A DNA stretch of 64,000 nucleotides from the NCBI GenBank assembly GCA_026027325.1, contig JAMSLZ010000019.1:478118-542117 (forward strand). Direction: 5' to 3'. The notes under the pieces were generated by a model, which did not search any database, was not told the origin of the DNA, and was given only the letters and a program-made list of their open reading frames with translations. The stretch's first letter is position 1, and each line of letters begins with the position of its first letter. The position numbers and the translations under genes were made by a program. This stretch comes from Actinomucor elegans. Its lineage: Eukaryota; Mucoromycota; Mucoromycetes; Mucorales; Mucoraceae. Of this stretch, positions 1 to 64,000 are shown piece by piece.

Positions 1-2
1 TC

Positions 3-582
3 TTGAATGATTTGGCCCCAGTGTTGGTGCTGCTCTTTTCTCTGTGTTGGATCTGGTCTCGGGTTCCTAAAACTTGGTGTACTGCCCAGGTGATCCCTAT
101 CTTCAAGAAAGGTGATCCACTAGACGCTGCTAACTATAGACCCATTAGTTTGACATCAGTCATGCGTAAGGTTATGGAACTATGCCTATATCCTGGTCTA
201 CTAGATTCTGCTCCTACACATGATATTGTACAAGGTGGATTTCGTGCAAATCGCGGTACATTGGATCAAGCTTTAGCTCTACATGAGATCTGTCGTCAAC
301 ATACAATAGATCATATGGGGGAACCTCCTGTACTATGCTTTCTGGACATCAAACAAGCCTATGATAGTGTTGATCGTAATATCATTTGGCGTGCTCTTGA
401 AACACATGTACCTGATGCTCTACTTGGTATTCTACAATGCCTCTTTGACAATGTTCGAATTGAAGCTTTGGTATCTGGTGCTCGCTCTCCTACTTTTTGG
501 CCTGGAACGGGAGTACTACAAGGATCTATCCTCTCACCATTTTTATACTCTGTATATATCAACTCGTTACCTGCTGCTCTTA
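3..582 (+). CDS. LINE ORF2, reverse transcriptase, first part (interrupted)
   Basis: This is the reverse-transcriptase part of a non-LTR retrotransposon ORF2, running in from the left edge, so its start and endonuclease are outside the window. Seen: an IFKKGDPLDAANYRPISL block typical of LINE RT, FLDIKQAYDSVDR with the first catalytic Asp, and a QGSILSPFLYSVYIN motif B. The frame is cut at 582 by composite element D and resumes at 3025. Reading across the gap, with one copy of the TTA duplication, restores the frame (..AALR then SIS..). The catalytic YADD therefore lies on the far side. The copy was apparently coding before the insertion. Family assignment is secure; the clade is not determined. 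Confidence 0.93.
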
Positions 583-984
583 GAGCAACGTTAAAAATAA
601 AAAAAAATAAAAATTAGTTTTTAAATTAAATAGTGTTTTTTGTAATTATATTTTTTTTTGTTTAACACTTTTTTATTGTAATTTTTGAAAGTTTGGTAAT
701 TAACGTAAAAATAAGAAATTGCAATAATTATGCAAAACTTATAAAGATTAAACTTTTATATTACTTTTCAATACAATTAAACTTTTTTTTTTCATAATAT
801 TTCACACCAGATCGAAACCCTGTTGTGCGACAATTTTTTTCTTTTAAAATTGATTAAAAAGCACGTCGTAAGTTTTTTAGCAACTTACAACTTGATAAAT
901 AAAGAAAACTATATAATTTTAATTTAATAATATAAAAATAATTATAATATATATATTAATTATTAATGGTATGTAATGTAGCTC
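583..984 (+). repeat. D module, left copy (402 bp)
   Basis: Direct repeat of 2620-3021, with no difference that I noticed by eye. It begins GAGCAACGTT and ends AATGTAGCTC, an imperfect terminal inverted repeat, and holds no ORF. It is followed by TTA, so this copy on its own is also bracketed by TTA. Confidence 0.92.
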
Positions 985-1168
985 TTATATAAAAATTGCT
1001 CTTTGTTTTTGATTCATAGTATCAATTTTTATTTTATTTTTTGCCAAATGTTTGAATGTTTAATATTAAAATAATTATAATTATAATCATTTCTGTAACA
1101 TTAATTCAAACTCAATTACTTTTTTCTAAAAAATTGAATTATTATATAAATAAAAATAAGAACATCTT

Positions 1169-2619
1169 ATGACAATTGAAATAGAGGAACTATTAGAAAA
1201 TGAATATGAAGAGATTAAAACAAATTATTGGAAATTTTTAGATAATACATATAAATCTAATATTGAAAAACAATATCATAGAAGTAAAATAGGAAATTTT
1301 ATTAACATTCAAAATATAAAAAAAGAATTATATGAACTATTAGGTGCAATTCCTATATTTGTATTTTTAACAGAAATTTGTAGTAAAATTAAAATGCCAT
1401 CACCAGTATATAATGTAGAAAAAGGAATTTTGATTTTAAAATTATTAGTAGATGGTTGTTCCATTAATGATATGAAAATTTATGATGAGAATGATTCTTT
1501 TTATAGAATTTATAAATCTGTTTTTATTGATAATATAGATTTTTTAGAAAATTGGGTTAATAATACGATGTTTTATTGTTTTAGCAACAGCATTACTAGA
1601 TTATTATATAGTAAATTATACAATCCTAAAAATTTTGAACATTGTACATTACTTTTAGATGGAAGACATAATAGAATAGTAATTGAAGATATTGATTTAA
1701 ATAAAAAAGATTTATATTCTTATAAATTAAAGAAAAATGCATTAAACACCCAATTTATTATAGATTCAGCAGGATATATCATCTATGTTTCAGAATCATT
1801 ACCATGTAAATTTAATAATGACGATAATATGTTTATTAATAATATAAATTTAATGAAATTTTTTAAACTGACAGATTGTTTATGCTATGATGGATTATAT
1901 GAAATGTATTAGATGAAATTTTAAAAAAATATAATAATGTAGGATTACATATTACAGAAAATAACTTTTGTTTTCCAATAAAAAAAGAAAAAAATATTGA
2001 TTTAGATGTTGATGAATTAAATTTTAATAAACAATTAGGATCATATAGAAGTACCATTGAAACTTTTTTTGCAAAATTTTCAAATATATTCAAAAGATTT
2101 AGCTACAAAGCCAATGCAAGAATTACAAAAGAAAAAACATATAACATTCAGATTAAATTAGCATTAGTTTTATTTAATATCAAAAACTTTGTAGAAAAAA
2201 ATAATATAGAAGAAAAATCTTATTATAAACTATGGATGGAAAAAGATTTTGATTTTTTTGATACTATTAAGGATTTTAATATCGAAACTAAATCAATAAA
2301 GGCGGTATATAAAAAAGAAAATATAATGAATATGAAAAGTTTACAGGATGATCTTCTAAATAAACTTTTATCTGATAATAATTTTAAAATCAGCTTAACT
2401 AAAAATAAAATGCAAATTGATAATGATGATAATAATACTAGTACTGATAAAAATGTATATGAGATACAATATATAATACAACATAGAAAAATAAATAATG
2501 AATATGAATATGAGGTAAAATGGAGAAATTATAAAAAACAAGTAAACAGTTGGATTAAAGAAAGTGACTTTCAAACAAAAGATATTCTAAAGAATTATTG
2601 GGATTCTATCAATGTCTAA
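1169..2619 (+). pseudogene. Chromodomain DDE transposase of element D (frameshifted)
   Basis: A broken member of the chromodomain-DDE transposase family seen intact elsewhere in the window (467-490 aa). The first frame (1169-1912) holds the N-terminal region and the first acidic motif LLLDGRHN, and ends shortly after the second, YDGLYEMY. A frameshift follows. The SYRSTIETFF motif with the third acidic residue lies in another frame at about 2040-2075, and the last frame (2236-2619) ends in a chromodomain (VYEIQYIIQHR ... WIKESDF). Closest in the window to the element H protein, since both have DGLY in place of DGGY. The gene is very AT-rich. The stop codon lies immediately before the right module. 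Confidence 0.85.
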
Positions 2620-3021
2620 GAGCAACGTTAAAAATAAAAAAAAATAAAAATTAGTTTTTAAATTAAATAGTGTTTTTTGTAATTATATTTTTTTTTGTTT
2701 AACACTTTTTTATTGTAATTTTTGAAAGTTTGGTAATTAACGTAAAAATAAGAAATTGCAATAATTATGCAAAACTTATAAAGATTAAACTTTTATATTA
2801 CTTTTCAATACAATTAAACTTTTTTTTTTCATAATATTTCACACCAGATCGAAACCCTGTTGTGCGACAATTTTTTTCTTTTAAAATTGATTAAAAAGCA
2901 CGTCGTAAGTTTTTTAGCAACTTACAACTTGATAAATAAAGAAAACTATATAATTTTAATTTAATAATATAAAAATAATTATAATATATATATTAATTAT
3001 TAATGGTATGTAATGTAGCTC
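2620..3021 (+). repeat. D module, right copy (402 bp)
   Basis: Direct repeat of 583-984, starting directly after the transposase stop codon. Its right edge is followed by the TTA target duplication and then LINE sequence in frame. Confidence 0.92.
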
Positions 3022-3024
3022 TTA

Positions 3025-4442
3025 GATCTATATCTATGCCCTCCTCTCGAGTTTTTGGTACTATGCCACAACGCAAGTATAATGGCCTCTGGATTAACTC
3101 ACTTTTGTACGCAGACGATGTAGTCCTGATTGGCACTGCTGAAACCATGCCTAGATTGCTCAAGAAAGCAGAAGAACATTCCCTAACTCTTGGTTATAGG
3201 TGGAACCCTCTCAAGTCTGTGGTTGTCAATGCACCATTGTATACTGGTCGGGCAACGCCTCTTAGGCTTTATGGCTCAAATCTTCCGACTGCCGATTCCT
3301 TTATTTATTTGGGTCTCCCTTTTAACACTAAAGGTCAATTAGATACTTCTCTACTGGTCCAACGAAATGCACGGTCAACACTGGTGGCTATGCGCTCTGG
3401 TATCCAACCATTTGGTTTCCACTCGCCTAGTTTTTCAAGACTAACATCTGCTCGGATTTACACTACATTCATCCGCCCAAAATTAGAATATGGTCTCGCT
3501 ATCTCGACATTTCTGGTTAAGGATCATAAGGTGATTGAGAAAGCTCAAGATCAATGCCTCCGTCTCTGTTTTGGTGGCCATTCTAAAGCTTCTACCATGG
3601 TATTCAAACACATGACTGGTTTACCATCGATGCGTGAACGTATTGAAACCCTTGGCTTCAAGATGCTGGTTCGCATGAATCATCTACCTGCTGATACCCT
3701 AATTGGTTCACTGCTTCCCCATCTCAAAACTTCCCCAGTTCAATCTCGGTTTCGTTGGCCTGCATTGATCAAGTCTAATAAGATATGGCATATGCTCTGT
3801 TTCCCTGCTGGTGCACCTCCCATCCCAGTATATCGGACTATTGAACATTGGATCTCTTCTTCTGGTGATGTCAAAATATCCAAGATCATCTTCCAGTATC
3901 GACAAATGAATCTTCGTGATACTCTAGCCAAAGTCGATGCTCCTGTTCTGCTACGTGCTTGTCGCCCTGTACTAGGAATTGATCCAATACTGACATTGCC
4001 AATGACCGTCTTCGAACGTAGTCGTCTATTAAGATGGCGTATGGGTTGGCTTCCTGCTCGTCCTGTTGCTTGTAGTCGGTGTGGTGCCTCACATGCATCT
4101 CGAAACCACCTGATAGCATGCCTATCGGTTGCAAATAGGCTAGGTATATCTGCCGACACTAAACCAAATCCTTTGGACTATGTGATCAACCAACTACCTG
4201 TACTAAAAGAAGCTCCCTCTTTCAATGACCAACGATATGCCAAATCTTTAGTTCGATGGTCTAATTGGTGGCCAGTCCTGTGCTCTATTATGGTTGAAAT
4301 GGATATGATATGCCTCCCTGGAGAAGAATTCTCTGAACTAGCTTGCGATTCCTCCGGTTCTACATTTCTAGAATGGTTACTGCCTATATACTATCTACCT
4401 GTTGCTCTGGCGATTAATTCTTCTCTATACAACTATGTCTAA
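3025..4442 (+). CDS. LINE ORF2, reverse transcriptase, second part and C-terminus
   Basis: Continuation of the LINE ORF2 interrupted at 582; the first codons belong to the pre-insertion frame rather than to a new start. YADDVVLIG about 30 codons in is RT motif C with the catalytic Asp pair. Further on is a CCHC-like motif C-x2-C-x8-H-x4-C (CSRCGASHASRNHLIAC), the usual C-terminal zinc knuckle of LINE ORF2. The protein ends at a TAA with no RNase H domain that I can recognise. The GC content and codon use are clearly higher than in the element inserted into it. Host mRNA would be read toward the telomere. Confidence 0.92.
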
Positions 4443-4905
4443 CATAAGTCTGAACGCTTTTAACTAATTGTAGTTACTGATTAAGTCTTTTTTTCCCTAT
4501 CTCTACTTTTATTTTTATATTCACCATTACCTTTCACTGTAGTTATAGTTTTTTTTTATTCCAACTATCGTGTTTGCCGTCTGTAAACACGCTTGAATTT
4601 TTAGATTAGACATTTGCCCCAAAGGGATCAGTCTATTATAATCTATTATTTAAATAAATCTTTGTCTACACTACATCCCCACTTCTCTTTCACTTCTTGA
4701 TCACTTTTTTCGGTTTCAAACTCCGAAAACGTGAAAAGCTCAAGAACTGCAATAATAACCTACACTTTCACCTATATAAAACGATAAAACAAACTCTTCC
4801 GGACATTTTGATACCACTCTCGAATCATTTGGACAAAATTTCGTCAAACTCGAACGCAATTACGCCAGATTTTACAAAACTCATCTCGCAATCTCCAACA
4901 ATTAG
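4443..4905 (+). other. LINE 3' UTR and leader of a second LINE
   Basis: No intact gene. Pyrimidine-rich DNA after the LINE stop, then TTTAAATAAATCTTTG near 4650, then a stretch in which fragments of an ORF1-like frame (coding between about 4801 and 4902) are interrupted by stops, the last a TAG at 4903. A second LINE in the same orientation begins here; no clear poly(A) tail separates the two. Confidence 0.55.
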
Positions 4906-5989
4906 TTCATCTCTGGGAACATTGAACTGCAAAACAAAGCTGAAACTTTGAACAACGATACTCCTGGCGATAACAAACCACTTGAAGTGAACTATAGAAC
5001 ATCTTCTAAACGTCCTATAACAGTTTTGACACCTTCTTCTTCTATGACCAGTAGAACGAAAAAACTATTACGTGGTCCCCCTGCCAGTGGTAAGCCTAGC
5101 CGTGGTGTCAATAGCCAAAAAACTGACCTGCCTGCACTTGGTATCGAACTTCCAACCCTAACAAGGGATATAGATATGAACTTTACTAATGCATCTGACC
5201 TTGAGGTGGGTCCTTCTACTAGTACAACGGATCTTTTTACATTCATGGAAAGAAAATTTCGCGGATATGATCAACGGTTCAACCAGCTAGAATCATTGGT
5301 TGCTGAAAATGCAACGCTTAAGAAGGATCTTGCTGCAGCACGCGCTGAAATCGCCGAACTAAAACGACAAGTTTCCTCAAACATCTCCCCTTCCCCATCT
5401 TGGGGTGGTAAAGGGACTGATTCAATTCGCGAACCTGGCGATTTCTCATTTACATTACCAGGTAATTCTCAACTTTCGTTGCCATCTTGTGGAGGCACTG
5501 AAGCGTCCAAGTGGGCCCCTACTGGTATCAAGACTGGTACTCCAAGTTCTAAGCTTACCTTTTCACAAGTTGCGGCAATCAAGGTTCCAGCAAAGAAAGG
5601 CAAAAAGAAGATTTCGCTACAGTCAGTCAAAAGATATTTTGAATCACCTCGTGCTTTGCCTACACCTGGTTCACCAGAGGAACCACAGTATGAATATATT
5701 TATGTACCAAGCAAATACCGTGAGCGTATCTCCAAGTTTCGTGCCAAGTTACGCCGCATTAATATTGATAGTGGTCGTGTATTGGATGTTCACTATCCTG
5801 CCCGTGGTGTTGCTGCTTTCTTGATCCATAGAGGCTATTCCCAGGAAGTTCATGACATCCTGAAAAAAGAACAAATCATGGTGGTTACCGACTTTGACCA
5901 ATTCGCTGCTACCAATGTGGATAACCCTACGTATGCATCCCTTGACAACCAAGCACGTGTGGAAAAGGCTCGTGAGCTCCAACAAGCCC
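4906..5989 (+). CDS. LINE ORF1, first part (interrupted by CACTA-1)
   Basis: ORF1 of the second LINE. No ATG starts the frame near here: it opens after an in-frame TAG at 4903, and the frame upstream also looks coding, so the start is uncertain or mutated. Seen: a Ser/Thr/Pro-rich N-terminus and a heptad-rich coiled coil (LESLVAENATLKKDLAAAR onward, about 5290-5370), suited to ORF1 trimer or RNP assembly. A conserved-looking segment before the break (5690-5985) may be the RNA-binding part. No zinc knuckle is visible here. The frame is cut by CACTA-1 and resumes at 16460, where removing the element and one GTC rejoins the reading frame. Confidence 0.75.
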
Positions 5990-5992
5990 GTC

Positions 5993-7629
5993 CACTATGG
6001 CGAAAATATTGTGTGCTACCCATAATATTATGTGGTAAAACGACGATTTTATTATCATTTACCTACTAATACTATAGATTTACCTACTAATAATAATCTG
6101 CGAACCAATGAAATTAGAGCAATTATTTTCTATGGCTGCGCAATTAACAGTGCTTTGCTCATTTATTAGTGGTTACTCCTAATATTAGTGGAAAGCAGAC
6201 AATAATGTTATGGGTTTAGTCAATATTATAACATAAATTGACAATAAGAAAGAAAAGCCTGAACTCCATTTTATTTGCAAACAATTTTTATGTATTCTTG
6301 TCTTTTGCCGATGAAAGCCAAATCTTGCAAACTTCTTATAAATGAGTACATGAAATTCTGATGCTTGTACGCAACAACATAATCCTCGTTTATTTTATTT
6401 ACTAAAATGAACTCTGCTTTTCGTTTCAACGATCTTTTATGTAAATTCCTAGAAACGTTTAATTTCAACGTTTGTCAAAATAATGTTGAACAATTGTCTT
6501 TCAAATGCGTTTATTATTCGTTGAAAAGTCTCTTATACAGGTCAGGTTGCAAAAAATTCTCTTGTAAATTACTCTTTTGGAAACAAGAACGAATCGCTAG
6601 TTCCATTTAATAAGCTGAGCACTTTCATTGCCGTGATTTAGCCTTTGGCTAATAGCTGTGTATTTAAAATGCTGAATGACATTAAGAATGAGCTGCCATT
6701 AAGTGTCTAATTTACTCAATTTTATGTTTAGTAAAATTATAGAATAAAGAAAGAAAGAAAGAAAAAAAGAAAATACATTGCGTTAAAAAAAAAAAGAAAT
6801 ACATTGCGTAAAAAAAAAGAAATACATTGCGTAAAAAAAAGAAATATATTGCGTAAAAAAAGAGATAAATTATTGTGTAAAAAAAAAATAGGTCAAGTAG
6901 CGATTATTAATTGCCAGTAATCTTAGTCATTATTGCTAGGCGGTTATTTAACTAGATGATTTATTGTCAAAATCATATATCCACTTCTCAAACTACAAAA
7001 AAACGCGTTCGTTTTTGGACTTTCGAGTAATTGATGATTATGATAGAATTCTTAATGACGATCGAAAGCTTCAAAAACATGCACGTTTTTTTAGGTGCTA
7101 GAAAACTACAATCGATGAACATTTTTGCTGTCTGTTGGAAAATTAATCCGCATTGCTTGATAATAAACTAATTTTACTATAAAGATAAACAAGAGCATTA
7201 ATCATATTTTACATTTGGTTTTAAAGATTAACTGGAGCAACTAAATAGTCAATTAACATTATTGAATGATGAATATAGAACTGTATAACTTGGGTTATCC
7301 TGGTTCTATATTTCTGATATTATGAAATAATTTCTTAAACATCAGGGAAATGGGTTAAATTTTTGATTAAGAAATGTTTTTACATTCTGTTGCAAGATTG
7401 CTAATACCTTTCTCTCGAATTAATAACATGATATATAAAAACGAGTTAAATTATCTATAGTTTATATCTACTACAGAAAGTGTAAATACCTATTTTACTT
7501 TTGCTATATTATGATGAAGTCCTTTTGGAGGGAAGCTTTATATTATTTTCGGTGGTTTAAATACATAATCAATTCAGAGAACAATTTTATTTCAAAATAA
7601 AACGCTTTTTGCTCTTGTCTTCATGCTAT
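5993..7629. other. CACTA-1 left subterminal region
   Basis: No gene. Near the end are repeats built on ACCTACTAATA and similar motifs, probably the subterminal transposase-binding repeats usual for CACTA. The rest is AT-rich unique sequence plus the small tandem repeat at 6767-6885. The short frames at 6271-6610 have no recognisable content. Confidence 0.6.
6767..6885. repeat. Tandem repeat, ACATTGCGTAAAAAAAAG-like unit
   Basis: Five or so imperfect copies of a roughly 20-25 base unit (GAAATACATTGCGTAAAAAA), preceded by GAAA microsatellite. Length varies in the A tracts. Confidence 0.8.
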
Positions 7630-10603
7630 TTACAAACGACTTAATATGCCAGCATTTTGCTCTAGATCTTGTTTAAATATATGATGAGAGATGATCTTGA
7701 ACTCTTTCTCATTAGATTCACTTGAACGCACAAGACCTACACTGGCAACAATATCTTCAAACCGACAGACAGCGTAACTGTGTGCACCGCTACTGTGCAG
7801 CTCAACCAAAGCAATAGTCTTGTCATATTTGGTAGTTGCATTTTTTTTCGCTAAATCAACCAAAGCCAAATACTGTGGTCTACCATTGAATGAATGCTCG
7901 AAAAAGAAAACGATAGAACCAATGAACCAGCTTTCACGAATGGAATTATTTCGACTATTAACAAAGGTTGGTTAATCAAAGAGGTTTTTGTTCTTGAGCT
8001 AATTACTTACTTCAAGTAGCTGGCAGTGATCATCACGTAATTGTTTCCTCGACGATATTCATTTATATGGCTTTTATACATGGTAGACGTATATACATTG
8101 CCATATGCCCAGGCACGACCAGCGATGGAAATACTATTCAACGAATCAATTTCAGCAATATTTACACCATTTGCTTCAGTACGGCGATAGTAATGCAATA
8201 GCGCCTTCAAAAAAGTTTGAGTGGAGACACCAAAGGGAAGAGTATCCACTGAAATATTACTAAAGGGAGCCCATAATTGTGGATCACTAGCATCACCAGA
8301 AGGGTTATTCCTGAAAGTGGATTCGCTGTATTTTCGAGGAGTGATCAGGTCAAGCTCAGTATGAACATCCCAAGTCTGGCTGTTTATATGATTACGCGTT
8401 ATGAGTCTTTCCAAGATATTACCAGCGTTTGCGCCAGCATCAACCTTTGACTTGATGAGCTTTTTGTATTTTCCGATGCTTCTTTCCATTGATCGGGCGG
8501 AATATGCTCTCAACACACCTTGTTGTTTGATCATATAGACTATATGCGAAAGGTAGTGTTGAACAGGCTTGAATACACCGGAATGAATACGCTTTGCCTT
8601 GATTTCTGCCAACAAAAATTCTTGCCATTCTTTGATATATCTTTGGAAAGTATGTAAGTAAACTAGATTTATGAGTACAAAAAAAAATATATTTACCTTT
8701 CCATCAGAATAAGGTCTTCAATAGAAAGTTCCCATTTAAGAGCCAATGCGACAGCTTTTGTCAGATGAATCAATGGTTTCTTAGCGGATTCTTGAATCAA
8801 TTCAGGAACGAACAAGGTGGGAATCATATATAAGAAAATATCAATCCAGTCAACAGCACGTTTGCCACCACTCTTGATAATTGGATCTTCCCATTTGGAT
8901 GAAAAGGATGTCGGTACAGTGGCTCTAGAAGCTTCAACAAGTTTACCAATTTTGATGAGCGATAATTTTGGAATATAGAAAGTATACGGCCATTCATCAG
9001 CAGACTTCAATCGGGCATCACTCAATTCATCTTCATTGGGCTTATATCGAGTTTTTCTTGCTGCATTGTACTCTTTACCCATGTCGACTGTCAGCATATT
9101 GAATACGTGTTGAGCGATACCTTGTCCGAGAAGATGCATTTCGTCTAAACCAAAAAAAGTAGCGCCAGTAAAACTGGGAAGTATTGCAAATGGTGTTGCA
9201 GACTTGATACTGTAGCTCTATGAGGTAAAAAGAAAAAGAAATGTTAAAAACTTGTAAAGATTAATGCTGATTATAGTACTTACATTCGCTGCATCTGGGG
9301 AAATGAAATCGTTTCTGCTTCTGATCTCATTGTCGATCGTTAAAAAACAATTATGATAATCATGACGTTCAGCTTGGACACGACAAATACGGCAACCAAA
9401 CGTAGCCATATGACCAATATGATTTGCAAGCTCAGCTGCAGCAGGAAGATCACCAGTAGCCATCACCAAGTTGACTTTAGCTTGACAAACAATTACACCA
9501 TCCTTTTGTACAAGCATGCCTTTGGTAGACAGAGCATGAAACTCATCAATAATAGGCTTTAAAAAGGTATGCATGTACTTTGGGTAGTTTGGACCTGGCA
9601 AGATCGCCAATTGAAGCATGTATTCGTCTTGGTAGCGGTATTCTGGGGGAATGTTCATATTCAAGAGATGGATGATTGTTAACTTGTCCCCTTTATGATT
9701 CTTGCTAGTACAGAAACCATCGACAAAAAGAACCATTGCGACATCATCTTCACCGGAAAACAGAATGCTATTATCCTTAAAGTACTTGTATGCTGCACCA
9801 TCAAAGTAATCTTTATATTCACCGTCAGTTGATTTATAGTTGTAGCGGTATTTCATCAAGTCTCTTGTCTTTGCATTCGCAAGCATTTGAGCGACTTGTT
9901 CACCAATAGGAAGCATCTTCATAGAGCGACGAGGTTTACCATGATCATCAAAGCGATTTTCTTTACAAGCAGGGTTTTTACATTGAATAGTCTCTATATC
10001 TTCCTTTTCAAACAGCATGCAACCATTGACGCAGACATCATGAAAATGACATTGAATATTGGTTTTTGCTTTAAGAGTACGATCCAAGGTATCAGGGAAC
10101 ATGAGAGTGGATGGTAGGTAACCTATATATAATGGGAATAAAAGCTGATAAGTACTTTTTTTTTAACTCTATTTGAATAGATACATACCCAATCCATCGG
10201 TTTTACGGCTCTCTTCATTGTTTTTGATTATGGTACGCATTAGATAGACAAGTTCTCTTTGAGCCTCTCGAGGAATACCATACGTGTCGCAAATATCTCT
10301 CAATTGGATGCTATTTAATTCCGTATTGGTGAAAAGGTTTTGATCCGAGGATTTGACGTTGTAAGCAATTGGAGTAGGCTCTATTTCAAACAAGGTATAT
10401 TGTTAAATTAAAAGCTTTAGTAATATATCTGTTAACTCACCTTGGACAGGAATGCTAGCTTCTTGCGTTTGGACGACCCTTTGTTTTCTATGATCACGAT
10501 TATGGCTATAGTGATTACTCCTAGCTTTAACAGTTTTGAATGGCCTCAAACAAGTAGCGCAAGTATATTTATATGGTGTAGCAGAAGAGGAAACTTTGCC
10601 CAT
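7630..10603 (-). CDS. CACTA transposase (tnp2 / Transposase_21 type), six exons
   Basis: Transposase that would cut and join the CACTA ends. Proposed exons on the minus strand: 10603-10441, 10380-10189, 10122-9284, 9217-8697, 8640-8011, 7954-7630, all joined at GT-AG sites and giving about 889 aa in one frame. N-terminus: a C2H2-like finger (CATCLRPF ... HYSHNRDH). Middle: tnp2 core with VLFVDGF, GDLPAAAELANHIGHMATFGCRICR and GLDEMHL. C-terminal part: the block around YSARSMERSIGKYK, typical of the domain that follows tnp2 in EnSpm proteins (DUF4218-like). The second CACTA element has the same exon structure, which supports the model. No disabling change was seen. It shares a 405-bp intergenic region with the divergent gene at 11009. 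Confidence 0.9.
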
Positions 10604-11008
10604 TTAAAGATAAGTAAAAACAAGTAAATATATCGAATTAATGAATAGCGGTTTTGTTGTTTAGAAAAAGCAGGTCTTAAATACGTTTGCTTGGTCTACA
10701 ATTGACAGAGTTCTCAATGGTAATTCATTGTTTTAGGCTGTTGAATCCTTTGAACTAATCGGCTTTTCATATTACTCAGCCTTCCAGATTATTCAGATAT
10801 CGAATATATTTTAATGGATCCTTATGATTTCTAATCAAGCTAATTCCTTTCCAAGTCAGTCATACCTGTCAGTAAGCTTACTTTCCAGAAAGCTCTTTGG
10901 ACATTAGTAAGGATTACTAATGGATAAATGGTAAAGTACGCTTATAAAACAGTTAAATAGCTCAAATCATTCAATCACTTTTCTTTATAATATATTTACT
11001 TTATAGCT
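10604..11008. promoter_or_regulatory. Shared divergent promoter region of CACTA-1
   Basis: 405 bp between the two divergent start codons. AT-rich, with TATA-like stretches on the plus side (CTTATAAAACAG near 10940 and TTATAATATATTTAC just before the ATG). CACTA-2 has the same arrangement at 39418-39797. Position suggests a bidirectional promoter; individual sites are inferred. Confidence 0.55.
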
Positions 11009-12091
11009 ATGTCAAACAACAACAACAATAATTGGAGCGTCTACTTTGAGAAGATTGAACAAGAAATCTTAATCAACCGTCGTTTAATTCAAGATTTGAT
11101 CCAAATATTAGCACCTCTATTTCCTCGAGAAGCTTCGAGGGTTTCATCTAACGAAGAAATTGAACAAGCACTTGACGATGGTACAATCATATCTGAAGCA
11201 TGTTACTACATTCAGTTTTATTAACCTCTTAGCTTGTCATATATAGCTGAACGAGAAGCAATTGCAAATGCTTTGAATCCTAATTTACGTAGTAAACGGT
11301 CAATCCCAAAAGTGCTAGAAGAAGCAAAAGTGCGTTATCAACAAAAGGCAACCAAGACAAATGTCACCCCTTCTGCACCATTAAGGTTGTATGCCCTCTT
11401 GAAACACCTCAAGTATATAAAAGGCCAACAAAATGAACTGACCGATGATGATGTTCAACCGCAATACAATACGTTGAAATACTTGGCAAGAGATGTCTTG
11501 AAAGACATGGAAAGGGCAAATATAAATATTGTTGGTAAAACTTGGAGTGAAATTGGCGAAGAGGATACCAGCATTCAAGAACGTTATGCTTTGCTTTTGG
11601 AGAAACGTGCTTTAGATGTGGGCTTGCATCTGCATCTCTGTGTAGAGATGTGGGCTGCCAAGTTACTTTTATCTGAAGCACTCAAAAACAAGAAGACTGT
11701 ACGTACCAGAAGTAATTCTGCTGAAGAAGGTGAAAGTCAACAAAATCAAGAATCTGTTGAAGACAATGAGATTGAATCGTTCTTCAGGTTAGATGCTTTT
11801 TTATTTCTGTTTTTATATCTTTATTAATATGCTTGTTATGCAAATAGTGTGGATAATCAGCATATCCTTGTTGATCGTCTAGCTACTTCTGTTGCTCCAG
11901 TTGGTCTTGCATCTCCAATCACTAGCTTGTTGGATCTACATTCTGCTCGCTCATCAACGAAAAGAAAAGCCATTACGGTTCAACCTGACGTTGGTGAAGA
12001 TGAGGAGGCTGGATCTGACAATCGTTCCAAAGAAGCGGATTCCAATAAGCGTAAACCACGCTCTAAGAAAAATACAAAAAAAACGAAATAA
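11009..12091 (+). CDS. CACTA second protein (TnpA-like position), three exons
   Basis: Exons 11009-11180, 11247-11787 and 11848-12091 join at GT-AG sites into about 318 aa. I do not recognise a named domain. The N-terminus has LIQDLIQILAPLFP, the middle is helical with charged residues and a conserved DTSIQERYALLLEKRALD block, and the tail is acidic and then strongly basic (SNKRKPRSKKNTKKTK), a likely nuclear signal. The homologue in CACTA-2 (38271-39417) keeps LIHILAPVFP, DTSIQERYCLILEKKALD, the intron positions and the divergent placement. By position it matches the accessory DNA-binding protein of plant CACTA elements, but no sequence similarity to that protein is claimed. Confidence 0.78.
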
Positions 12092-12644
12092 ATATAGATG
12101 TTTTTTTATTGGTTTAAGTAGCTGACGTAGCATTTTTCTGCGGCTTTTCAGTATTAAGAAAAACTTTTTTACACCAATCTTGAGTTTCTTTCTTTTTTTT
12201 CGTTTGCTAAATTGGCACATTAAACGTAAGGTTTCTTGACATTTGTCACTCTTATTGCGCACAACACTTTAACTGAAGCTTCTGTATAATAGGAATTAAC
12301 CTCAATGTCAGCTTGTAATTGTGTTTTTTTTTCCAAGCTTTCGAATATCTCCCTCGTTCTTAATGTCGTAATTATCTATAAATACGTCGTCATTCATACT
12401 GCTTATGTTCTTATACTGACTTGTATTCTTAAATACTTATACCACTTCAGTAATACTTATAGCCAGTAATGCCATATGGCTTTTGAACCTTTACTATTAG
12501 TTTTAAAACTAATAACCATTAAGTAAGTGCAATGATTACTAATCCATTAATTTCTTTGTATATTAATCTAATACTGTTATAATAGATTTAGTTGTATATA
12601 TATACAAGACGAAGACTATTAAAACTGTAGCCCAGTGAATTATA
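12092..12644. other. CACTA-1 right internal non-coding DNA
   Basis: No gene. AT-rich DNA after the 12091 stop, up to the AB1 insertion. The reverse-strand 102-aa frame (11954-12262) is a shadow of the basic tail and has no support. Confidence 0.6.
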
Positions 12645-12647
12645 ATT

Positions 12648-12854
12648 GGAAAATATACATGCTATTCATATACCTATGTATCTTTAAAAAATATTCGTAA
12701 AATTTATAATCATATATATATATATAAAACAAAAAAAAATTACAAAATCTTTTTTATTTTTTAAGTCATGTGACATCATGATACGTATCCCTTAAGTTTA
12801 AAGGTTATCTAACCCAGCATGATATTCATCAATTATTTCTCTATCATTAAATGC
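12648..12854 (+). repeat. A-half long terminal inverted repeat, left arm
   Basis: Inverted copy of 14247-14452, differing by one T in a T run. It covers the last 17 codons and the stop of the transposase gene. Confidence 0.93.
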
Positions 12855-14201
12855 GTCTTCCCATATCCAACTATTGTAGCTATCATCATAATTTTTCCAT
12901 TTAATAAAATATTTTGTTCTTTTTTTATATTTTCTATGATTTAATATTTTTTCTATTTCATATGAATCATTTTCTATGTATTCTATATTTTCGTCAATTA
13001 TCATTTCACTTTTATTTAGCATATCATTAATAAATGAGTTTTGTTTATTTCTCATATTAATGACTCTACAATATTCAAAAGTTTCAGTAAATGCATCTTC
13101 ATTATGATTTTTGTTACTTGGATAATTAAATTTATCTTGTATCCATAATCCATAATAATCTTTAATTGGAATATTTTGAAGCTCAACAAATTTTTGGATG
13201 TTACTTAATAATAATGCCATTTTTAACTGTAAATTATATATTCTTATATTATCAATTTTAAGAACTTTATTACTATTATCAAATCTTTGGAATTTATCAC
13301 CTAATCGTCCAAATTTATTTTCAATGATGCTTCTAAAACTTCCAAAAGTATTATTGAATTCAATTTCATTATCACTTAACTTAATTCCTTTTTTTTTTCT
13401 AAATGGAAATATAAAATTATCGTTATTGATTTTATCATTTCCATATTTACTACAATTCTCTAAGAAGTCTTCTATAAATAAATTATAACCTCCATCAACT
13501 GCTATACAATCATTTTCATTTAATTTATTTTCTAGTTTCATTGCTAAAAACATTTTACCATCATTATATTTTTTACATGGTAAACTATCTGATACATAAA
13601 TAGCTATTTCATTAACATCAATTATTACTTGGGTTCTAAATCCTGATTTTTTAAATTTATATGAATACATATCTTTACTTTTAATTTTCAAATCTGTATA
13701 GTTAACTCTACTATCATGTCCATCCAAAAGTAAAGTAACATGCTTAAAATGCTCAGGATTAAGTCTATTAGCATAATATATTCTTAATAAAATTGTGCTA
13801 AACATATTTTCTAATAGTTTATTACATGTTTTATGTAGCTCATTTAAGTTTACATCCCAGAAACTTTTATATATTTCATGAAATGATGAATAGGGTATGT
13901 AATCATTCATTTCTCTTATGCTTTTACCTGTAATTAAGTGATATATTATTAGTAATCCTTTTTCAATATCTCTATATGGAGTTTTATATTTATAATTTAC
14001 AAATATATTATTTAAAAAGAAAAATATAGGTATTATGCCTAATTTGTTTTGTAATTCAACCTTAATTTCTTCAATATTTTTTACATCTTTTAGTTCTGTT
14101 CTATGTTTATACTCATCTTCTTTTATTTTCCATTCCTCATCTAAAAAATTCCAGTAACTATGTTTTATTTTATTTAATTCTTCGTATATAAGTTTATCCA
14201 T
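12798..14201 (-). CDS. DDE transposase with C-terminal chromodomain (element A, copy 1)
   Basis: Intact 467-aa transposase. Three acidic residues with family spacing: D150 in LLLDGHDSR, D226 in AVDGGY, and E284 in GSFRSIIENKFG. The SFRSxIE..F block and the GFRTQV strand match the IS5/PIF-Harbinger type (DDE_Tnp_4-like) fold. The last ~55 residues are a chromodomain (SYEIEKILNHRKYKKRTKYF, then WKNYDDSYNSWIWEDAF), with the aromatic positions expected for methyl-lysine binding. This suggests targeting to marked chromatin, which is inferred. The start ATG lies just outside the right A inverted repeat. The stop lies inside the left repeat. Extremely AT-rich codon use. The protein is identical to that at 24578-25981. 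Confidence 0.93.
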   Translation of the reverse strand: MDKLIYEELNKIKHSYWNFLDEEWKIKEDEYKHRTELKDVKNIEEIKVELQNKLGIIPIFFFLNNIFVNYKYKTPYRDIEKGLLIIYHLITGKSIREMNDYIPYSSFHEIYKSFWDVNLNELHKTCNKLLENMFSTILLRIYYANRLNPEHFKHVTLLLDGHDSRVNYTDLKIKSKDMYSYKFKKSGFRTQVIIDVNEIAIYVSDSLPCKKYNDGKMFLAMKLENKLNENDCIAVDGGYNLFIEDFLENCSKYGNDKINNDNFIFPFRKKKGIKLSDNEIEFNNTFGSFRSIIENKFGRLGDKFQRFDNSNKVLKIDNIRIYNLQLKMALLLSNIQKFVELQNIPIKDYYGLWIQDKFNYPSNKNHNEDAFTETFEYCRVINMRNKQNSFINDMLNKSEMIIDENIEYIENDSYEIEKILNHRKYKKRTKYFIKWKNYDDSYNSWIWEDAFNDREIIDEYHAGLDNL

Positions 14202-14246
14202 TTTATGTTTTTTATATATGTTTTTTTCAATTTTTATTTCATTTTA

Positions 14247-14452
14247 GCATTTAATGATAGAGAAATAATTGATGAATATCATGCTGGGTTAGATAACCTT
14301 TAAACTTAAGGGATACGTATCATGATGTCACATGACTTAAAAAATAAAAAAGATTTTGTAATTTTTTTTTGTTTTATATATATATATATGATTATAAATT
14401 TTACGAATATTTTTAAAGATACATAGGTATATGAATAGCATGTATATTTTCC
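14247..14452 (-). repeat. A-half long terminal inverted repeat, right arm
   Basis: Inverted copy of 12648-12854. It carries a silent duplicate of the 3' coding end of the transposase (FNDREIIDEYHAGLDNL in reverse) upstream of the gene. Confidence 0.93.
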
Positions 14453-14492
14453 TTATAATAATAACAGTCAAATTTACTGTAATACTTATTAA
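14453..14492. other. 40-bp A/B linker, imperfect palindrome
   Basis: Identical between the A and B halves in both AB copies. Its centre reads ACAGTCAAATTTACTGT, almost palindromic, and its flanks are also roughly inverted. May be a binding site or hairpin. Confidence 0.75.
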
Positions 14493-14694
14493 GGAGAACA
14501 TGTTTGTGCATTTAAGCATAAAAATTTAACAATTTACATAGATTTCATGAATTATATAAATGTTAGGGTTAATTTTAAAATCACGTGATTGTTAAAATGC
14601 CCCTAAATTTATGAATTTCATTTTTTTCAGCTTTTTTTTAGAATACCAAGACATTTTTAGAAATCACATGATATGATAGCTATAAAACATACTA
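14493..14694 (+). repeat. B-half terminal inverted repeat, inner arm
   Basis: 202 bp beginning GGAGAACATGTTTGTGC, inverted copy of 15510-15711. Contains palindromic ATCACGTGATT. Confidence 0.93.
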
Positions 14695-14816
14695 ATTCAT
14701 TTTACTATCATTATATGTTTAATGGATAGGGATGTATTATATTAAGAGTCTCGTATTTTATTATTAATTAAATAAAAGGATTCAAAAAATTATTTATATT
14801 AAAATATATATTGACT

Positions 14817-15401
14817 TTATTTAATATTTAATTTATTAAATATATTAATAGCATCATCATAATTTATATCCTCATCTTTTATCTCGTTATTTATTTTAAT
14901 AAAACCTGTTTTAATTGTAAAATTTATATATATCTTACCATTACTAATATTTATAGATGGTGAAAATAATGATGGATAAATAGAAAAACATTTATTTTTA
15001 ATATCATCAATACTTAAATTTTGATTATTTTCTATATTTTTAAATTTGGATATATTAGTTAATACCAAATACATAATTTTTGTATTTTCTTTTGAATTCG
15101 ATTCTATTAAAGGATTTAATAATTCTACATTCATAATTTTATTTCTTCTACAATACATATTTATTTCATTTATTAAAACATTTATAAAACTTTCAAAATC
15201 AATATGTTCATTACTAGTAATGTCTAAATCTATCTTTATTTTATATGGTTTTTTTTCAATCCATAATTGACTATCTTCAAATGCAATCTTTGTATCAATT
15301 ATGAAATTATGACCATTATACAATACATTGTATTTGTCATCCTTAAATTTCTCTATTAAAAAAGCATTTTTATCATATTCTGTTAATGTTATTACAGGCA
15401 T
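14817..15401 (-). CDS. Unknown 194-aa protein of element B
   Basis: Intact ORF of the B half. I do not recognise it. Starts MPVITLTEYDKNAF. It has a KIKIDLDI strand with a DxD pattern around residue 55, then a helix FINVLINEINMYC, an MYLVLTNISKF strand and an IYINFTIKTGF strand: a compact alpha/beta protein. A primase- or nuclease-like fold is possible from the DxD strand alone, which is weak evidence. It is kept inside long inverted repeats in both AB copies; copy 2 is split by element C. Very AT-rich, like its partner transposase. The role is presumably in mobility or maintenance of the AB unit, by association only. Confidence 0.75.
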   Translation of the reverse strand: MPVITLTEYDKNAFLIEKFKDDKYNVLYNGHNFIIDTKIAFEDSQLWIEKKPYKIKIDLDITSNEHIDFESFINVLINEINMYCRRNKIMNVELLNPLIESNSKENTKIMYLVLTNISKFKNIENNQNLSIDDIKNKCFSIYPSLFSPSINISNGKIYINFTIKTGFIKINNEIKDEDINYDDAINIFNKLNIK

Positions 15402-15509
15402 ATTTATTTTAATGTATGTTTTTCAATTTATGTTAAATAAATTAAAATTGGAAATATAAGAGTAATCTAGTTTTTATACATATATTAATTGGATGACATT
15501 GTTGTTATA

Positions 15510-15711
15510 TAGTATGTTTTATAGCTATCATATCATGTGATTTCTAAAAATGTCTTGGTATTCTAAAAAAAAGCTGAAAAAAATGAAATTCATAAATTTA
15601 GGGGCATTTTAACAATCACGTGATTTTAAAATTAACCCTAACATTTATATAATTCATGAAATCTATGTAAATTGTTAAATTTTTATGCTTAAATGCACAA
15701 ACATGTTCTCC
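15510..15711 (-). repeat. B-half terminal inverted repeat, outer arm
   Basis: Inverted copy of 14493-14694; forms the right end of the AB unit, followed by the ATT duplication. Confidence 0.93.
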
Positions 15712-15714
15712 ATT

Positions 15715-16459
15715 GATTGTGTCTGATATAGTGTTGGTAAGTCTGTAGCAATAGCGAGTTTCATTCAAGAATCTAATCATTACTTTAGGAAAAGATGATT
15801 AAAATATACTATTATACAAGCTCGTGGGCCATTCTTCTAAAGGTTAGTTCAAATATAGTCTTGAAATATTGTTTCATCAACGATAACTGACATTATTTAT
15901 ACAGTTATTTGCTTAATTCATTTACCTGTTACTTGCCAGTGGGACATAAATTATTTTATACTTGTATGACAATAAGGTAAGTTAAATACTGTTCGTGTGT
16001 GATAGAAAGCTGGTTATTGTACATTCAGCTATTGAAGGCTAGTGTGTATTAGAGTAATATCTGTTGAAGTTATATATTATATAAATAAAAAAAATAGCAA
16101 TTAAATTATTATCTGAATAACCAAAATGACTATAATATTATTAGTAGTGTATTGTGAATATATGATAGAAAACTAATAATAATATTGATTATAAATCATC
16201 AATATGGAGGGATTAATCCATACTATTATTGACTGGAAACCACTACTATTATACAATTTACCCATAATAATATTGAAGGAAAACCCCTAATACTATAGTA
16301 TTTACCCATAATATTATCGAATAAGAGTCACTAATATTATCAACCGCCGAAAAAACACTGCCTAGAAATTGACAATAATTATTAGCAGAACTATAGTCGA
16401 TTTTACCCCTAATATTATCAACTTTTGGGCAAAAAACCGACAATATTTTCGCCATAGTG
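15715..16459. other. CACTA-1 right subterminal region
   Basis: No gene. From about 16100 to the end are many short repeats of the kind TTACCCATAATATTAT, ACCCCTAATATTAT and CCACTACTATTAT, the expected layout of CACTA subterminal binding sites, ending in the inverted repeat at 16440-16459. Confidence 0.7.
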
Positions 16460-16462
16460 GTC

Positions 16463-16689
16463 TTGCTCGAGGTCTCAAATACATCCGTTCACATGTACGA
16501 GGTTCGATAGCACATGATTTTGTGCTTCAAGGTTTCTTGACTCTTGAACAGGTGAAGGTACTTTTGGCTGGTGGTTCCCTGGAGGATGTCCCCAACGAAG
16601 ATGACGCTATGTCAGAAGGTGATGACATTGCTTCTTCTCTTGGATCTATGCCCTTAACTGGTGGTGGTGAACCAGTTAACATTGAATAA
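16463..16689 (+). CDS. LINE ORF1, C-terminal part
   Basis: Continuation of the ORF1 cut at 5989 by CACTA-1. Begins ARGLKYIRSHVRG and runs to an acidic Ser/Gly-rich tail ending VNIE. The final codon overlaps the next ORF: the stop and the ORF2 start share bases as TAATG. This is the same organisation as LINEs that use termination-reinitiation to translate ORF2. Higher GC than the inserted elements, like the rest of the LINE. Confidence 0.78.
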
Positions 16690-16958
16690 TGAGTGAGTCA
16701 CTGGATGACCGCTCTTATGAAACCCATTCCGCTCCTTTTACTCCTTGCGCCAACTCTCTCTCCTTAACCATATGGAACGCTAATGGTATGGCTCGTCAAG
16801 CCATTTCTACAGTTACCGATTACCTCTATGACTCTTCACTCATTTTTATTACCGAAACCTGGCTTCTCCCTCCTTTACGATTCCCTACCAGCTGGCAACA
16901 ATTCCATACTTATGGTGAAAAAGTCGCTGGTTCTTATAGAGGTAAGATGGGTATTACA
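16689..16958 (+). CDS. LINE ORF2, endonuclease N-terminus (truncated)
   Basis: Start of ORF2 of the second LINE. LTIWNANGM and IFITETWL are the first two motifs of the apurinic-type (EEP) endonuclease, with the metal-binding Asn and Glu. After about 90 codons the frame stops: the next 17 bases (ATGACCAACGATATGCC, 16959-16975 region) match the C-terminal end of the other LINE at about 4219-4235. The middle of ORF2 has therefore been deleted, and a solo LTR then joins directly. Not functional. Confidence 0.82.
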
Positions 16959-16974
16959 TGACCAACGATATGCC

Positions 16975-17398
16975 TGTTGTAAACATGACTTGTTCAGTGT
17001 CCGTCACCAATCAGGTCAATGTTCGACAATGCTTATACTCAGCTTGTGCTTTGACAGCTTTGTAACGTCGGTTAAGAGATATATATGGAAATCAATGCTT
17101 AGTGCAACTAACCTTCATAAACTATCTATCACCGAATATAAAGTCGTACTAGAATGGGTTACTATAAATCCTTGTTAACTCCATGAGCGCAGTCTTTGAC
17201 TAACTCAATCGTCTATAATATCAAGTTAAATCCGAACTTCAATTTTGTATAAATAGCTCATCATTTTAATGCTTTAATAAATCAATTCGTTTTATCAGTC
17301 TGGTTATTTCTACAGTCTTTATTATATTCGATATAACATAAATGAACAGTTGATTCCTTACTATTATGTCGATGCAAAATAGTAGGTGGAATACAACA
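16975..17398 (+). repeat. LTR of a retroelement (424 bp)
   Basis: Begins TGTTGTAAACATGACTTG and ends GTGGAATACAACA, so it has TG...CA ends within a short inverted repeat TGTTGTA/TACAACA. Parts of the same sequence occur inverted at 32436-32797 and as tails at 20385-20449 and 31222-31255. No duplication flanks it: the left side is LINE, the right side a tyrosine recombinase, so the site has recombined. Confidence 0.8.
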
Positions 17399-18007
17399 GT
17401 GGCATTCTTACGTCCTTCGAATTTACAGCGAATCCCTCTCAACTCTATTAGTATCAATCCATCATCCGGTATTCTCTCGTTTGTAGTTGTGGCTCCCAAG
17501 GAACGTAGACAACAGGTCCGAATCGTCAAACCTTTTACTGTTCATCCGCACCCGAATAAGCGAATTTGTCCAGTTCATTATTTGCAGAGCATTCTATCAC
17601 ACTCGTCCTACCATCAGCGTGATGGTAACTATCTTTTCATCAAGCAGTACCAACCTTCCGAACCGGTTCGTCCATCTACTATAAGCTCCTGGCTCCGCCG
17701 TTTAATTAAGCTTAGTACCAATGAACCTCGTGTCTCCGTCCGTTCTCACAAACTTGGTTCGTCTCAAGCTCTTCGTCAAGGTATTTCGGTTGAGGATATT
17801 GTCACTCTGGGTAATTGGAGGTCCAGCGAAACCTTCCATAATCACCATAGAAGGGAACGCATGTCCATGGTCGACTTTACAACAGCCGTTCTTAACACAG
17901 CAAGCGCCACGGTACAAATCACTAACATCCCAGAGTTTGACACTGAAGAAGACAATGATGATGCACAAGAAGTACTTCCGGATGTCTCTGCGGTAAAAAT
18001 TAAATAA
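17399..18007 (+). pseudogene. Tyrosine recombinase (integrase-like) fragment
   Basis: Catalytic half of a tyrosine recombinase of the kind found in Crypton/DIRS-like elements and related fungal genes. FLRPSNLQRI holds the first catalytic Arg. RSHKLGSSQALRQGISVEDIVTLGNW matches the HxxR...GNW block, but the position of the second Arg is Gly, and in SETFHNHHRRERM the nucleophile Tyr position is His. Both replacements would abolish recombination, provided that the alignment is right. The N-terminus is lost: the frame runs out of the preceding LTR, so the apparent MSMQNSRWNT start is LTR-derived. The C-terminal tail is acidic. Confidence 0.8.
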
Positions 18008-18240
18008 AAGCGAGTGAATCAGTTAGAACCGTTTTATGGGGTTTTATTGATTCAAAGTGAGTTAAGTTTTTTCTATCTAGCTTGTATCTCTTGTATTTAT
18101 ACTTCAAAGGAAATGGTCTCTTAGTAACAATCAAAGGTCTTTTTAATCTATGTTCATTCTTCATTAATTGTATTTTCAGCGGTGATTCAAAACTCCCTCT
18201 TTTGATGGATAGTTATTAAATGAATGCCGTCTTTTTAATA
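18008..18240. other. Intergenic, no gene seen
   Basis: Trailer of the recombinase fragment and AT-rich DNA up to a Tc1/mariner end fragment. No coding signal. Confidence 0.6.
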
Positions 18241-18242
18241 TA

Positions 18243-18297
18243 CTGTATGCGAAAAGAGGGTTTCAATGTTTTCCAATTTTGAATATTTCATCATATA
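18243..18297 (+). mobile_element. End fragment of the 22-kb Tc1/mariner family
   Basis: 55 bp nearly identical to the left end of the element at 21961 (CTGTATGCGAAAA..GGGTTT). It is cut off where the next mariner inserted. Confidence 0.85.
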
Positions 18298-18485
18298 CAG
18301 TGGGTGGAAAAATGGTTCGGGTGTTTTCCAAAATTTTACAAAAAAAGGAATATACAGGGAACTACGAATCCTATCAACGCCAAACTAGCTTTATTAGAAA
18401 GCACAAACTATTATTAATATATTTTCTTAATTTTGTACTGATTGGATAACTGAGTTTGTATATATCAGAGAGTAAAAATATAAGG

Positions 18486-18510
18486 TACACCCGAACCATT
18501 TTTCAGGGTC
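18486..18510 (-). repeat. Inner mariner binding repeat, left
   Basis: CACCCGAACCATTTTTCAGG, inverted copy of 19737-19759 and similar to the outer end; probable inner transposase-binding site. Confidence 0.85.
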
Positions 18511-18687
18511 AAGCTTAGAAATCGAAACTTCTAGAAATCTCAGGATAAAAAGGCCCCAATGGATTACTAATTAATATTTGTGATTAATAATCACTATGTT
18601 GCGTCTCAAATTTAAAAAAAAGTATAAAAAGAAGCGTTTTTGCTGAGAGATAAGCTCACCAATTTTCAATTTTTTCATTTTTCAACT

Positions 18688-19722
18688 ATGACACGCTGCA
18701 TTCCCAAAGATACTCAAAACAACATCAAAAACTTGTTGGAATCTGGCTATTCTTACTCCCAAATCATGAAGCGTATCCCTGGAGTCAAAAAAACTACGAT
18801 CAATAGTTATAAACGCAAGTGGTTTCCAGATATGAAGCCATTGCCATCTGGTCGTCATGCCATTGTAAATGCTACAAGTCGCAATTACATTCGCAGGAAG
18901 TTTATACTTGGAACTTTTAAAACTTTCAAGGATGTAGAAAGGCATCTTGATGATCTGGGAATGAAAATAAGCTACTCTGGATACTTGAAGTTGCTCAGAT
19001 CGATGCATTTCCAAGCCGAGATTAAAAAAAAAACCTTTCCTTAGCAAAAAGCACATGGTTCGAAGGTTAAACTGGGCCAAAGCCCATAGAAGTTGGACTA
19101 GCGATGACTGGAGGCGAATGGTTTTCTCCGACGAGACCAAGATCAATGTTTGGGGCTCCGACAGCTGCAAGTATTTCTGGAGAAGACCTGATGATAAGCT
19201 CCAGTTCCATCATTTGGATCTTACTGTGAAGCATGGTGGTGGAAGCTTAATGATGTGAGGATGCATCACTTACGATGGTCCTGGATATGCCTGCCAGATA
19301 TTTGATGGTACTATGAAGAAGGAGGACTACATCCATATCCTAGAGACAATTTTAAAGGATGCCATGGAGTGGTATGGATATGACCCAAAGAAGTCTACTT
19401 CCCCAACAAAACAAGGACCCAAAGCATACTGCCAAGGCTACAAAGCATCAATGGTTCAAGGACCGGTGGTTTTAACCTTGATTGGACATATAGTCGGCCA
19501 CCCCAAAGCCCTAATTTAAACCCAATCGAGCATGTTTTGCATCACCTAAAGCTCAAACTTAGCGCTTGTCCGGATAGGGCCAAAGGAGTCCATAATTTGT
19601 GGGAAAGAGTTAAAAAAGAATGGGATACTTTTACAAAAGAGGATTGCCGAAATTATATTTATAGTATGCCAAAAAGAATCGAAGCAGTTATTAAAGCAAA
19701 ATGTGGATATACTAAGTACTAG
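18688..19722 (+). pseudogene. Tc1/mariner transposase, multiply disrupted
   Basis: ATG at 18688 (MTRCIPKDTQNNIKNLLESG) opens a helix-turn-helix paired-type DNA-binding region. A frameshift in an A run near 19030 moves the frame. FSDETKINVWGS holds the first catalytic Asp. A TGA at 19256-19258 replaces the Trp expected after MM. The segment of the second Asp (about 19400-19450) is frameshifted and appears as QQNKDPKHTA, with Asn for Asp. SPNLNPIEHV keeps the third acidic residue (Glu). The end, PKRIEAVIKAKCGYTKY, is the normal C-terminus. At least three disabling changes, so the element could move only with outside help. Confidence 0.9.
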
Positions 19723-19736
19723 CTATGATTAGCATC

Positions 19737-19759
19737 GACCCTGAAAAATGGTTCGGGTG
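19737..19759 (+). repeat. Inner mariner binding repeat, right
   Basis: CCTGAAAAATGGTTCGGGTG, partner of 18486-18510, about 190 bp from the right end. Confidence 0.85.
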
Positions 19760-19949
19760 CATACTATTTTTTTAATCTCAATTTAAATAAACCTCCGCTA
19801 ATATAGGGCTATCATATTCCGACATACAATTGATATTGACTTCAGCTTTCTAACAAAGTTAGTTTTACATTGATCAGATTAGTAGTTCTTGTTTTATTCC
19901 AGATTATATAAAATTTTGGAAAACACCCGAACCATTTTTCCACCCACTG

Positions 19950-20005
19950 TATTTATGTTTTCTACTAATATATATATTAAATTCATATAAAAAAAGATAT
20001 CCCTC
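19950..20005 (-). mobile_element. Truncated module of element E family
   Basis: 56 bp matching, in reverse, the first bases of the E module (GAGGGATATC..., 34999 and 37008). It is cut at its inner side by the mariner. Next to it, 20006-20033 matches in reverse a coding stretch of the telomere-proximal gene near 53750-53780, hinting at a lost paralogue of that gene. Confidence 0.75.
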
Positions 20006-20033
20006 ATAGCCTGTGAATATAAGCGTGTATACA

Positions 20034-20384
20034 ACATTATTCTAATGTTTATTCACAATTCAAAATCAAGTCTTCTTTATATACATTTCATCAGAGCTTA
20101 ATAGTGTAGCATTCAATATCTATCAGCACGCATGGCCGTACAACGGAGTCCAATCCCAGCAGCCACTAATAAACCTTTCAACCACGCATTGTTGTAATTG
20201 TATAACCCACGCGTTATTCGATATTCAGGTCTTATCTTTTGAGATACACTCGATACTACTCGATATAGTATGATGCCGCGTGTTTCTTGTAAGGATTATT
20301 GGCTAATAGTTCTAAGGATGACACATCGCTTGTATTTATGCAGGCCTCGTTAATCTGATTGGGTTATCAGATAGAGTCCGTGTA
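20034..20384. other. Intergenic, no gene seen
   Basis: Moderate-GC sequence with CGATACTACTCGATATAGTA-type short palindromes, possibly LTR-derived. No ORF of substance. Confidence 0.5.
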
Positions 20385-20449
20385 TGACATAAATGAACAG
20401 TTGATTCCTTACTATTATGTCGATGCAAGATAGTAGGTGGAATACAACA
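20385..20449 (+). repeat. LTR 3' tail fragment
   Basis: Matches the last 65 bases of the LTR at 16975-17398, ending GTGGAATACAACA. Confidence 0.85.
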
Positions 20450-20476
20450 TGTAGCCATCTTTACCTTTGTCAATTA

Positions 20477-20530
20477 TCCTAGTCTTAACCCTAGTCTTAA
20501 CCCTAGTCTTAACCCTAGTCTTAACCCTTA
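20477..20530 (-). repeat. Degenerate telomeric repeat CCCTAGTCTTAA
   Basis: Four tandem copies of a 12-base unit made of one telomeric hexamer and one variant, on the C-rich strand, i.e. opposite in orientation to the chromosome-end repeat. Confidence 0.85.
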
Positions 20531-20619
20531 GTCATATTACTACTCAAATAAACTTACCTTTACTACTTACACTTGTCGATATTCTGTCCACGCCTTGTAT
20601 AGCCAGTACCTGACAACCC

Positions 20620-21080
20620 CATTCATTACAGATGATATTATTTATTTCTTTATTTAGAGGATTGTTCTAATATTCTAAAATTTTAAAATAATAATAAGGT
20701 GAAATATCTCATCGTAATCAATATTTCATAATTTTTTTTTCTTCAAAAAAATTAATTAAAAAAAGCATGACTAAGTTTTTGGTAACTTAATCATAGGGAG
20801 GATAAATATAATAATTTTATTGTTTTTTAATTCCAAAAATTAACATTAAATCCAAATGTATATATAATTTCATATTTACAGAATCATTCCTCTTAATATG
20901 TCTTTATATTTTTTGTTTACAATATTTCTATATCTTCGTCCATAAATTATTTTTAATATAAGAGTTATTCAATTATAAAAGTTTTAATATGTATAACTAT
21001 TCCTATTATTTTAAAATAATAATTTAAATAAAAACTAATAATTGTATAGAATTTATTTGTTTAAGGAACTAATGAATAGT
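20620..21080. other. AT-rich DNA, possibly a diverged D-type module
   Basis: Contains AAGCATGACTAAGTTTTTGG followed by TAACTTAATCAT, resembling the AAGCACGTCGTAAGTTTTTT stretch of the D module in the same context of A and T runs. Ends could not be placed. Confidence 0.35.
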
Positions 21081-21120
21081 CTGCATTGGTGACGGACACT
21101 GAACAAGTCATGTTTACAAC
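21081..21120 (-). repeat. LTR 5' head fragment, inverted
   Basis: About 40 bases matching the reverse complement of the LTR start (GGACACTGAACAAGTCATGT, then TTACAACA). Confidence 0.8.
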
Positions 21121-21417
21121 AGTTTACCTAAAAGAATAGAGCAAGTCCTTAGAGCTAAAGGTGGCAATACTCGATATTAAAAGACAGCACCTTTAATTCT
21201 CTCAGCCGAAAAATTCCAAAATATAATTTTAGTAAAGTTTCCAAAAGTAGTTACTATACAGTTCATGTTTAAATTTGGCATATATCGTTTAAATACACCA
21301 GCAAACATACATTTAAAGTTTGGGCTTACTCGAGTGACTGTACGTTAAGAAACATTAAAAAAAGCAAAATTATATTTTTGTGCACCGGCCAGTGTAACTA
21401 CTGTAGCGATAGTTATA
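21121..21417 (+). mobile_element. 3' end fragment of another Tc1/mariner
   Basis: Encodes only the last residues of a transposase (LPKRIEQVLRAKGGNTRY then stop), then a non-coding tail ending GGCCAGTGTAACTACTG before TA. The same tail occurs at 31125-31218. Confidence 0.82.
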
Positions 21418-21960
21418 AGATCTTTCATCTTTATATTTATCTTTGGTAATAAAGCGCAGTCTCAAAAAAGGGGTTTTCTCTTTTTTTTTTGATGTACTTT
21501 ATTATTCCACTGTAAAAACGCAACAGGAATACAACATCACGAATGCAAAACTCACAACTACCTTTTCCATCCTTCATTACTAGTGCTGTTTCCCTATTGA
21601 CGCCAAATAGACTGTTAGCACATTGGTAAACGGCAGTGTCTGTTATCGATTTCCTTGATTCCTCAACTAGCTAGCTGTGGTCGATATCTCGACTATGAGT
21701 AACGTAGAACTAATCCTGTTGATTATATCCATGATTAGTTAGGTTAACGGTGTCCATAATTAGTTAGAATTGTGCTGAACTAAGATCTCGCACATAATAA
21801 GTTCCGTCTTAAAACATAATCATCATCATAATGTACTCCATTAACAAATATATCTCAGCAACCGTCTTGTACAAACAATATAATTCTGCATCCGAGGTCT
21901 TTGTATATACTACTAATTATATTATATACCCGACAATAATATATATAGAGCCTGATTTTA
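21418..21960. other. LTR-like tail and intergenic DNA
   Basis: 21418-21536 resembles an LTR 3' part (AATAAAGCGCAGTCTCAAAA ... GGAATACAACA) and is similar to 45740-45870. The rest has no gene. Confidence 0.5.
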
Positions 21961-22189
21961 CTGTATGCGAAAAAAGGGTTTCAATGTTTTCCAATTTTGA
22001 ATATTTCATCATATAAGCAGCTTATAACTCTATAAAACAAACATGTTACTTAGAGAAAGTTGTAGAAGAAATGAAGGGCTTTCAGATGATATATGCTTTG
22101 TTCTTAACAAACAAAAGTTTATTAGTACTTATATAAGTATAAAGTTAAAAAGTAAAAAATTAAGCTTGCTAAAAATTACGGAAAAAAAA

Positions 22190-22546
22190 TTAATAATTTG
22201 TTTGTTGACCTTTACTTTTTATAACAGCTTCAATTCTACCAGGCATGCTATCAATATATTTCAGGCAGTCCTCCTTAGTAAATTTATACCACTCTATATT
22301 GATCCTCTTTTCTAGTTCTTCTACAGTATGAGGTTTACTTGGGTACTGTCCCAAACGGTTTTTCAATTGGTGCCACATATGTTCAATTGGGTTCAAATCC
22401 GGGCTTTGTGGTGGCCAGTTATAAATTTGGTCCACATTGAACTTGTTTTTGGGAAACAACTTTTTAGCAATAGTTGATCTATGAGGAGTGGCCTTGTCTC
22501 GTTGAAAACGAACATGTTTTGAATCCAACTCATAATAGTCTAAGGT
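22190..22546 (-). pseudogene. Tc1/mariner transposase, C-terminal part
   Basis: Second part of the transposase split by the Merlin. FQRDKATPHRS contains the second catalytic Asp and SPDLNPIEHMW the Glu, giving the DD34E spacing of Tc1-type enzymes. It ends DSMPGRIEAVIKSKGQQTNY, similar to the element at 18298. The N-terminal part is at 30058-30723, more than 7 kb away. Confidence 0.9.
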
Positions 22547-23057
22547 ATCTTTAAGGGGTGATTACCAAACGAGGTCTCAGATTTAATTTATACTAATAAT
22601 ACATAATATTTTATTTTACACTTCATAGGGAAATGCTTAACATTTTTTGTTTTTTAAGCTTTTAATATGACCAATAAATATATCAAAAAGTATTTAAATA
22701 ATTACTATTACTAATTTCTAAAATAATTCTTTTTTTCATATTTTTATCATAAATTCTACTTTTTCCTTTATTTTCAATATTTTATTTTGTTTTTCTATTA
22801 AAACTATTTAATTTTATATATCAAGTAATAGATAATAAAAATATTAATTAAAAATATATAATAACAATAAAATTATATTTAAAATGTTTCTCATATGATG
22901 AATATAATGAAAATTTATTAGAAATAGATATTGTGAAGGAAGAAATAAAAAACTTAGAAAATAAAAATTTAATTTAGATAATAATTATCAGCATGATATA
23001 AATGTTAAAATTAATGGAATATATATTGAAAAATTTAATTTAGAAAATATATTTAAA

Positions 23058-23354
23058 TTATAATTTAAGTTTTTTCATGATGGGTGCGATTTCATCAAGT
23101 ATCATATTATTCTTATTATCTAATGTTTTTCTTTTTATACCTTTGTTTTTATCTTTATTATATGTCTTAAATTCATATACTTTTCTTAATCTTTTATTTG
23201 AACCATTTTTTTTCATGTAGATTTCATAACACCCATCTTTTTGCTTTATTTTGTATTCTGCTAAATCATATTTTTTCATATCTTTTATAATTATACTTCG
23301 TTTAATATTGTATTTATATTTATCATCTACAATAATATTAAATATTTCATCCAT
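23058..23354 (-). CDS. Merlin accessory protein, 98 aa, unknown
   Basis: Small Lys-rich protein beginning MDEIFNIIVDDKYKYNIKR and ending APIMKKLKL, identical to that at 61268-61564. A decayed relative sits at the same place in Merlin copy 2 (about 41400-41677), so the ORF is a conserved part of this Merlin lineage. Its residues 20-60 could form a small basic domain; DNA binding is a guess. Classical Merlin elements have only a transposase. It lies downstream of the transposase gene in the same orientation. Confidence 0.72.
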   Translation of the reverse strand: MDEIFNIIVDDKYKYNIKRSIIIKDMKKYDLAEYKIKQKDGCYEIYMKKNGSNKRLRKVYEFKTYNKDKNKGIKRKTLDNKNNMILDEIAPIMKKLKL

Positions 23355-23624
23355 TTCTTTTTTATATTATTACTTTTTCAATTTTTTTATTTTTTTATAA
23401 TAGATATATTTAATCCCACTCATAATGTAATACCCAATTGTCTCTGATCTATTACATAATCATTGTGTCTTAAATAGGCTAGTTTACTGACTTAGTCAGG
23501 TCCTTGTAATAAGAATAATGAATATCAAATATGCATTTCACATTTATAACTATCAATATATTTTCTATCATATTTTTAATAAATATAAAAATTCAATTTT
23601 TTGCATTTTTTATGTAAATTAAAA

Positions 23625-24424
23625 TTAATCCTTTAAAAACTTTTTCCATACGTTATACTCTCTATTTTTCTTACGCCATTGATATTCTTTTAAATACAAT
23701 ACTATATCTTTTTTATTTCTATTTCGTGGTATTATACTTTGCTTTAAGCCATTCCATGTGCCTTCAATTGTATTTGTATGCACACCTGTATTTGGATCTT
23801 TAAAATGCTTTGAATGATTTACAGTTAAATGTTTGTATCCTATATTTTTCAAGTTATTATACCCTTTCCATAAATCCGTATATATTGTTGTACCTTTTTT
23901 TACATATCTTTTTATAATTAAATCAATATTATCAACATTTCTTTCTTCAATGGGTAATAAAAACATTTTTTTGTTTTCATTTTTTATTTTATTTTTTAGC
24001 ATACTTCTTTCGATACCACCAATTACCCAAGCACCTTCTACCTTATGCCCCTTATTATATTTTCTTTTTGCAATTTTACTTTCATCGATTTCTACAATTT
24101 TATTTCTACCTCCAATTTTAATATTTCTGTTACCTAACAATTGTTTATTTTTCAAGTATTTTCTGAATATTTTATTGTATGATGACACTGTATTTTTGCT
24201 AATTTGCAAACTTGATGCTATAAAGGAAGAAGGTGCTTTTCCAAGAAAAAGATATAATATGTGTAATTGAGTATTTAAAGGTAAAGTTAAATTATTAAAA
24301 ATTGTTCCTTTCAATGGTGATATTGCTTTCCTACATTTATAATATCTACAAACATATAATTTTTTATTTAAGTTTAATTTAGTTTCATGTTCACATTTAT
24401 TACACTTTATATGTTTATTAACGT
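23625..24424 (-). pseudogene. Merlin transposase, main part (split by AB2)
   Basis: Residues from about 29 to the C-terminus of the IS1595/Merlin transposase, intact in copy 3. It keeps the zinc ribbon (CNKCEHE ... CRYYKC), IVEIDESKI, TIYTDLWKGY and HTNTIEGTWNGL. The N-terminal 27 codons lie at 29839-29919 on the far side of AB2. The frame into AB2 gives a false longer ORF. The insertion is recent: surrounding coding sequence is unchanged from copy 3. Confidence 0.93.
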
Positions 24425-24577
24425 AATGGAAAATATACATGCTATTCATATACCTATGTATCTTTAAAAAATATTCGTAAAATTTATAATCATATATATA
24501 TATATAAAACAAAAAAAAATTACAAAATCTTTTTTATTTTTTAAGTCATGTGACATCATGATACGTATCCCTTAAGT

Positions 24578-25981
24578 TTAAAGGTTATCTAACCCAGCAT
24601 GATATTCATCAATTATTTCTCTATCATTAAATGCGTCTTCCCATATCCAACTATTGTAGCTATCATCATAATTTTTCCATTTAATAAAATATTTTGTTCT
24701 TTTTTTATATTTTCTATGATTTAATATTTTTTCTATTTCATATGAATCATTTTCTATGTATTCTATATTTTCGTCAATTATCATTTCACTTTTATTTAGC
24801 ATATCATTAATAAATGAGTTTTGTTTATTTCTCATATTAATGACTCTACAATATTCAAAAGTTTCAGTAAATGCATCTTCATTATGATTTTTGTTACTTG
24901 GATAATTAAATTTATCTTGTATCCATAATCCATAATAATCTTTAATTGGAATATTTTGAAGCTCAACAAATTTTTGGATGTTACTTAATAATAATGCCAT
25001 TTTTAACTGTAAATTATATATTCTTATATTATCAATTTTAAGAACTTTATTACTATTATCAAATCTTTGGAATTTATCACCTAATCGTCCAAATTTATTT
25101 TCAATGATGCTTCTAAAACTTCCAAAAGTATTATTGAATTCAATTTCATTATCACTTAACTTAATTCCTTTTTTTTTTCTAAATGGAAATATAAAATTAT
25201 CGTTATTGATTTTATCATTTCCATATTTACTACAATTCTCTAAGAAGTCTTCTATAAATAAATTATAACCTCCATCAACTGCTATACAATCATTTTCATT
25301 TAATTTATTTTCTAGTTTCATTGCTAAAAACATTTTACCATCATTATATTTTTTACATGGTAAACTATCTGATACATAAATAGCTATTTCATTAACATCA
25401 ATTATTACTTGGGTTCTAAATCCTGATTTTTTAAATTTATATGAATACATATCTTTACTTTTAATTTTCAAATCTGTATAGTTAACTCTACTATCATGTC
25501 CATCCAAAAGTAAAGTAACATGCTTAAAATGCTCAGGATTAAGTCTATTAGCATAATATATTCTTAATAAAATTGTGCTAAACATATTTTCTAATAGTTT
25601 ATTACATGTTTTATGTAGCTCATTTAAGTTTACATCCCAGAAACTTTTATATATTTCATGAAATGATGAATAGGGTATGTAATCATTCATTTCTCTTATG
25701 CTTTTACCTGTAATTAAGTGATATATTATTAGTAATCCTTTTTCAATATCTCTATATGGAGTTTTATATTTATAATTTACAAATATATTATTTAAAAAGA
25801 AAAATATAGGTATTATGCCTAATTTGTTTTGTAATTCAACCTTAATTTCTTCAATATTTTTTACATCTTTTAGTTCTGTTCTATGTTTATACTCATCTTC
25901 TTTTATTTTCCATTCCTCATCTAAAAAATTCCAGTAACTATGTTTTATTTTATTTAATTCTTCGTATATAAGTTTATCCAT
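24578..25981 (-). CDS. DDE transposase with C-terminal chromodomain (element A, copy 2)
   Basis: Protein identical to that at 12798-14201 (467 aa): D150, D226, E284 and a C-terminal chromodomain. As in copy 1, the last 17 codons lie in the left 206-bp inverted repeat and the ATG just outside the right one. Two intact identical copies in one chromosome end argue that this family is, or was very recently, active. The gene sits about 11.8 kb from copy 1, in an unrelated context (Merlin gene instead of CACTA). Confidence 0.93.
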   Translation of the reverse strand: MDKLIYEELNKIKHSYWNFLDEEWKIKEDEYKHRTELKDVKNIEEIKVELQNKLGIIPIFFFLNNIFVNYKYKTPYRDIEKGLLIIYHLITGKSIREMNDYIPYSSFHEIYKSFWDVNLNELHKTCNKLLENMFSTILLRIYYANRLNPEHFKHVTLLLDGHDSRVNYTDLKIKSKDMYSYKFKKSGFRTQVIIDVNEIAIYVSDSLPCKKYNDGKMFLAMKLENKLNENDCIAVDGGYNLFIEDFLENCSKYGNDKINNDNFIFPFRKKKGIKLSDNEIEFNNTFGSFRSIIENKFGRLGDKFQRFDNSNKVLKIDNIRIYNLQLKMALLLSNIQKFVELQNIPIKDYYGLWIQDKFNYPSNKNHNEDAFTETFEYCRVINMRNKQNSFINDMLNKSEMIIDENIEYIENDSYEIEKILNHRKYKKRTKYFIKWKNYDDSYNSWIWEDAFNDREIIDEYHAGLDNL

Positions 25982-26597
25982 TTTATGTTTTTTATATATG
26001 TTTTTTTCAATTTTTATTTCATTTTAGCATTTAATGATAGAGAAATAATTGATGAATATCATGCTGGGTTAGATAACCTTTAAACTTAAGGGATACGTAT
26101 CATGATGTCACATGACTTAAAAAATAAAAAAGATTTTGTAATTTTTTTTTGTTTTATATATATATATATGATTATAAATTTTACGAATATTTTTTAAAGA
26201 TACATAGGTATATGAATAGCATGTATATTTTCCTTATAATAATAACAGTCAAATTTACTGTAATACTTATTAAGGAGAACATGTTTGTGCATTTAAGCAT
26301 AAAAATTTAACAATTTACATAGATTTCATGAATTATATAAATGTTAGGGTTAATTTTAAAATCACGTGATTGTTAAAATGCCCCTAAATTTATGAATTTC
26401 ATTTTTTTCAGCTTTTTTTTAGAATACCAAGACATTTTTAGAAATCACATGATATGATAGCTATAAAACATACTAATTCATTTTACTATCATTATATGTT
26501 TAATGGATAGGGATGTATTATATTAAGAGTCTCGTATTTTATTATTAATTAAATAAAAGGATTCAAAAAATTATTTATATTAAAATATATATTGACT

Positions 26598-26928
26598 TTA
26601 TTTAATATTTAATTTATTAAATATATTAATAGCATCATCATAATTTATATCCTCATCTTTTATCTCGTTATTTATTTTAATAAAACCTGTTTTAATTGTA
26701 AAATTTATATATATCTTACCATTACTAATATTTATAGATGGTGAAAATAATGATGGATAAATAGAAAAACATTTATTTTTAATATCATCAATACTTAAAT
26801 TTTGATTATTTTCTATATTTTTAAATTTGGATATATTAGTTAATACCAAATACATAATTTTTGTATTTTCTTTTGAATTCGATTCTATTAAAGGATTTAA
26901 TAATTCTACATTCATAATTTTATTTCTT
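26598..26928 (-). pseudogene. Element B protein, C-terminal part (split by C2)
   Basis: C-terminal part (about 109 residues) of the 194-aa B protein, unchanged from copy 1. Starts at RRNKIMNVELLNP; the N-terminal part is at 29275-29525. Removing C2 and one CTA restores the frame. Confidence 0.9.
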
Positions 26929-26931
26929 CTA

Positions 26932-27163
26932 GACGGATATCTACAATTAATATATCTTTTAAATCTATTGTATATGTCCTATTTTTTTTTAATATATCCA
27001 TATATTTTATAATTTATAACTTTTTTTCATGAATTAAAATTATTATTAAGTATAATAAACATTATCAAGAAGGCAACTGTTCCATTTTGCATGAAAAAGC
27101 AATATTATATTTATGCTTTCTCCTAATATACGTACCAAATTTATATGAAACAAGATGTCCGTC
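26932..27163 (+). repeat. C module, left copy (232 bp)
   Basis: Direct repeat of 29040-29271. GACGGATATC ... GATGTCCGTC; includes GAAGGCAACTGTTCCATTTT, a stretch shared with the E modules. Confidence 0.93.
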
Positions 27164-27184
27164 TTCTATAACATTTTAAATTAG

Positions 27185-28657
27185 TTACTTACTATTCCAA
27201 TATATATTAATACAATCAAAACTATTAAATTTACTGTAATGTATCCATGAATTATCCTCATCACTGTAGTTTTGCCATTTCACAAGGTAATAACTATCTT
27301 CGACTATTAACCCTTTATGATCCAAAATAGTTTCAATTTCATAACTTTCATTATTATCTATATCTATTTCCAAGTCCATTTTCTCATTATTATAAATATT
27401 ATTATTTTTAAAATGAGCAATATTTGATAATTCTAATCCTAAAAATTGTTGCTGTAATAATTTCATTTTATCTAAATTGTTTATTCTTTCATTTAACTTT
27501 GGAAGTGATTTATAATTTTCATTATTATTCAAAATATCATTTTTGTATTTAAAATCAAAGCTATCATTAATCCAATATGAATGAAAATCACTATGTTCTA
27601 TATTGTTTAGTTTAATATATTTTTTTAAATTAAAAAGGACACATGCAATTTTTAGTTGAATATTATATATATTTATATTAGTAGTTAAAAAAGGTTTTTT
27701 GTTATTTAATCTTTTAAAGATACATCCCAAATCTGAGAAAGTTTTTTCCATTTTAGACCGAAAACTTCCAAATTGATCGTTATAATTTATTTCAATTTCA
27801 TTTAAGTTTATATTTTTATCTTTTCTGATAGGATATACGAAGTTATAGTCATTTAGATCAGAACTATTTATTATATTATCTACGTATAGGCTATATCCTC
27901 CATCTAATGCAATACAATCCATCAAATTTAGTTTATTTTCAATATTCATATTTATAAGCATAGATCCATCATTATTAGTACTACATGGTTGACTGTCTGA
28001 TACAAATAATACCATACCATTTGTATCTATTGCAACTTGTGTTCTAAACCCATTTTTTTTAAGTTTGTAACTATAATATATGGATTTATCTTCTGCACCA
28101 TATACCATACCTCTTTTATCATGGCCGTCTAAATGTATTGTTACTTGATTAAACAAATCTGGATTCTCTATCATTCCATTTAAAAGTCTAATTTTTATAT
28201 TTGAAAACATGTTTTGTAAAGAAAAACTTAAAATCTTATTTAATTTTAACATTCTATCTGATGAATAAAATTGTCTGTATATTTGATGAAAAGTACTTTT
28301 TGATATATAATCATCCATATCTTCAATTGATATATTCTCTACTATAAAATATAATATCAATAAGCCTTTTTCTATATTATTATATGGTCCTCTATAATCT
28401 CTATCTCCAAATAATATAACTAGGAAGAAATAAACAGGTACTATTCCTAACTTTTCTAATAAAATCTTTTTAATTTCTTTGATCTTTTTAATAGATATAA
28501 TCTTTTTAGTGTGATATTTTTTTTGTTCAATCTCTGGCCAACCATAATTTAAAAATTTCCAATAATCATTTGTTAGAATCTGATACTCCATTAATAAAGT
28601 ATCCTTAACATTATTAATATTATCCATTTGTTCTTTTTTATATTGAGATAAATTCAA
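27185..28657 (-). CDS. DDE transposase with chromodomain (element C, copy 2)
   Basis: Intact 490-aa transposase. D167 in TIHLDGHDKR, D242 in ALDGGYSLYV, E294 in GSFRSKMEKTF. C-terminal chromodomain (SYEIETILDHKG ... YYLVKWQNYSDEDNSWIHYSKF) ends the protein at NIYWNSK. A family relative of A, G and H, closest to the decayed copy in E. The copy at 51577-53049 differs by one conservative change that I saw (Val/Ile at about residue 73). Very AT-rich. The gene stop is 22 bp from the left module. Confidence 0.93.
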   Translation of the reverse strand: MNLSQYKKEQMDNINNVKDTLLMEYQILTNDYWKFLNYGWPEIEQKKYHTKKIISIKKIKEIKKILLEKLGIVPVYFFLVILFGDRDYRGPYNNIEKGLLILYFIVENISIEDMDDYISKSTFHQIYRQFYSSDRMLKLNKILSFSLQNMFSNIKIRLLNGMIENPDLFNQVTIHLDGHDKRGMVYGAEDKSIYYSYKLKKNGFRTQVAIDTNGMVLFVSDSQPCSTNNDGSMLINMNIENKLNLMDCIALDGGYSLYVDNIINSSDLNDYNFVYPIRKDKNINLNEIEINYNDQFGSFRSKMEKTFSDLGCIFKRLNNKKPFLTTNINIYNIQLKIACVLFNLKKYIKLNNIEHSDFHSYWINDSFDFKYKNDILNNNENYKSLPKLNERINNLDKMKLLQQQFLGLELSNIAHFKNNNIYNNEKMDLEIDIDNNESYEIETILDHKGLIVEDSYYLVKWQNYSDEDNSWIHYSKFNSFDCINIYWNSK

Positions 28658-29039
28658 TTTTTTATAACTTAAAATAAAATTAATAATAATATATATACAT
28701 TATTATGTTTTAGAAAACATTTTTTATTTTGAAAAGTTTGAAGTAATTCTAAAATTTATTAATTTTATATTTTGCTTAGTCAGCAAAATTGTAAAATCAA
28801 TTATTTTTTTTGAACTTTTTATTAATAGACAGATTTATAAATATTTTGTGTTACACAAAATATAATAAATCCTAATTGTTTTAAAGAAATAGAAAATATA
28901 AAAAGTTCACAAATTGTGAACATTTTTAATTTTCATGGAATGACAAACAAATTGATAATTTGAAAAGAATTGTAGTGTTAAGCTGATTTTATAATTCAGA
29001 ATTTTATAGCAACAGAAACATTTCTCTATGGTTATAGTA

Positions 29040-29271
29040 GACGGATATCTACAATTAATATATCTTTTAAATCTATTGTATATGTCCTATTTTTTTTTAA
29101 TATATCCATATATTTTATAATTTATAACTTTTTTTCATGAATTAAAATTATTATTAAGTATAATAAACATTATCAAGAAGGCAACTGTTCCATTTTGCAT
29201 GAAAAAGCAATATTATATTTATGCTTTCTCCTAATATACGTACCAAATTTATATGAAACAAGATGTCCGTC
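29040..29271 (+). repeat. C module, right copy (232 bp)
   Basis: Direct repeat of 26932-27163, the outer edge bordered by CTA. Confidence 0.93.
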
Positions 29272-29274
29272 CTA

Positions 29275-29525
29275 CAATACATATTTATTTCATTTATTAA
29301 AACATTTATAAAACTTTCAAAATCAATATGTTCATTACTAGTAATGTCTAAATCTATCTTTATTTTATATGGTTTTTTTTCAATCCATAATTGACTATCT
29401 TCAAATGCAATCTTTGTATCAATTATGAAATTATGACCATTATACAATACATTGTATTTGTCATCCTTAAATTTCTCTATTAAAAAAGCATTTTTATCAT
29501 ATTCTGTTAATGTTATTACAGGCAT
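29275..29525 (-). pseudogene. Element B protein, N-terminal part (split by C2)
   Basis: MPVITLTEYDKNAF to INEINMYC, the first part of the 194-aa protein. The remaining frame of the apparent 123-aa ORF is read-through into C2 and not part of the protein. Confidence 0.9.
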
Positions 29526-29838
29526 ATTTATTTTAATGTATGTTTTTCAATTTATGTTAAATAAATTAAAATTGGAAATATAAGAGTAATCTAGTTTTTA
29601 TACATATATTAATTGGATGACATTGTTGTTATATAGTATGTTTTATAGCTATCATATCATGTGATTTCTAAAAATGTCTTGGTATTCTAAAAAAAAGCTG
29701 AAAAAAATGAAATTCATAAATTTAGGGGCATTTTAACAATCACGTGATTTTAAAATTAACCCTAACATTTATATAATTCATGAAATCTATGTAAATTGTT
29801 AAATTTTTATGCTTAAATGCACAAACATGTTCTCCAAT

Positions 29839-29919
29839 CATTACTAATTAAATATAATAGTGCTTCTTTTTCATCGTCGAATATTTTTTTTAAAGATTTA
29901 TATGGTTCTATAAACATCT
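29839..29919 (-). pseudogene. Merlin transposase, N-terminal part
   Basis: MFIEPYKSLKKIFDDEKEAL and the next few residues, the first 27 codons of the transposase whose remainder is at 23625-24424. The rest of the Merlin right end follows to 30048. Confidence 0.88.
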
Positions 29920-30057
29920 GCAATTTTATTAAATCCTTTTTATTTTTAATTTTAATTTGTAAAAAAAATTCAATTTTTTCATATAACAATAAAATTTGTG
30001 GTAGTAGGAGTTTCAATATGGACCTGAGAGTTCCTTTGGGATACATCCATCTTTAAG

Positions 30058-30723
30058 TGATGACTGAAGTATTTCAACGTACAAAGATGAATTTATCGAG
30101 CCTTCAATGATTGTAGTACCATAACCAGGGCCTTTCGCTGTTATACAAGTCCAAAACATGACACTACCCCCTTCCTACTGAATTTGGAGATCTAAATAGT
30201 GAGGGCGAACAACATCATTTAGCTGAGACCAATAGTACTTAATACCGTCTGAAGCCCAAATGTTAACCTTTGTTTTGTCTGAACATATCCACTTACGCCA
30301 GTTGTCCTTGGCTAACACCTTATGTTGTTTAGCCCACGCAAGTCGCTTTTTTCTATTGCTTTCGGAGATGAAATTAGACTCTTGCTTTCTTTTTGCTTTG
30401 AAGCCCATAGAATGAAGCATTAACTGAATGTTCCTGATTGTCATATTAATTCCAACTGAAATAAGATAAGCCTTTTTATCTTGTGGTGATTTGAATTGAC
30501 CGGCTTTCATCTTATTTCGAATCTATTTCTTTGTTGTATTGCTTATTGAACATGGCCTTCCAGTGATAGCAGGCTTCGTAGTAGGAAAAAACTTTGCTTT
30601 ATATCTACTAATAGTGGCTAGAGAAATATTTGGTAGTTGTTTCTGGATTCTTGAGTATGGAGTGTTTGTTGACAACAGTGACTTGAGAGTGTCTTGCTTA
30701 TCTTTAGTAATAGAACGAATCAT
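30058..30723 (-). pseudogene. Tc1/mariner transposase, N-terminal part
   Basis: First part of the transposase split by the Merlin. ATG at 30723 (MIRSITKDKQDTLKSLLS), helix-turn-helix region with ISLATISRYKAKFF. A frameshift or stop near 30525 separates it from KMKAGQFKSPQDKK. ICSDKTKVNIWAS holds the first catalytic Asp. A TAG follows YLDLQIQ at about 30178, where GGSVMFW continues in frame. Already dead before or apart from the Merlin insertion. Confidence 0.88.
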
Positions 30724-31124
30724 GATGTTAATTTTTTTATAAAAAAAAAAGTGATGAAAATATTCAATTTGGACAGGACGAGCCAGCTTCTTTTATTCTT
30801 TATTTTAATTTTCCTATTCATAAAGAACGTCCCATTGTTTTGGAACATGTTTTAAATTTCTTCGATAGCTCAATTTAAAATAATTTTATGCGACGCTAAG
30901 TAATGACGAATTTTGAAAAATCAAAAAATCAAAATTTCTCAAATTCGCCTTAGCTCCGTAGTGTTAAATAGAGTTCGCAATAAAGGAAAACCTATAGGAA
31001 AAAAGGCCAAAGTTTTAGCCCTCTATTGATACTAACATCAACCGCATAGTTTTATTTTAGACAGCTGTGTAAAGAGAAAAAGGTTAATTTATAAAACATT
31101 GAAACCCTTTTTTCGCATACAGTA

Positions 31125-31220
31125 CATTTAAAGTTTGGGCTTACTCGAGTGACTGTACGTTAAGAAACATTAAAAAAAGCAAATTTATATTTTTGTGCAC
31201 CGGCCAGTGTAACTACTGTA
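31125..31220 (+). mobile_element. Tc1/mariner 3' end fragment
   Basis: Same tail as 21309-21417, ending GGCCAGTGTAACTACTG then TA. Confidence 0.85.
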
Positions 31221-31221
31221 T

Positions 31222-31255
31222 TATGTCGATGCAAAATAGTAGGTGGAATACAACA
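31222..31255 (+). repeat. LTR 3' tail fragment
   Basis: Last 34 bases of the LTR (TATGTCGATGCAAAATAGTA ... TACAACA). Confidence 0.8.
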
Positions 31256-32435
31256 GGCAGATTGGAATTGAAAGCCATAGTGTTGATGAAGATATGGTAT
31301 TTAAACCTTCTTCTGCTGACTTAATCAACCAATTATTTCCAACGTGTGATGTTAAGCATCTAATCCAGCAATATCTAGCCGATCATAATGGTTCCAGTTC
31401 AACAGAAGAGGAGTACTCTGTTTCTACTTCTAATACTTAGGAGGTCATACAGATACTCGCAATTGTTGTACAATTACTCGTACAGGTTCTGGGTTAGTGG
31501 ATGACCGGGTGCAATAGAATGTGGTTATACAATATGTCTCCGGCATTCCAAATATTTCTAGCCGTTTTAAAAATTGGAAATAGCCATTTAAATGGGTACA
31601 CATATCCAGAGAACATCACAGCAGCCAAAAATATGCCCATGAGTAAATACCTAAGGTCATCCACTAACCCAGAACCTGTACGAGTAATTGTACAACAATT
31701 GCGAGTATCTGTATGACCTCCTTACGGTAAAGCGAGGAATGGCCAAACTGTTGATATTTCTTCAAGAAAACAAAGCCAAAAGATAGATCGTCTCTTTCGC
31801 GTAAAGTTATATGTTGAAAAAAAAGCAGGTTAATAAGTTTCTAAATAACATTTTAATGATACTAGGATTTGCTTACCTCTTACTACGGAACTTTGTCGCA
31901 AAAGTATGATTTTAAGGTATCATTATCCTATCCTCCGAACAAAGATGTTCGAACAAAAATGAGAACCTATGGTGAGAACAATCGCCAAACACACCATATT
32001 TCAGCCAGGGCAATGAAACAGATTATCACTGACCGCTTTATTGGTATATGTCGAGGTTGCATAAAAAAGCTAAGGATCTGGGAGAAGACGATGAAGTTGT
32101 TATTGATTCCGTTAGCGAAGCCTATGCCAAAAGAAACAGGTGCAATTCCCGTACTCAATTGGTAAAGTAGCAGTGATAGTAATGTTGAGGTTATTCATCT
32201 TTTGTTGGTATAGAAATTGGGCCATAGAGTAGATATGTACTCTCAGAACAAAGAGCATTTCGAAAAAGAATATGGTAAACAGTTCCCAGTCTTTTTGGTT
32301 GCTGGAATGATGTCTGAAGAGGAAAGCGATGTAGACATGGAAGGCCAACAAGTGCTGATTCGTAAACGACCTCAGTACAGAAGCGCAAAAGTAAGTATAT
32401 GCGTGCTTTTCCTTATTTTCATTGACTCCTTAGTG
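31256..32435 (+). pseudogene. Unknown spliced gene fragment, interrupted by a G-type module
   Basis: Coding-like, higher-GC DNA that I do not recognise. The first exon reads RQIGIESHSVDEDMVFKPSS onward to SVSTSNT, is broken by the 282-bp module at 31440-31721, and continues in frame with YGKARNGQTVDISSRK to a GKxA-like end near 31830 when one TTA is removed. A second coding stretch at 31870-32165 (LTSYYGTLSQKYDFKVSLSY, HHISARAMKQIITDRF) changes frame near 32040. A third at 32215-32393 has EYGKQFPVFLVAGMMSEEES and VLIRKRPQYRS. Its left end is cut by an LTR tail and its right end by an inverted LTR. Probably a repeated fungal subtelomeric gene. Confidence 0.5.
31440..31721 (+). mobile_element. 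Solo G module (282-bp MITE)
   Basis: Terminal inverted repeats of 67 bp beginning GGAGGTCATACAGATACTCG; TTA on both sides (31437-31439, 31722-31724). Same sequence and orientation as the right module of composite G. It holds a spurious 71-aa frame. Confidence 0.93.
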
Positions 32436-32797
32436 TTATACCGAATATAATAAAGACTGTAAAAATAACCAGACTGATAAAACGAATTGATTTATTAAAG
32501 CATTAAAATGATGAGCTATTTATACAAAATTGAAGTTCGGATTTAACTTGATATTATAGACGATTGAGTTAGTCAAAGACTGCGCTCATGGAGTTAACAA
32601 GGATTTATAGTAATCCATTCTAGTACGACTTTATATTCGGTGATAGATAGTTTATGAAGGTTAGTTGCACTAAGCATTGATTTCCATATATATCTCTTAA
32701 CCGACGTTACAAAGCTGTCAAAGCACAAGCTGAGTATAAGCATTGTCGAACATTGACCTGATTGGTGACGGACACTGAACAAGTCATGTTTACAACA
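32436..32797 (-). repeat. LTR, inverted, 3' end missing
   Basis: Reverse complement of most of the 16975-17398 LTR, lacking the final ~60 bases. Very similar throughout, including TGTTGTAAACATGACTTG at its right edge. Confidence 0.88.
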
Positions 32798-33344
32798 AAA
32801 TTTAAGATAATTAATAGGAATATGATTTGGAATACGAACATCCGAATTATGAATAGAATTAACTTCAAGAAGAAGAGCACAAATAAGATAAGAATTAGAA
32901 ATGAATTAGGATAAGATTAAAATAAGGATAAATTAAGATCAGGAACAGATTAGGAGGAGGGATAAAAGAGAAATTAGGATAAGGAAAACGGTAAAAATTA
33001 GAACTAAGAAAAGGATTAAATTAGAGTTTATAGTAGAGCAAGAATAAGAATTAGATCTAGAATTAGGATTAAGGTAAAAATTAGGAAAATACATTGAGAA
33101 ATAAAATTGGGGTTAATATTAAGAACAGCGTTAAATGAGAACTAAGCATTAGAGTTAGGAACAGGTCAATGTAAGGTACAAGGGTTAAGGATAAGCTTAA
33201 GATTAAAATAAAGGTTAGGATTAGAATACGGTTAATGTCAAGATTAGCTTTAGGCTTATATCAGGGTTAAAATAGTAACAAGAGGGTCAAGGTTAGGATT
33301 ATGGATAAGTTTAGAGATAGGACTAGGTTAGTATTAGGATCAGA
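32798..33344 (+). repeat. Degenerate telomere-like DNA, internal
   Basis: Purine-rich sequence of scattered TTAGGA, TTAAGG and TAAGGTTAGG words on the plus strand, in the same orientation as the telomere. No gene. Confidence 0.8.
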
Positions 33345-34010
33345 GTAGTACCCTGAGGGCTAGGGCTAGGGTTTGCACAAGGCATACCTCAGGTTTATAA
33401 CACTCGTAGGCTGAGAGAGCTAATCACACCACATGCGAAAGGGTAGTACCCTGAGGGCTAGGGCTAGGGTTTGCACAAGGCATACCTCAGGTTTATAACA
33501 CTCGTAAGCTGAGAGAGCTAATCACACCACATGAGAAAGGGTAATACCCGGGCTAGGGCTAGGGCTAACCCTAGGGTTTACGCTAGGGATACCTTTGGTC
33601 AATAAAACCTAGGGCTAAGAGAGAGCTGACTACACCACAAAGGCAAAGGGGTAATACCCGGGCTAGGGCTAGGGCTAACCCTAGGGTTTACGCTAGGGAT
33701 ACCTTTGGTCAATAAAACCTAGGGCTAAGAGAGAGCTGACTACACCACAAAGGCTAAGGGGTAATACCCGGGCTAGGGCTAGGGCTAACCCTAGGGTTTA
33801 CGCTAGGGATACCTTTGGTCAATAAAACCTAGGGCTAAGAGAGAGCTGACTACACCACAAAGGCTAAGGGGTAATACCCGGGCTAGGGCTAGGGCTAACC
33901 CTAGGGTTTACGCTAGGGATACCTTTGGTCAATAAAACCTAGGGCTAAGAGAGAGCTGACTACACCACAAAGGCTAAGGGGTAATACCCGGGCTAGGGCT
34001 AGGGCTAAGA
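33345..34010 (+). repeat. Subtelomeric satellite, 98- and 110-bp units
   Basis: Two 98-bp units (from 33345 and 33443: GTAGTACCCTGAGGGCTAGG) then four 110-bp units (starting 33541, 33651, 33761, 33871: GTAATACCCGGGCTAGGGCT) and a partial fifth. Later units appear almost identical. Each contains GGGCTA telomere-like runs, and the 110-bp form has a head-to-head GGGCTAACCCTAGGG palindrome. Confidence 0.95.
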
Positions 34011-34404
34011 TTAGGGATACCCTAGGAGAATAATTGATTGGGGGTAAAGTTGGCGCATTGCTAGAATTAGAAAATAGAAAGTAATAGCCAAAGCTAAAGT
34101 TATATTAGGGTCGTTGTTGTATTCATGGCTTATTCAGCGTCCGTCATTAATCAATCGATATTCGACAAGGGTTATACTCAGCTTTGAGATGTTTCCTGCG
34201 ATGTTCGTAATTAGTTGGTAATTAGTAGGGTACGTGTATAATTAACGAGAAAACAGTAGAGATTCATTCTACCACTGCCAGCCTTTTGTTATTAATGGGC
34301 TGGGTAGTGGTTAAGTAGAGTAAATATAACTAGTCACGATTGCACAAGTTAAGTATTCAGGTACATTTCTATTACTATTCTATGTTTAGCAGTTATGTCC
34401 ACTA
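34011..34404. other. Diverged LTR-like sequence
   Basis: From 34115, TGTTGTATTCATGGCTTATT and TATTCGACAAGGGTTATACTCAGCTT parallel the first bases of the 16975 LTR with many changes. No gene. Confidence 0.45.
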
Positions 34405-34636
34405 GAGGGATATCTATTATTTTTTAAACGATTATCTTTATTATAGATATTCATAAATAAAATTGTATATATTTTTATAATTTAAACAAAGTATTATCCT
34501 TCTAGATATTTCATTTAAATATAAATAATATATTTAATCAAGAAAGCAACTGTTCTATTATGCATAAAAGGCAACATTTTCATTTATGCTTTGTTTAAAA
34601 TAGACTTCTTTTTTATAATAATAAGAGATATCCCTC
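34405..34636 (+). mobile_element. Solo E-type module (232 bp)
   Basis: Begins GAGGGATATCT and ends AGATATCCCTC; same length as the E and C modules and contains the shared AAGCAACTGTTCTATTATGC stretch, but diverged from E. Flanking bases CTA and TAG do not form a clean duplication. Confidence 0.75.
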
Positions 34637-34680
34637 TAGCTATAAGGCAACTAGTAGAAGCACTATGGCGAAAAAATTGG

Positions 34681-34995
34681 CTGCTAATATGCCAAAATGG
34701 GCAGGTAAACTGCCAATTTTTACTTATAATGCCTTGGCTGTTTTAATGCAGTAAAAAATTTTCAAATAGCCAATAAAGGCATATTAATAGCCAAGGAAAC
34801 TGGCAGAAAATATGCCAATAAGAGCATATTAGTAGCCAAGGAAACTGGCAGAAAATATGCCATTATGGGCATATTAGTAGCCAATACTCTCATTTTCAGT
34901 CTGCCAAATGGTTCCATTAATGAATTGAAATATACGTATATACGTTTATGAAAATAATTATATTTTAATAATAATATTGATTTTATTACTTTTTC
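34681..34995. repeat. CACTA-2 left subterminal repeats
   Basis: Direct and inverted copies of GGCATATTAGTAGCCAAGGA and GGCAGAAAATATGCC; the GGCATA/TATGCC core recurs in the right end (45415-45625). Probable transposase-binding arrays. Confidence 0.85.
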
Positions 34996-35306
34996 TTTGA
35001 GGGATATCTTTTTTTATATGAATTTAATATATATATTAGTAGAAAACATAAATATAATGTTGTTTTTTCATGCATAATGGAACAGTTGCCTTCTTGATAA
35101 TGTTTATTATACAGAATAATCATTTTAATTTATAAAAAAGGTTATAAAGATATAAAAACTATGGATATATTAAAAAGTTTAAATATATATAGAAAAGATA
35201 AAAATGATGTAATGTCTGTATATATCCGTCTACTATAATAATAATAACAGATTATTACTAATTTTTTTCTCTAATATACAAAAATTGAATTTTCTAACTA
35301 ATAAAA

Positions 35307-36478
35307 ATGGAAACTATTAATATTAAATATAATTTACTAAGAGAATATCAAACTTTAACAAATGAATATTGGAAATTTTTAAATTATGGTTTGCCAATTA
35401 TTAATCAAAAAAAAATATCATACAAAAAGGCCAATTCCTATTAATAAAATCAAGGAAATTAAAAAGGTTTTATTTGAGAAGTTGGGAATTATACCAGTTT
35501 ATTTCTTTTTAGTTACATTGTTTGGTGATGGAAACTATAGAGGATATAGTTTATATGTGGAGCCAATAATAAATAATTCAGAATTAAATGATTTTAACTT
35601 TGTATATCTTATTAGAAAAGATAAAAATATAAATTTAGATGATGTTGAATTAAATTATAATGATCAATTTGGTAGTTTTAGATCAAAAATGGAGAAAGTT
35701 TTTTCTGATATTGGATTCATATTTCAGAGATTAAATAATAAAAAATCATTTTTAACATCTAATATAAATATATAATATACAATTAAAAATTGCATCTGTA
35801 CTTCTAAATATTAAAAGATATGTAAAATGGACATGTTTATGTAACATTATAAATCATGTGATTTATAATTGTGTAACCAAACATTAATTGTTTTAAATAG
35901 AAAATAATAAAAATATAAAACACTTTTTAAAAAGTGTTCTAAATTGTTTTAAGAAGAAAATATAAATTATTAAAAAATGTTGACATGAATGGCAACTTTT
36001 TAATTTTTATTATTTTCAAATGACAAACAATTTGATAATATTTTTTATATTTTCAGAAAGACAAACAATTAAATAATATAGAACATTACAGTTTTCAATC
36101 AAATTGGATGAATGATAACTTTGATTTCGAATATAAAAATAATTTAACTAGTAATATAGATAGCTATAGTGCACCTCCAAAATTAAATGATAGAATAAAT
36201 AATTTAGATAAAATGAAATTGTTACAACATCAATTTTTAGGATTACAATTATCAAATGTTATAAATGATTTAATAATAATATGGATTTAGAGATAGTTGT
36301 AAATGATGATGAAAATATTTATGAGATTGATATTATTTTAGATCATAAAGGATTAGTAGTTGAAGATAGTTTTTATCTCATAAAATGGAAAAATTACGAT
36401 AATAGTGAAAATTCTTGGATACATTATACTAAATTTAATACTTTTGAATGTATTAATGCTTATTGGAACAGTAAATAA
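35307..36478 (+). pseudogene. Chromodomain DDE transposase of element E (deleted, frameshifted)
   Basis: Relative of the element C protein. It starts with METINIKYNLLREYQ, frameshifts at an A8 run near 35415, then an internal deletion joins GDGNYRG directly to YSLYVEPI, so the regions of the first and second catalytic Asp are gone. FGSFRSKMEKVF keeps the Glu. A second frameshift and about 240 bp of non-matching DNA precede 36108. The C-terminal chromodomain (IYEIDIILDHKGLVVEDSF ... WKNYDNSENSWIHYTKF) is intact. Modules flanking this dead gene are still well preserved. Confidence 0.9.
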
Positions 36479-36537
36479 GTAATATTTTCGGAATAAATAT
36501 CAATGTTGAAAAAAATATTACAATATTAAATACAACT

Positions 36538-36840
36538 TTATTTAAAATCCCATATTTCTTTAATACTAATATAACCTTTTCTGAGAAACCATGATTTGAA
36601 ATATGTTTTTCTAATTTCTTCTGTACTTTTCAATGTTGTTTTTATAACTAAATTTGCATGTACATTTGTATTATTATCACAAAAATCATAAAATGGACCA
36701 CTATATAAAATATCTTCAATATTCTTAATGTTTTTAATCCAAAATAATATTTTCTTGCTTAAAATTTCAAATTTTTTTCCATTAACGTCTTTTTTTTCAG
36801 GATCGAGTGTCAATACAACAGCGTAATAATGATATGTCAT
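36538..36840 (-). CDS. Small ORF of element E, possible Rep-like (HUH) protein
   Basis: 100 aa from the internal ATG at 36840 (MTYHYYAVVLTLDPEKKD); the 17 codons upstream in the longer frame look non-coding. I do not recognise it with confidence. The order of features, an N-terminal AVVLTL strand, a helical middle, then NVHANLVIKT followed by a W..GYI segment, recalls rolling-circle Rep endonucleases. Those carry H-hydrophobic-H where this has HAN. Lacking one His, it would be inactive, or the resemblance is chance. Convergent with the dead transposase; ends 60 bp from its stop. Confidence 0.45.
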   Translation of the reverse strand: MTYHYYAVVLTLDPEKKDVNGKKFEILSKKILFWIKNIKNIEDILYSGPFYDFCDNNTNVHANLVIKTTLKSTEEIRKTYFKSWFLRKGYISIKEIWDFK

Positions 36841-37241
36841 TGTAAAAAGATTAAATGTTTTTTTTTGTAAATATATAATAGAATATGTCAATATTTATAT
36901 TTTTTTTACAAGATATTTTTAGAAATACCAAGAAATTTATTTTTGTAATGTTCATGTGATTATTTTTAATTAATATAACAACTTTGTATTCCCTATGCCC
37001 TATAGAAGAGGGATATCTTTTTTTATATGAATTTAATATATATATTAGTAGAAAACATAAATATAATGTTGTTTTTTCATGCATAATGGAACAGTTGCCT
37101 TCTTGATAATGTTTATTATACAGAATAATCATTTTAATTTATAAAAAGGTTATAAAGATATAAAAACTATGGATATATTAAAAAGTTTAAATATATATAG
37201 AAAAGATAAAAATGATGTAATGTCTGTATATATCCGTCTTT

Positions 37242-38270
37242 CATTAGATCAAATAGTATAGTATAAAATATATAGTATAAAGCATATATAAAGGTAAAAT
37301 ATACCTGCTATATAGTAATATATATCCAGGAAAAATATCAACATAGCAATCAACTTACCGTTACCAGTCCTTTAATAAACGCACAAGAGTAGTCATTCAT
37401 ACAGAAAAATAAAAGACAAAGTGACAAAAGCAACTAAACACCGGTTATATTAGTCATTATTATGAAGGATAACTTATAAATCTTTGATAAAACTAACCTT
37501 AAACCAATCAAACGAACAAATTACTCAATCATCTACTGCTACAACTATTCAAAAAGGAAGATGGTTAGACTAATAAAGCCTAAAGTATATACTTTAACAA
37601 TGTAGTAATACATACCTGTGGAGCTTGCGTCGCATAGCAACGCGTACGTAATATACTACGCGACAATAGTACATTTAGAAAATAACAAGGCAAAGTTGAT
37701 CCTATATATGTAAAAGAAAGAAAGAAAGAAAATAACAATGAGTAATTCAGCGAGCAATGAATTGTAAAAAGAAACATACCAAAGTCAAACAAATGCAGCC
37801 TCTAAAAAAGAAAACACGTTAGAAAACAATAATGTTCGTCATTCTAAAACATGAAAACAATACCTTAAGCAAATATATCAAGAAATGAAGTATGCTGAGC
37901 CTAGGTAGCCATAAATACAGAAAAAGAGACAGAGCTAAGAAGAACTACTACTAAAAAATAAAGCTAACCATTAGAAACAATACAATTCTATCAAAAATGA
38001 ATAATATACACTTAAAAAAAAGAAAGCATACACACCAAAGCGTCGTAAAAGGGGGCCTTTACTGAAAGAAAAGACAAAAGACAAATATATGCTGCTGCTT
38101 TTTAGGTAGGCTATCGAGTTCATTAGTATACTTGTTTAAATAAAAGAAATGAAAAGAAATAAAAAAGTGAAAACATGACGAAAAAACTACAACACTCAAA
38201 GGCTAAAATGGACGCGTCATTGGCATTCAGCCAATTAAAAAGGACTAAAGTAGACTTTTATTGTTTTCTT
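37242..38270. other. CACTA-2 internal non-coding DNA
   Basis: No gene. AT-rich, with TATATAGTATA-type repeats near 37250-37330 and a GAAA microsatellite at 37711. Confidence 0.6.
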
Positions 38271-39417
38271 TTAACTAGATCTGGAAGCAGCTTTGCCTTT
38301 CTTTTGGCGTGAAATTTGAGGCGATTCAACTTCTTCGTCATCATCGCTAAAAACAGTGCGCTCTTCTTCACTATCAACAGCCATCATACGTTTTCTTCCT
38401 TTAGCAGGGCGAGAAGAGTAATTGGATGCTGATGCAGCTAATTCTCGAATACGAGCAGCAGAATTACTGCAATCGCCAGCAAAAGGAGATTCTCGTACTT
38501 GAACCGCAGAAGCAAAGCAATGCTGATTTAACACACTGTTTATATATATAAAAAAAATATGTGAATAAAAAGGCTGTTGAGCAATAAATTGCAAATGTCC
38601 CATACCTGAACTCAGATTCATTTTCTAAATCAATAGAAACATCACTTCTTTCAGCTTCGTTGTGATAAAATACATTACCTGTTAAACCAGAGGCAGACAT
38701 AGAAGCGGTAGAGATGGAAGCTTTACTCTTTAAACCGTTGTTCTTGTTTTTCAATACTGCAGTAATCAAAAGCTTTGCACCCCACATTTCTTTGCATAAA
38801 TGCAAATCGATATGATTCTCATCCAAAGCCTTCTTTTCCAAGATAAGACAATAGCGTTCTTGAATGCTAGTATCAATTTTGGCGATATCTTTAAACGACA
38901 TACCGTCAACGTATTCACTAGTCTTTTTCAATTCCTTAATCATTGTCTGCACGACATCTCTTGCTGTCATGCGCAACTGATTATACAGATCATTGACCTC
39001 CACGTCAGTTACGGTTGTGTTCCGCTTTCGTTCTTCCAGTAGCCTGACAAGAGATTTGAGACGTTTGGCAGCGTGAGGAGTGGCATTCTTCTTGGTAGGA
39101 ATAAAGCCTTCCTTTGCTTCCTCAGGTACCTTTTCAATGCATCTTCTGCTTCTCAAATTGGGATTAGCGACATTGGCAATCGCTTCATTTCTCGCTGTAT
39201 AGAAGTGTTAATTACAGTATCAACCAAAAGCATCAAAAATGAATATACCTTGGACGAGAGCTTGTTCCATTTGTTCACTTGAAGATTGTGCTACTCTTTC
39301 GCTTGGAAAGACAGGAGCCAAGATATGGATCAAATCTTGAAGCATTTGGCGGGTGCCCAGAATATCTTGTTGCATCTTAGCGAGCGCTTGCATAATAGCA
39401 TCGTTGTTGTTAGGCAT
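38271..39417 (-). CDS. CACTA-2 second protein (TnpA-like position), three exons
   Basis: Exons 39417-39249, 39194-38606 and 38535-38271 join at GT-AG sites to about 340 aa, matching the intron positions of its homologue at 11009-12091. Shared blocks: LIHILAPVFP, EAIANVANPNLRSRR, ARDVVQTM and DTSIQERYCLILEKKALD. The tail has acidic and basic patches (GRKRMMAVDSEEERTVFSDD, RQKKGKAASRSS), which suggests a nuclear protein. No known domain recognised. It appears intact, although its transposase partner is broken. Divergent from tnp2, with 380 bp between. Confidence 0.8.
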
Positions 39418-39797
39418 TGTTTAAATAAAATAAGACTTTTTAGAATAAAAAGAGAACATATAATAATACATATGTCAAGATATATATATATATAGAACTG
39501 TACTTCACCTTCATAAAACTAGTACGTCATAGTATTTTGATCGACCCTTTTGAGGAGATAACCTATTGTTATAAGTGTCTAAAAGAATAGAACCTACTAA
39601 TTCAAGTTACAAAGACAATGTGCTATATGTTTTGATCGATACTTTTGAGGAAATAGTGTTGTTGGAAGCATCCCAAAGAATAAAATATAGTCATAGAAGT
39701 TGTGAATTCAATGTCATAAGAAAAAATATAAAAGGTTATCCATATATCACATATAATACCTTTTAATTATTATCCATATAAACATACATACTTCAAA
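39418..39797. promoter_or_regulatory. Shared divergent promoter region of CACTA-2
   Basis: 380 bp between divergent starts. Contains two imperfect direct repeats (TTTTGATCGAC/TACTTTTGAGGA around 39536 and 39632, each followed by AGAATA), possible regulatory repeats. The 63-aa frame inside is not supported. Confidence 0.5.
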
Positions 39798-41263
39798 ATG
39801 CCAGCCGTTAGAAACCAAAACAAGTACAAATGCGATAGTTGTGTAAGAACATTTAGAACTATCAAGCAGAGATGCAACCATTATCAATATTATCGTGACC
39901 ACAAGAAAAGCGTTAACCGAGCCCAAGAAGCAACCATTGGTAAATTAATAACCTTGAACCATGTATGTTTCACTAATTCATCATCTTTATAGAACCTACT
40001 TCAATGGACCTTGGACCCATTCCAATGGAACAAGTAGAGGATGGTGGTACTCCTATTATCCATAATGTCAGATCCACTGATGAAAACGCGTTTACCAGCA
40101 CTGAATTAAATAGTATCCAGTTCAAAGATATCTGCGATACATTCAGCATTTCTCGTGAGGCTCAAAGAGAACTTGTATATTTGATCCGTACTATAATCAA
40201 GAACAACGACCAAGACCGCATAACTCATCCAATGGGTAAGCATCTAGTTTGACATGATTAGAACGAAACATAGGCTGATCAAAACTTTCTTTTTTACGTA
40301 CAGGTCATATTCCATCTACTGTCATGTTTCCTGACACATTGGATCACGTACTCAAAAAGAAAACTAGCATCGAGACCAAACTTCGACAAGTTTGTGTTAA
40401 TGGTTGCATGCTTTTTGCTGATGATGATATCGAGACAGCTTTCTGTAAAAATCCTATATGTAAAGAAAGTCGTTTTGATGATGATGGTAAACCTCGCCGC
40501 CATATGAAGATGCTGTCAGTTGGTGAGCAGGTTGCCAAAATGCTTGGAAATACCAAGATCAGAAATATGATGAGATATCGTCATAATTATGAATCAATTG
40601 ATGGTGTTTACAAAGATTATTTTGATGGTGCTGCTTATAAGGTATTTTCACAAGGTCATGAAAGAATTTTCACTGGTGAAGATGATGTAGCCATGGCTCT
40701 GTTTGTTGATGGTTTTCGGACAAGTAAGGGCAATACAGGTGACAAGTTGACTATTGTACATCTTCTTAACTTTAACATCCCTCCCGAGTACCGCTACCAA
40801 GACGAGTATATGCTTCAGTTAGCTATTCTTCCTGGACCAAACAATCCAAAATATATTGATACTTTCCTTCAACCTATTATTGACGAGTTTAATAATCTGT
40901 CCACCAAAGGTTTGCTTGTTCAAAAAGATGGTATCGATATCTGTCACGCTCGTGTACATTTGGTGATGGCTACTGGTGATCTCCCTGCAGCTGCTGAATT
41001 GGCACACCATGATGGACACATGGCTACCTTTGGTTGTCGAATTTGTCGTATCAAAACCCAGCGTCATGATCATCACACTTGCTTTTTAACTATTGAAGAC
41101 GAGATCCGAAACACTAACGACTTTAAGAATCCAAATGCCATCGCTGTAAGTATCACTGACAAAGAAAACAATGTTATTCCTTTTATCAACAACAACTGAG
41201 TACTTCACTTTTACCTTTTCATAGCATTATAACATCAAGACTCCAACACCATTTGCAAAATTA

Positions 41264-41353
41264 GGATGATTATCAAACGAGCTCTCACATCACGTGATAA
41301 TAGAATATGGATGATTATCAAACGAGCTCTCACATCACGTGATAATAGAATAT
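41264..41353 (+). repeat. Tandem duplication of the Merlin terminal repeat
   Basis: Two adjacent 45-bp copies beginning GGATGATTATCAAACGAGCT and including palindromic TCACATCACGTGATAA. Only the outer copy borders the target duplication. Confidence 0.93.
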
Positions 41354-41389
41354 ATTGTTTTAAGATTATTTTATTTTATAAATTTATAA

Positions 41390-41677
41390 TTTTATTTTTT
41401 TAAGAACAGGTACAATATTGTTATTAACATTATTAAATATATCTTCCTCATTGTTTTCATATACTCTTTTGCTTTTTTTACTTTTGTTATATGTTTTAAA
41501 TTCATAAACTTTTTTATTTTTTTATTTGATCCATTTTTTTAATATAAATTTCAAAACACCCATCTTTTTGTTTAATTTTAAATTCACTTAAATCATATTT
41601 TTTTATTTTTTTTACAATCATACTTCTTTTAATATTATATTTAAAGTTATCATCGGCTATTAAATCTAATATGTTCA
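41390..41677 (-). pseudogene. Decayed Merlin accessory ORF
   Basis: Relative of the 98-aa protein at 23058-23354. From the minus-strand ATG at 41677 it reads MNILDLIADDNFKYNIKRSM and KKYDLSEFKIKQKDGCFEIY, then a frameshift in a T/A run and stops. Similarity stronger at the protein than the DNA level suggests that the family was under selection. Confidence 0.72.
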
Positions 41678-42217
41678 TTATTTTTCTATATAATTGTTTT
41701 CAATTTTTAAATTTTTTATGTTGACATTATATCTAATCCAATTCATACTATTAAGTAACGCCGAGAACATATTAGAAAAGTTAATTTTACTAGAAAATAA
41801 ATCTATATTATAATAATATGTATATTAAAAAAGGAATCTATAATATAATTATTGAAAATAATTAAAATAAAAGTTATATATATTATTGATTAATAAATCT
41901 TTTCTTGAAAAGTATATTCAACGATGTAAGATTCATTAAATTTATAATCAATGTATGTAATATAAGAATAATTATTAGAACAATATGAAATGAATTATTT
42001 TATTAAAGATAATCATTCAAATATACTTATATACAAATTTTTTAGGTTTATAATAAAATAACTATATAATATTTAATAAATCAGTTTAATAACATGATCA
42101 GATCATATTAATAATTGAAATAAACTTTCAAAATGCATTTTAAGTTTAATATATTTCGTGTCATATTACATTTTTATAAAAAAATCAAATTGTATTTAAT
42201 CAAGTTATATATAAACT

Positions 42218-43099
42218 TTAATCTGTCAAAAACTTTTTCCATAAATTATATTCCCTATTTTTTTTCCTCCATTGATATTCTTTTAAAAACAATAATATAT
42301 CTTTTTTGTTTCTATGTCTGGGTATTATACTCTGTTTTAATCCATTCCAAGTACCTTCAATAGTATTAGTATGTACACCTGTTATTGGATCTTTAAAATT
42401 TTTGGAATGATTTACAGTCATATGTTTATATCCTATATTCTTTAAATTATTGTATCCTTTCCATAAATCTGTATATATTGTGGTTCCTTTTTTTACATAT
42501 TTTTTAATAATTAAATCTATATTATCAATATTTCTTTCTTTAATAGGGACAAAAAAAGTTTTTTTATTTTCGTTTTTTATTTTATTTTTTAACATACTTC
42601 TTTCTACACCTCCAATAATCCATGCACCTTCTACTCTATGACCTCTATTATATTTTCTTTTAGCTATTTTACTTTCATCTACTTCTACAATTTTATTTCT
42701 ACCCCCAATTTTAATATTTCTATTACTTAATAATTGCTTATTTTTTAAATGTTTTCTAAATAATTTATTATAAGATGACACAGTATTCTTTGATATTCCT
42801 AATGTTGATGCAGTAAATGAACATGGCACTTTTCCAAGAAAATAATATAGTATATGTAATTGTATATTTAATGATAATGTTAATTTATTAAATATTGTAC
42901 CTTTTAAAGGTGATATAGCTTTTCTACATTTATAAAATCTGCAAACATATAATTTTTTATTTATATTTAATTTAATATCATGGTTACATTTTAAACACTT
43001 TTCATAATGGTTAACATAGTTGTTTTCAATTAAATACAATAGTGCTTCCTTCTCATCATCAAATATTTTTTTCAAAGATTTGTATGGTTCTATAAACAT
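42218..43099 (-). CDS. Merlin (IS1595-type) transposase, copy 2
   Basis: Intact 293-aa transposase beginning MFIEPYKSLKKIFDDEKEAL. Zinc ribbon CLKCNHDI ... CRFYKCRKA, then helix-turn-helix (TLGISKNTVSSYNKLFRK). Catalytic residues in IVEVDESKIA (Asp), TIYTDLWKGYNN (Asp) and HTNTIEGTWNGL (Glu), as in the ISXO2/IS1595 fold. About nine in ten residues agree with copies 1 and 3. The length is the same as theirs when counted from the MFIEPY start, which supports that start. It breaks the CACTA-2 transposase and is very AT-rich by comparison with it. Confidence 0.93.
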   Translation of the reverse strand: MFIEPYKSLKKIFDDEKEALLYLIENNYVNHYEKCLKCNHDIKLNINKKLYVCRFYKCRKAISPLKGTIFNKLTLSLNIQLHILYYFLGKVPCSFTASTLGISKNTVSSYNKLFRKHLKNKQLLSNRNIKIGGRNKIVEVDESKIAKRKYNRGHRVEGAWIIGGVERSMLKNKIKNENKKTFFVPIKERNIDNIDLIIKKYVKKGTTIYTDLWKGYNNLKNIGYKHMTVNHSKNFKDPITGVHTNTIEGTWNGLKQSIIPRHRNKKDILLFLKEYQWRKKNREYNLWKKFLTD

Positions 43100-44792
43100 A
43101 TAGTTCTATAAAAACCTTTTTAAGTTATATTTTAAATATAAAACAAAATTCAATTTTGTATAAAACAAAAATTAAAATGATTTCGGAGTTTTAATAATAA
43201 ACCTGAGAGTTCTTTTGGGATACATCCCAAAATTACCTTCCTTTACGGGATCGACGTATTTTGGTTTGGATGAAATGCATCTTATCGGTCAAGGTATTGC
43301 CAAACATGTGTTCGAGATGCTGACTGTCACCATGGGAAAAGATTATAATAAGGCCATCAACACCAAATACAAGCCAACCGATGAAGAACTTGAGCGTGAA
43401 GGTTATACATCTGAAAAGCAGTGGCCGTACACCTTTAACATACCAAAGGAATCCTTGATGACCATTGGTAAACTTATTGAAGCTTCGAGGGTAACTGTTC
43501 CAACGACGTTTGCATCTAAATGGGAGAATCCCATTATCAAAAGCGGCGGAAAGCGAGCAGTTGACTGGGTTGATATCCTTTTGTACATGGTTCCAACTTT
43601 GTTTGTCCCGGCACTAAATCAAGAACAATCCAAAAAGCCACTTTTGGCGTTAACAAAAGCTGCTGCATTATCATTAAAGTGGGAGCTTGATCATGAGGAC
43701 CTTGCAATGATAGAAAGGTGAGCAAACTAATATCTTGCATTGTATGAAAATAACCTTACTTACATGTTCTTTAAAGTAATATAAAACAATGGAACAGCTT
43801 TTTGTTGCGAGAAATCGACGCAAAGCGCATCCATCCTGGTATCCTAAAACCAGTGCAACATTATCTTTCACACATTGTCTATATGATTAAGCAACAGGGC
43901 GTATTGAGAGCCTACTCAGCGCGTTCAATGGAAAGAAGCATTGGCAAGTACAAAAAGCTTATAAAGTCAAAAGTCAACGCTGGTGCCAATGCTGGTAATA
44001 TCTTGGAGAGGCTTACAACCCGTAATCATATCAACAGTCAGTCTTGGAGTGTTCAAACCGAACTTGACTTGTTAACGCCTCGTTCATATGCCGAGAATTC
44101 TTACAAGAACAATCCTTCTGGTGAAGCTGGTGATCCCCAACTATGGGAACCCTTTCAAGATTGTCTGGTTACGTCGTTGCCTGCTGGCGTTGATTGTCGC
44201 TTTTTTTTAAAGGCTTTGCTGAAATACTATCGTCGAACCGAGGTGAATGGCGCAAGTATTGTAGGAATTGATTCGTTTGATTCCATTTACATCGCTGGCC
44301 GAGCTTGGGCATATAATAACGTGTACACTTCGACACTGTACAAGAATTACATAAGTGAGCGCCGCCGAGGAAATAACTACATTATGTTTACTGCTAGCTA
44401 TCTGTAAGTAAAAGCAAACTGATTTTATCATTCATAAAGAAACTTTACTAACTTGCTTTATTTGTAGCCATAGAAACAATGTTCGCGACAACTGGTTTGT
44501 TGGTTCTATTGTTTTCTTTTTTGAACATGAATTCAACAACAAGATTCAATACTTGGTGTTAGTTGATGTTGCAAGAAGTAATTCCACTACTGACTACGAT
44601 AAATCGATACCAATGGTGGAATTGAACCATGAAAATGCCCACGCATATGCTGTGTGTCGTTTTGAAGATATTGTTGCTAGCGTTGGCCTTGTACGTTGCA
44701 GTTCTAGCAATAGTAGAAAGTACAAGGTTATTTCTCATCATATCTTTAAGCATGAACTTCATAGCAGTGCTGGTGCTTTAAATCGTTTGTAA

Positions 44793-45639
44793 AAAAAATA
44801 AAAATAAAAAAAATAAAAAGTATAAGAAAAAGACTTCGTAAATAAAAATACGAAATAAAACCTCTTTTACACCTCAGAAATTTTGACCTTTGCCAATACA
44901 ATAAAATATTTCCGTATGATTCCTCGACAATTCTGAGGTTAATGTCGCATTTAATCTCTTGAACATGTTTAGAATAAGTTATTATGTCTACCAGATCTTG
45001 TTTAAATTAAAGCTTCAAGCAGAGATTTCATTAAATTGTAGTAATCCGTGCCATTTCATTATAATTAGACCTTTAAATCTTAACTCTAGCCTGATTCCAG
45101 TCAAACATCACATCTGATTAACATTATATATTCAAAAAAAGCTTCTCAATCTACCAAAATTTTAACTTAGACTCAAAAAAGCCAATATACATTATATTTA
45201 TGAATAATTATCTGTAAAGTTTAAACAACTCTTATATCACCAAGTTTACATTTTAATAACAACGTTTTTTTTATCTGCTTATTTTGCACAATATATAAGA
45301 AGAGGGTATGGTGTTAGTAATTAATCTAACAGTACAAATACGCTTTAAAAGACTTTAAATAAAAAAAAATAGCCAGGTCTCCCTTATAAGTAACAGTACT
45401 AGCTGAAATTTCACTTTATTGGCATATTTTCAGCCATTATTGGCAGGTACCTGCCAATTCCAAGAAAAGTCTTTCAGTTTTTTGGCGTCAAAACTTAGAA
45501 AAAAAAATTTTTCCTCAATTTTCATTGGCTAATATAACAAATTGGCATAAAATCTGCCTCTATTGGCATAATTTTAGCCACTAATTGGCATAAAATATGC
45601 CTTTATTGGCAGCTAGTAACCAATTTTTTCGCCATAGTG
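44793..45639. other. CACTA-2 right subterminal region
   Basis: No gene. The last ~230 bp repeat TTGGCATAAAATATGCC-like motifs, mirror of the left end, before the terminal inverted repeat. Confidence 0.8.
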
Positions 45640-46100
45640 AGTTGATATGTTTAAAATTCATGTCGCAGATGGATATATATCTTGAACATAGACCTATAAC
45701 ATAACATCTTCTTAAATCCTCTTCACCACACTTAGATAGACGATTAGTATAAATAGGTTTAGTTTAGACATAGTTATAGGATCTTCATCTTTATAATTAT
45801 CTTTGATAATAAAGCACAGTCTCAAAAAGTACTTCTTTTGATCTTTATTACTTCACTGTGAAAACATAACAATCAGTCTGGTTATTTTCACTGCCTTTAT
45901 TATATCTCATATAACAAAAGTAAGCAGTAAGAGAAACACCAACACAAAAACATGAAAAAATGAACTAGCACACTATTAACAGAATAATGTAGTTAAATAG
46001 TAATCATGTTACCTTATTTTTATTAGTATCACCATCAGTAATATTATTATAGATATTATTATAACGTGCCTGTTTGTTGTGTGAAGTTATAACTAAAAGC
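45640..46100. other. LTR-like remnants
   Basis: 45740-45870 resembles 21418-21536 (AATAAAGCACAGTCTCAAAA). Then GTCTGGTTATTTTCACTGCC and TTTATTATATCTCATATAACA resemble 17298-17335 of the LTR. No gene. Confidence 0.5.
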
Positions 46101-46104
46101 CTGT

Positions 46105-46229
46105 CTATGGCGGGACCTTTTTTGTGACCTTCCATTTCTAGTTTTTTTCTGACCTTTTGCGTGACCTTTTCCGTGACCTTTTTTGTGACCCTCTATTTTA
46201 AAAAATTTTTGGCCAAAAAAAGTATATAA
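46105..46229 (+). promoter_or_regulatory. GTGACC repeats and TATA box before the unknown gene
   Basis: Five near-tandem GTGACCTTTT-like copies in about 90 bp (GTGACCTTCC, CTGACCTTTTGC, GTGACCTTTTCC, GTGACCTTTTTT, GTGACCCTC), then TATATAA at 46223-46229, about 65 bp ahead of the ATG at 46295. Layout suggests a promoter with repeated activator sites. Confidence 0.6.
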
Positions 46230-46950
46230 GAGCCATTTTTCCTTTCTCTTTTTACTGTATTATATTGTTTATTTAAACATCTTTTTTATCTATTATGTCT
46301 AAACGTGCCTCCTCGTCTCGCGTACCTTCAACCCAAGCGTCGTTGAGACGTTTCTTTCGTCCTGTTCAAGTTGCTCAACAACAACCTGCTAGTAATGGTA
46401 ATAGTATGCTTGCGTGTTATGGTGTTATCATCCGAATACACTTCTTATTTTTTTTATTAGATGTTACTACAATGGTGGAGGTTGACCAAGGTGAGTCGGT
46501 TTCGTTACGATGTAAGTTTAAGTGTAGTATGCGCAAAGGGCTACGAGTGTTGTGATGCATGGGGTTATATGCATTGCATTAGTATGGGGTTTGCGCATAT
46601 GGGATTGTGCCTATAGGGTTATTCGTATGGGATGCTAACTATAAACCTCAGCTGCTGTCGTTACGACCTACAAGAAACGTCGTATTATTAGAAAGGATGA
46701 AAGTAGCAGCTCAGATGAAGATGCATCTCCTGTTAAGCATGAAGGTTTGCTTTTTTATTCTTATTATTGGTTACGTGTTATTAAACTATAAATATAGAAT
46801 CTCAGTTGGTAGATGCTGCTTCGCCTCTTGCTCCTCTAGTTAGTTCGAACTCTGAGCAAGAACGCCCATTGCGTGAGTTTGGTAAGATCTGCATGTTTTA
46901 TTTTCATACTGTATATCTAGTACTCATACTCAAAATTAGGTTCCAGCAAT

Positions 46951-47232
46951 GGAGGTCATACAGATACTCGCAATTGTTGTACAATTACTCGTACAGGTTC
47001 TGGGTTAGTGGATGACCTTAGGTATTTACTCATGGGCATATTTTTGGCTGCTGTGATGTTCTCTGGATATGTGTACCCATTTAAATGGCTATTTCCAATT
47101 TTTAAAACGGCTAGAAATATTTGGAATGCCGGGGACATATTGTATAACCACATTCTATTGCACCCGGTCATCCACTAACCCAGAACCTGTACGAGTAATT
47201 GTACAACAATTGCGAGTATCTGTATGACCTCC
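46951..47232 (-). repeat. G module, left copy (282 bp)
   Basis: GGAGGTCATACAGATACTCG ... GTATGACCTCC, with 67-bp inverted ends; centre inverted relative to the right copy and to the solo copy at 31440. Confidence 0.93.
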
Positions 47233-47374
47233 TAGTGGGATATCTCACCACACACTGGTAGACATACGTTCCATAGCAAGGTAGTAGAGAGGGGGGGGGG
47301 CCAAAAGGGATGATCTTGTCCAGAGACCTGAATAGTTTCAGCCCCCCTGGGAATGGAAACTAAGGAGCCTAAGG
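47233..47374 (+). repeat. G core inverted repeat, left arm
   Basis: TAGTGGGATATCTCACCACA to GGAGCCTAAGG, inverted at 50688-50830; arms differ in the length of a G/C run. Confidence 0.92.
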
Positions 47375-47453
47375 CTACACTGTAGGACTGGGAGTGAACA
47401 ACAGCATTTGGTAGCATACAACTCCTATTATACTACAGCATTCTTAAATAAAC

Positions 47454-48863
47454 ATGTTTCCGAAAGAAATAGTAGATGCGTTTACGTTGCTTATGGCGAC
47501 TTACTGGCAGTTTCTTTCTAAAGATTGGCCAGTGTTGGAAAAGACTAAGTATCACCGGTCTGAGGTTAAGCCTGTAAAAGATATCCAGCATGTAAAAACT
47601 TATGTGTTGGAGCATCTTGGCTACATACCTGTTTTTTTCTTTCTCGTAGAGCTGTTTGCAAACCAAGAATATCCTGGTCCATATTCCAACGTGGACAAAG
47701 GATTGTTGATAATCTACCAGCTTCTTACCGGTTGTTCTATTGCGCATATGGCACGTTTCATCCCTTCTAGTAGCTACCATGCTATTTACAATGCCTTTTA
47801 TACAAAATACGGAGAGGAGCTGAATACCTGTTTGGACTATTGCCTACGAAAGATGTTCTCCTCAACAAAGCTGCGAATTATGTGTGCTCTTCACCGAAAC
47901 CCTGAAGATTTTAAGCATGTTACCTTGATGATAGATGGACATGATTCTAGAGCAACATATATCAACGCTGCAGATCATGCCATGTTCTATTCGTATAAGC
48001 TTAAGAAGTCTGGCTTCCGAACACAAGTATGTACAGATGTTAATGGGATGGTGTTGTTTGTCTCCGATGCGGCACCATGTTCAGATAACAACGATGGGTC
48101 TATGCTTGCTGATATGCGGTTGAAGAAGAAGATTAGTAAGTACGATTGTGTTGTCGTTGATGGTGGATACACTACTTTTATAGATCGTATTGTAGCAAAT
48201 AATCGTCACCTGGATCGCCATAATTTTGTATTCCCTATCCGTAAGTCTCGAGGAGTGGGTCTGAAACAAGAAGAAGTTAATTACAACTCCATTCTTGGAA
48301 GCTTTCGTTCCTCGATAGAAGCAACGTTTGGAGAGATTGGAACCTTATTTCAACGATTCAACGGTAAAGGCGTTATTCGAGTTACCGAGATGGAGACATT
48401 CACGGTACAGTTCAAGCTTGCATGTCTTCTTGCAAACATCAAGAAGTTTGTTAACATTGGGTGTGTTTCTAGCTCTGAACAACATACTTTTTGGATGCAG
48501 CCTAACTTCGACTTCCCAAATGGCAGCAGTAAGAATGTCTATGACGTAGTAAGTACCCTTACAATTGCGGAAAAGTCCCAAGATGCTGAGATGGTAAAAG
48601 AAATACAGCAGCAGTTTCTCTCTTTGGGGGTGAACGAAGATAATGGCTCTGATGACGAACCCATCGACGAGGACTTACCACAAGGACACTACGAGGTTGA
48701 GGCCATTGTTGGGCATCGTGGACCAAAGCATCGTAGAGAGTATTTGGTTAGGTGGGTAGGCTATGATGAGAGTAGCAATAGTTGGCTTTCTCCTAACAAC
48801 TTCGACGACTCTGATATTATTATCGAGTATGAGAAAGACGTTAGAAGAAGGCGGAAGAAGTAG
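47454..48863 (+). CDS. DDE transposase with chromodomain (element G)
   Basis: Intact 469-aa transposase. D161 in TLMIDGHDSR, D236 in VVVDGGYTTF and E289 in GSFRSSIEATFG make the DDE triad; GFRTQVCTDVNGMVLFVSD is the family's core strand. Residues ~413-463 are a chromodomain (HYEVEAIVGHRGPKHRREYL, VRWVGYDESSNSWLSPNNFDD), followed by a basic tail RRRRKK. Balanced codon use, unlike the AT-rich relatives, which shows that the family exists in a host-like composition. Lies 98 bp upstream of the second gene in the same orientation, inside the core repeats. Confidence 0.94.
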   Translation: MFPKEIVDAFTLLMATYWQFLSKDWPVLEKTKYHRSEVKPVKDIQHVKTYVLEHLGYIPVFFFLVELFANQEYPGPYSNVDKGLLIIYQLLTGCSIAHMARFIPSSSYHAIYNAFYTKYGEELNTCLDYCLRKMFSSTKLRIMCALHRNPEDFKHVTLMIDGHDSRATYINAADHAMFYSYKLKKSGFRTQVCTDVNGMVLFVSDAAPCSDNNDGSMLADMRLKKKISKYDCVVVDGGYTTFIDRIVANNRHLDRHNFVFPIRKSRGVGLKQEEVNYNSILGSFRSSIEATFGEIGTLFQRFNGKGVIRVTEMETFTVQFKLACLLANIKKFVNIGCVSSSEQHTFWMQPNFDFPNGSSKNVYDVVSTLTIAEKSQDAEMVKEIQQQFLSLGVNEDNGSDDEPIDEDLPQGHYEVEAIVGHRGPKHRREYLVRWVGYDESSNSWLSPNNFDDSDIIIEYEKDVRRRRKK

Positions 48864-48960
48864 GTTCCACAAGGGGATGTTTTTTAAAACTTGTTAAAAT
48901 ATATGGAATATTTAAGCCTTTTAAAGCACATGGTAGCATATTCTAAGCATATACTACACA

Positions 48961-50631
48961 ATGCCCCTTAGTAAAATCTTTATAGATTACAACCAATACC
49001 TTAGTAATATCTATGGTGTCGATTACACTTGTGGTAGCGCGACGAGAGAACGTATGGGCTGGGATTATGTTAGCGCAGTATTCTGCGACAGCATTGTCTT
49101 CTGGTGTGCTGTACATTGGGAACAAGAGAAGCTAAGTTCTGCTGTAGGAATGTACATGAGCATTCTTCGGCTTCTTCTATCCCGTCACCTACAAGTGGAG
49201 CAGTTCAAGCTCTTTTACACTGGTAGGGGTAAATGGCATGCTGGTGAAGATAAACTTGTCAACGACATCCAACAAAGGGAGGCAAAAGAATCAGGTATTA
49301 GCTGGGATAAATACCAGCCAGGCTATATATCGCTGAGAGTTTCGTTTGAGAATATCAGCTATGGGGAACTGTGGCCAAAGCTTAAGAAGATATGCTGTAA
49401 GGTTGCAAAGAATTATATCCTTTTACATGACTTGGATATAAGCATCGACTGCGCCTACATATCAACACGCGATATTATTAAGGAGTACATTACTTCTAAT
49501 GGCGTAGAAGATAAAGATATTGTCAACGATCGTCACTCAGTCGGTGATAACTGCTTATCATGGAGGCAGCATGATAGTTCTAGTGCTAAGATACCCTTAC
49601 GAATAAAGATCTATAACAAGTTTGTCCAAATGCTTGAAAGCCGTGAATTAAGGTCTTTAATCGGCTCCCAATTGCACCACTTGGTTTCTAACCCTGACAA
49701 AGATTTTCAAGAGCGCCTTAATAAGTATCGTGGTAATGGTATGACCAGAATAGAAATTACGTTTTATAACACCCAACTCAAGAAGGAAAGCTATTATACC
49801 AAAACTATGTCTAGGGTCCTTGAGTTCCTTGATAATTGTCCAACATACAAGGTCAGCTTCGACAGACAATGGAAGCAACTAGCTAAGAACCTTACGCAAA
49901 TGGCAGCTATATATGTTCCCAAAACAAAGACTTTCGCTTACTGCCATTGGTGGAACTCCCTTACCAAGCGAATGCAAGGCATAATTCATACAAAAGTACC
50001 AGAAGAGTACGTAATGCTCCATCTTGCAAACTTTAGCTTTAACGATAGGCCCATCCACTATCTGGTAGTTAAGTTTGAGAAGAATAGTCATGAATATAAG
50101 ATACTCGAAGACAGCATATATCGTCGTGAAGAAGGATGTTCTGCCATCACGTTGGTTCCAGGGATATCTAACTCCTTAACACCCTATAGAAAGAATTTAA
50201 CCAACAAAGCAGCTTCTTTTGGTGATTTAGGGATTTGTTCTTTCCGCAACATCACCCTCGAATGGCCAAAAAGTAGACTGCGACCTGAAAGAGGAGATAA
50301 ACTTGCGACCATCAGGTTGGCCAAGGAGACACATGATGATAAACTATTACAGCATCTAGATCCCTTCCCAGTGTCTGGAGCTAAACCAGATTATTCTTTC
50401 ATGAAAGTAGGTGTGAAGTACCAAGTAACCGGATATGGTTATGGTACATTCCGAAGTAAGAACTATCTCCACTTACGGCTGTCCAATGGTACCTCAGTCC
50501 GTTGCAGTCCAGGTTTAAAACAAGTTGTAGAGAAGCAACTAGAGAAGCATACCTTGTTCTATGTTTGTCTAATTCGAGTAAAGAAAGTACGTGGTGTTCG
50601 TGATGTAGAATGCGAGATCACCAACGTATGA
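48961..50631 (+). CDS. Element G second protein, 556 aa, possible Rep-like initiator
   Basis: Intact ORF (MPLSKIFIDYNQYLSNIYGV). No certain family. Three spaced segments resemble the Rep_trans (pT181-type rolling-circle initiator) pattern: LHDLDISIDCAYISTRD near residue 160, RIKIYNKFVQMLES near 220, and TRIEITFYN near 265. The C-terminal ~90 residues (KVGVKYQVTGYGYGTFRS ... EITNV) look like a small OB-like beta domain. If right, it may nick or bind DNA during movement. The similarity is by eye and weak. It is conserved as an open frame in a unit with a live-looking transposase, so it is likely a functional cargo or helper. Confidence 0.7.
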   Translation: MPLSKIFIDYNQYLSNIYGVDYTCGSATRERMGWDYVSAVFCDSIVFWCAVHWEQEKLSSAVGMYMSILRLLLSRHLQVEQFKLFYTGRGKWHAGEDKLVNDIQQREAKESGISWDKYQPGYISLRVSFENISYGELWPKLKKICCKVAKNYILLHDLDISIDCAYISTRDIIKEYITSNGVEDKDIVNDRHSVGDNCLSWRQHDSSSAKIPLRIKIYNKFVQMLESRELRSLIGSQLHHLVSNPDKDFQERLNKYRGNGMTRIEITFYNTQLKKESYYTKTMSRVLEFLDNCPTYKVSFDRQWKQLAKNLTQMAAIYVPKTKTFAYCHWWNSLTKRMQGIIHTKVPEEYVMLHLANFSFNDRPIHYLVVKFEKNSHEYKILEDSIYRREEGCSAITLVPGISNSLTPYRKNLTNKAASFGDLGICSFRNITLEWPKSRLRPERGDKLATIRLAKETHDDKLLQHLDPFPVSGAKPDYSFMKVGVKYQVTGYGYGTFRSKNYLHLRLSNGTSVRCSPGLKQVVEKQLEKHTLFYVCLIRVKKVRGVRDVECEITNV

Positions 50632-50687
50632 GTACTTGTTTTTTAAAAGCTTCGCCCAACTGTCAACACATGTTACTCGTACTACAA

Positions 50688-50830
50688 CCTTAGGCTCCTT
50701 AGTTTCCATTCCCAGGGGGGCTGAAACTATTCAGGTCTCTGGACAAGATCATCCCTTTTGGCCCCCCCCCCCTCTCTACTACCTTGCTATGGAACGTATG
50801 TCTACCAGTGTGTGGTGAGATATCCCACTA
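50688..50830 (-). repeat. G core inverted repeat, right arm
   Basis: Inverted copy of 47233-47374, ending GAGATATCCCACTA at the right module. Confidence 0.92.
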
Positions 50831-51112
50831 GGAGGTCATACAGATACTCGCAATTGTTGTACAATTACTCGTACAGGTTCTGGGTTAGTGGATGACCGGG
50901 TGCAATAGAATGTGGTTATACAATATGTCCCCGGCATTCCAAATATTTCTAGCCGTTTTAAAAATTGGAAATAGCCATTTAAATGGGTACACATATCCAG
51001 AGAACATCACAGCAGCCAAAAATATGCCCATGAGTAAATACCTAAGGTCATCCACTAACCCAGAACCTGTACGAGTAATTGTACAACAATTGCGAGTATC
51101 TGTATGACCTCC
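50831..51112 (+). repeat. G module, right copy (282 bp)
   Basis: Same orientation as the solo copy at 31440-31721; outer edge followed by AAT. Confidence 0.93.
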
Positions 51113-51323
51113 AATGCAACTGGCAATCCCTCTTTGAATTTCAGCACTAATAGCTTCAACCAAGAAGCTGCTATTAACCAGCCTTCTTATTCGCTTTCTC
51201 CTTGTTGTAGCGATGTTATCCCTATGGAAACAAGTCAAGATGGTAAGTTTTATTCATTCAATAAGCCGTCACACTTTTTCACTTATATTTCATGTAACAT
51301 TAATAGGTAATTCATTTGACCAA

Positions 51324-51555
51324 GACGGATATCTACAATTAATATATCTTTTAAATCTATTGTATATGTCCTATTTTTTTTTAATATATCCATATATTTT
51401 ATAATTTATAACTTTTTTTCATGAATTAAAATTATTATTAAGTATAATAAACATTATCAAGAAGGCAACTGTTCCATTTTGCATGAAAAAGCAATATTAT
51501 ATTTATGCTTTCTCCTAATATACGTACCAAATTTATATGAAACAAGATGTCCGTC
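51324..51555 (+). repeat. C module, left copy (232 bp)
   Basis: Direct repeat of 53432-53663; GACGGATATC ... GATGTCCGTC. Confidence 0.93.
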
Positions 51556-51576
51556 TTCTATAACATTTTAAATTAG

Positions 51577-53049
51577 TTACTTACTATTCCAATATATATT
51601 AATACAATCAAAACTATTAAATTTACTGTAATGTATCCATGAATTATCCTCATCACTGTAGTTTTGCCATTTCACAAGGTAATAACTATCTTCGACTATT
51701 AACCCTTTATGATCCAAAATAGTTTCAATTTCATAACTTTCATTATTATCTATATCTATTTCCAAGTCCATTTTCTCATTATTATAAATATTATTATTTT
51801 TAAAATGAGCAATATTTGATAATTCTAATCCTAAAAATTGTTGCTGTAATAATTTCATTTTATCTAAATTGTTTATTCTTTCATTTAACTTTGGAAGTGA
51901 TTTATAATTTTCATTATTATTCAAAATATCATTTTTGTATTTAAAATCAAAGCTATCATTAATCCAATATGAATGAAAATCACTATGTTCTATATTGTTT
52001 AGTTTAATATATTTTTTTAAATTAAAAAGGACACATGCAATTTTTAGTTGAATATTATATATATTTATATTAGTAGTTAAAAAAGGTTTTTTGTTATTTA
52101 ATCTTTTAAAGATACATCCCAAATCTGAGAAAGTTTTTTCCATTTTAGACCGAAAACTTCCAAATTGATCGTTATAATTTATTTCAATTTCATTTAAGTT
52201 TATATTTTTATCTTTTCTGATAGGATATACGAAGTTATAGTCATTTAGATCAGAACTATTTATTATATTATCTACGTATAGGCTATATCCTCCATCTAAT
52301 GCAATACAATCCATCAAATTTAGTTTATTTTCAATATTCATATTTATAAGCATAGATCCATCATTATTAGTACTACATGGTTGACTGTCTGATACAAATA
52401 ATACCATACCATTTGTATCTATTGCAACTTGTGTTCTAAACCCATTTTTTTTAAGTTTGTAACTATAATATATGGATTTATCTTCTGCACCATATACCAT
52501 ACCTCTTTTATCATGGCCGTCTAAATGTATTGTTACTTGATTAAACAAATCTGGATTCTCTATCATTCCATTTAAAAGTCTAATTTTTATATTTGAAAAC
52601 ATGTTTTGTAAAGAAAAACTTAAAATCTTATTTAATTTTAACATTCTATCTGATGAATAAAATTGTCTGTATATTTGATGAAAAGTACTTTTTGATATAT
52701 AATCATCCATATCTTCAATTGATATATTCTCTACTATAAAATATAATATCAATAAGCCTTTTTCTATATTATTATATGGTCCTCTATAATCTCTATCTCC
52801 AAATAATATAACTAGGAAGAAATAAACAGGTATTATTCCTAACTTTTCTAATAAAATCTTTTTAATTTCTTTGATCTTTTTAATAGATATAATCTTTTTA
52901 GTGTGATATTTTTTTTGTTCAATCTCTGGCCAACCATAATTTAAAAATTTCCAATAATCATTTGTTAGAATCTGATACTCCATTAATAAAGTATCCTTAA
53001 CATTATTAATATTATCCATTTGTTCTTTTTTATATTGAGATAAATTCAA
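51577..53049 (-). CDS. DDE transposase with chromodomain (element C, copy 3)
   Basis: Intact 490-aa protein, same as 27185-28657 apart from one Ile/Val change near residue 73. D167, D242, E294 and a C-terminal chromodomain ending NIYWNSK. The two copies sit in different hosts (the B ORF, and gene 1), each with its own target duplication, so each reflects a separate insertion. AT-rich against the higher-GC exon around it. Confidence 0.93.
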   Translation of the reverse strand: MNLSQYKKEQMDNINNVKDTLLMEYQILTNDYWKFLNYGWPEIEQKKYHTKKIISIKKIKEIKKILLEKLGIIPVYFFLVILFGDRDYRGPYNNIEKGLLILYFIVENISIEDMDDYISKSTFHQIYRQFYSSDRMLKLNKILSFSLQNMFSNIKIRLLNGMIENPDLFNQVTIHLDGHDKRGMVYGAEDKSIYYSYKLKKNGFRTQVAIDTNGMVLFVSDSQPCSTNNDGSMLINMNIENKLNLMDCIALDGGYSLYVDNIINSSDLNDYNFVYPIRKDKNINLNEIEINYNDQFGSFRSKMEKTFSDLGCIFKRLNNKKPFLTTNINIYNIQLKIACVLFNLKKYIKLNNIEHSDFHSYWINDSFDFKYKNDILNNNENYKSLPKLNERINNLDKMKLLQQQFLGLELSNIAHFKNNNIYNNEKMDLEIDIDNNESYEIETILDHKGLIVEDSYYLVKWQNYSDEDNSWIHYSKFNSFDCINIYWNSK

Positions 53050-53431
53050 TTTTTTATAACTTAAAATAAAATTAATAATAATATATATACATTATTATGT
53101 TTTAGAAAACATTTTTTATTTTGAAAAGTTTGAAGTAATTCTAAAATTTATTAATTTTATATTTTGCTTAGTCAGCAAAATTGTAAAATCAATTATTTTT
53201 TTTGAACTTTTTATTAATAGACAGATTTATAAATATTTTGTGTTACACAAAATATAATAAATCCTAATTGTTTTAAAGAAATAGAAAATATAAAAAGTTC
53301 ACAAATTGTGAACATTTTTAATTTTCATGGAATGACAAACAAATTGATAATTTGAAAAGAATTGTAGTGTTAAGCTGATTTTATAATTCAGAATTTTATA
53401 GCAACAGAAACATTTCTCTATGGTTATAGTA

Positions 53432-53663
53432 GACGGATATCTACAATTAATATATCTTTTAAATCTATTGTATATGTCCTATTTTTTTTTAATATATCCA
53501 TATATTTTATAATTTATAACTTTTTTTCATGAATTAAAATTATTATTAAGTATAATAAACATTATCAAGAAGGCAACTGTTCCATTTTGCATGAAAAAGC
53601 AATATTATATTTATGCTTTCTCCTAATATACGTACCAAATTTATATGAAACAAGATGTCCGTC
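53432..53663 (+). repeat. C module, right copy (232 bp)
   Basis: Direct repeat of 51324-51555; preceded by the core end GGTTATAGTA. Confidence 0.93.
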
Positions 53664-53825
53664 CAACTAGTTGAGGGGTATTCCCAGTCCCCTTTGGGAA
53701 ACTATTATGAAGATGACTTTCAAAGTATATCTAGTAGCATTCATCGTGTCGTATACACGCTTATATTCACAGGCTATACATACGACATGTCTCAATTAAA
53801 GCTATCTAACTGCGTAACTGATTGA

Positions 53826-54286
53826 CCCGACAAACAGGTTTCACCAATCAAGCAATCACGCATAATCAATTAAGCTTCTAGATCGATTCATCATCACTTG
53901 TCATTAACATTACTCATCAGTAATAATACAAGAACCAATACAAGAACAGTACGTTTACTTGTATAAACTAATTCTACCGTAACTTGCAAGTAATCGGCTA
54001 AACATGAATTATTGTTTCATTCATTCATTCTCAGCAGTACCTGTCAATCGGTTAAACATAAGACCTTTAACTAATATAAATACACCTTCATTTTATGATC
54101 GAAATAAAGAATGAATAACTATCTTATTACCAATCAGTAATCTGATTACATATACAAGTCTTATTATTATTATTACGTGAATCTTTGGTCTTTAGCTACT
54201 TCGGATTCAACACATCGTAAGTTACTTACTGTTAAATTCTATAAACCAACAAATAACCATATACTATATTTTTCCTAGCTACTCCT
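53826..54286. other. Between unknown genes 1 and 2
   Basis: No ORF. A likely 5' untranslated exon with an intron (donor GTAAGT at about 54223, acceptor TTTTCCTAG at about 54279) leads into gene 2. Confidence 0.5.
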
Positions 54287-56147
54287 ATGCATACTACCTC
54301 GCTTGTATGTAGTTCTCCAATTCGTAACCCCTTTTTTGCTGCCAGTAACACAACTGTTATTGGTCGTACTTTTTCAGCAACTGGGCCAATTGCCGATCCG
54401 AGCAATTTAGTGTACTCTGGTATGTATATTTTGCGTTAAGTTCCTTTCATTCTCTAAACAGCTGTCTATAGATGACGAATTGCTACCTCTTCCTGGACCT
54501 TCTCGTGTACCAAGTGCAGATGATGGTCTTACTCGGCTTGAAGAGTTTATGCAAGGGCACTACGGTGCTAATTCAGAGACTTTCGCGCCCTTAGTCCGGG
54601 ATAACTATTTGGTAAACACTTTCTTGCGTGGGATACGTGACAATGTAACTATCTCGGTAGGCAAGGAGAGCAGCTTTCACACCTTACCAGATTTACCAAT
54701 ACTCATTGATGTGGATTCATTTATCTATTTGGCGTACCAAGGTTTACCTGTTTCTGGTGATAATTTTAGTGTCTACTATAGACCTAACTTTGATAGCTCC
54801 ATTAAAACAGATCTGGGTGTTACTTGGTCTATCCCTAGCATTCAAAATGGAAAGAACATTGCCTTGTCCAAGTGCCCAAACCTGTTATTCTGTAGTCGTG
54901 GTGACCTTAAAGTATGTAGAAAATTTAGCATGTTATTTAATACAACTGTTCAATCTTACTCATTCGCCAATTTTTTTGTAGATTGCTATTTTTTTCCCTC
55001 GTTTGTACACCAAATATCAATTCAGTGCGCCAGAGAATGCGGGTATTGGCGGGTCATATGTTGCTACAGAGGACCATACACTCTTTGTTGACATGCTACT
55101 TCGTTTTTGTGTTGAGAATACAATCAGTATAAATGCATATCCAACTCCTTTAAACTATGAGCATGCTGCACGTGGGGGTATCGGCCACTATGCATTAAAG
55201 GCTAAAACAGAGCAGCTACATAGCATTGTCCATCAAATGCGCAATCGTGTTCGTACGTGCCCTATACTAGAAGATTTTCAAGACTTTTTCTTTGTGGTGT
55301 TCTCGCATGGTATGAAGTATCAAGTGGAGTTTACCTTCCATCAAGAGGAACCAATCTACCAACAGGCCTTACAGTCTATTGGTTTTGATCTCAGGTCAGA
55401 CTTCTTTAGAATGGACAAGCTTTTTGTTGATATTGCCTTATCTTTCTTACCTACTCCTGGTGCTTCTTGGACTGGCCTTTGGGTGGACTATGAGTGTGTC
55501 ATATCGAAGTTTTATCAGCCAAATGTTCTTAACCGATTTAAAGGTACTATTAGAAAGGATGATTTTTGCCAGTTCTCTGGACTTGGTGGATTTAAATACT
55601 CCGAAAAAGCAAGTAACATCGTCTCAGTGCAAGCTTATTCTACATGGAAACACGTATTTTTCAAAAGAAGTAACGTTTCCGAGCGTCAAGGTAGAGACAT
55701 AGACCCTGTAGAAGTATGGGAACTTGGGCGCGGATTTCAAAAGTGGATAGTACGTATCTTCATCACGAAAGTTTGCTAAAGCATTAGTATTAATAGCTTT
55801 TATTTAACAGGATGATACTACTTGTGACATTAGTCATATGTCTCAACGAGGCTATGGTACAAGGCTGGAGTTTCGCGTCAAAGCAGCATTTGCAAACGAT
55901 TGTATTGCACATGCTTTACACACAGATACTCGGTAAGACAAAAGCTTTTATTTAAAGATAAACAAAACTTTTTAACTAAAAATTTTACTTCACTTTAGAG
56001 CGACAGTTGAAAAGTGTATCAGATGGTTTCCTACTGGTTTACTTTTTGATTTTGTCAAATCCAGAATGCAAGCGTTATACGTCATGGCATTGGCTTTGAA
56101 AGCCGATTCTCAGAGGCACACCTTTAAACAGCTTTCTACTTCTGTCT

Positions 56148-56367
56148 GAGTTACGTTTATATATAAATAATTTTTTTATTAATATCATTATTCTTATTTA
56201 TTTTAAATAAATTATATTTTTTGGGATTAACGATTTTGTTGAGATTTTAAAACATATTAAAAAAAAACGTTATGATTCATTTTATTCTTTATCAACAATT
56301 TATTATATTTTTCTGTTACTTTATATCTTGTGTTGTGTTTAATTTTTGTATAGCTAAAACGTATCTC
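56148..56367 (+). repeat. H module, left copy (220 bp)
   Basis: Direct repeat of 58027-58246; no difference noticed. Confidence 0.93.
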
Positions 56368-56433
56368 TAATAATAATTGAAGAAGAATGAAGTAAAAGTC
56401 AGGACTTTAATATTAGATAAATAATGATAGTTA

Positions 56434-57891
56434 TTACATGCTTATATCCATATCTACTTCTAAATCTTTATTATATTCATTTAATATAGTTTTATCATCA
56501 AAATCATACTCTTTTACCCATGAATTATATAATTTTTTATATCCTTTCCATTTTACAAAATACTCCTTTACACCATTTTTATCTAATCTATGTGATATTA
56601 TATATTGAACTTCATAATGCTTTTCTTTATCTATAATATCTTGAGTTAAAGAATTTTTTTCTTCAATAGATATATTTTTACAAGTTATAATAGAATTTAA
56701 TAAATCATGTTGATAATCTTTCATTAAATTTATATCTGCCATTTTGTATTCCAACTTTATTAAATCTTCTTTTATATTATTATTACTAGGATAATCAAAA
56801 CTATCTTTTAACCATAAAGAATGTTTATATAATGGATTTAATCCACTTAATTCTGCAAACTTTTTAATATTTAATAATGCACAAGCTAATTTTAATTGTA
56901 TATTATATGTTTCTAATTTAGTCACTCTAACATTATTTTTAGCATCGAATCTTTTAAATACTTTTCCTAAACTTGCAAAATAGGTTTCTATTCTAGATCT
57001 AAATCCTCCAATATAATTATTAAAATTTGTCTCTTCATCTGTTAAATCTATTTTTTTCTGCTTTTCAATAGGAAATGTAAAATTGTTAATTTTTATATCC
57101 AAGTTTCTCAAAGAATACTTTTCAATAGTCTCATTTAGTGTATTTTTATATAAACCGTCAAAACATATATTATCATATAAAGTAAAAAATTTATTAAATT
57201 GTACATTGTTTATAAGCATTTTGTCATCATTATTATTTTTACATGGTAAACTATCTGATATAAATACTGCTATATCATTAATATCTATTACAAATTGTGT
57301 ATTCAATCCTGGTTTTTTTAACTTCCAAGAATATAAATCTTTTCTATCAAAATCTACATTTTCATATATTATTTTATTATGGTGACCATCCATTAATAAA
57401 GTTACATGTTTCATCATTTCTGGATTATTTATATATGAATTCAATAACCTAATTCTTTTATTTGTGCAGTAGTTATATAATATGTTATTAACCCAATTAT
57501 TCAATTCATCATACTTTTTGATATATAAATATTTGTAAATTCTGAAAAAATTAGAATGAGGTAAATAAGTCTCCATTTGATTAATAGATATCCCATTTAA
57601 TAAATGTTCTAGTATTATCAAAGCTTTATCAATGTTTCTATATGGCCCTGGTAAATCAAAGTTATTACAAAAATCTGTTAAAAATAAAAATGTTGGAATA
57701 ATCCCAATCTTATCCTCTATATTTTTTTTAACTTTCTCTATATGTTTAATCTCTTGTAATTCTGTTCTGTGGTATTTTTTTTCTATAGGTCTATATTCGT
57801 TTTCTAAAAATTTCCATTTTGATTTAATCAAGGTTTCATATTCTATCTGTAATTTATTTTGTAATAATATTTTTTCATCTCCATTTATCAT
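56434..57891 (-). CDS. DDE transposase with chromodomain (element H)
   Basis: Intact 485-aa transposase. D168 in TLLMDGHHNK, D245 in ICFDGLYKN and E302 in GGFRSRIETYF. The second motif is DGLY rather than DGGY, a mark shared with element D. C-terminal chromodomain: HYEVQYIISHRLDKNGVKEY, FVKWKGYKKLYNSWVKEYDFDD. Ends in an acidic tail. Very AT-rich. Both modules and the gene look undamaged, so H could be autonomous. Its insertion breaks exon 5 of unknown gene 2. Confidence 0.94.
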   Translation of the reverse strand: MINGDEKILLQNKLQIEYETLIKSKWKFLENEYRPIEKKYHRTELQEIKHIEKVKKNIEDKIGIIPTFLFLTDFCNNFDLPGPYRNIDKALIILEHLLNGISINQMETYLPHSNFFRIYKYLYIKKYDELNNWVNNILYNYCTNKRIRLLNSYINNPEMMKHVTLLMDGHHNKIIYENVDFDRKDLYSWKLKKPGLNTQFVIDINDIAVFISDSLPCKNNNDDKMLINNVQFNKFFTLYDNICFDGLYKNTLNETIEKYSLRNLDIKINNFTFPIEKQKKIDLTDEETNFNNYIGGFRSRIETYFASLGKVFKRFDAKNNVRVTKLETYNIQLKLACALLNIKKFAELSGLNPLYKHSLWLKDSFDYPSNNNIKEDLIKLEYKMADINLMKDYQHDLLNSIITCKNISIEEKNSLTQDIIDKEKHYEVQYIISHRLDKNGVKEYFVKWKGYKKLYNSWVKEYDFDDKTILNEYNKDLEVDMDISM

Positions 57892-58026
57892 ATCACAAAA
57901 TATCTTTCTTGGATCTTTTTTTTATATATCAAAAATTCAATTTTTTTCTTTAAATAATCATCTGAGTTTCAAATTATAGCAGATAAAATTGTCTGCAACG
58001 CCATTGTGTGTAATAATAATTTCTTA

Positions 58027-58246
58027 GAGTTACGTTTATATATAAATAATTTTTTTATTAATATCATTATTCTTATTTATTTTAAATAAATTATATTTTT
58101 TGGGATTAACGATTTTGTTGAGATTTTAAAACATATTAAAAAAAAACGTTATGATTCATTTTATTCTTTATCAACAATTTATTATATTTTTCTGTTACTT
58201 TATATCTTGTGTTGTGTTTAATTTTTGTATAGCTAAAACGTATCTC
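58027..58246 (+). repeat. H module, right copy (220 bp)
   Basis: Direct repeat of 56148-56367; outer edge followed by TCT and then the gene 2 exon in frame. Confidence 0.93.
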
Positions 58247-59284
58247 TCTACATTGCCTTTCTTTTATCATCTTTGTTCCACCGGGTTTTAGAAGGCAAAA
58301 AATGGAAGAACGCAGCAGCATATCTGAATAGGCAAAGAAATGATAATCCTGTGTGTTTGTTCTTGACAGATTTGCTCCATTGTCAAGGGCAAAATGTGTG
58401 GTTTTTTAAAGACACCCTCAGCAAGTTTGATCTAGTGGAACATTTCGGAGTATCCATTGTTTCCAGGTGCCAAACAAGCGAACAACTACCACGAGTGGCA
58501 GCAAGCAGCGCAGTTGAATTTTTTACTCAAGGTCATGTTGTTGATCCTCTTTCGTTGGAGACTTTGGAACAAGTAAAGTCTTGTCTTTCCTCATTGAAGC
58601 CAAATGCTCAATACCCTGGTTTCCACTTAGCTATCAACATAGAATCAAACCACCTGTATGTCAACACTTGGAGGATAAAGTCTTCAAGCGACAGTTACTA
58701 TTGGACCTTAGCCCAAAACGTAGTCATGCTATTTGGGCTGGAATCAGAAAAATCTGTGCGTTTTTTTGCCGAGTTACTGCTCACCGAAATGGTACAAATG
58801 TTCAATGCTTGGAACAAATACTCTGCCGTACCAGTAGAAGAACTGAAACAAGCAGGGCACCAAATTTTCAAGCGAGCGAACCTACCCAAGTACCTGCAAC
58901 CAGACGTAAGTTAATAAAAAAAAATGATAACTGAATGACAGCTTAGCTCTAACAACGATATAATAGGCATATGTCATCGATGGGTTCAATATTTCAACAT
59001 CCAAAAGTTGGCTTAATGAACTCATCCTACCAACAGTTGACAGGGTAATCGATAACATGGAAGAAGCAGCATTCCTTGGCGGTGTTGGGCCTTGGAAAAA
59101 ACTACAAGTACGAGGCTACTATATTTTGATTGTAGCTCAATACAGAAGTGAATTGCAGAAAATAGCAAAATTCCAGAGCAAGATCACAGAATATATTGCT
59201 AAAAATTATGATATAATACCAACCATGGAAAAACAAAAAATATGGAAAACAAAAAATGGAGTATTACACTTCCATGAAATATAA

Positions 59285-60765
59285 AAAAAAAATATGAATA
59301 TTAAATATGAATAAAATTATGAAACAACTTTATGGCAAAAAGCGAAAAACAAATCGATTATATACATAACTAAAGACATAAATTTAAGAGAGAAATAAAA
59401 TAATTTATAAAGGATAAGATACAAAGCAAAATAAAAATGTAAGGTAAGAAAAAAAAATGTTAAAAAAACAAAAGAATAAATAAAGAACTACAATAATAAG
59501 ATATATGAAAAAATAAAGGTATAAAAAATAGAAGAATTAGGAAAAGATTAATTAATTAACAATAAACCAGGGAAAGGAAAATCATAAGAAAAGAAAGAAA
59601 GATATGAATCAAGAAAAAAAAAAGGAAGGGATATGTATATAGATATAGATAATATATGAAAAATAGTAAGAACAGATAGAGGAATAATATAGGATAATGA
59701 ATAAAATTAAGGAATAGAATTAAATGATAAATGAAAGATGAAGAATAAGAAATAAATATAGAATTACAAATAGGAAAGGATAAGATTCATAATATAGGAT
59801 AAAAAAAAAAGAAAAATAAATATATATTAAAGCAGGCAACAAGATAAATCAAACAAATAATTTAGAAAGCGTTTAAACATAATAAACTTGGGGACAAAAT
59901 AGAAAATTTTAGAAGCAATAAATATAAGAATAAATTAAAAATATACAAATAATAAGGATTAGAGTTTAGTTGAAATTAAAGATAAGAAAAAAAAAGAAAT
60001 AGAATTAAGATAAATGATAATGTAAGAATTATACTATTGGCAAAAGACAGATATACAGACAGAAGAGGGATTAGGAAAACGGATAGGAAAAAGATAGAAT
60101 TAGAACTAAACTTAAACATATGGTTAATAATAAGAATTAGAAACAGAAACAAAAAATAGAATTAGGAATAAAATTACAGTTAATACGAGATATAGAATTA
60201 AATAATATAATAGCTATATAAGTAAAAAAATTAGGAAAAAGATAACGAATAGGGTCAGAAGTAAAATAAGGAATAGGGTTAAGAATAAGCTCAATATGAG
60301 AATATAATAGGAATATAAATAAAAAGGACACGGTTAAGATTTAAATTTATAAAAGGAACTTAGAGCCAGAATTAGGGAAGAAGTTAAGATAAAATTAGAA
60401 TAGAATCAGGAACAGGGAGAAGAAAAAAATAAGGAGAAGATTATAGTTAAATCAGATTTAGGGTATGATTAAAATAATAATAAAAAAATAGAAGACAATA
60501 ATAGAAATATAAATAGAATTATAACTAGAATGATGAATAGACATATTTAGAGATATAATAAAATTAAGGGTTAGATTAGTATAAGGAATATAATTAGATG
60601 ATAATTTAAATTATGAATAGAGAGAGAATTAGGTTAGGGACTATGATTAAAGATAAGATAAAGAATAGAAAATAAGCGAAATGTATGTATAGTGATAGGA
60701 ATAGAAACAAGATAGAATTAGGATAAAATATAGGATTAAGGTTAGGATAAGATTATAGATAAAAG
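59285..60765 (+). repeat. Degenerate telomere-like DNA, telomere-proximal
   Basis: No gene. About 1.5 kb of A/G-rich sequence with scattered TTAGGA, ATAGGA and TTAAGG words on the plus strand. It becomes more telomere-like to the right. Confidence 0.8.
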
Positions 60766-61267
60766 GGGTGATTACCAAACGAGGTCTCAGATTTAATTTA
60801 TACTAATAATACATAATATTTTATTTTACACTTCATAGGGAAATGCTTAACATTTTTTGTTTTTTAAGCTTTTAATATGACCAATAAATATATCAAAAAG
60901 TATTTAAATAATTACTATTACTAATTTCTAAAATAATTCTTTTTTTCATATTTTTATCATAAATTCTACTTTTTCCTTTATTTTCAATATTTTATTTTGT
61001 TTTTCTATTAAAACTATTTAATTTTATATATCAAGTAATAGATAATAAAAATATTAATTAAAAATATATAATAACAATAAAATTATATTTAAAATGTTTC
61101 TCATATGATGAATATAATGAAAATTTATTAGAAATAGATATTGTGAAGGAAGAAATAAAAAACTTAGAAAATAAAAATTTAATTTAGATAATAATTATCA
61201 GCATGATATAAATGTTAAAATTAATGGAATATATATTGAAAAATTTAATTTAGAAAATATATTTAAA

Positions 61268-61564
61268 TTATAATTTAAGTTTTTTCATGATGGGTGCGAT
61301 TTCATCAAGTATCATATTATTCTTATTATCTAATGTTTTTCTTTTTATACCTTTGTTTTTATCTTTATTATATGTCTTAAATTCATATACTTTTCTTAAT
61401 CTTTTATTTGAACCATTTTTTTTCATGTAGATTTCATAACACCCATCTTTTTGCTTTATTTTGTATTCTGCTAAATCATATTTTTTCATATCTTTTATAA
61501 TTATACTTCGTTTAATATTGTATTTATATTTATCATCTACAATAATATTAAATATTTCATCCAT
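61268..61564 (-). CDS. Merlin accessory protein, 98 aa, unknown
   Basis: Identical to that at 23058-23354 (MDEIFNIIVDDKYKYNIKRS to MKKLKL). Downstream of the transposase gene, same strand, 271 bp after its stop. Lys-rich, with a YEIYMKK strand; no named domain. Its presence in all three Merlin copies, with one decayed, argues for a real gene in this lineage. Function unknown; a DNA-binding helper is a guess. Confidence 0.74.
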   Translation of the reverse strand: MDEIFNIIVDDKYKYNIKRSIIIKDMKKYDLAEYKIKQKDGCYEIYMKKNGSNKRLRKVYEFKTYNKDKNKGIKRKTLDNKNNMILDEIAPIMKKLKL

Positions 61565-61835
61565 TTCTTTTTTATATTATTACTTTTTCAATTTTTTTTA
61601 TTTTTTTATAATAGATATATTTAATCCCACTCATAATGTAATACCCAATTGTCTCTGATCTATTACATAATCATTGTGTCTTAAATAGGCTAGTTTACTG
61701 ACTTAGTCAGGTCCTTGTAATAAGAATAATGAATATCAAATATGCATTTCACATTTATAACTATCAATATATTTTCTATCATATTTTTAATAAATATAAA
61801 AATTCAATTTTTTGCATTTTTTATGTAAATTAAAA

Positions 61836-62717
61836 TTAATCCTTTAAAAACTTTTTCCATACGTTATACTCTCTATTTTTCTTACGCCATTGATATTCTT
61901 TTAAATACAATACTATATCTTTTTTATTTCTATTTCGTGGTATTATACTTTGCTTTAAGCCATTCCATGTGCCTTCAATTGTATTTGTATGCACACCTGT
62001 ATTTGGATCTTTAAAATGCTTTGAATGATTTACAGTTAAATGTTTGTATCCTATATTTTTCAAGTTATTATACCCTTTCCATAAATCCGTATATATTGTT
62101 GTACCTTTTTTTACATATCTTTTTATAATTAAATCAATATTATCAACATTTCTTTCTTCAATGGGTAATAAAAACATTTTTTTGTTTTCATTTTTTATTT
62201 TATTTTTTAGCATACTTCTTTCGATACCACCAATTACCCAAGCACCTTCTACCTTATGCCCCTTATTATATTTTCTTTTTGCAATTTTACTTTCATCGAT
62301 TTCTACAATTTTATTTCTACCTCCAATTTTAATATTTCTGTTACCTAACAATTGTTTATTTTTCAAGTATTTTCTGAATATTTTATTGTATGATGACACT
62401 GTATTTTTGCTAATTTGCAAACTTGATGCTATAAAGGAAGAAGGTGCTTTTCCAAGAAAAAGATATAATATGTGTAATTGAGTATTTAAAGGTAAAGTTA
62501 AATTATTAAAAATTGTTCCTTTCAATGGTGATATTGCTTTCCTACATTTATAATATCTACAAACATATAATTTTTTATTTAAGTTTAATTTAGTTTCATG
62601 TTCACATTTATTACACTTTATATGTTTATTAACGTAATCATTACTAATTAAATATAATAGTGCTTCTTTTTCATCGTCGAATATTTTTTTTAAAGATTTA
62701 TATGGTTCTATAAACAT
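61836..62717 (-). CDS. Merlin (IS1595-type) transposase, copy 3
   Basis: Intact 293-aa transposase counted from MFIEPYKSL; the 43 extra codons upstream run into the terminal repeat and are unlikely to be used. Zinc ribbon C35, C38, C53, C58; helix-turn-helix ISKNTVSSYNKIFRK; catalytic D141 (EIDESK), D211 (IYTDLW) and E248 (NTIEGTW). Merlin transposases are the eukaryotic relatives of bacterial IS1016/IS1595. Very AT-rich codon use. The nearly identical but split copy at 23625-29919 shows that this protein's family moved recently. Confidence 0.94.
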   Translation of the reverse strand: MFIEPYKSLKKIFDDEKEALLYLISNDYVNKHIKCNKCEHETKLNLNKKLYVCRYYKCRKAISPLKGTIFNNLTLPLNTQLHILYLFLGKAPSSFIASSLQISKNTVSSYNKIFRKYLKNKQLLGNRNIKIGGRNKIVEIDESKIAKRKYNKGHKVEGAWVIGGIERSMLKNKIKNENKKMFLLPIEERNVDNIDLIIKRYVKKGTTIYTDLWKGYNNLKNIGYKHLTVNHSKHFKDPNTGVHTNTIEGTWNGLKQSIIPRNRNKKDIVLYLKEYQWRKKNREYNVWKKFLKD

Positions 62718-62856
62718 CTGCAATTTTATTAAATCCTTTTTATTTTTAATTTTAATTTGTAAAAAAAATTCAATTTTTTCATATAACAATAAAATTTGTG
62801 GTAGTAGGAGTTTCAATATGGACCTGAGAGTTCCTTTGGGATACATCCGATAAAAG

Positions 62857-63013
62857 CAGGATTAGAATGAGAAATATGAAGAAGAATAATAATAGAATTA
62901 AAATAAAATAGGAATTAGGATCAAAACAGGGAAAAAACTAAGATAAAATCATGTTAGGAATAAGATTATAGGAGAATTAGGATGATAATAAGGGTTAATG
63001 ATATGACCAGAAC
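62857..63013 (+). repeat. Degenerate telomere-like DNA
   Basis: Continuation of the purine-rich degenerate repeats between Merlin copy 3 and the solo D module. Confidence 0.75.
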
Positions 63014-63016
63014 AAG

Positions 63017-63418
63017 GAGCTACATTACATATCATTAATAATTAATATATATATTATAATTATTTTCATATTATTAAATTAAAATTATATAGCTTTCTTT
63101 ATTTATCAAGTTGTAAGTTGCTAAAAAACTTACGGCGTGCTTTTTAATCAATTTTAAAAGAAAAAAATTGTCGCACAACAGGGTTTCGATCTGGTGTGAA
63201 ATATTATGAAAAAAAAAAGTTTAATTGTATTGAAAAGTAATATAAAAGTTTAATCTTTATAAGTTTTGCATAATTATTGCAATTTCTTATTTTTACGTTA
63301 ATTACCAAACTTTCAAAAATTACAATAAAAAAGTGTTAAACAAAAAAAAATATAATTACAAAAAACACTATTTAATTTAAAAACTAATTTTTATTTTTTT
63401 TTATTTTTAACGTTGCTC
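63017..63418 (-). mobile_element. Solo D module (402-bp MITE)
   Basis: Inverted relative to the D modules at 583 and 2620, with a few differences (for example CGCCGTAAG for CGTCGTAAG in the module's sense). Flanked by AAG (63014-63016, 63419-63421). Sits about 500 bp from the telomere. Confidence 0.94.
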
Positions 63419-63421
63419 AAG

Positions 63422-63906
63422 GCTAGAGTGTGAGACAGGATTAGAGTTAAGGTCAATAATAAGTTAAACTAGGATTAAGATTAATATTAGAATTAGGAAT
63501 AGAGACAGGAATAGGAAAAGGAATAAAATTGACATGAGACATAAATTAAGATATGGATAAGGATAGAGTTAAATAAGAGGATCAGATTACAATTAGAATT
63601 AAGATTAGAGCTAGATTATAGACGGGATAATATAGAGAACATAATTAAGGTTAAGGCAAGGCTAAGATCACAATTAGGGTTAAGAATAAGGATACGGTTA
63701 GAATCAGAGATAGGATTAAAACAGGATATGGAATAAGGGACTACAATTCGATCAAGGATAGGAACAGAATTAGGGTTAGGATTGAGTTATGATCAGAATC
63801 AGGAAAAGGAAGAGGAACAGGGTTAGGAAATAGGATTAAGATTATGATCAGGATCAAGGTTAGGGTTAAGGTTACAATTAACGTCAGATTAACTTAATAT
63901 TAAGAT
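63422..63906 (+). repeat. Degenerate telomere-like DNA next to the telomere
   Basis: Scattered TTAGGG variants whose match to the canonical repeat rises toward the end. Confidence 0.8.
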
Positions 63907-64000
63907 AGGATTAGCTTTAGGGTTAGGGTTAGGGTTAAGGGTTAGGGTTAGGGTTAGGGTTAGGGTTAGGGTTAGGGTTAGGGTTAGGGTTAGGGTTAGG
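63907..64000 (+). repeat. Telomere, (TTAGGG)n
   Basis: About fifteen TTAGGG units with one TTAAGGG variant, running to the end of the sequence with the G-rich strand 5'->3' outward. This is a true right chromosome end. Confidence 0.97.

Follow-up and report, generated by a model that had tools for sequence, protein, structure and literature searches.

Candidate compound DNA transposons of PIF/Harbinger-like lineage in the Mucoromycota fungus Actinomucor elegans

Known compound elements and the units of this locus

PIF/Harbinger transposons are characterized by a DDE_Tnp_4 transposase, a 3-bp target duplication, classically at TWA, and a second, Myb/SANT-like protein. In bacterial IS-flanked composites and MITE-flanked cassettes, the modules are mobile alone and together, and either orientation is allowed, while the foldback elements FB-NOF and Galileo have long inverted ends, with a core flanked by repetitive ends. 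A compound plan has also been described in animals: in KolobokP, as presented by Kojima & Bao (2022, PMC9587614), a DDD/E transposase is encoded by an internal region, on either side of which lies a long terminal direct repeat with short inverted ends of its own. The same account describes repeats that stand alone with duplications, multimers with a shared repeat, and one-module relics that show module excision; it places KolobokP in seven animal phyla, with a Kolobok transposase and a His-Me nuclease, and likens it to bacterial composite transposons, whose transposase is carried by the end modules (PMC9587614).

We analyzed a 64,000-nucleotide stretch of A. elegans DNA (the window) and related copies elsewhere in the genome. 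Positions 46951-51112 are a single mobile unit, here called G, in which two modules bracket a transposase-bearing core, and six further families (D, E/C, F, H, a 493-aa family, and I+J) share this module-core-module plan (Table 1). From their sequences, we put the probability at about 0.8 that these units belong to a PIF/Harbinger-like lineage of compound DNA transposons with a DDE_Tnp_4 plus chromodomain transposase. A sequence-only reading of the window had supposed that no eukaryotic DNA transposon family built in this way was described; that was wrong, as KolobokP, in its authors' description, has the plan. New here is its occurrence in the PIF/Harbinger-like superfamily of a Mucoromycota fungus, along with three further observations: G modules, whose ends are identical, lie either way, while each of the 33 units seen with unlike module ends has its modules in direct orientation; one form, I+J, has two unlike, gene-bearing modules; and variants are matched within units, while solos carry variants that no sampled unit has. 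The composite plan would have arisen or persisted in a second superfamily of eukaryotic transposons, probably outside the animal kingdom, and may therefore be a general DNA-transposon design rather than an animal oddity.

The LTDR-INT-LTDR arrangement of KolobokP recurs in D, E, F, H, and the 493-aa family, and in part in G, where 9/20 units have inverted modules. By contrast with KolobokP, the transposase here is PIF/Harbinger-like (PF13359, PF00385) and not Kolobok-type, no His-Me family was matched by Pfam, G modules are free in orientation, I+J modules are unlike and gene-bearing, and the G and D searches gave no clean one-module relics. The label 'bacterial-style' given to these units fits the composite plan, with the whole unit and the single module both found as insertions with their own duplications, but not the place of the transposase, which lies here in the core and in bacteria in the end modules; I+J, with its transposase gene in module I, is the exception. 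Unlike an occasional bacterial assembly, the whole unit recurs at many sites. The modules also differ from the ends of FB-NOF and Galileo: they are short and discrete, and five of the seven families have them in direct orientation.

Structure of the units

What had been read from the letters of the G unit proved accurate: the outer 282-bp modules have their own 67-bp inverted ends, perfect in both; the core has distinct inverted ends of ~142 bp, as a 430-bp inverted match comprising module and core end confirms (46946-47374 / 50688-51117); and the AAT duplication surrounds only the whole ~4.2-kb unit. The direct modules of D (402 bp), C and E (232 bp), and H (220 bp) likewise have the lengths and orientation proposed. 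The entire end of the G unit is a 424-bp inverted repeat, and at the inner junctions the core meets the modules with TAGTGGGATATC on one side and GATATCCCACTA on the other.

Table 1. Compound units, their parts, and solo modules in the window
Feature	Position	Strand	Remarks
AAT target duplication, left of G unit	46948..46950	.	
G left module, 282 bp, perfect 67-bp inverted ends	46951..47232	+	
G core, 142-bp inverted ends	47233..50830	+	starts TAGTGGGATATC
ORF1, 469 aa, predicted DDE_Tnp_4 + chromodomain transposase	47454..48863	+	Pfam PF13359 E=1e-11, PF00385 E=5e-10
ORF2, 556 aa	48961..50631	+	no Pfam match
G right module, 282 bp, perfect 67-bp inverted ends	50831..51112	-	inverted copy of left module
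AAT target duplication, right of G unit	51113..51115	.	
Solo G module	31440..31721	-	TTA duplication
D unit	583..3021	+	direct 402-bp modules 583-984 and 2620-3021; TTA duplication
Solo D module	63017..63418	-	AAG duplication
C unit	26932..29271	+	direct 232-bp modules 26932-27163 and 29040-29271; CTA duplication; empty site 15148-15150
E unit	51324..53663	+	direct 232-bp modules 51324-51555 and 53432-53663; CAA duplication
F unit	34999..37238	+	direct modules of ~232 bp; TTT duplication; no ORF of at least 150 aa in this copy
H unit	56148..58246	+	direct 220-bp modules; TCT duplication
I+J unit, copy 1	12648..15711	+	ATT duplication
Module I of copy 1	12648-14452		~207-bp arms
Transposase in module I, copy 1	12798-14201	-	
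Spacer of copy 1, 40 bp	14453-14492		
Module J of copy 1	14493-15711		202-bp arms
J ORF, 194 aa	14817-15401	-	
I+J unit, copy 2	24428..29835	+	AAT duplication; nested C unit inside; empty site 62636-62638, in Merlin-like element 60763-62848

Genome searches for G found 20 module-core-module units and, besides one foldback derivative, 17 modules that lie apart from every scored core; a short 2.4-kb form of the unit is without ORF2. The foldback derivative (L031) shows that rearrangements of such ends do occur. Cores standing without modules, which the sequence-only reading had named as evidence against itself, did not appear: all 40 scored G core ends adjoin a module (38 a whole module, one a module missing its outer 22 bp in L014, and one a module split by a nested unit in L020), and 19/19 D core left ends found lie in full units. 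We rejected truncation of the L020 unit: a 493-aa-family unit splits its right module. The G and D searches yielded neither a lone core nor a unit cleanly short of one module; departure of a module from its unit is therefore either rare or followed by restoration. In one D copy (C21:3591723-3593186), the left module and some of the core are missing, and the break is inside the core.

Module orientation in the 20 G units is +- in 8, ++ in 6, -- in 5, and -+ in 1 (read from tables, with L020 scored from 71 bp of its split module); modules are thus direct in 11/20 and inverted in 9/20, and vary independently of the core. By contrast, they are direct in 33/33 fetched or in-window units of the other families (D 19, E 8, 493-aa family 3, with module ends read by eye, F 2, and H 1; Fisher P=4e-5 against G, treating copies as independent). 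All D modules were listed with strand and full units were matched end to end, and no fetched D unit was lost through an orientation filter. I+J follows another pattern: one GGAAAATATAC end and one GGAGAACATG end are present in 13/13 tested units (14 are known), and no solo I or solo J occurs among 31 candidates, all scored. Two of the four possible loop orientations were seen, in 10 and 4 units, which is not as independent flipping predicts.

Movement of units and solo modules

The outer 3-bp duplication matches in 59/64 tested units (a tally that leaves out G units L014 and L020), against a chance expectation of 2.4% from the base composition of the window. The exceptions are D L051, D L058, G L041, the G L015 dimer, and a 493-aa-family unit in L028, which has a 4-bp duplication, TATT. 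The 3-bp duplication and the DDE_Tnp_4 transposase are shared with PIF/Harbinger elements, whereas the compound ends, the chromodomain, and the lack of a strict TWA target (duplications include GGT, CGG, CCT, TGA, and CTG) are not. For seven nested inserts (six whole units and a solo) there is a reference copy without the insert, and each shows one short duplication (3 bp in six, 4 bp in one), indicating that module and core now move together. Inner junctions are constant from locus to locus while outer duplications differ; modules and cores were therefore not inserted separately at each locus, the other outcome that the sequence-only reading had named as evidence against itself. Together, fixed inner junctions, outer duplications, and empty sites support the whole module-core-module unit as the mobile entity, as had been proposed.

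Solo modules, observed also for the 493-aa family, D, and E, have the same boundaries as modules within units and fit MITE criteria (short, with inverted ends, a duplication, and many copies); a matching 3-bp duplication flanks 33/38 tested solos and is lacking in 5/38. Because solos flanked by duplications of their own are the same in sequence as unit modules, the suggested tie between MITE families and a source, the apparent compound units, is well supported, and the connection is one of near-exact sequence. The two modules of a unit resemble each other closely: left and right D modules are identical at four diagnostic sites in 19/19 units of two subfamilies (one unit has a gap at one site), and G units W and L022 each have their own variant in both modules, absent from 48 other modules compared. 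Variants absent from units occur in 9/13 D solos versus 0/19 units (P=3e-5), 6/11 E solos versus 0/8 units (P=0.02), and 4/13 distinct G loci versus 0/21 (P=0.02), although the copies are related to each other and these P values overstate independence. Several solo-only variants recur at unrelated sites (D CGGG at 4 loci, D TAAA at 3, E A100 at 6, and G T69C at 4 distinct loci). Solo modules likely jump alone. The D haplotypes found only in solos mix features of both unit haplotypes, and extinct units are a possible source of them.

Alternative explanations, mechanism, and origin

Could the solos instead be remnants, left like solo LTRs by recombination between the two modules of units that transpose only when full? 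Duplications kept by solos agree with this, as do the missing lone cores and clean one-module units and the absence of solo I or J, which recombination cannot produce; solos can arise thus in the direct families, and recombination is possible in the 11/20 direct G units too. We nevertheless consider it rather unlikely, because the solo-only variants were found in no sampled unit module and unpaired D modules (~51) outnumber full D units (20). Direct modules with solos could also be misannotated as LTR retrotransposons with solo LTRs. That these are ordinary Harbinger elements, whose terminal inverted repeats are long or elaborate and whose MITEs are deletion derivatives of the ends, is improbable: the 424-bp inverted repeat of the window's G unit and the L031 rearrangement would suit it, but terminal repeats are direct in D, E, F, H, and the 493-aa family, G modules are oriented independently of the core, and solos share the boundaries of unit modules. 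Plain long inverted repeats are rejected by the five direct families. The region is dense in nested elements, which might suggest MITEs landing by chance on either side of a transposase gene at each locus; but inner junctions are identical, each unit has a single outer duplication, and empty sites are missing the entire unit, which makes this scarcely credible, and for the copies examined the junctions and empty sites rule out independent insertion at each locus. Chance clustering may still have produced the first unit.

Under the preferred reading of compound transposons, the transposase is predicted to cleave at module ends. Since a full pair of ends is present in each module, movement would be open both to a single module and to a stretch bounded by two, as in IS-flanked composite transposons. 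Pairing may require one left-type and one right-type end, a rule that would keep unlike-ended modules direct (D, E, F, H, and the 493-aa family), permit identical-ended modules to lie either way (G), and leave I+J exposing one I end and one J end. Gene conversion between a unit's two modules could keep them alike, and recombination between the 67-bp arms could flip G modules. These natural variants with different orientation habits make transposase end pairing directly testable. More tentatively, the compound plan might be the ancestral, normal state of a Mucoromycota chromodomain Harbinger-like clade, with the pairing rule fixing orientation, modules evolving in concert within units and repeatedly released as MITE families, and I+J an obligate pair of unlike, gene-bearing elements joined by 40 bp; we hold this fuller account to be somewhat less likely than not.

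Core ends begin with TW in seven families (G TAG/TAG, D TTA/TTA, E TTC/TAC, H TAA/TAA, F TAC/TTC, the I+J spacer TTA/TTA, and, by eye, the 493-aa family TTA/TTG). The plan may thus have originated when two modules inserted at TWA targets around an ancestral transposase gene, the inner TW..WA being relics of target duplications; this is a somewhat doubtful origin, as present targets are not restricted to TWA and the inner bases may be retained for function. With identities of 32-50% among the six transposases compared, the plan is either ancient or of repeated origin. The transposase has relatives in Rhizomucor, Cunninghamella, Lichtheimia, Apophysomyces, and Mortierella, whereas in IMG/VR viral contigs its alignment gave 11 pattern matches and no relative. 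In Pfam, no Myb/SANT-like or other family matched ORF2, no His-Me family matched ORF2 with 31 relatives or the J ORF, and a PDB sequence-profile search with ORF2 returned nothing at E<=1. An impression that ORF2 is rolling-circle Rep-like was not borne out by any search. The J ORF has one relative among the matches listed, 99% identical, and the relatives of ORF2 include named Mucoromycota.

A single outer duplication around compound units

The window (C11 478118-542117) runs to the end of its contig, where TTAGGG repeats are reached (genome 36.5 Mb, 27 contigs). The G unit, a 4162-bp transposon, has a 282-bp module at either end, each with perfect inverted ends of 67 bp; the core between them has inverted ends of 142 bp, unlike those of the modules in sequence, and an AAT target duplication is found at the outer flanks only. 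The module-core-module structure proposed by the sequence-only reading is thus borne out, and the plan extends to seven families. The G core encodes a 469-aa protein with DDE_Tnp_4 and a chromodomain (ORF1), whose relatives (120 listed) have as named sources Rhizomucor, Cunninghamella, Lobosporangium, Apophysomyces, Mortierella, Lichtheimia and kin. The host is probably a member of the Mucoromycota. Pfam gave no match for its second gene, ORF2, the conserved blocks of which include YNKFVQMLES and TRIELT.

With all families taken together, a matching 3-bp duplication flanks 59/64 tested units and 33/38 tested distinct solos (modules away from a core), where chance would give 2.4%. Family D has at least 20 full units (40 scored among 148 candidates), with modules direct in all 19 units read or in the window and a matching outer duplication in 17/19. 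E/C has at least 18 (40 scored among 85 candidates), and the eight tested all have direct modules and the duplication. The duplication is present in both F units seen and measures 3 bp in two and 4 bp in one of the three units seen of the 493-aa family; the one H unit tested, among three full units listed, has it as well. Cores of the seven families start with TW and end with WA beside the modules, although the outer duplications are unrestricted.

The earlier reading did not include a further compound unit, I+J, at 12648-15711; the plan holds there too, but the modules are unlike and gene-bearing. All 31 candidates were scored and 14 units read, 10 in the order I-spacer-J and 4 in which the loops of both modules are inverted with respect to the spacer. 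The outer duplication is present in 13/13 tested units.

Nested copies provide empty sites. The C unit (CTA), of family E/C, sits in I+J copy 2 and is absent from copy 1; I+J copy 2 (AAT) is itself absent from the Merlin-like element at 60763-62848. At other loci, G cores carry nested units of F, E and the 493-aa family as well as one solo module of the 493-aa family, and I+J carries a 493-aa-family unit. In each case, removing the insert with one duplication restores the unfilled reference sequence. Together the seven cases demonstrate insertion as one piece for entire compound units, and likewise for the solo in the G core or its former unit; independent insertion of modules and cores, which would have spoken against the earlier claim, was not seen.

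Core ends, module orientation and end pairing

A 29-base loop pattern (up to 3 mismatches) finds 57 G modules in the genome, of which 40 belong to units (20 in all) or to a single foldback derivative, while 17 adjoin no scored core end. The core is long in 12 units and short, without ORF2, in 8; the short form lacks the segment between two TTTTTTAAAA repeats. Cores without modules, looked for in G, were not found: all 40 core ends scored, among 42 candidates, adjoin a module, which is whole in 38, lacks its outer 22 bp in one (L014) and is split by a nested 493-aa-family unit in another (L020). Each of the 19 D core left ends found lies within a full unit. One D copy (C21:3591723-3593186) is without its left module and part of its core.

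A G module has two identical ends; in D, E, F, H and the 493-aa family the two ends of a module differ. Relative to the gene, the 20 G units comprise eight with modules +-, six ++, five -- and one -+, so that inverted modules occur in 9/20 G units versus 0/33 units of those five families (P=4e-5, treating copies as independent), and orientation is free in G only. The simplest account of these orientation and outer-end patterns would be that the transposase pairs an end of one type with an end of the other, because orientation is free only where the ends are identical, and because the outer ends of I+J are one I end and one J end in 13/13 tested units.

Locus L015 is a module-core-module-core-module dimer whose middle module is common to both units and whose outer flanks are unlike (TAA/ACT), which is consistent with ectopic recombination; its right flank matches, by eye, the ~280-bp element inserted in L019. 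The foldback derivative (L031 783-1693) has two left core halves head to head between two modules and bears its own ATA duplication.

Solo modules and concerted variants

Sixteen of the 17 G modules adjoining no core end were read in context and are solo; C21:2323794 is known from the pattern match alone. Because one group of four and one pair have common flanks, as duplicated chromosome ends would give, the 17 represent 13 distinct loci, C21:2323794 counted as one. In D, 91 module starts have at most 2 mismatches and 55 lie outside any 2.0-kb pair; with the 4 that are parts of full or partial units taken off, ~51 are unpaired. The duplication flanks 12/13 D solos examined (a mostly high-scoring sample), 10/11 of the E/C solos listed and both 493-aa-family solos seen (n=2). 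No solo I or solo J was found among the 31 scored candidates.

Within units, modules vary in concert. D splits into two subfamilies, one of 10 units and one of 9, told apart by four module sites, four core sites and an indel, and left and right modules agree at the four module sites in 19/19 units (one is gapped at one site). The G units of the window and of L022 each carry their own substitution in both modules, absent from the 48 other full-length modules compared. Such matched variants are what within-unit gene conversion would leave.

Other variants were seen in solos only. In D, 9/13 solos show haplotypes absent from all 38 unit modules, one common to four solos and another to three, with the sharers lying at different sites; 6/11 E solos carry a common variant absent from 16 unit modules, three of them forming a nested subset; and T69C occurs in 8/17 G solos (4/13 distinct loci) and in none of the 40 modules of units and foldback. 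These variants may descend from extinct units, and the solo-only D haplotypes are indeed mixtures of both unit haplotypes. However, their occurrence in D, E and G favours the view that solos spread on their own, a reading weakened because the G and D searches found no unit with one module cleanly lost, the incomplete D copy at C21:3591723-3593186 set apart.

Known systems and other elements

The sequence-only reading knew of no described eukaryotic DNA transposon family built this way, but KolobokP of animals is a precedent: Kojima & Bao (2022; PMC9587614) report the same plan for it, together with solo copies, multimers and evidence that modules excise. Solos, multimers and the compound plan are shared with the families here, although the host group differs. 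The architecture is therefore already known, and what is particular to these families is that modules can be free in orientation, can be unlike each other and vary in concert. Literature under the name KolobokP yielded nothing beyond that paper. Titles and abstract openings on composite/terminal-direct-repeat DNA transposons, fungal chromodomain Harbinger and Mucor Harbinger, with subscription journals mostly outside scope, held no compound Harbinger elements.

Six transposases were compared and share 32-50% identity. In the topology of a FastTree tree, rooted at the midpoint and including 69 relatives picked by length, they fall at three separate positions between relatives of other origin: G; E; and a group of I+J, H, D and the 493-aa family. 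Given these identities and placements, the plan is either ancestral or has arisen several times.

Features of the window
Feature	Position	Properties
G unit	46951-51112	
ORF2, second gene of G	48961-50631	556 aa; 107 proteins at E<=0.001, some from named Mucoromycota
I+J, copies 1 and 2	12648-15711; 24428-29835	
Module I of I+J		1805 bp; arms ~207 bp; transposase inside
Spacer of I+J		40 bp; between modules I and J
Module J of I+J		1219 bp; arms 202 bp; 194-aa ORF
Inverted pair	16975-17345 / 32427-32797	364-371 bp; 98-99% alike; 15 kb apart; no obvious 3-bp duplication
Merlin-like elements	60763-62848; 22553-24427 plus 29836-30048; 42083-43227	DDE_Tnp_IS1595 in 61836-62846
Transposase_21 (tnp2, CACTA-like) ORFs	9218-10102 and 40324-41199	inverted blocks ~70-73% alike
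Tandem repeats, 98 and 110 bp	33345-34008	units contain CTAGGG

An old G solo elsewhere in the genome (L110) lies in sequence that, by eye, matches the inverted pair.
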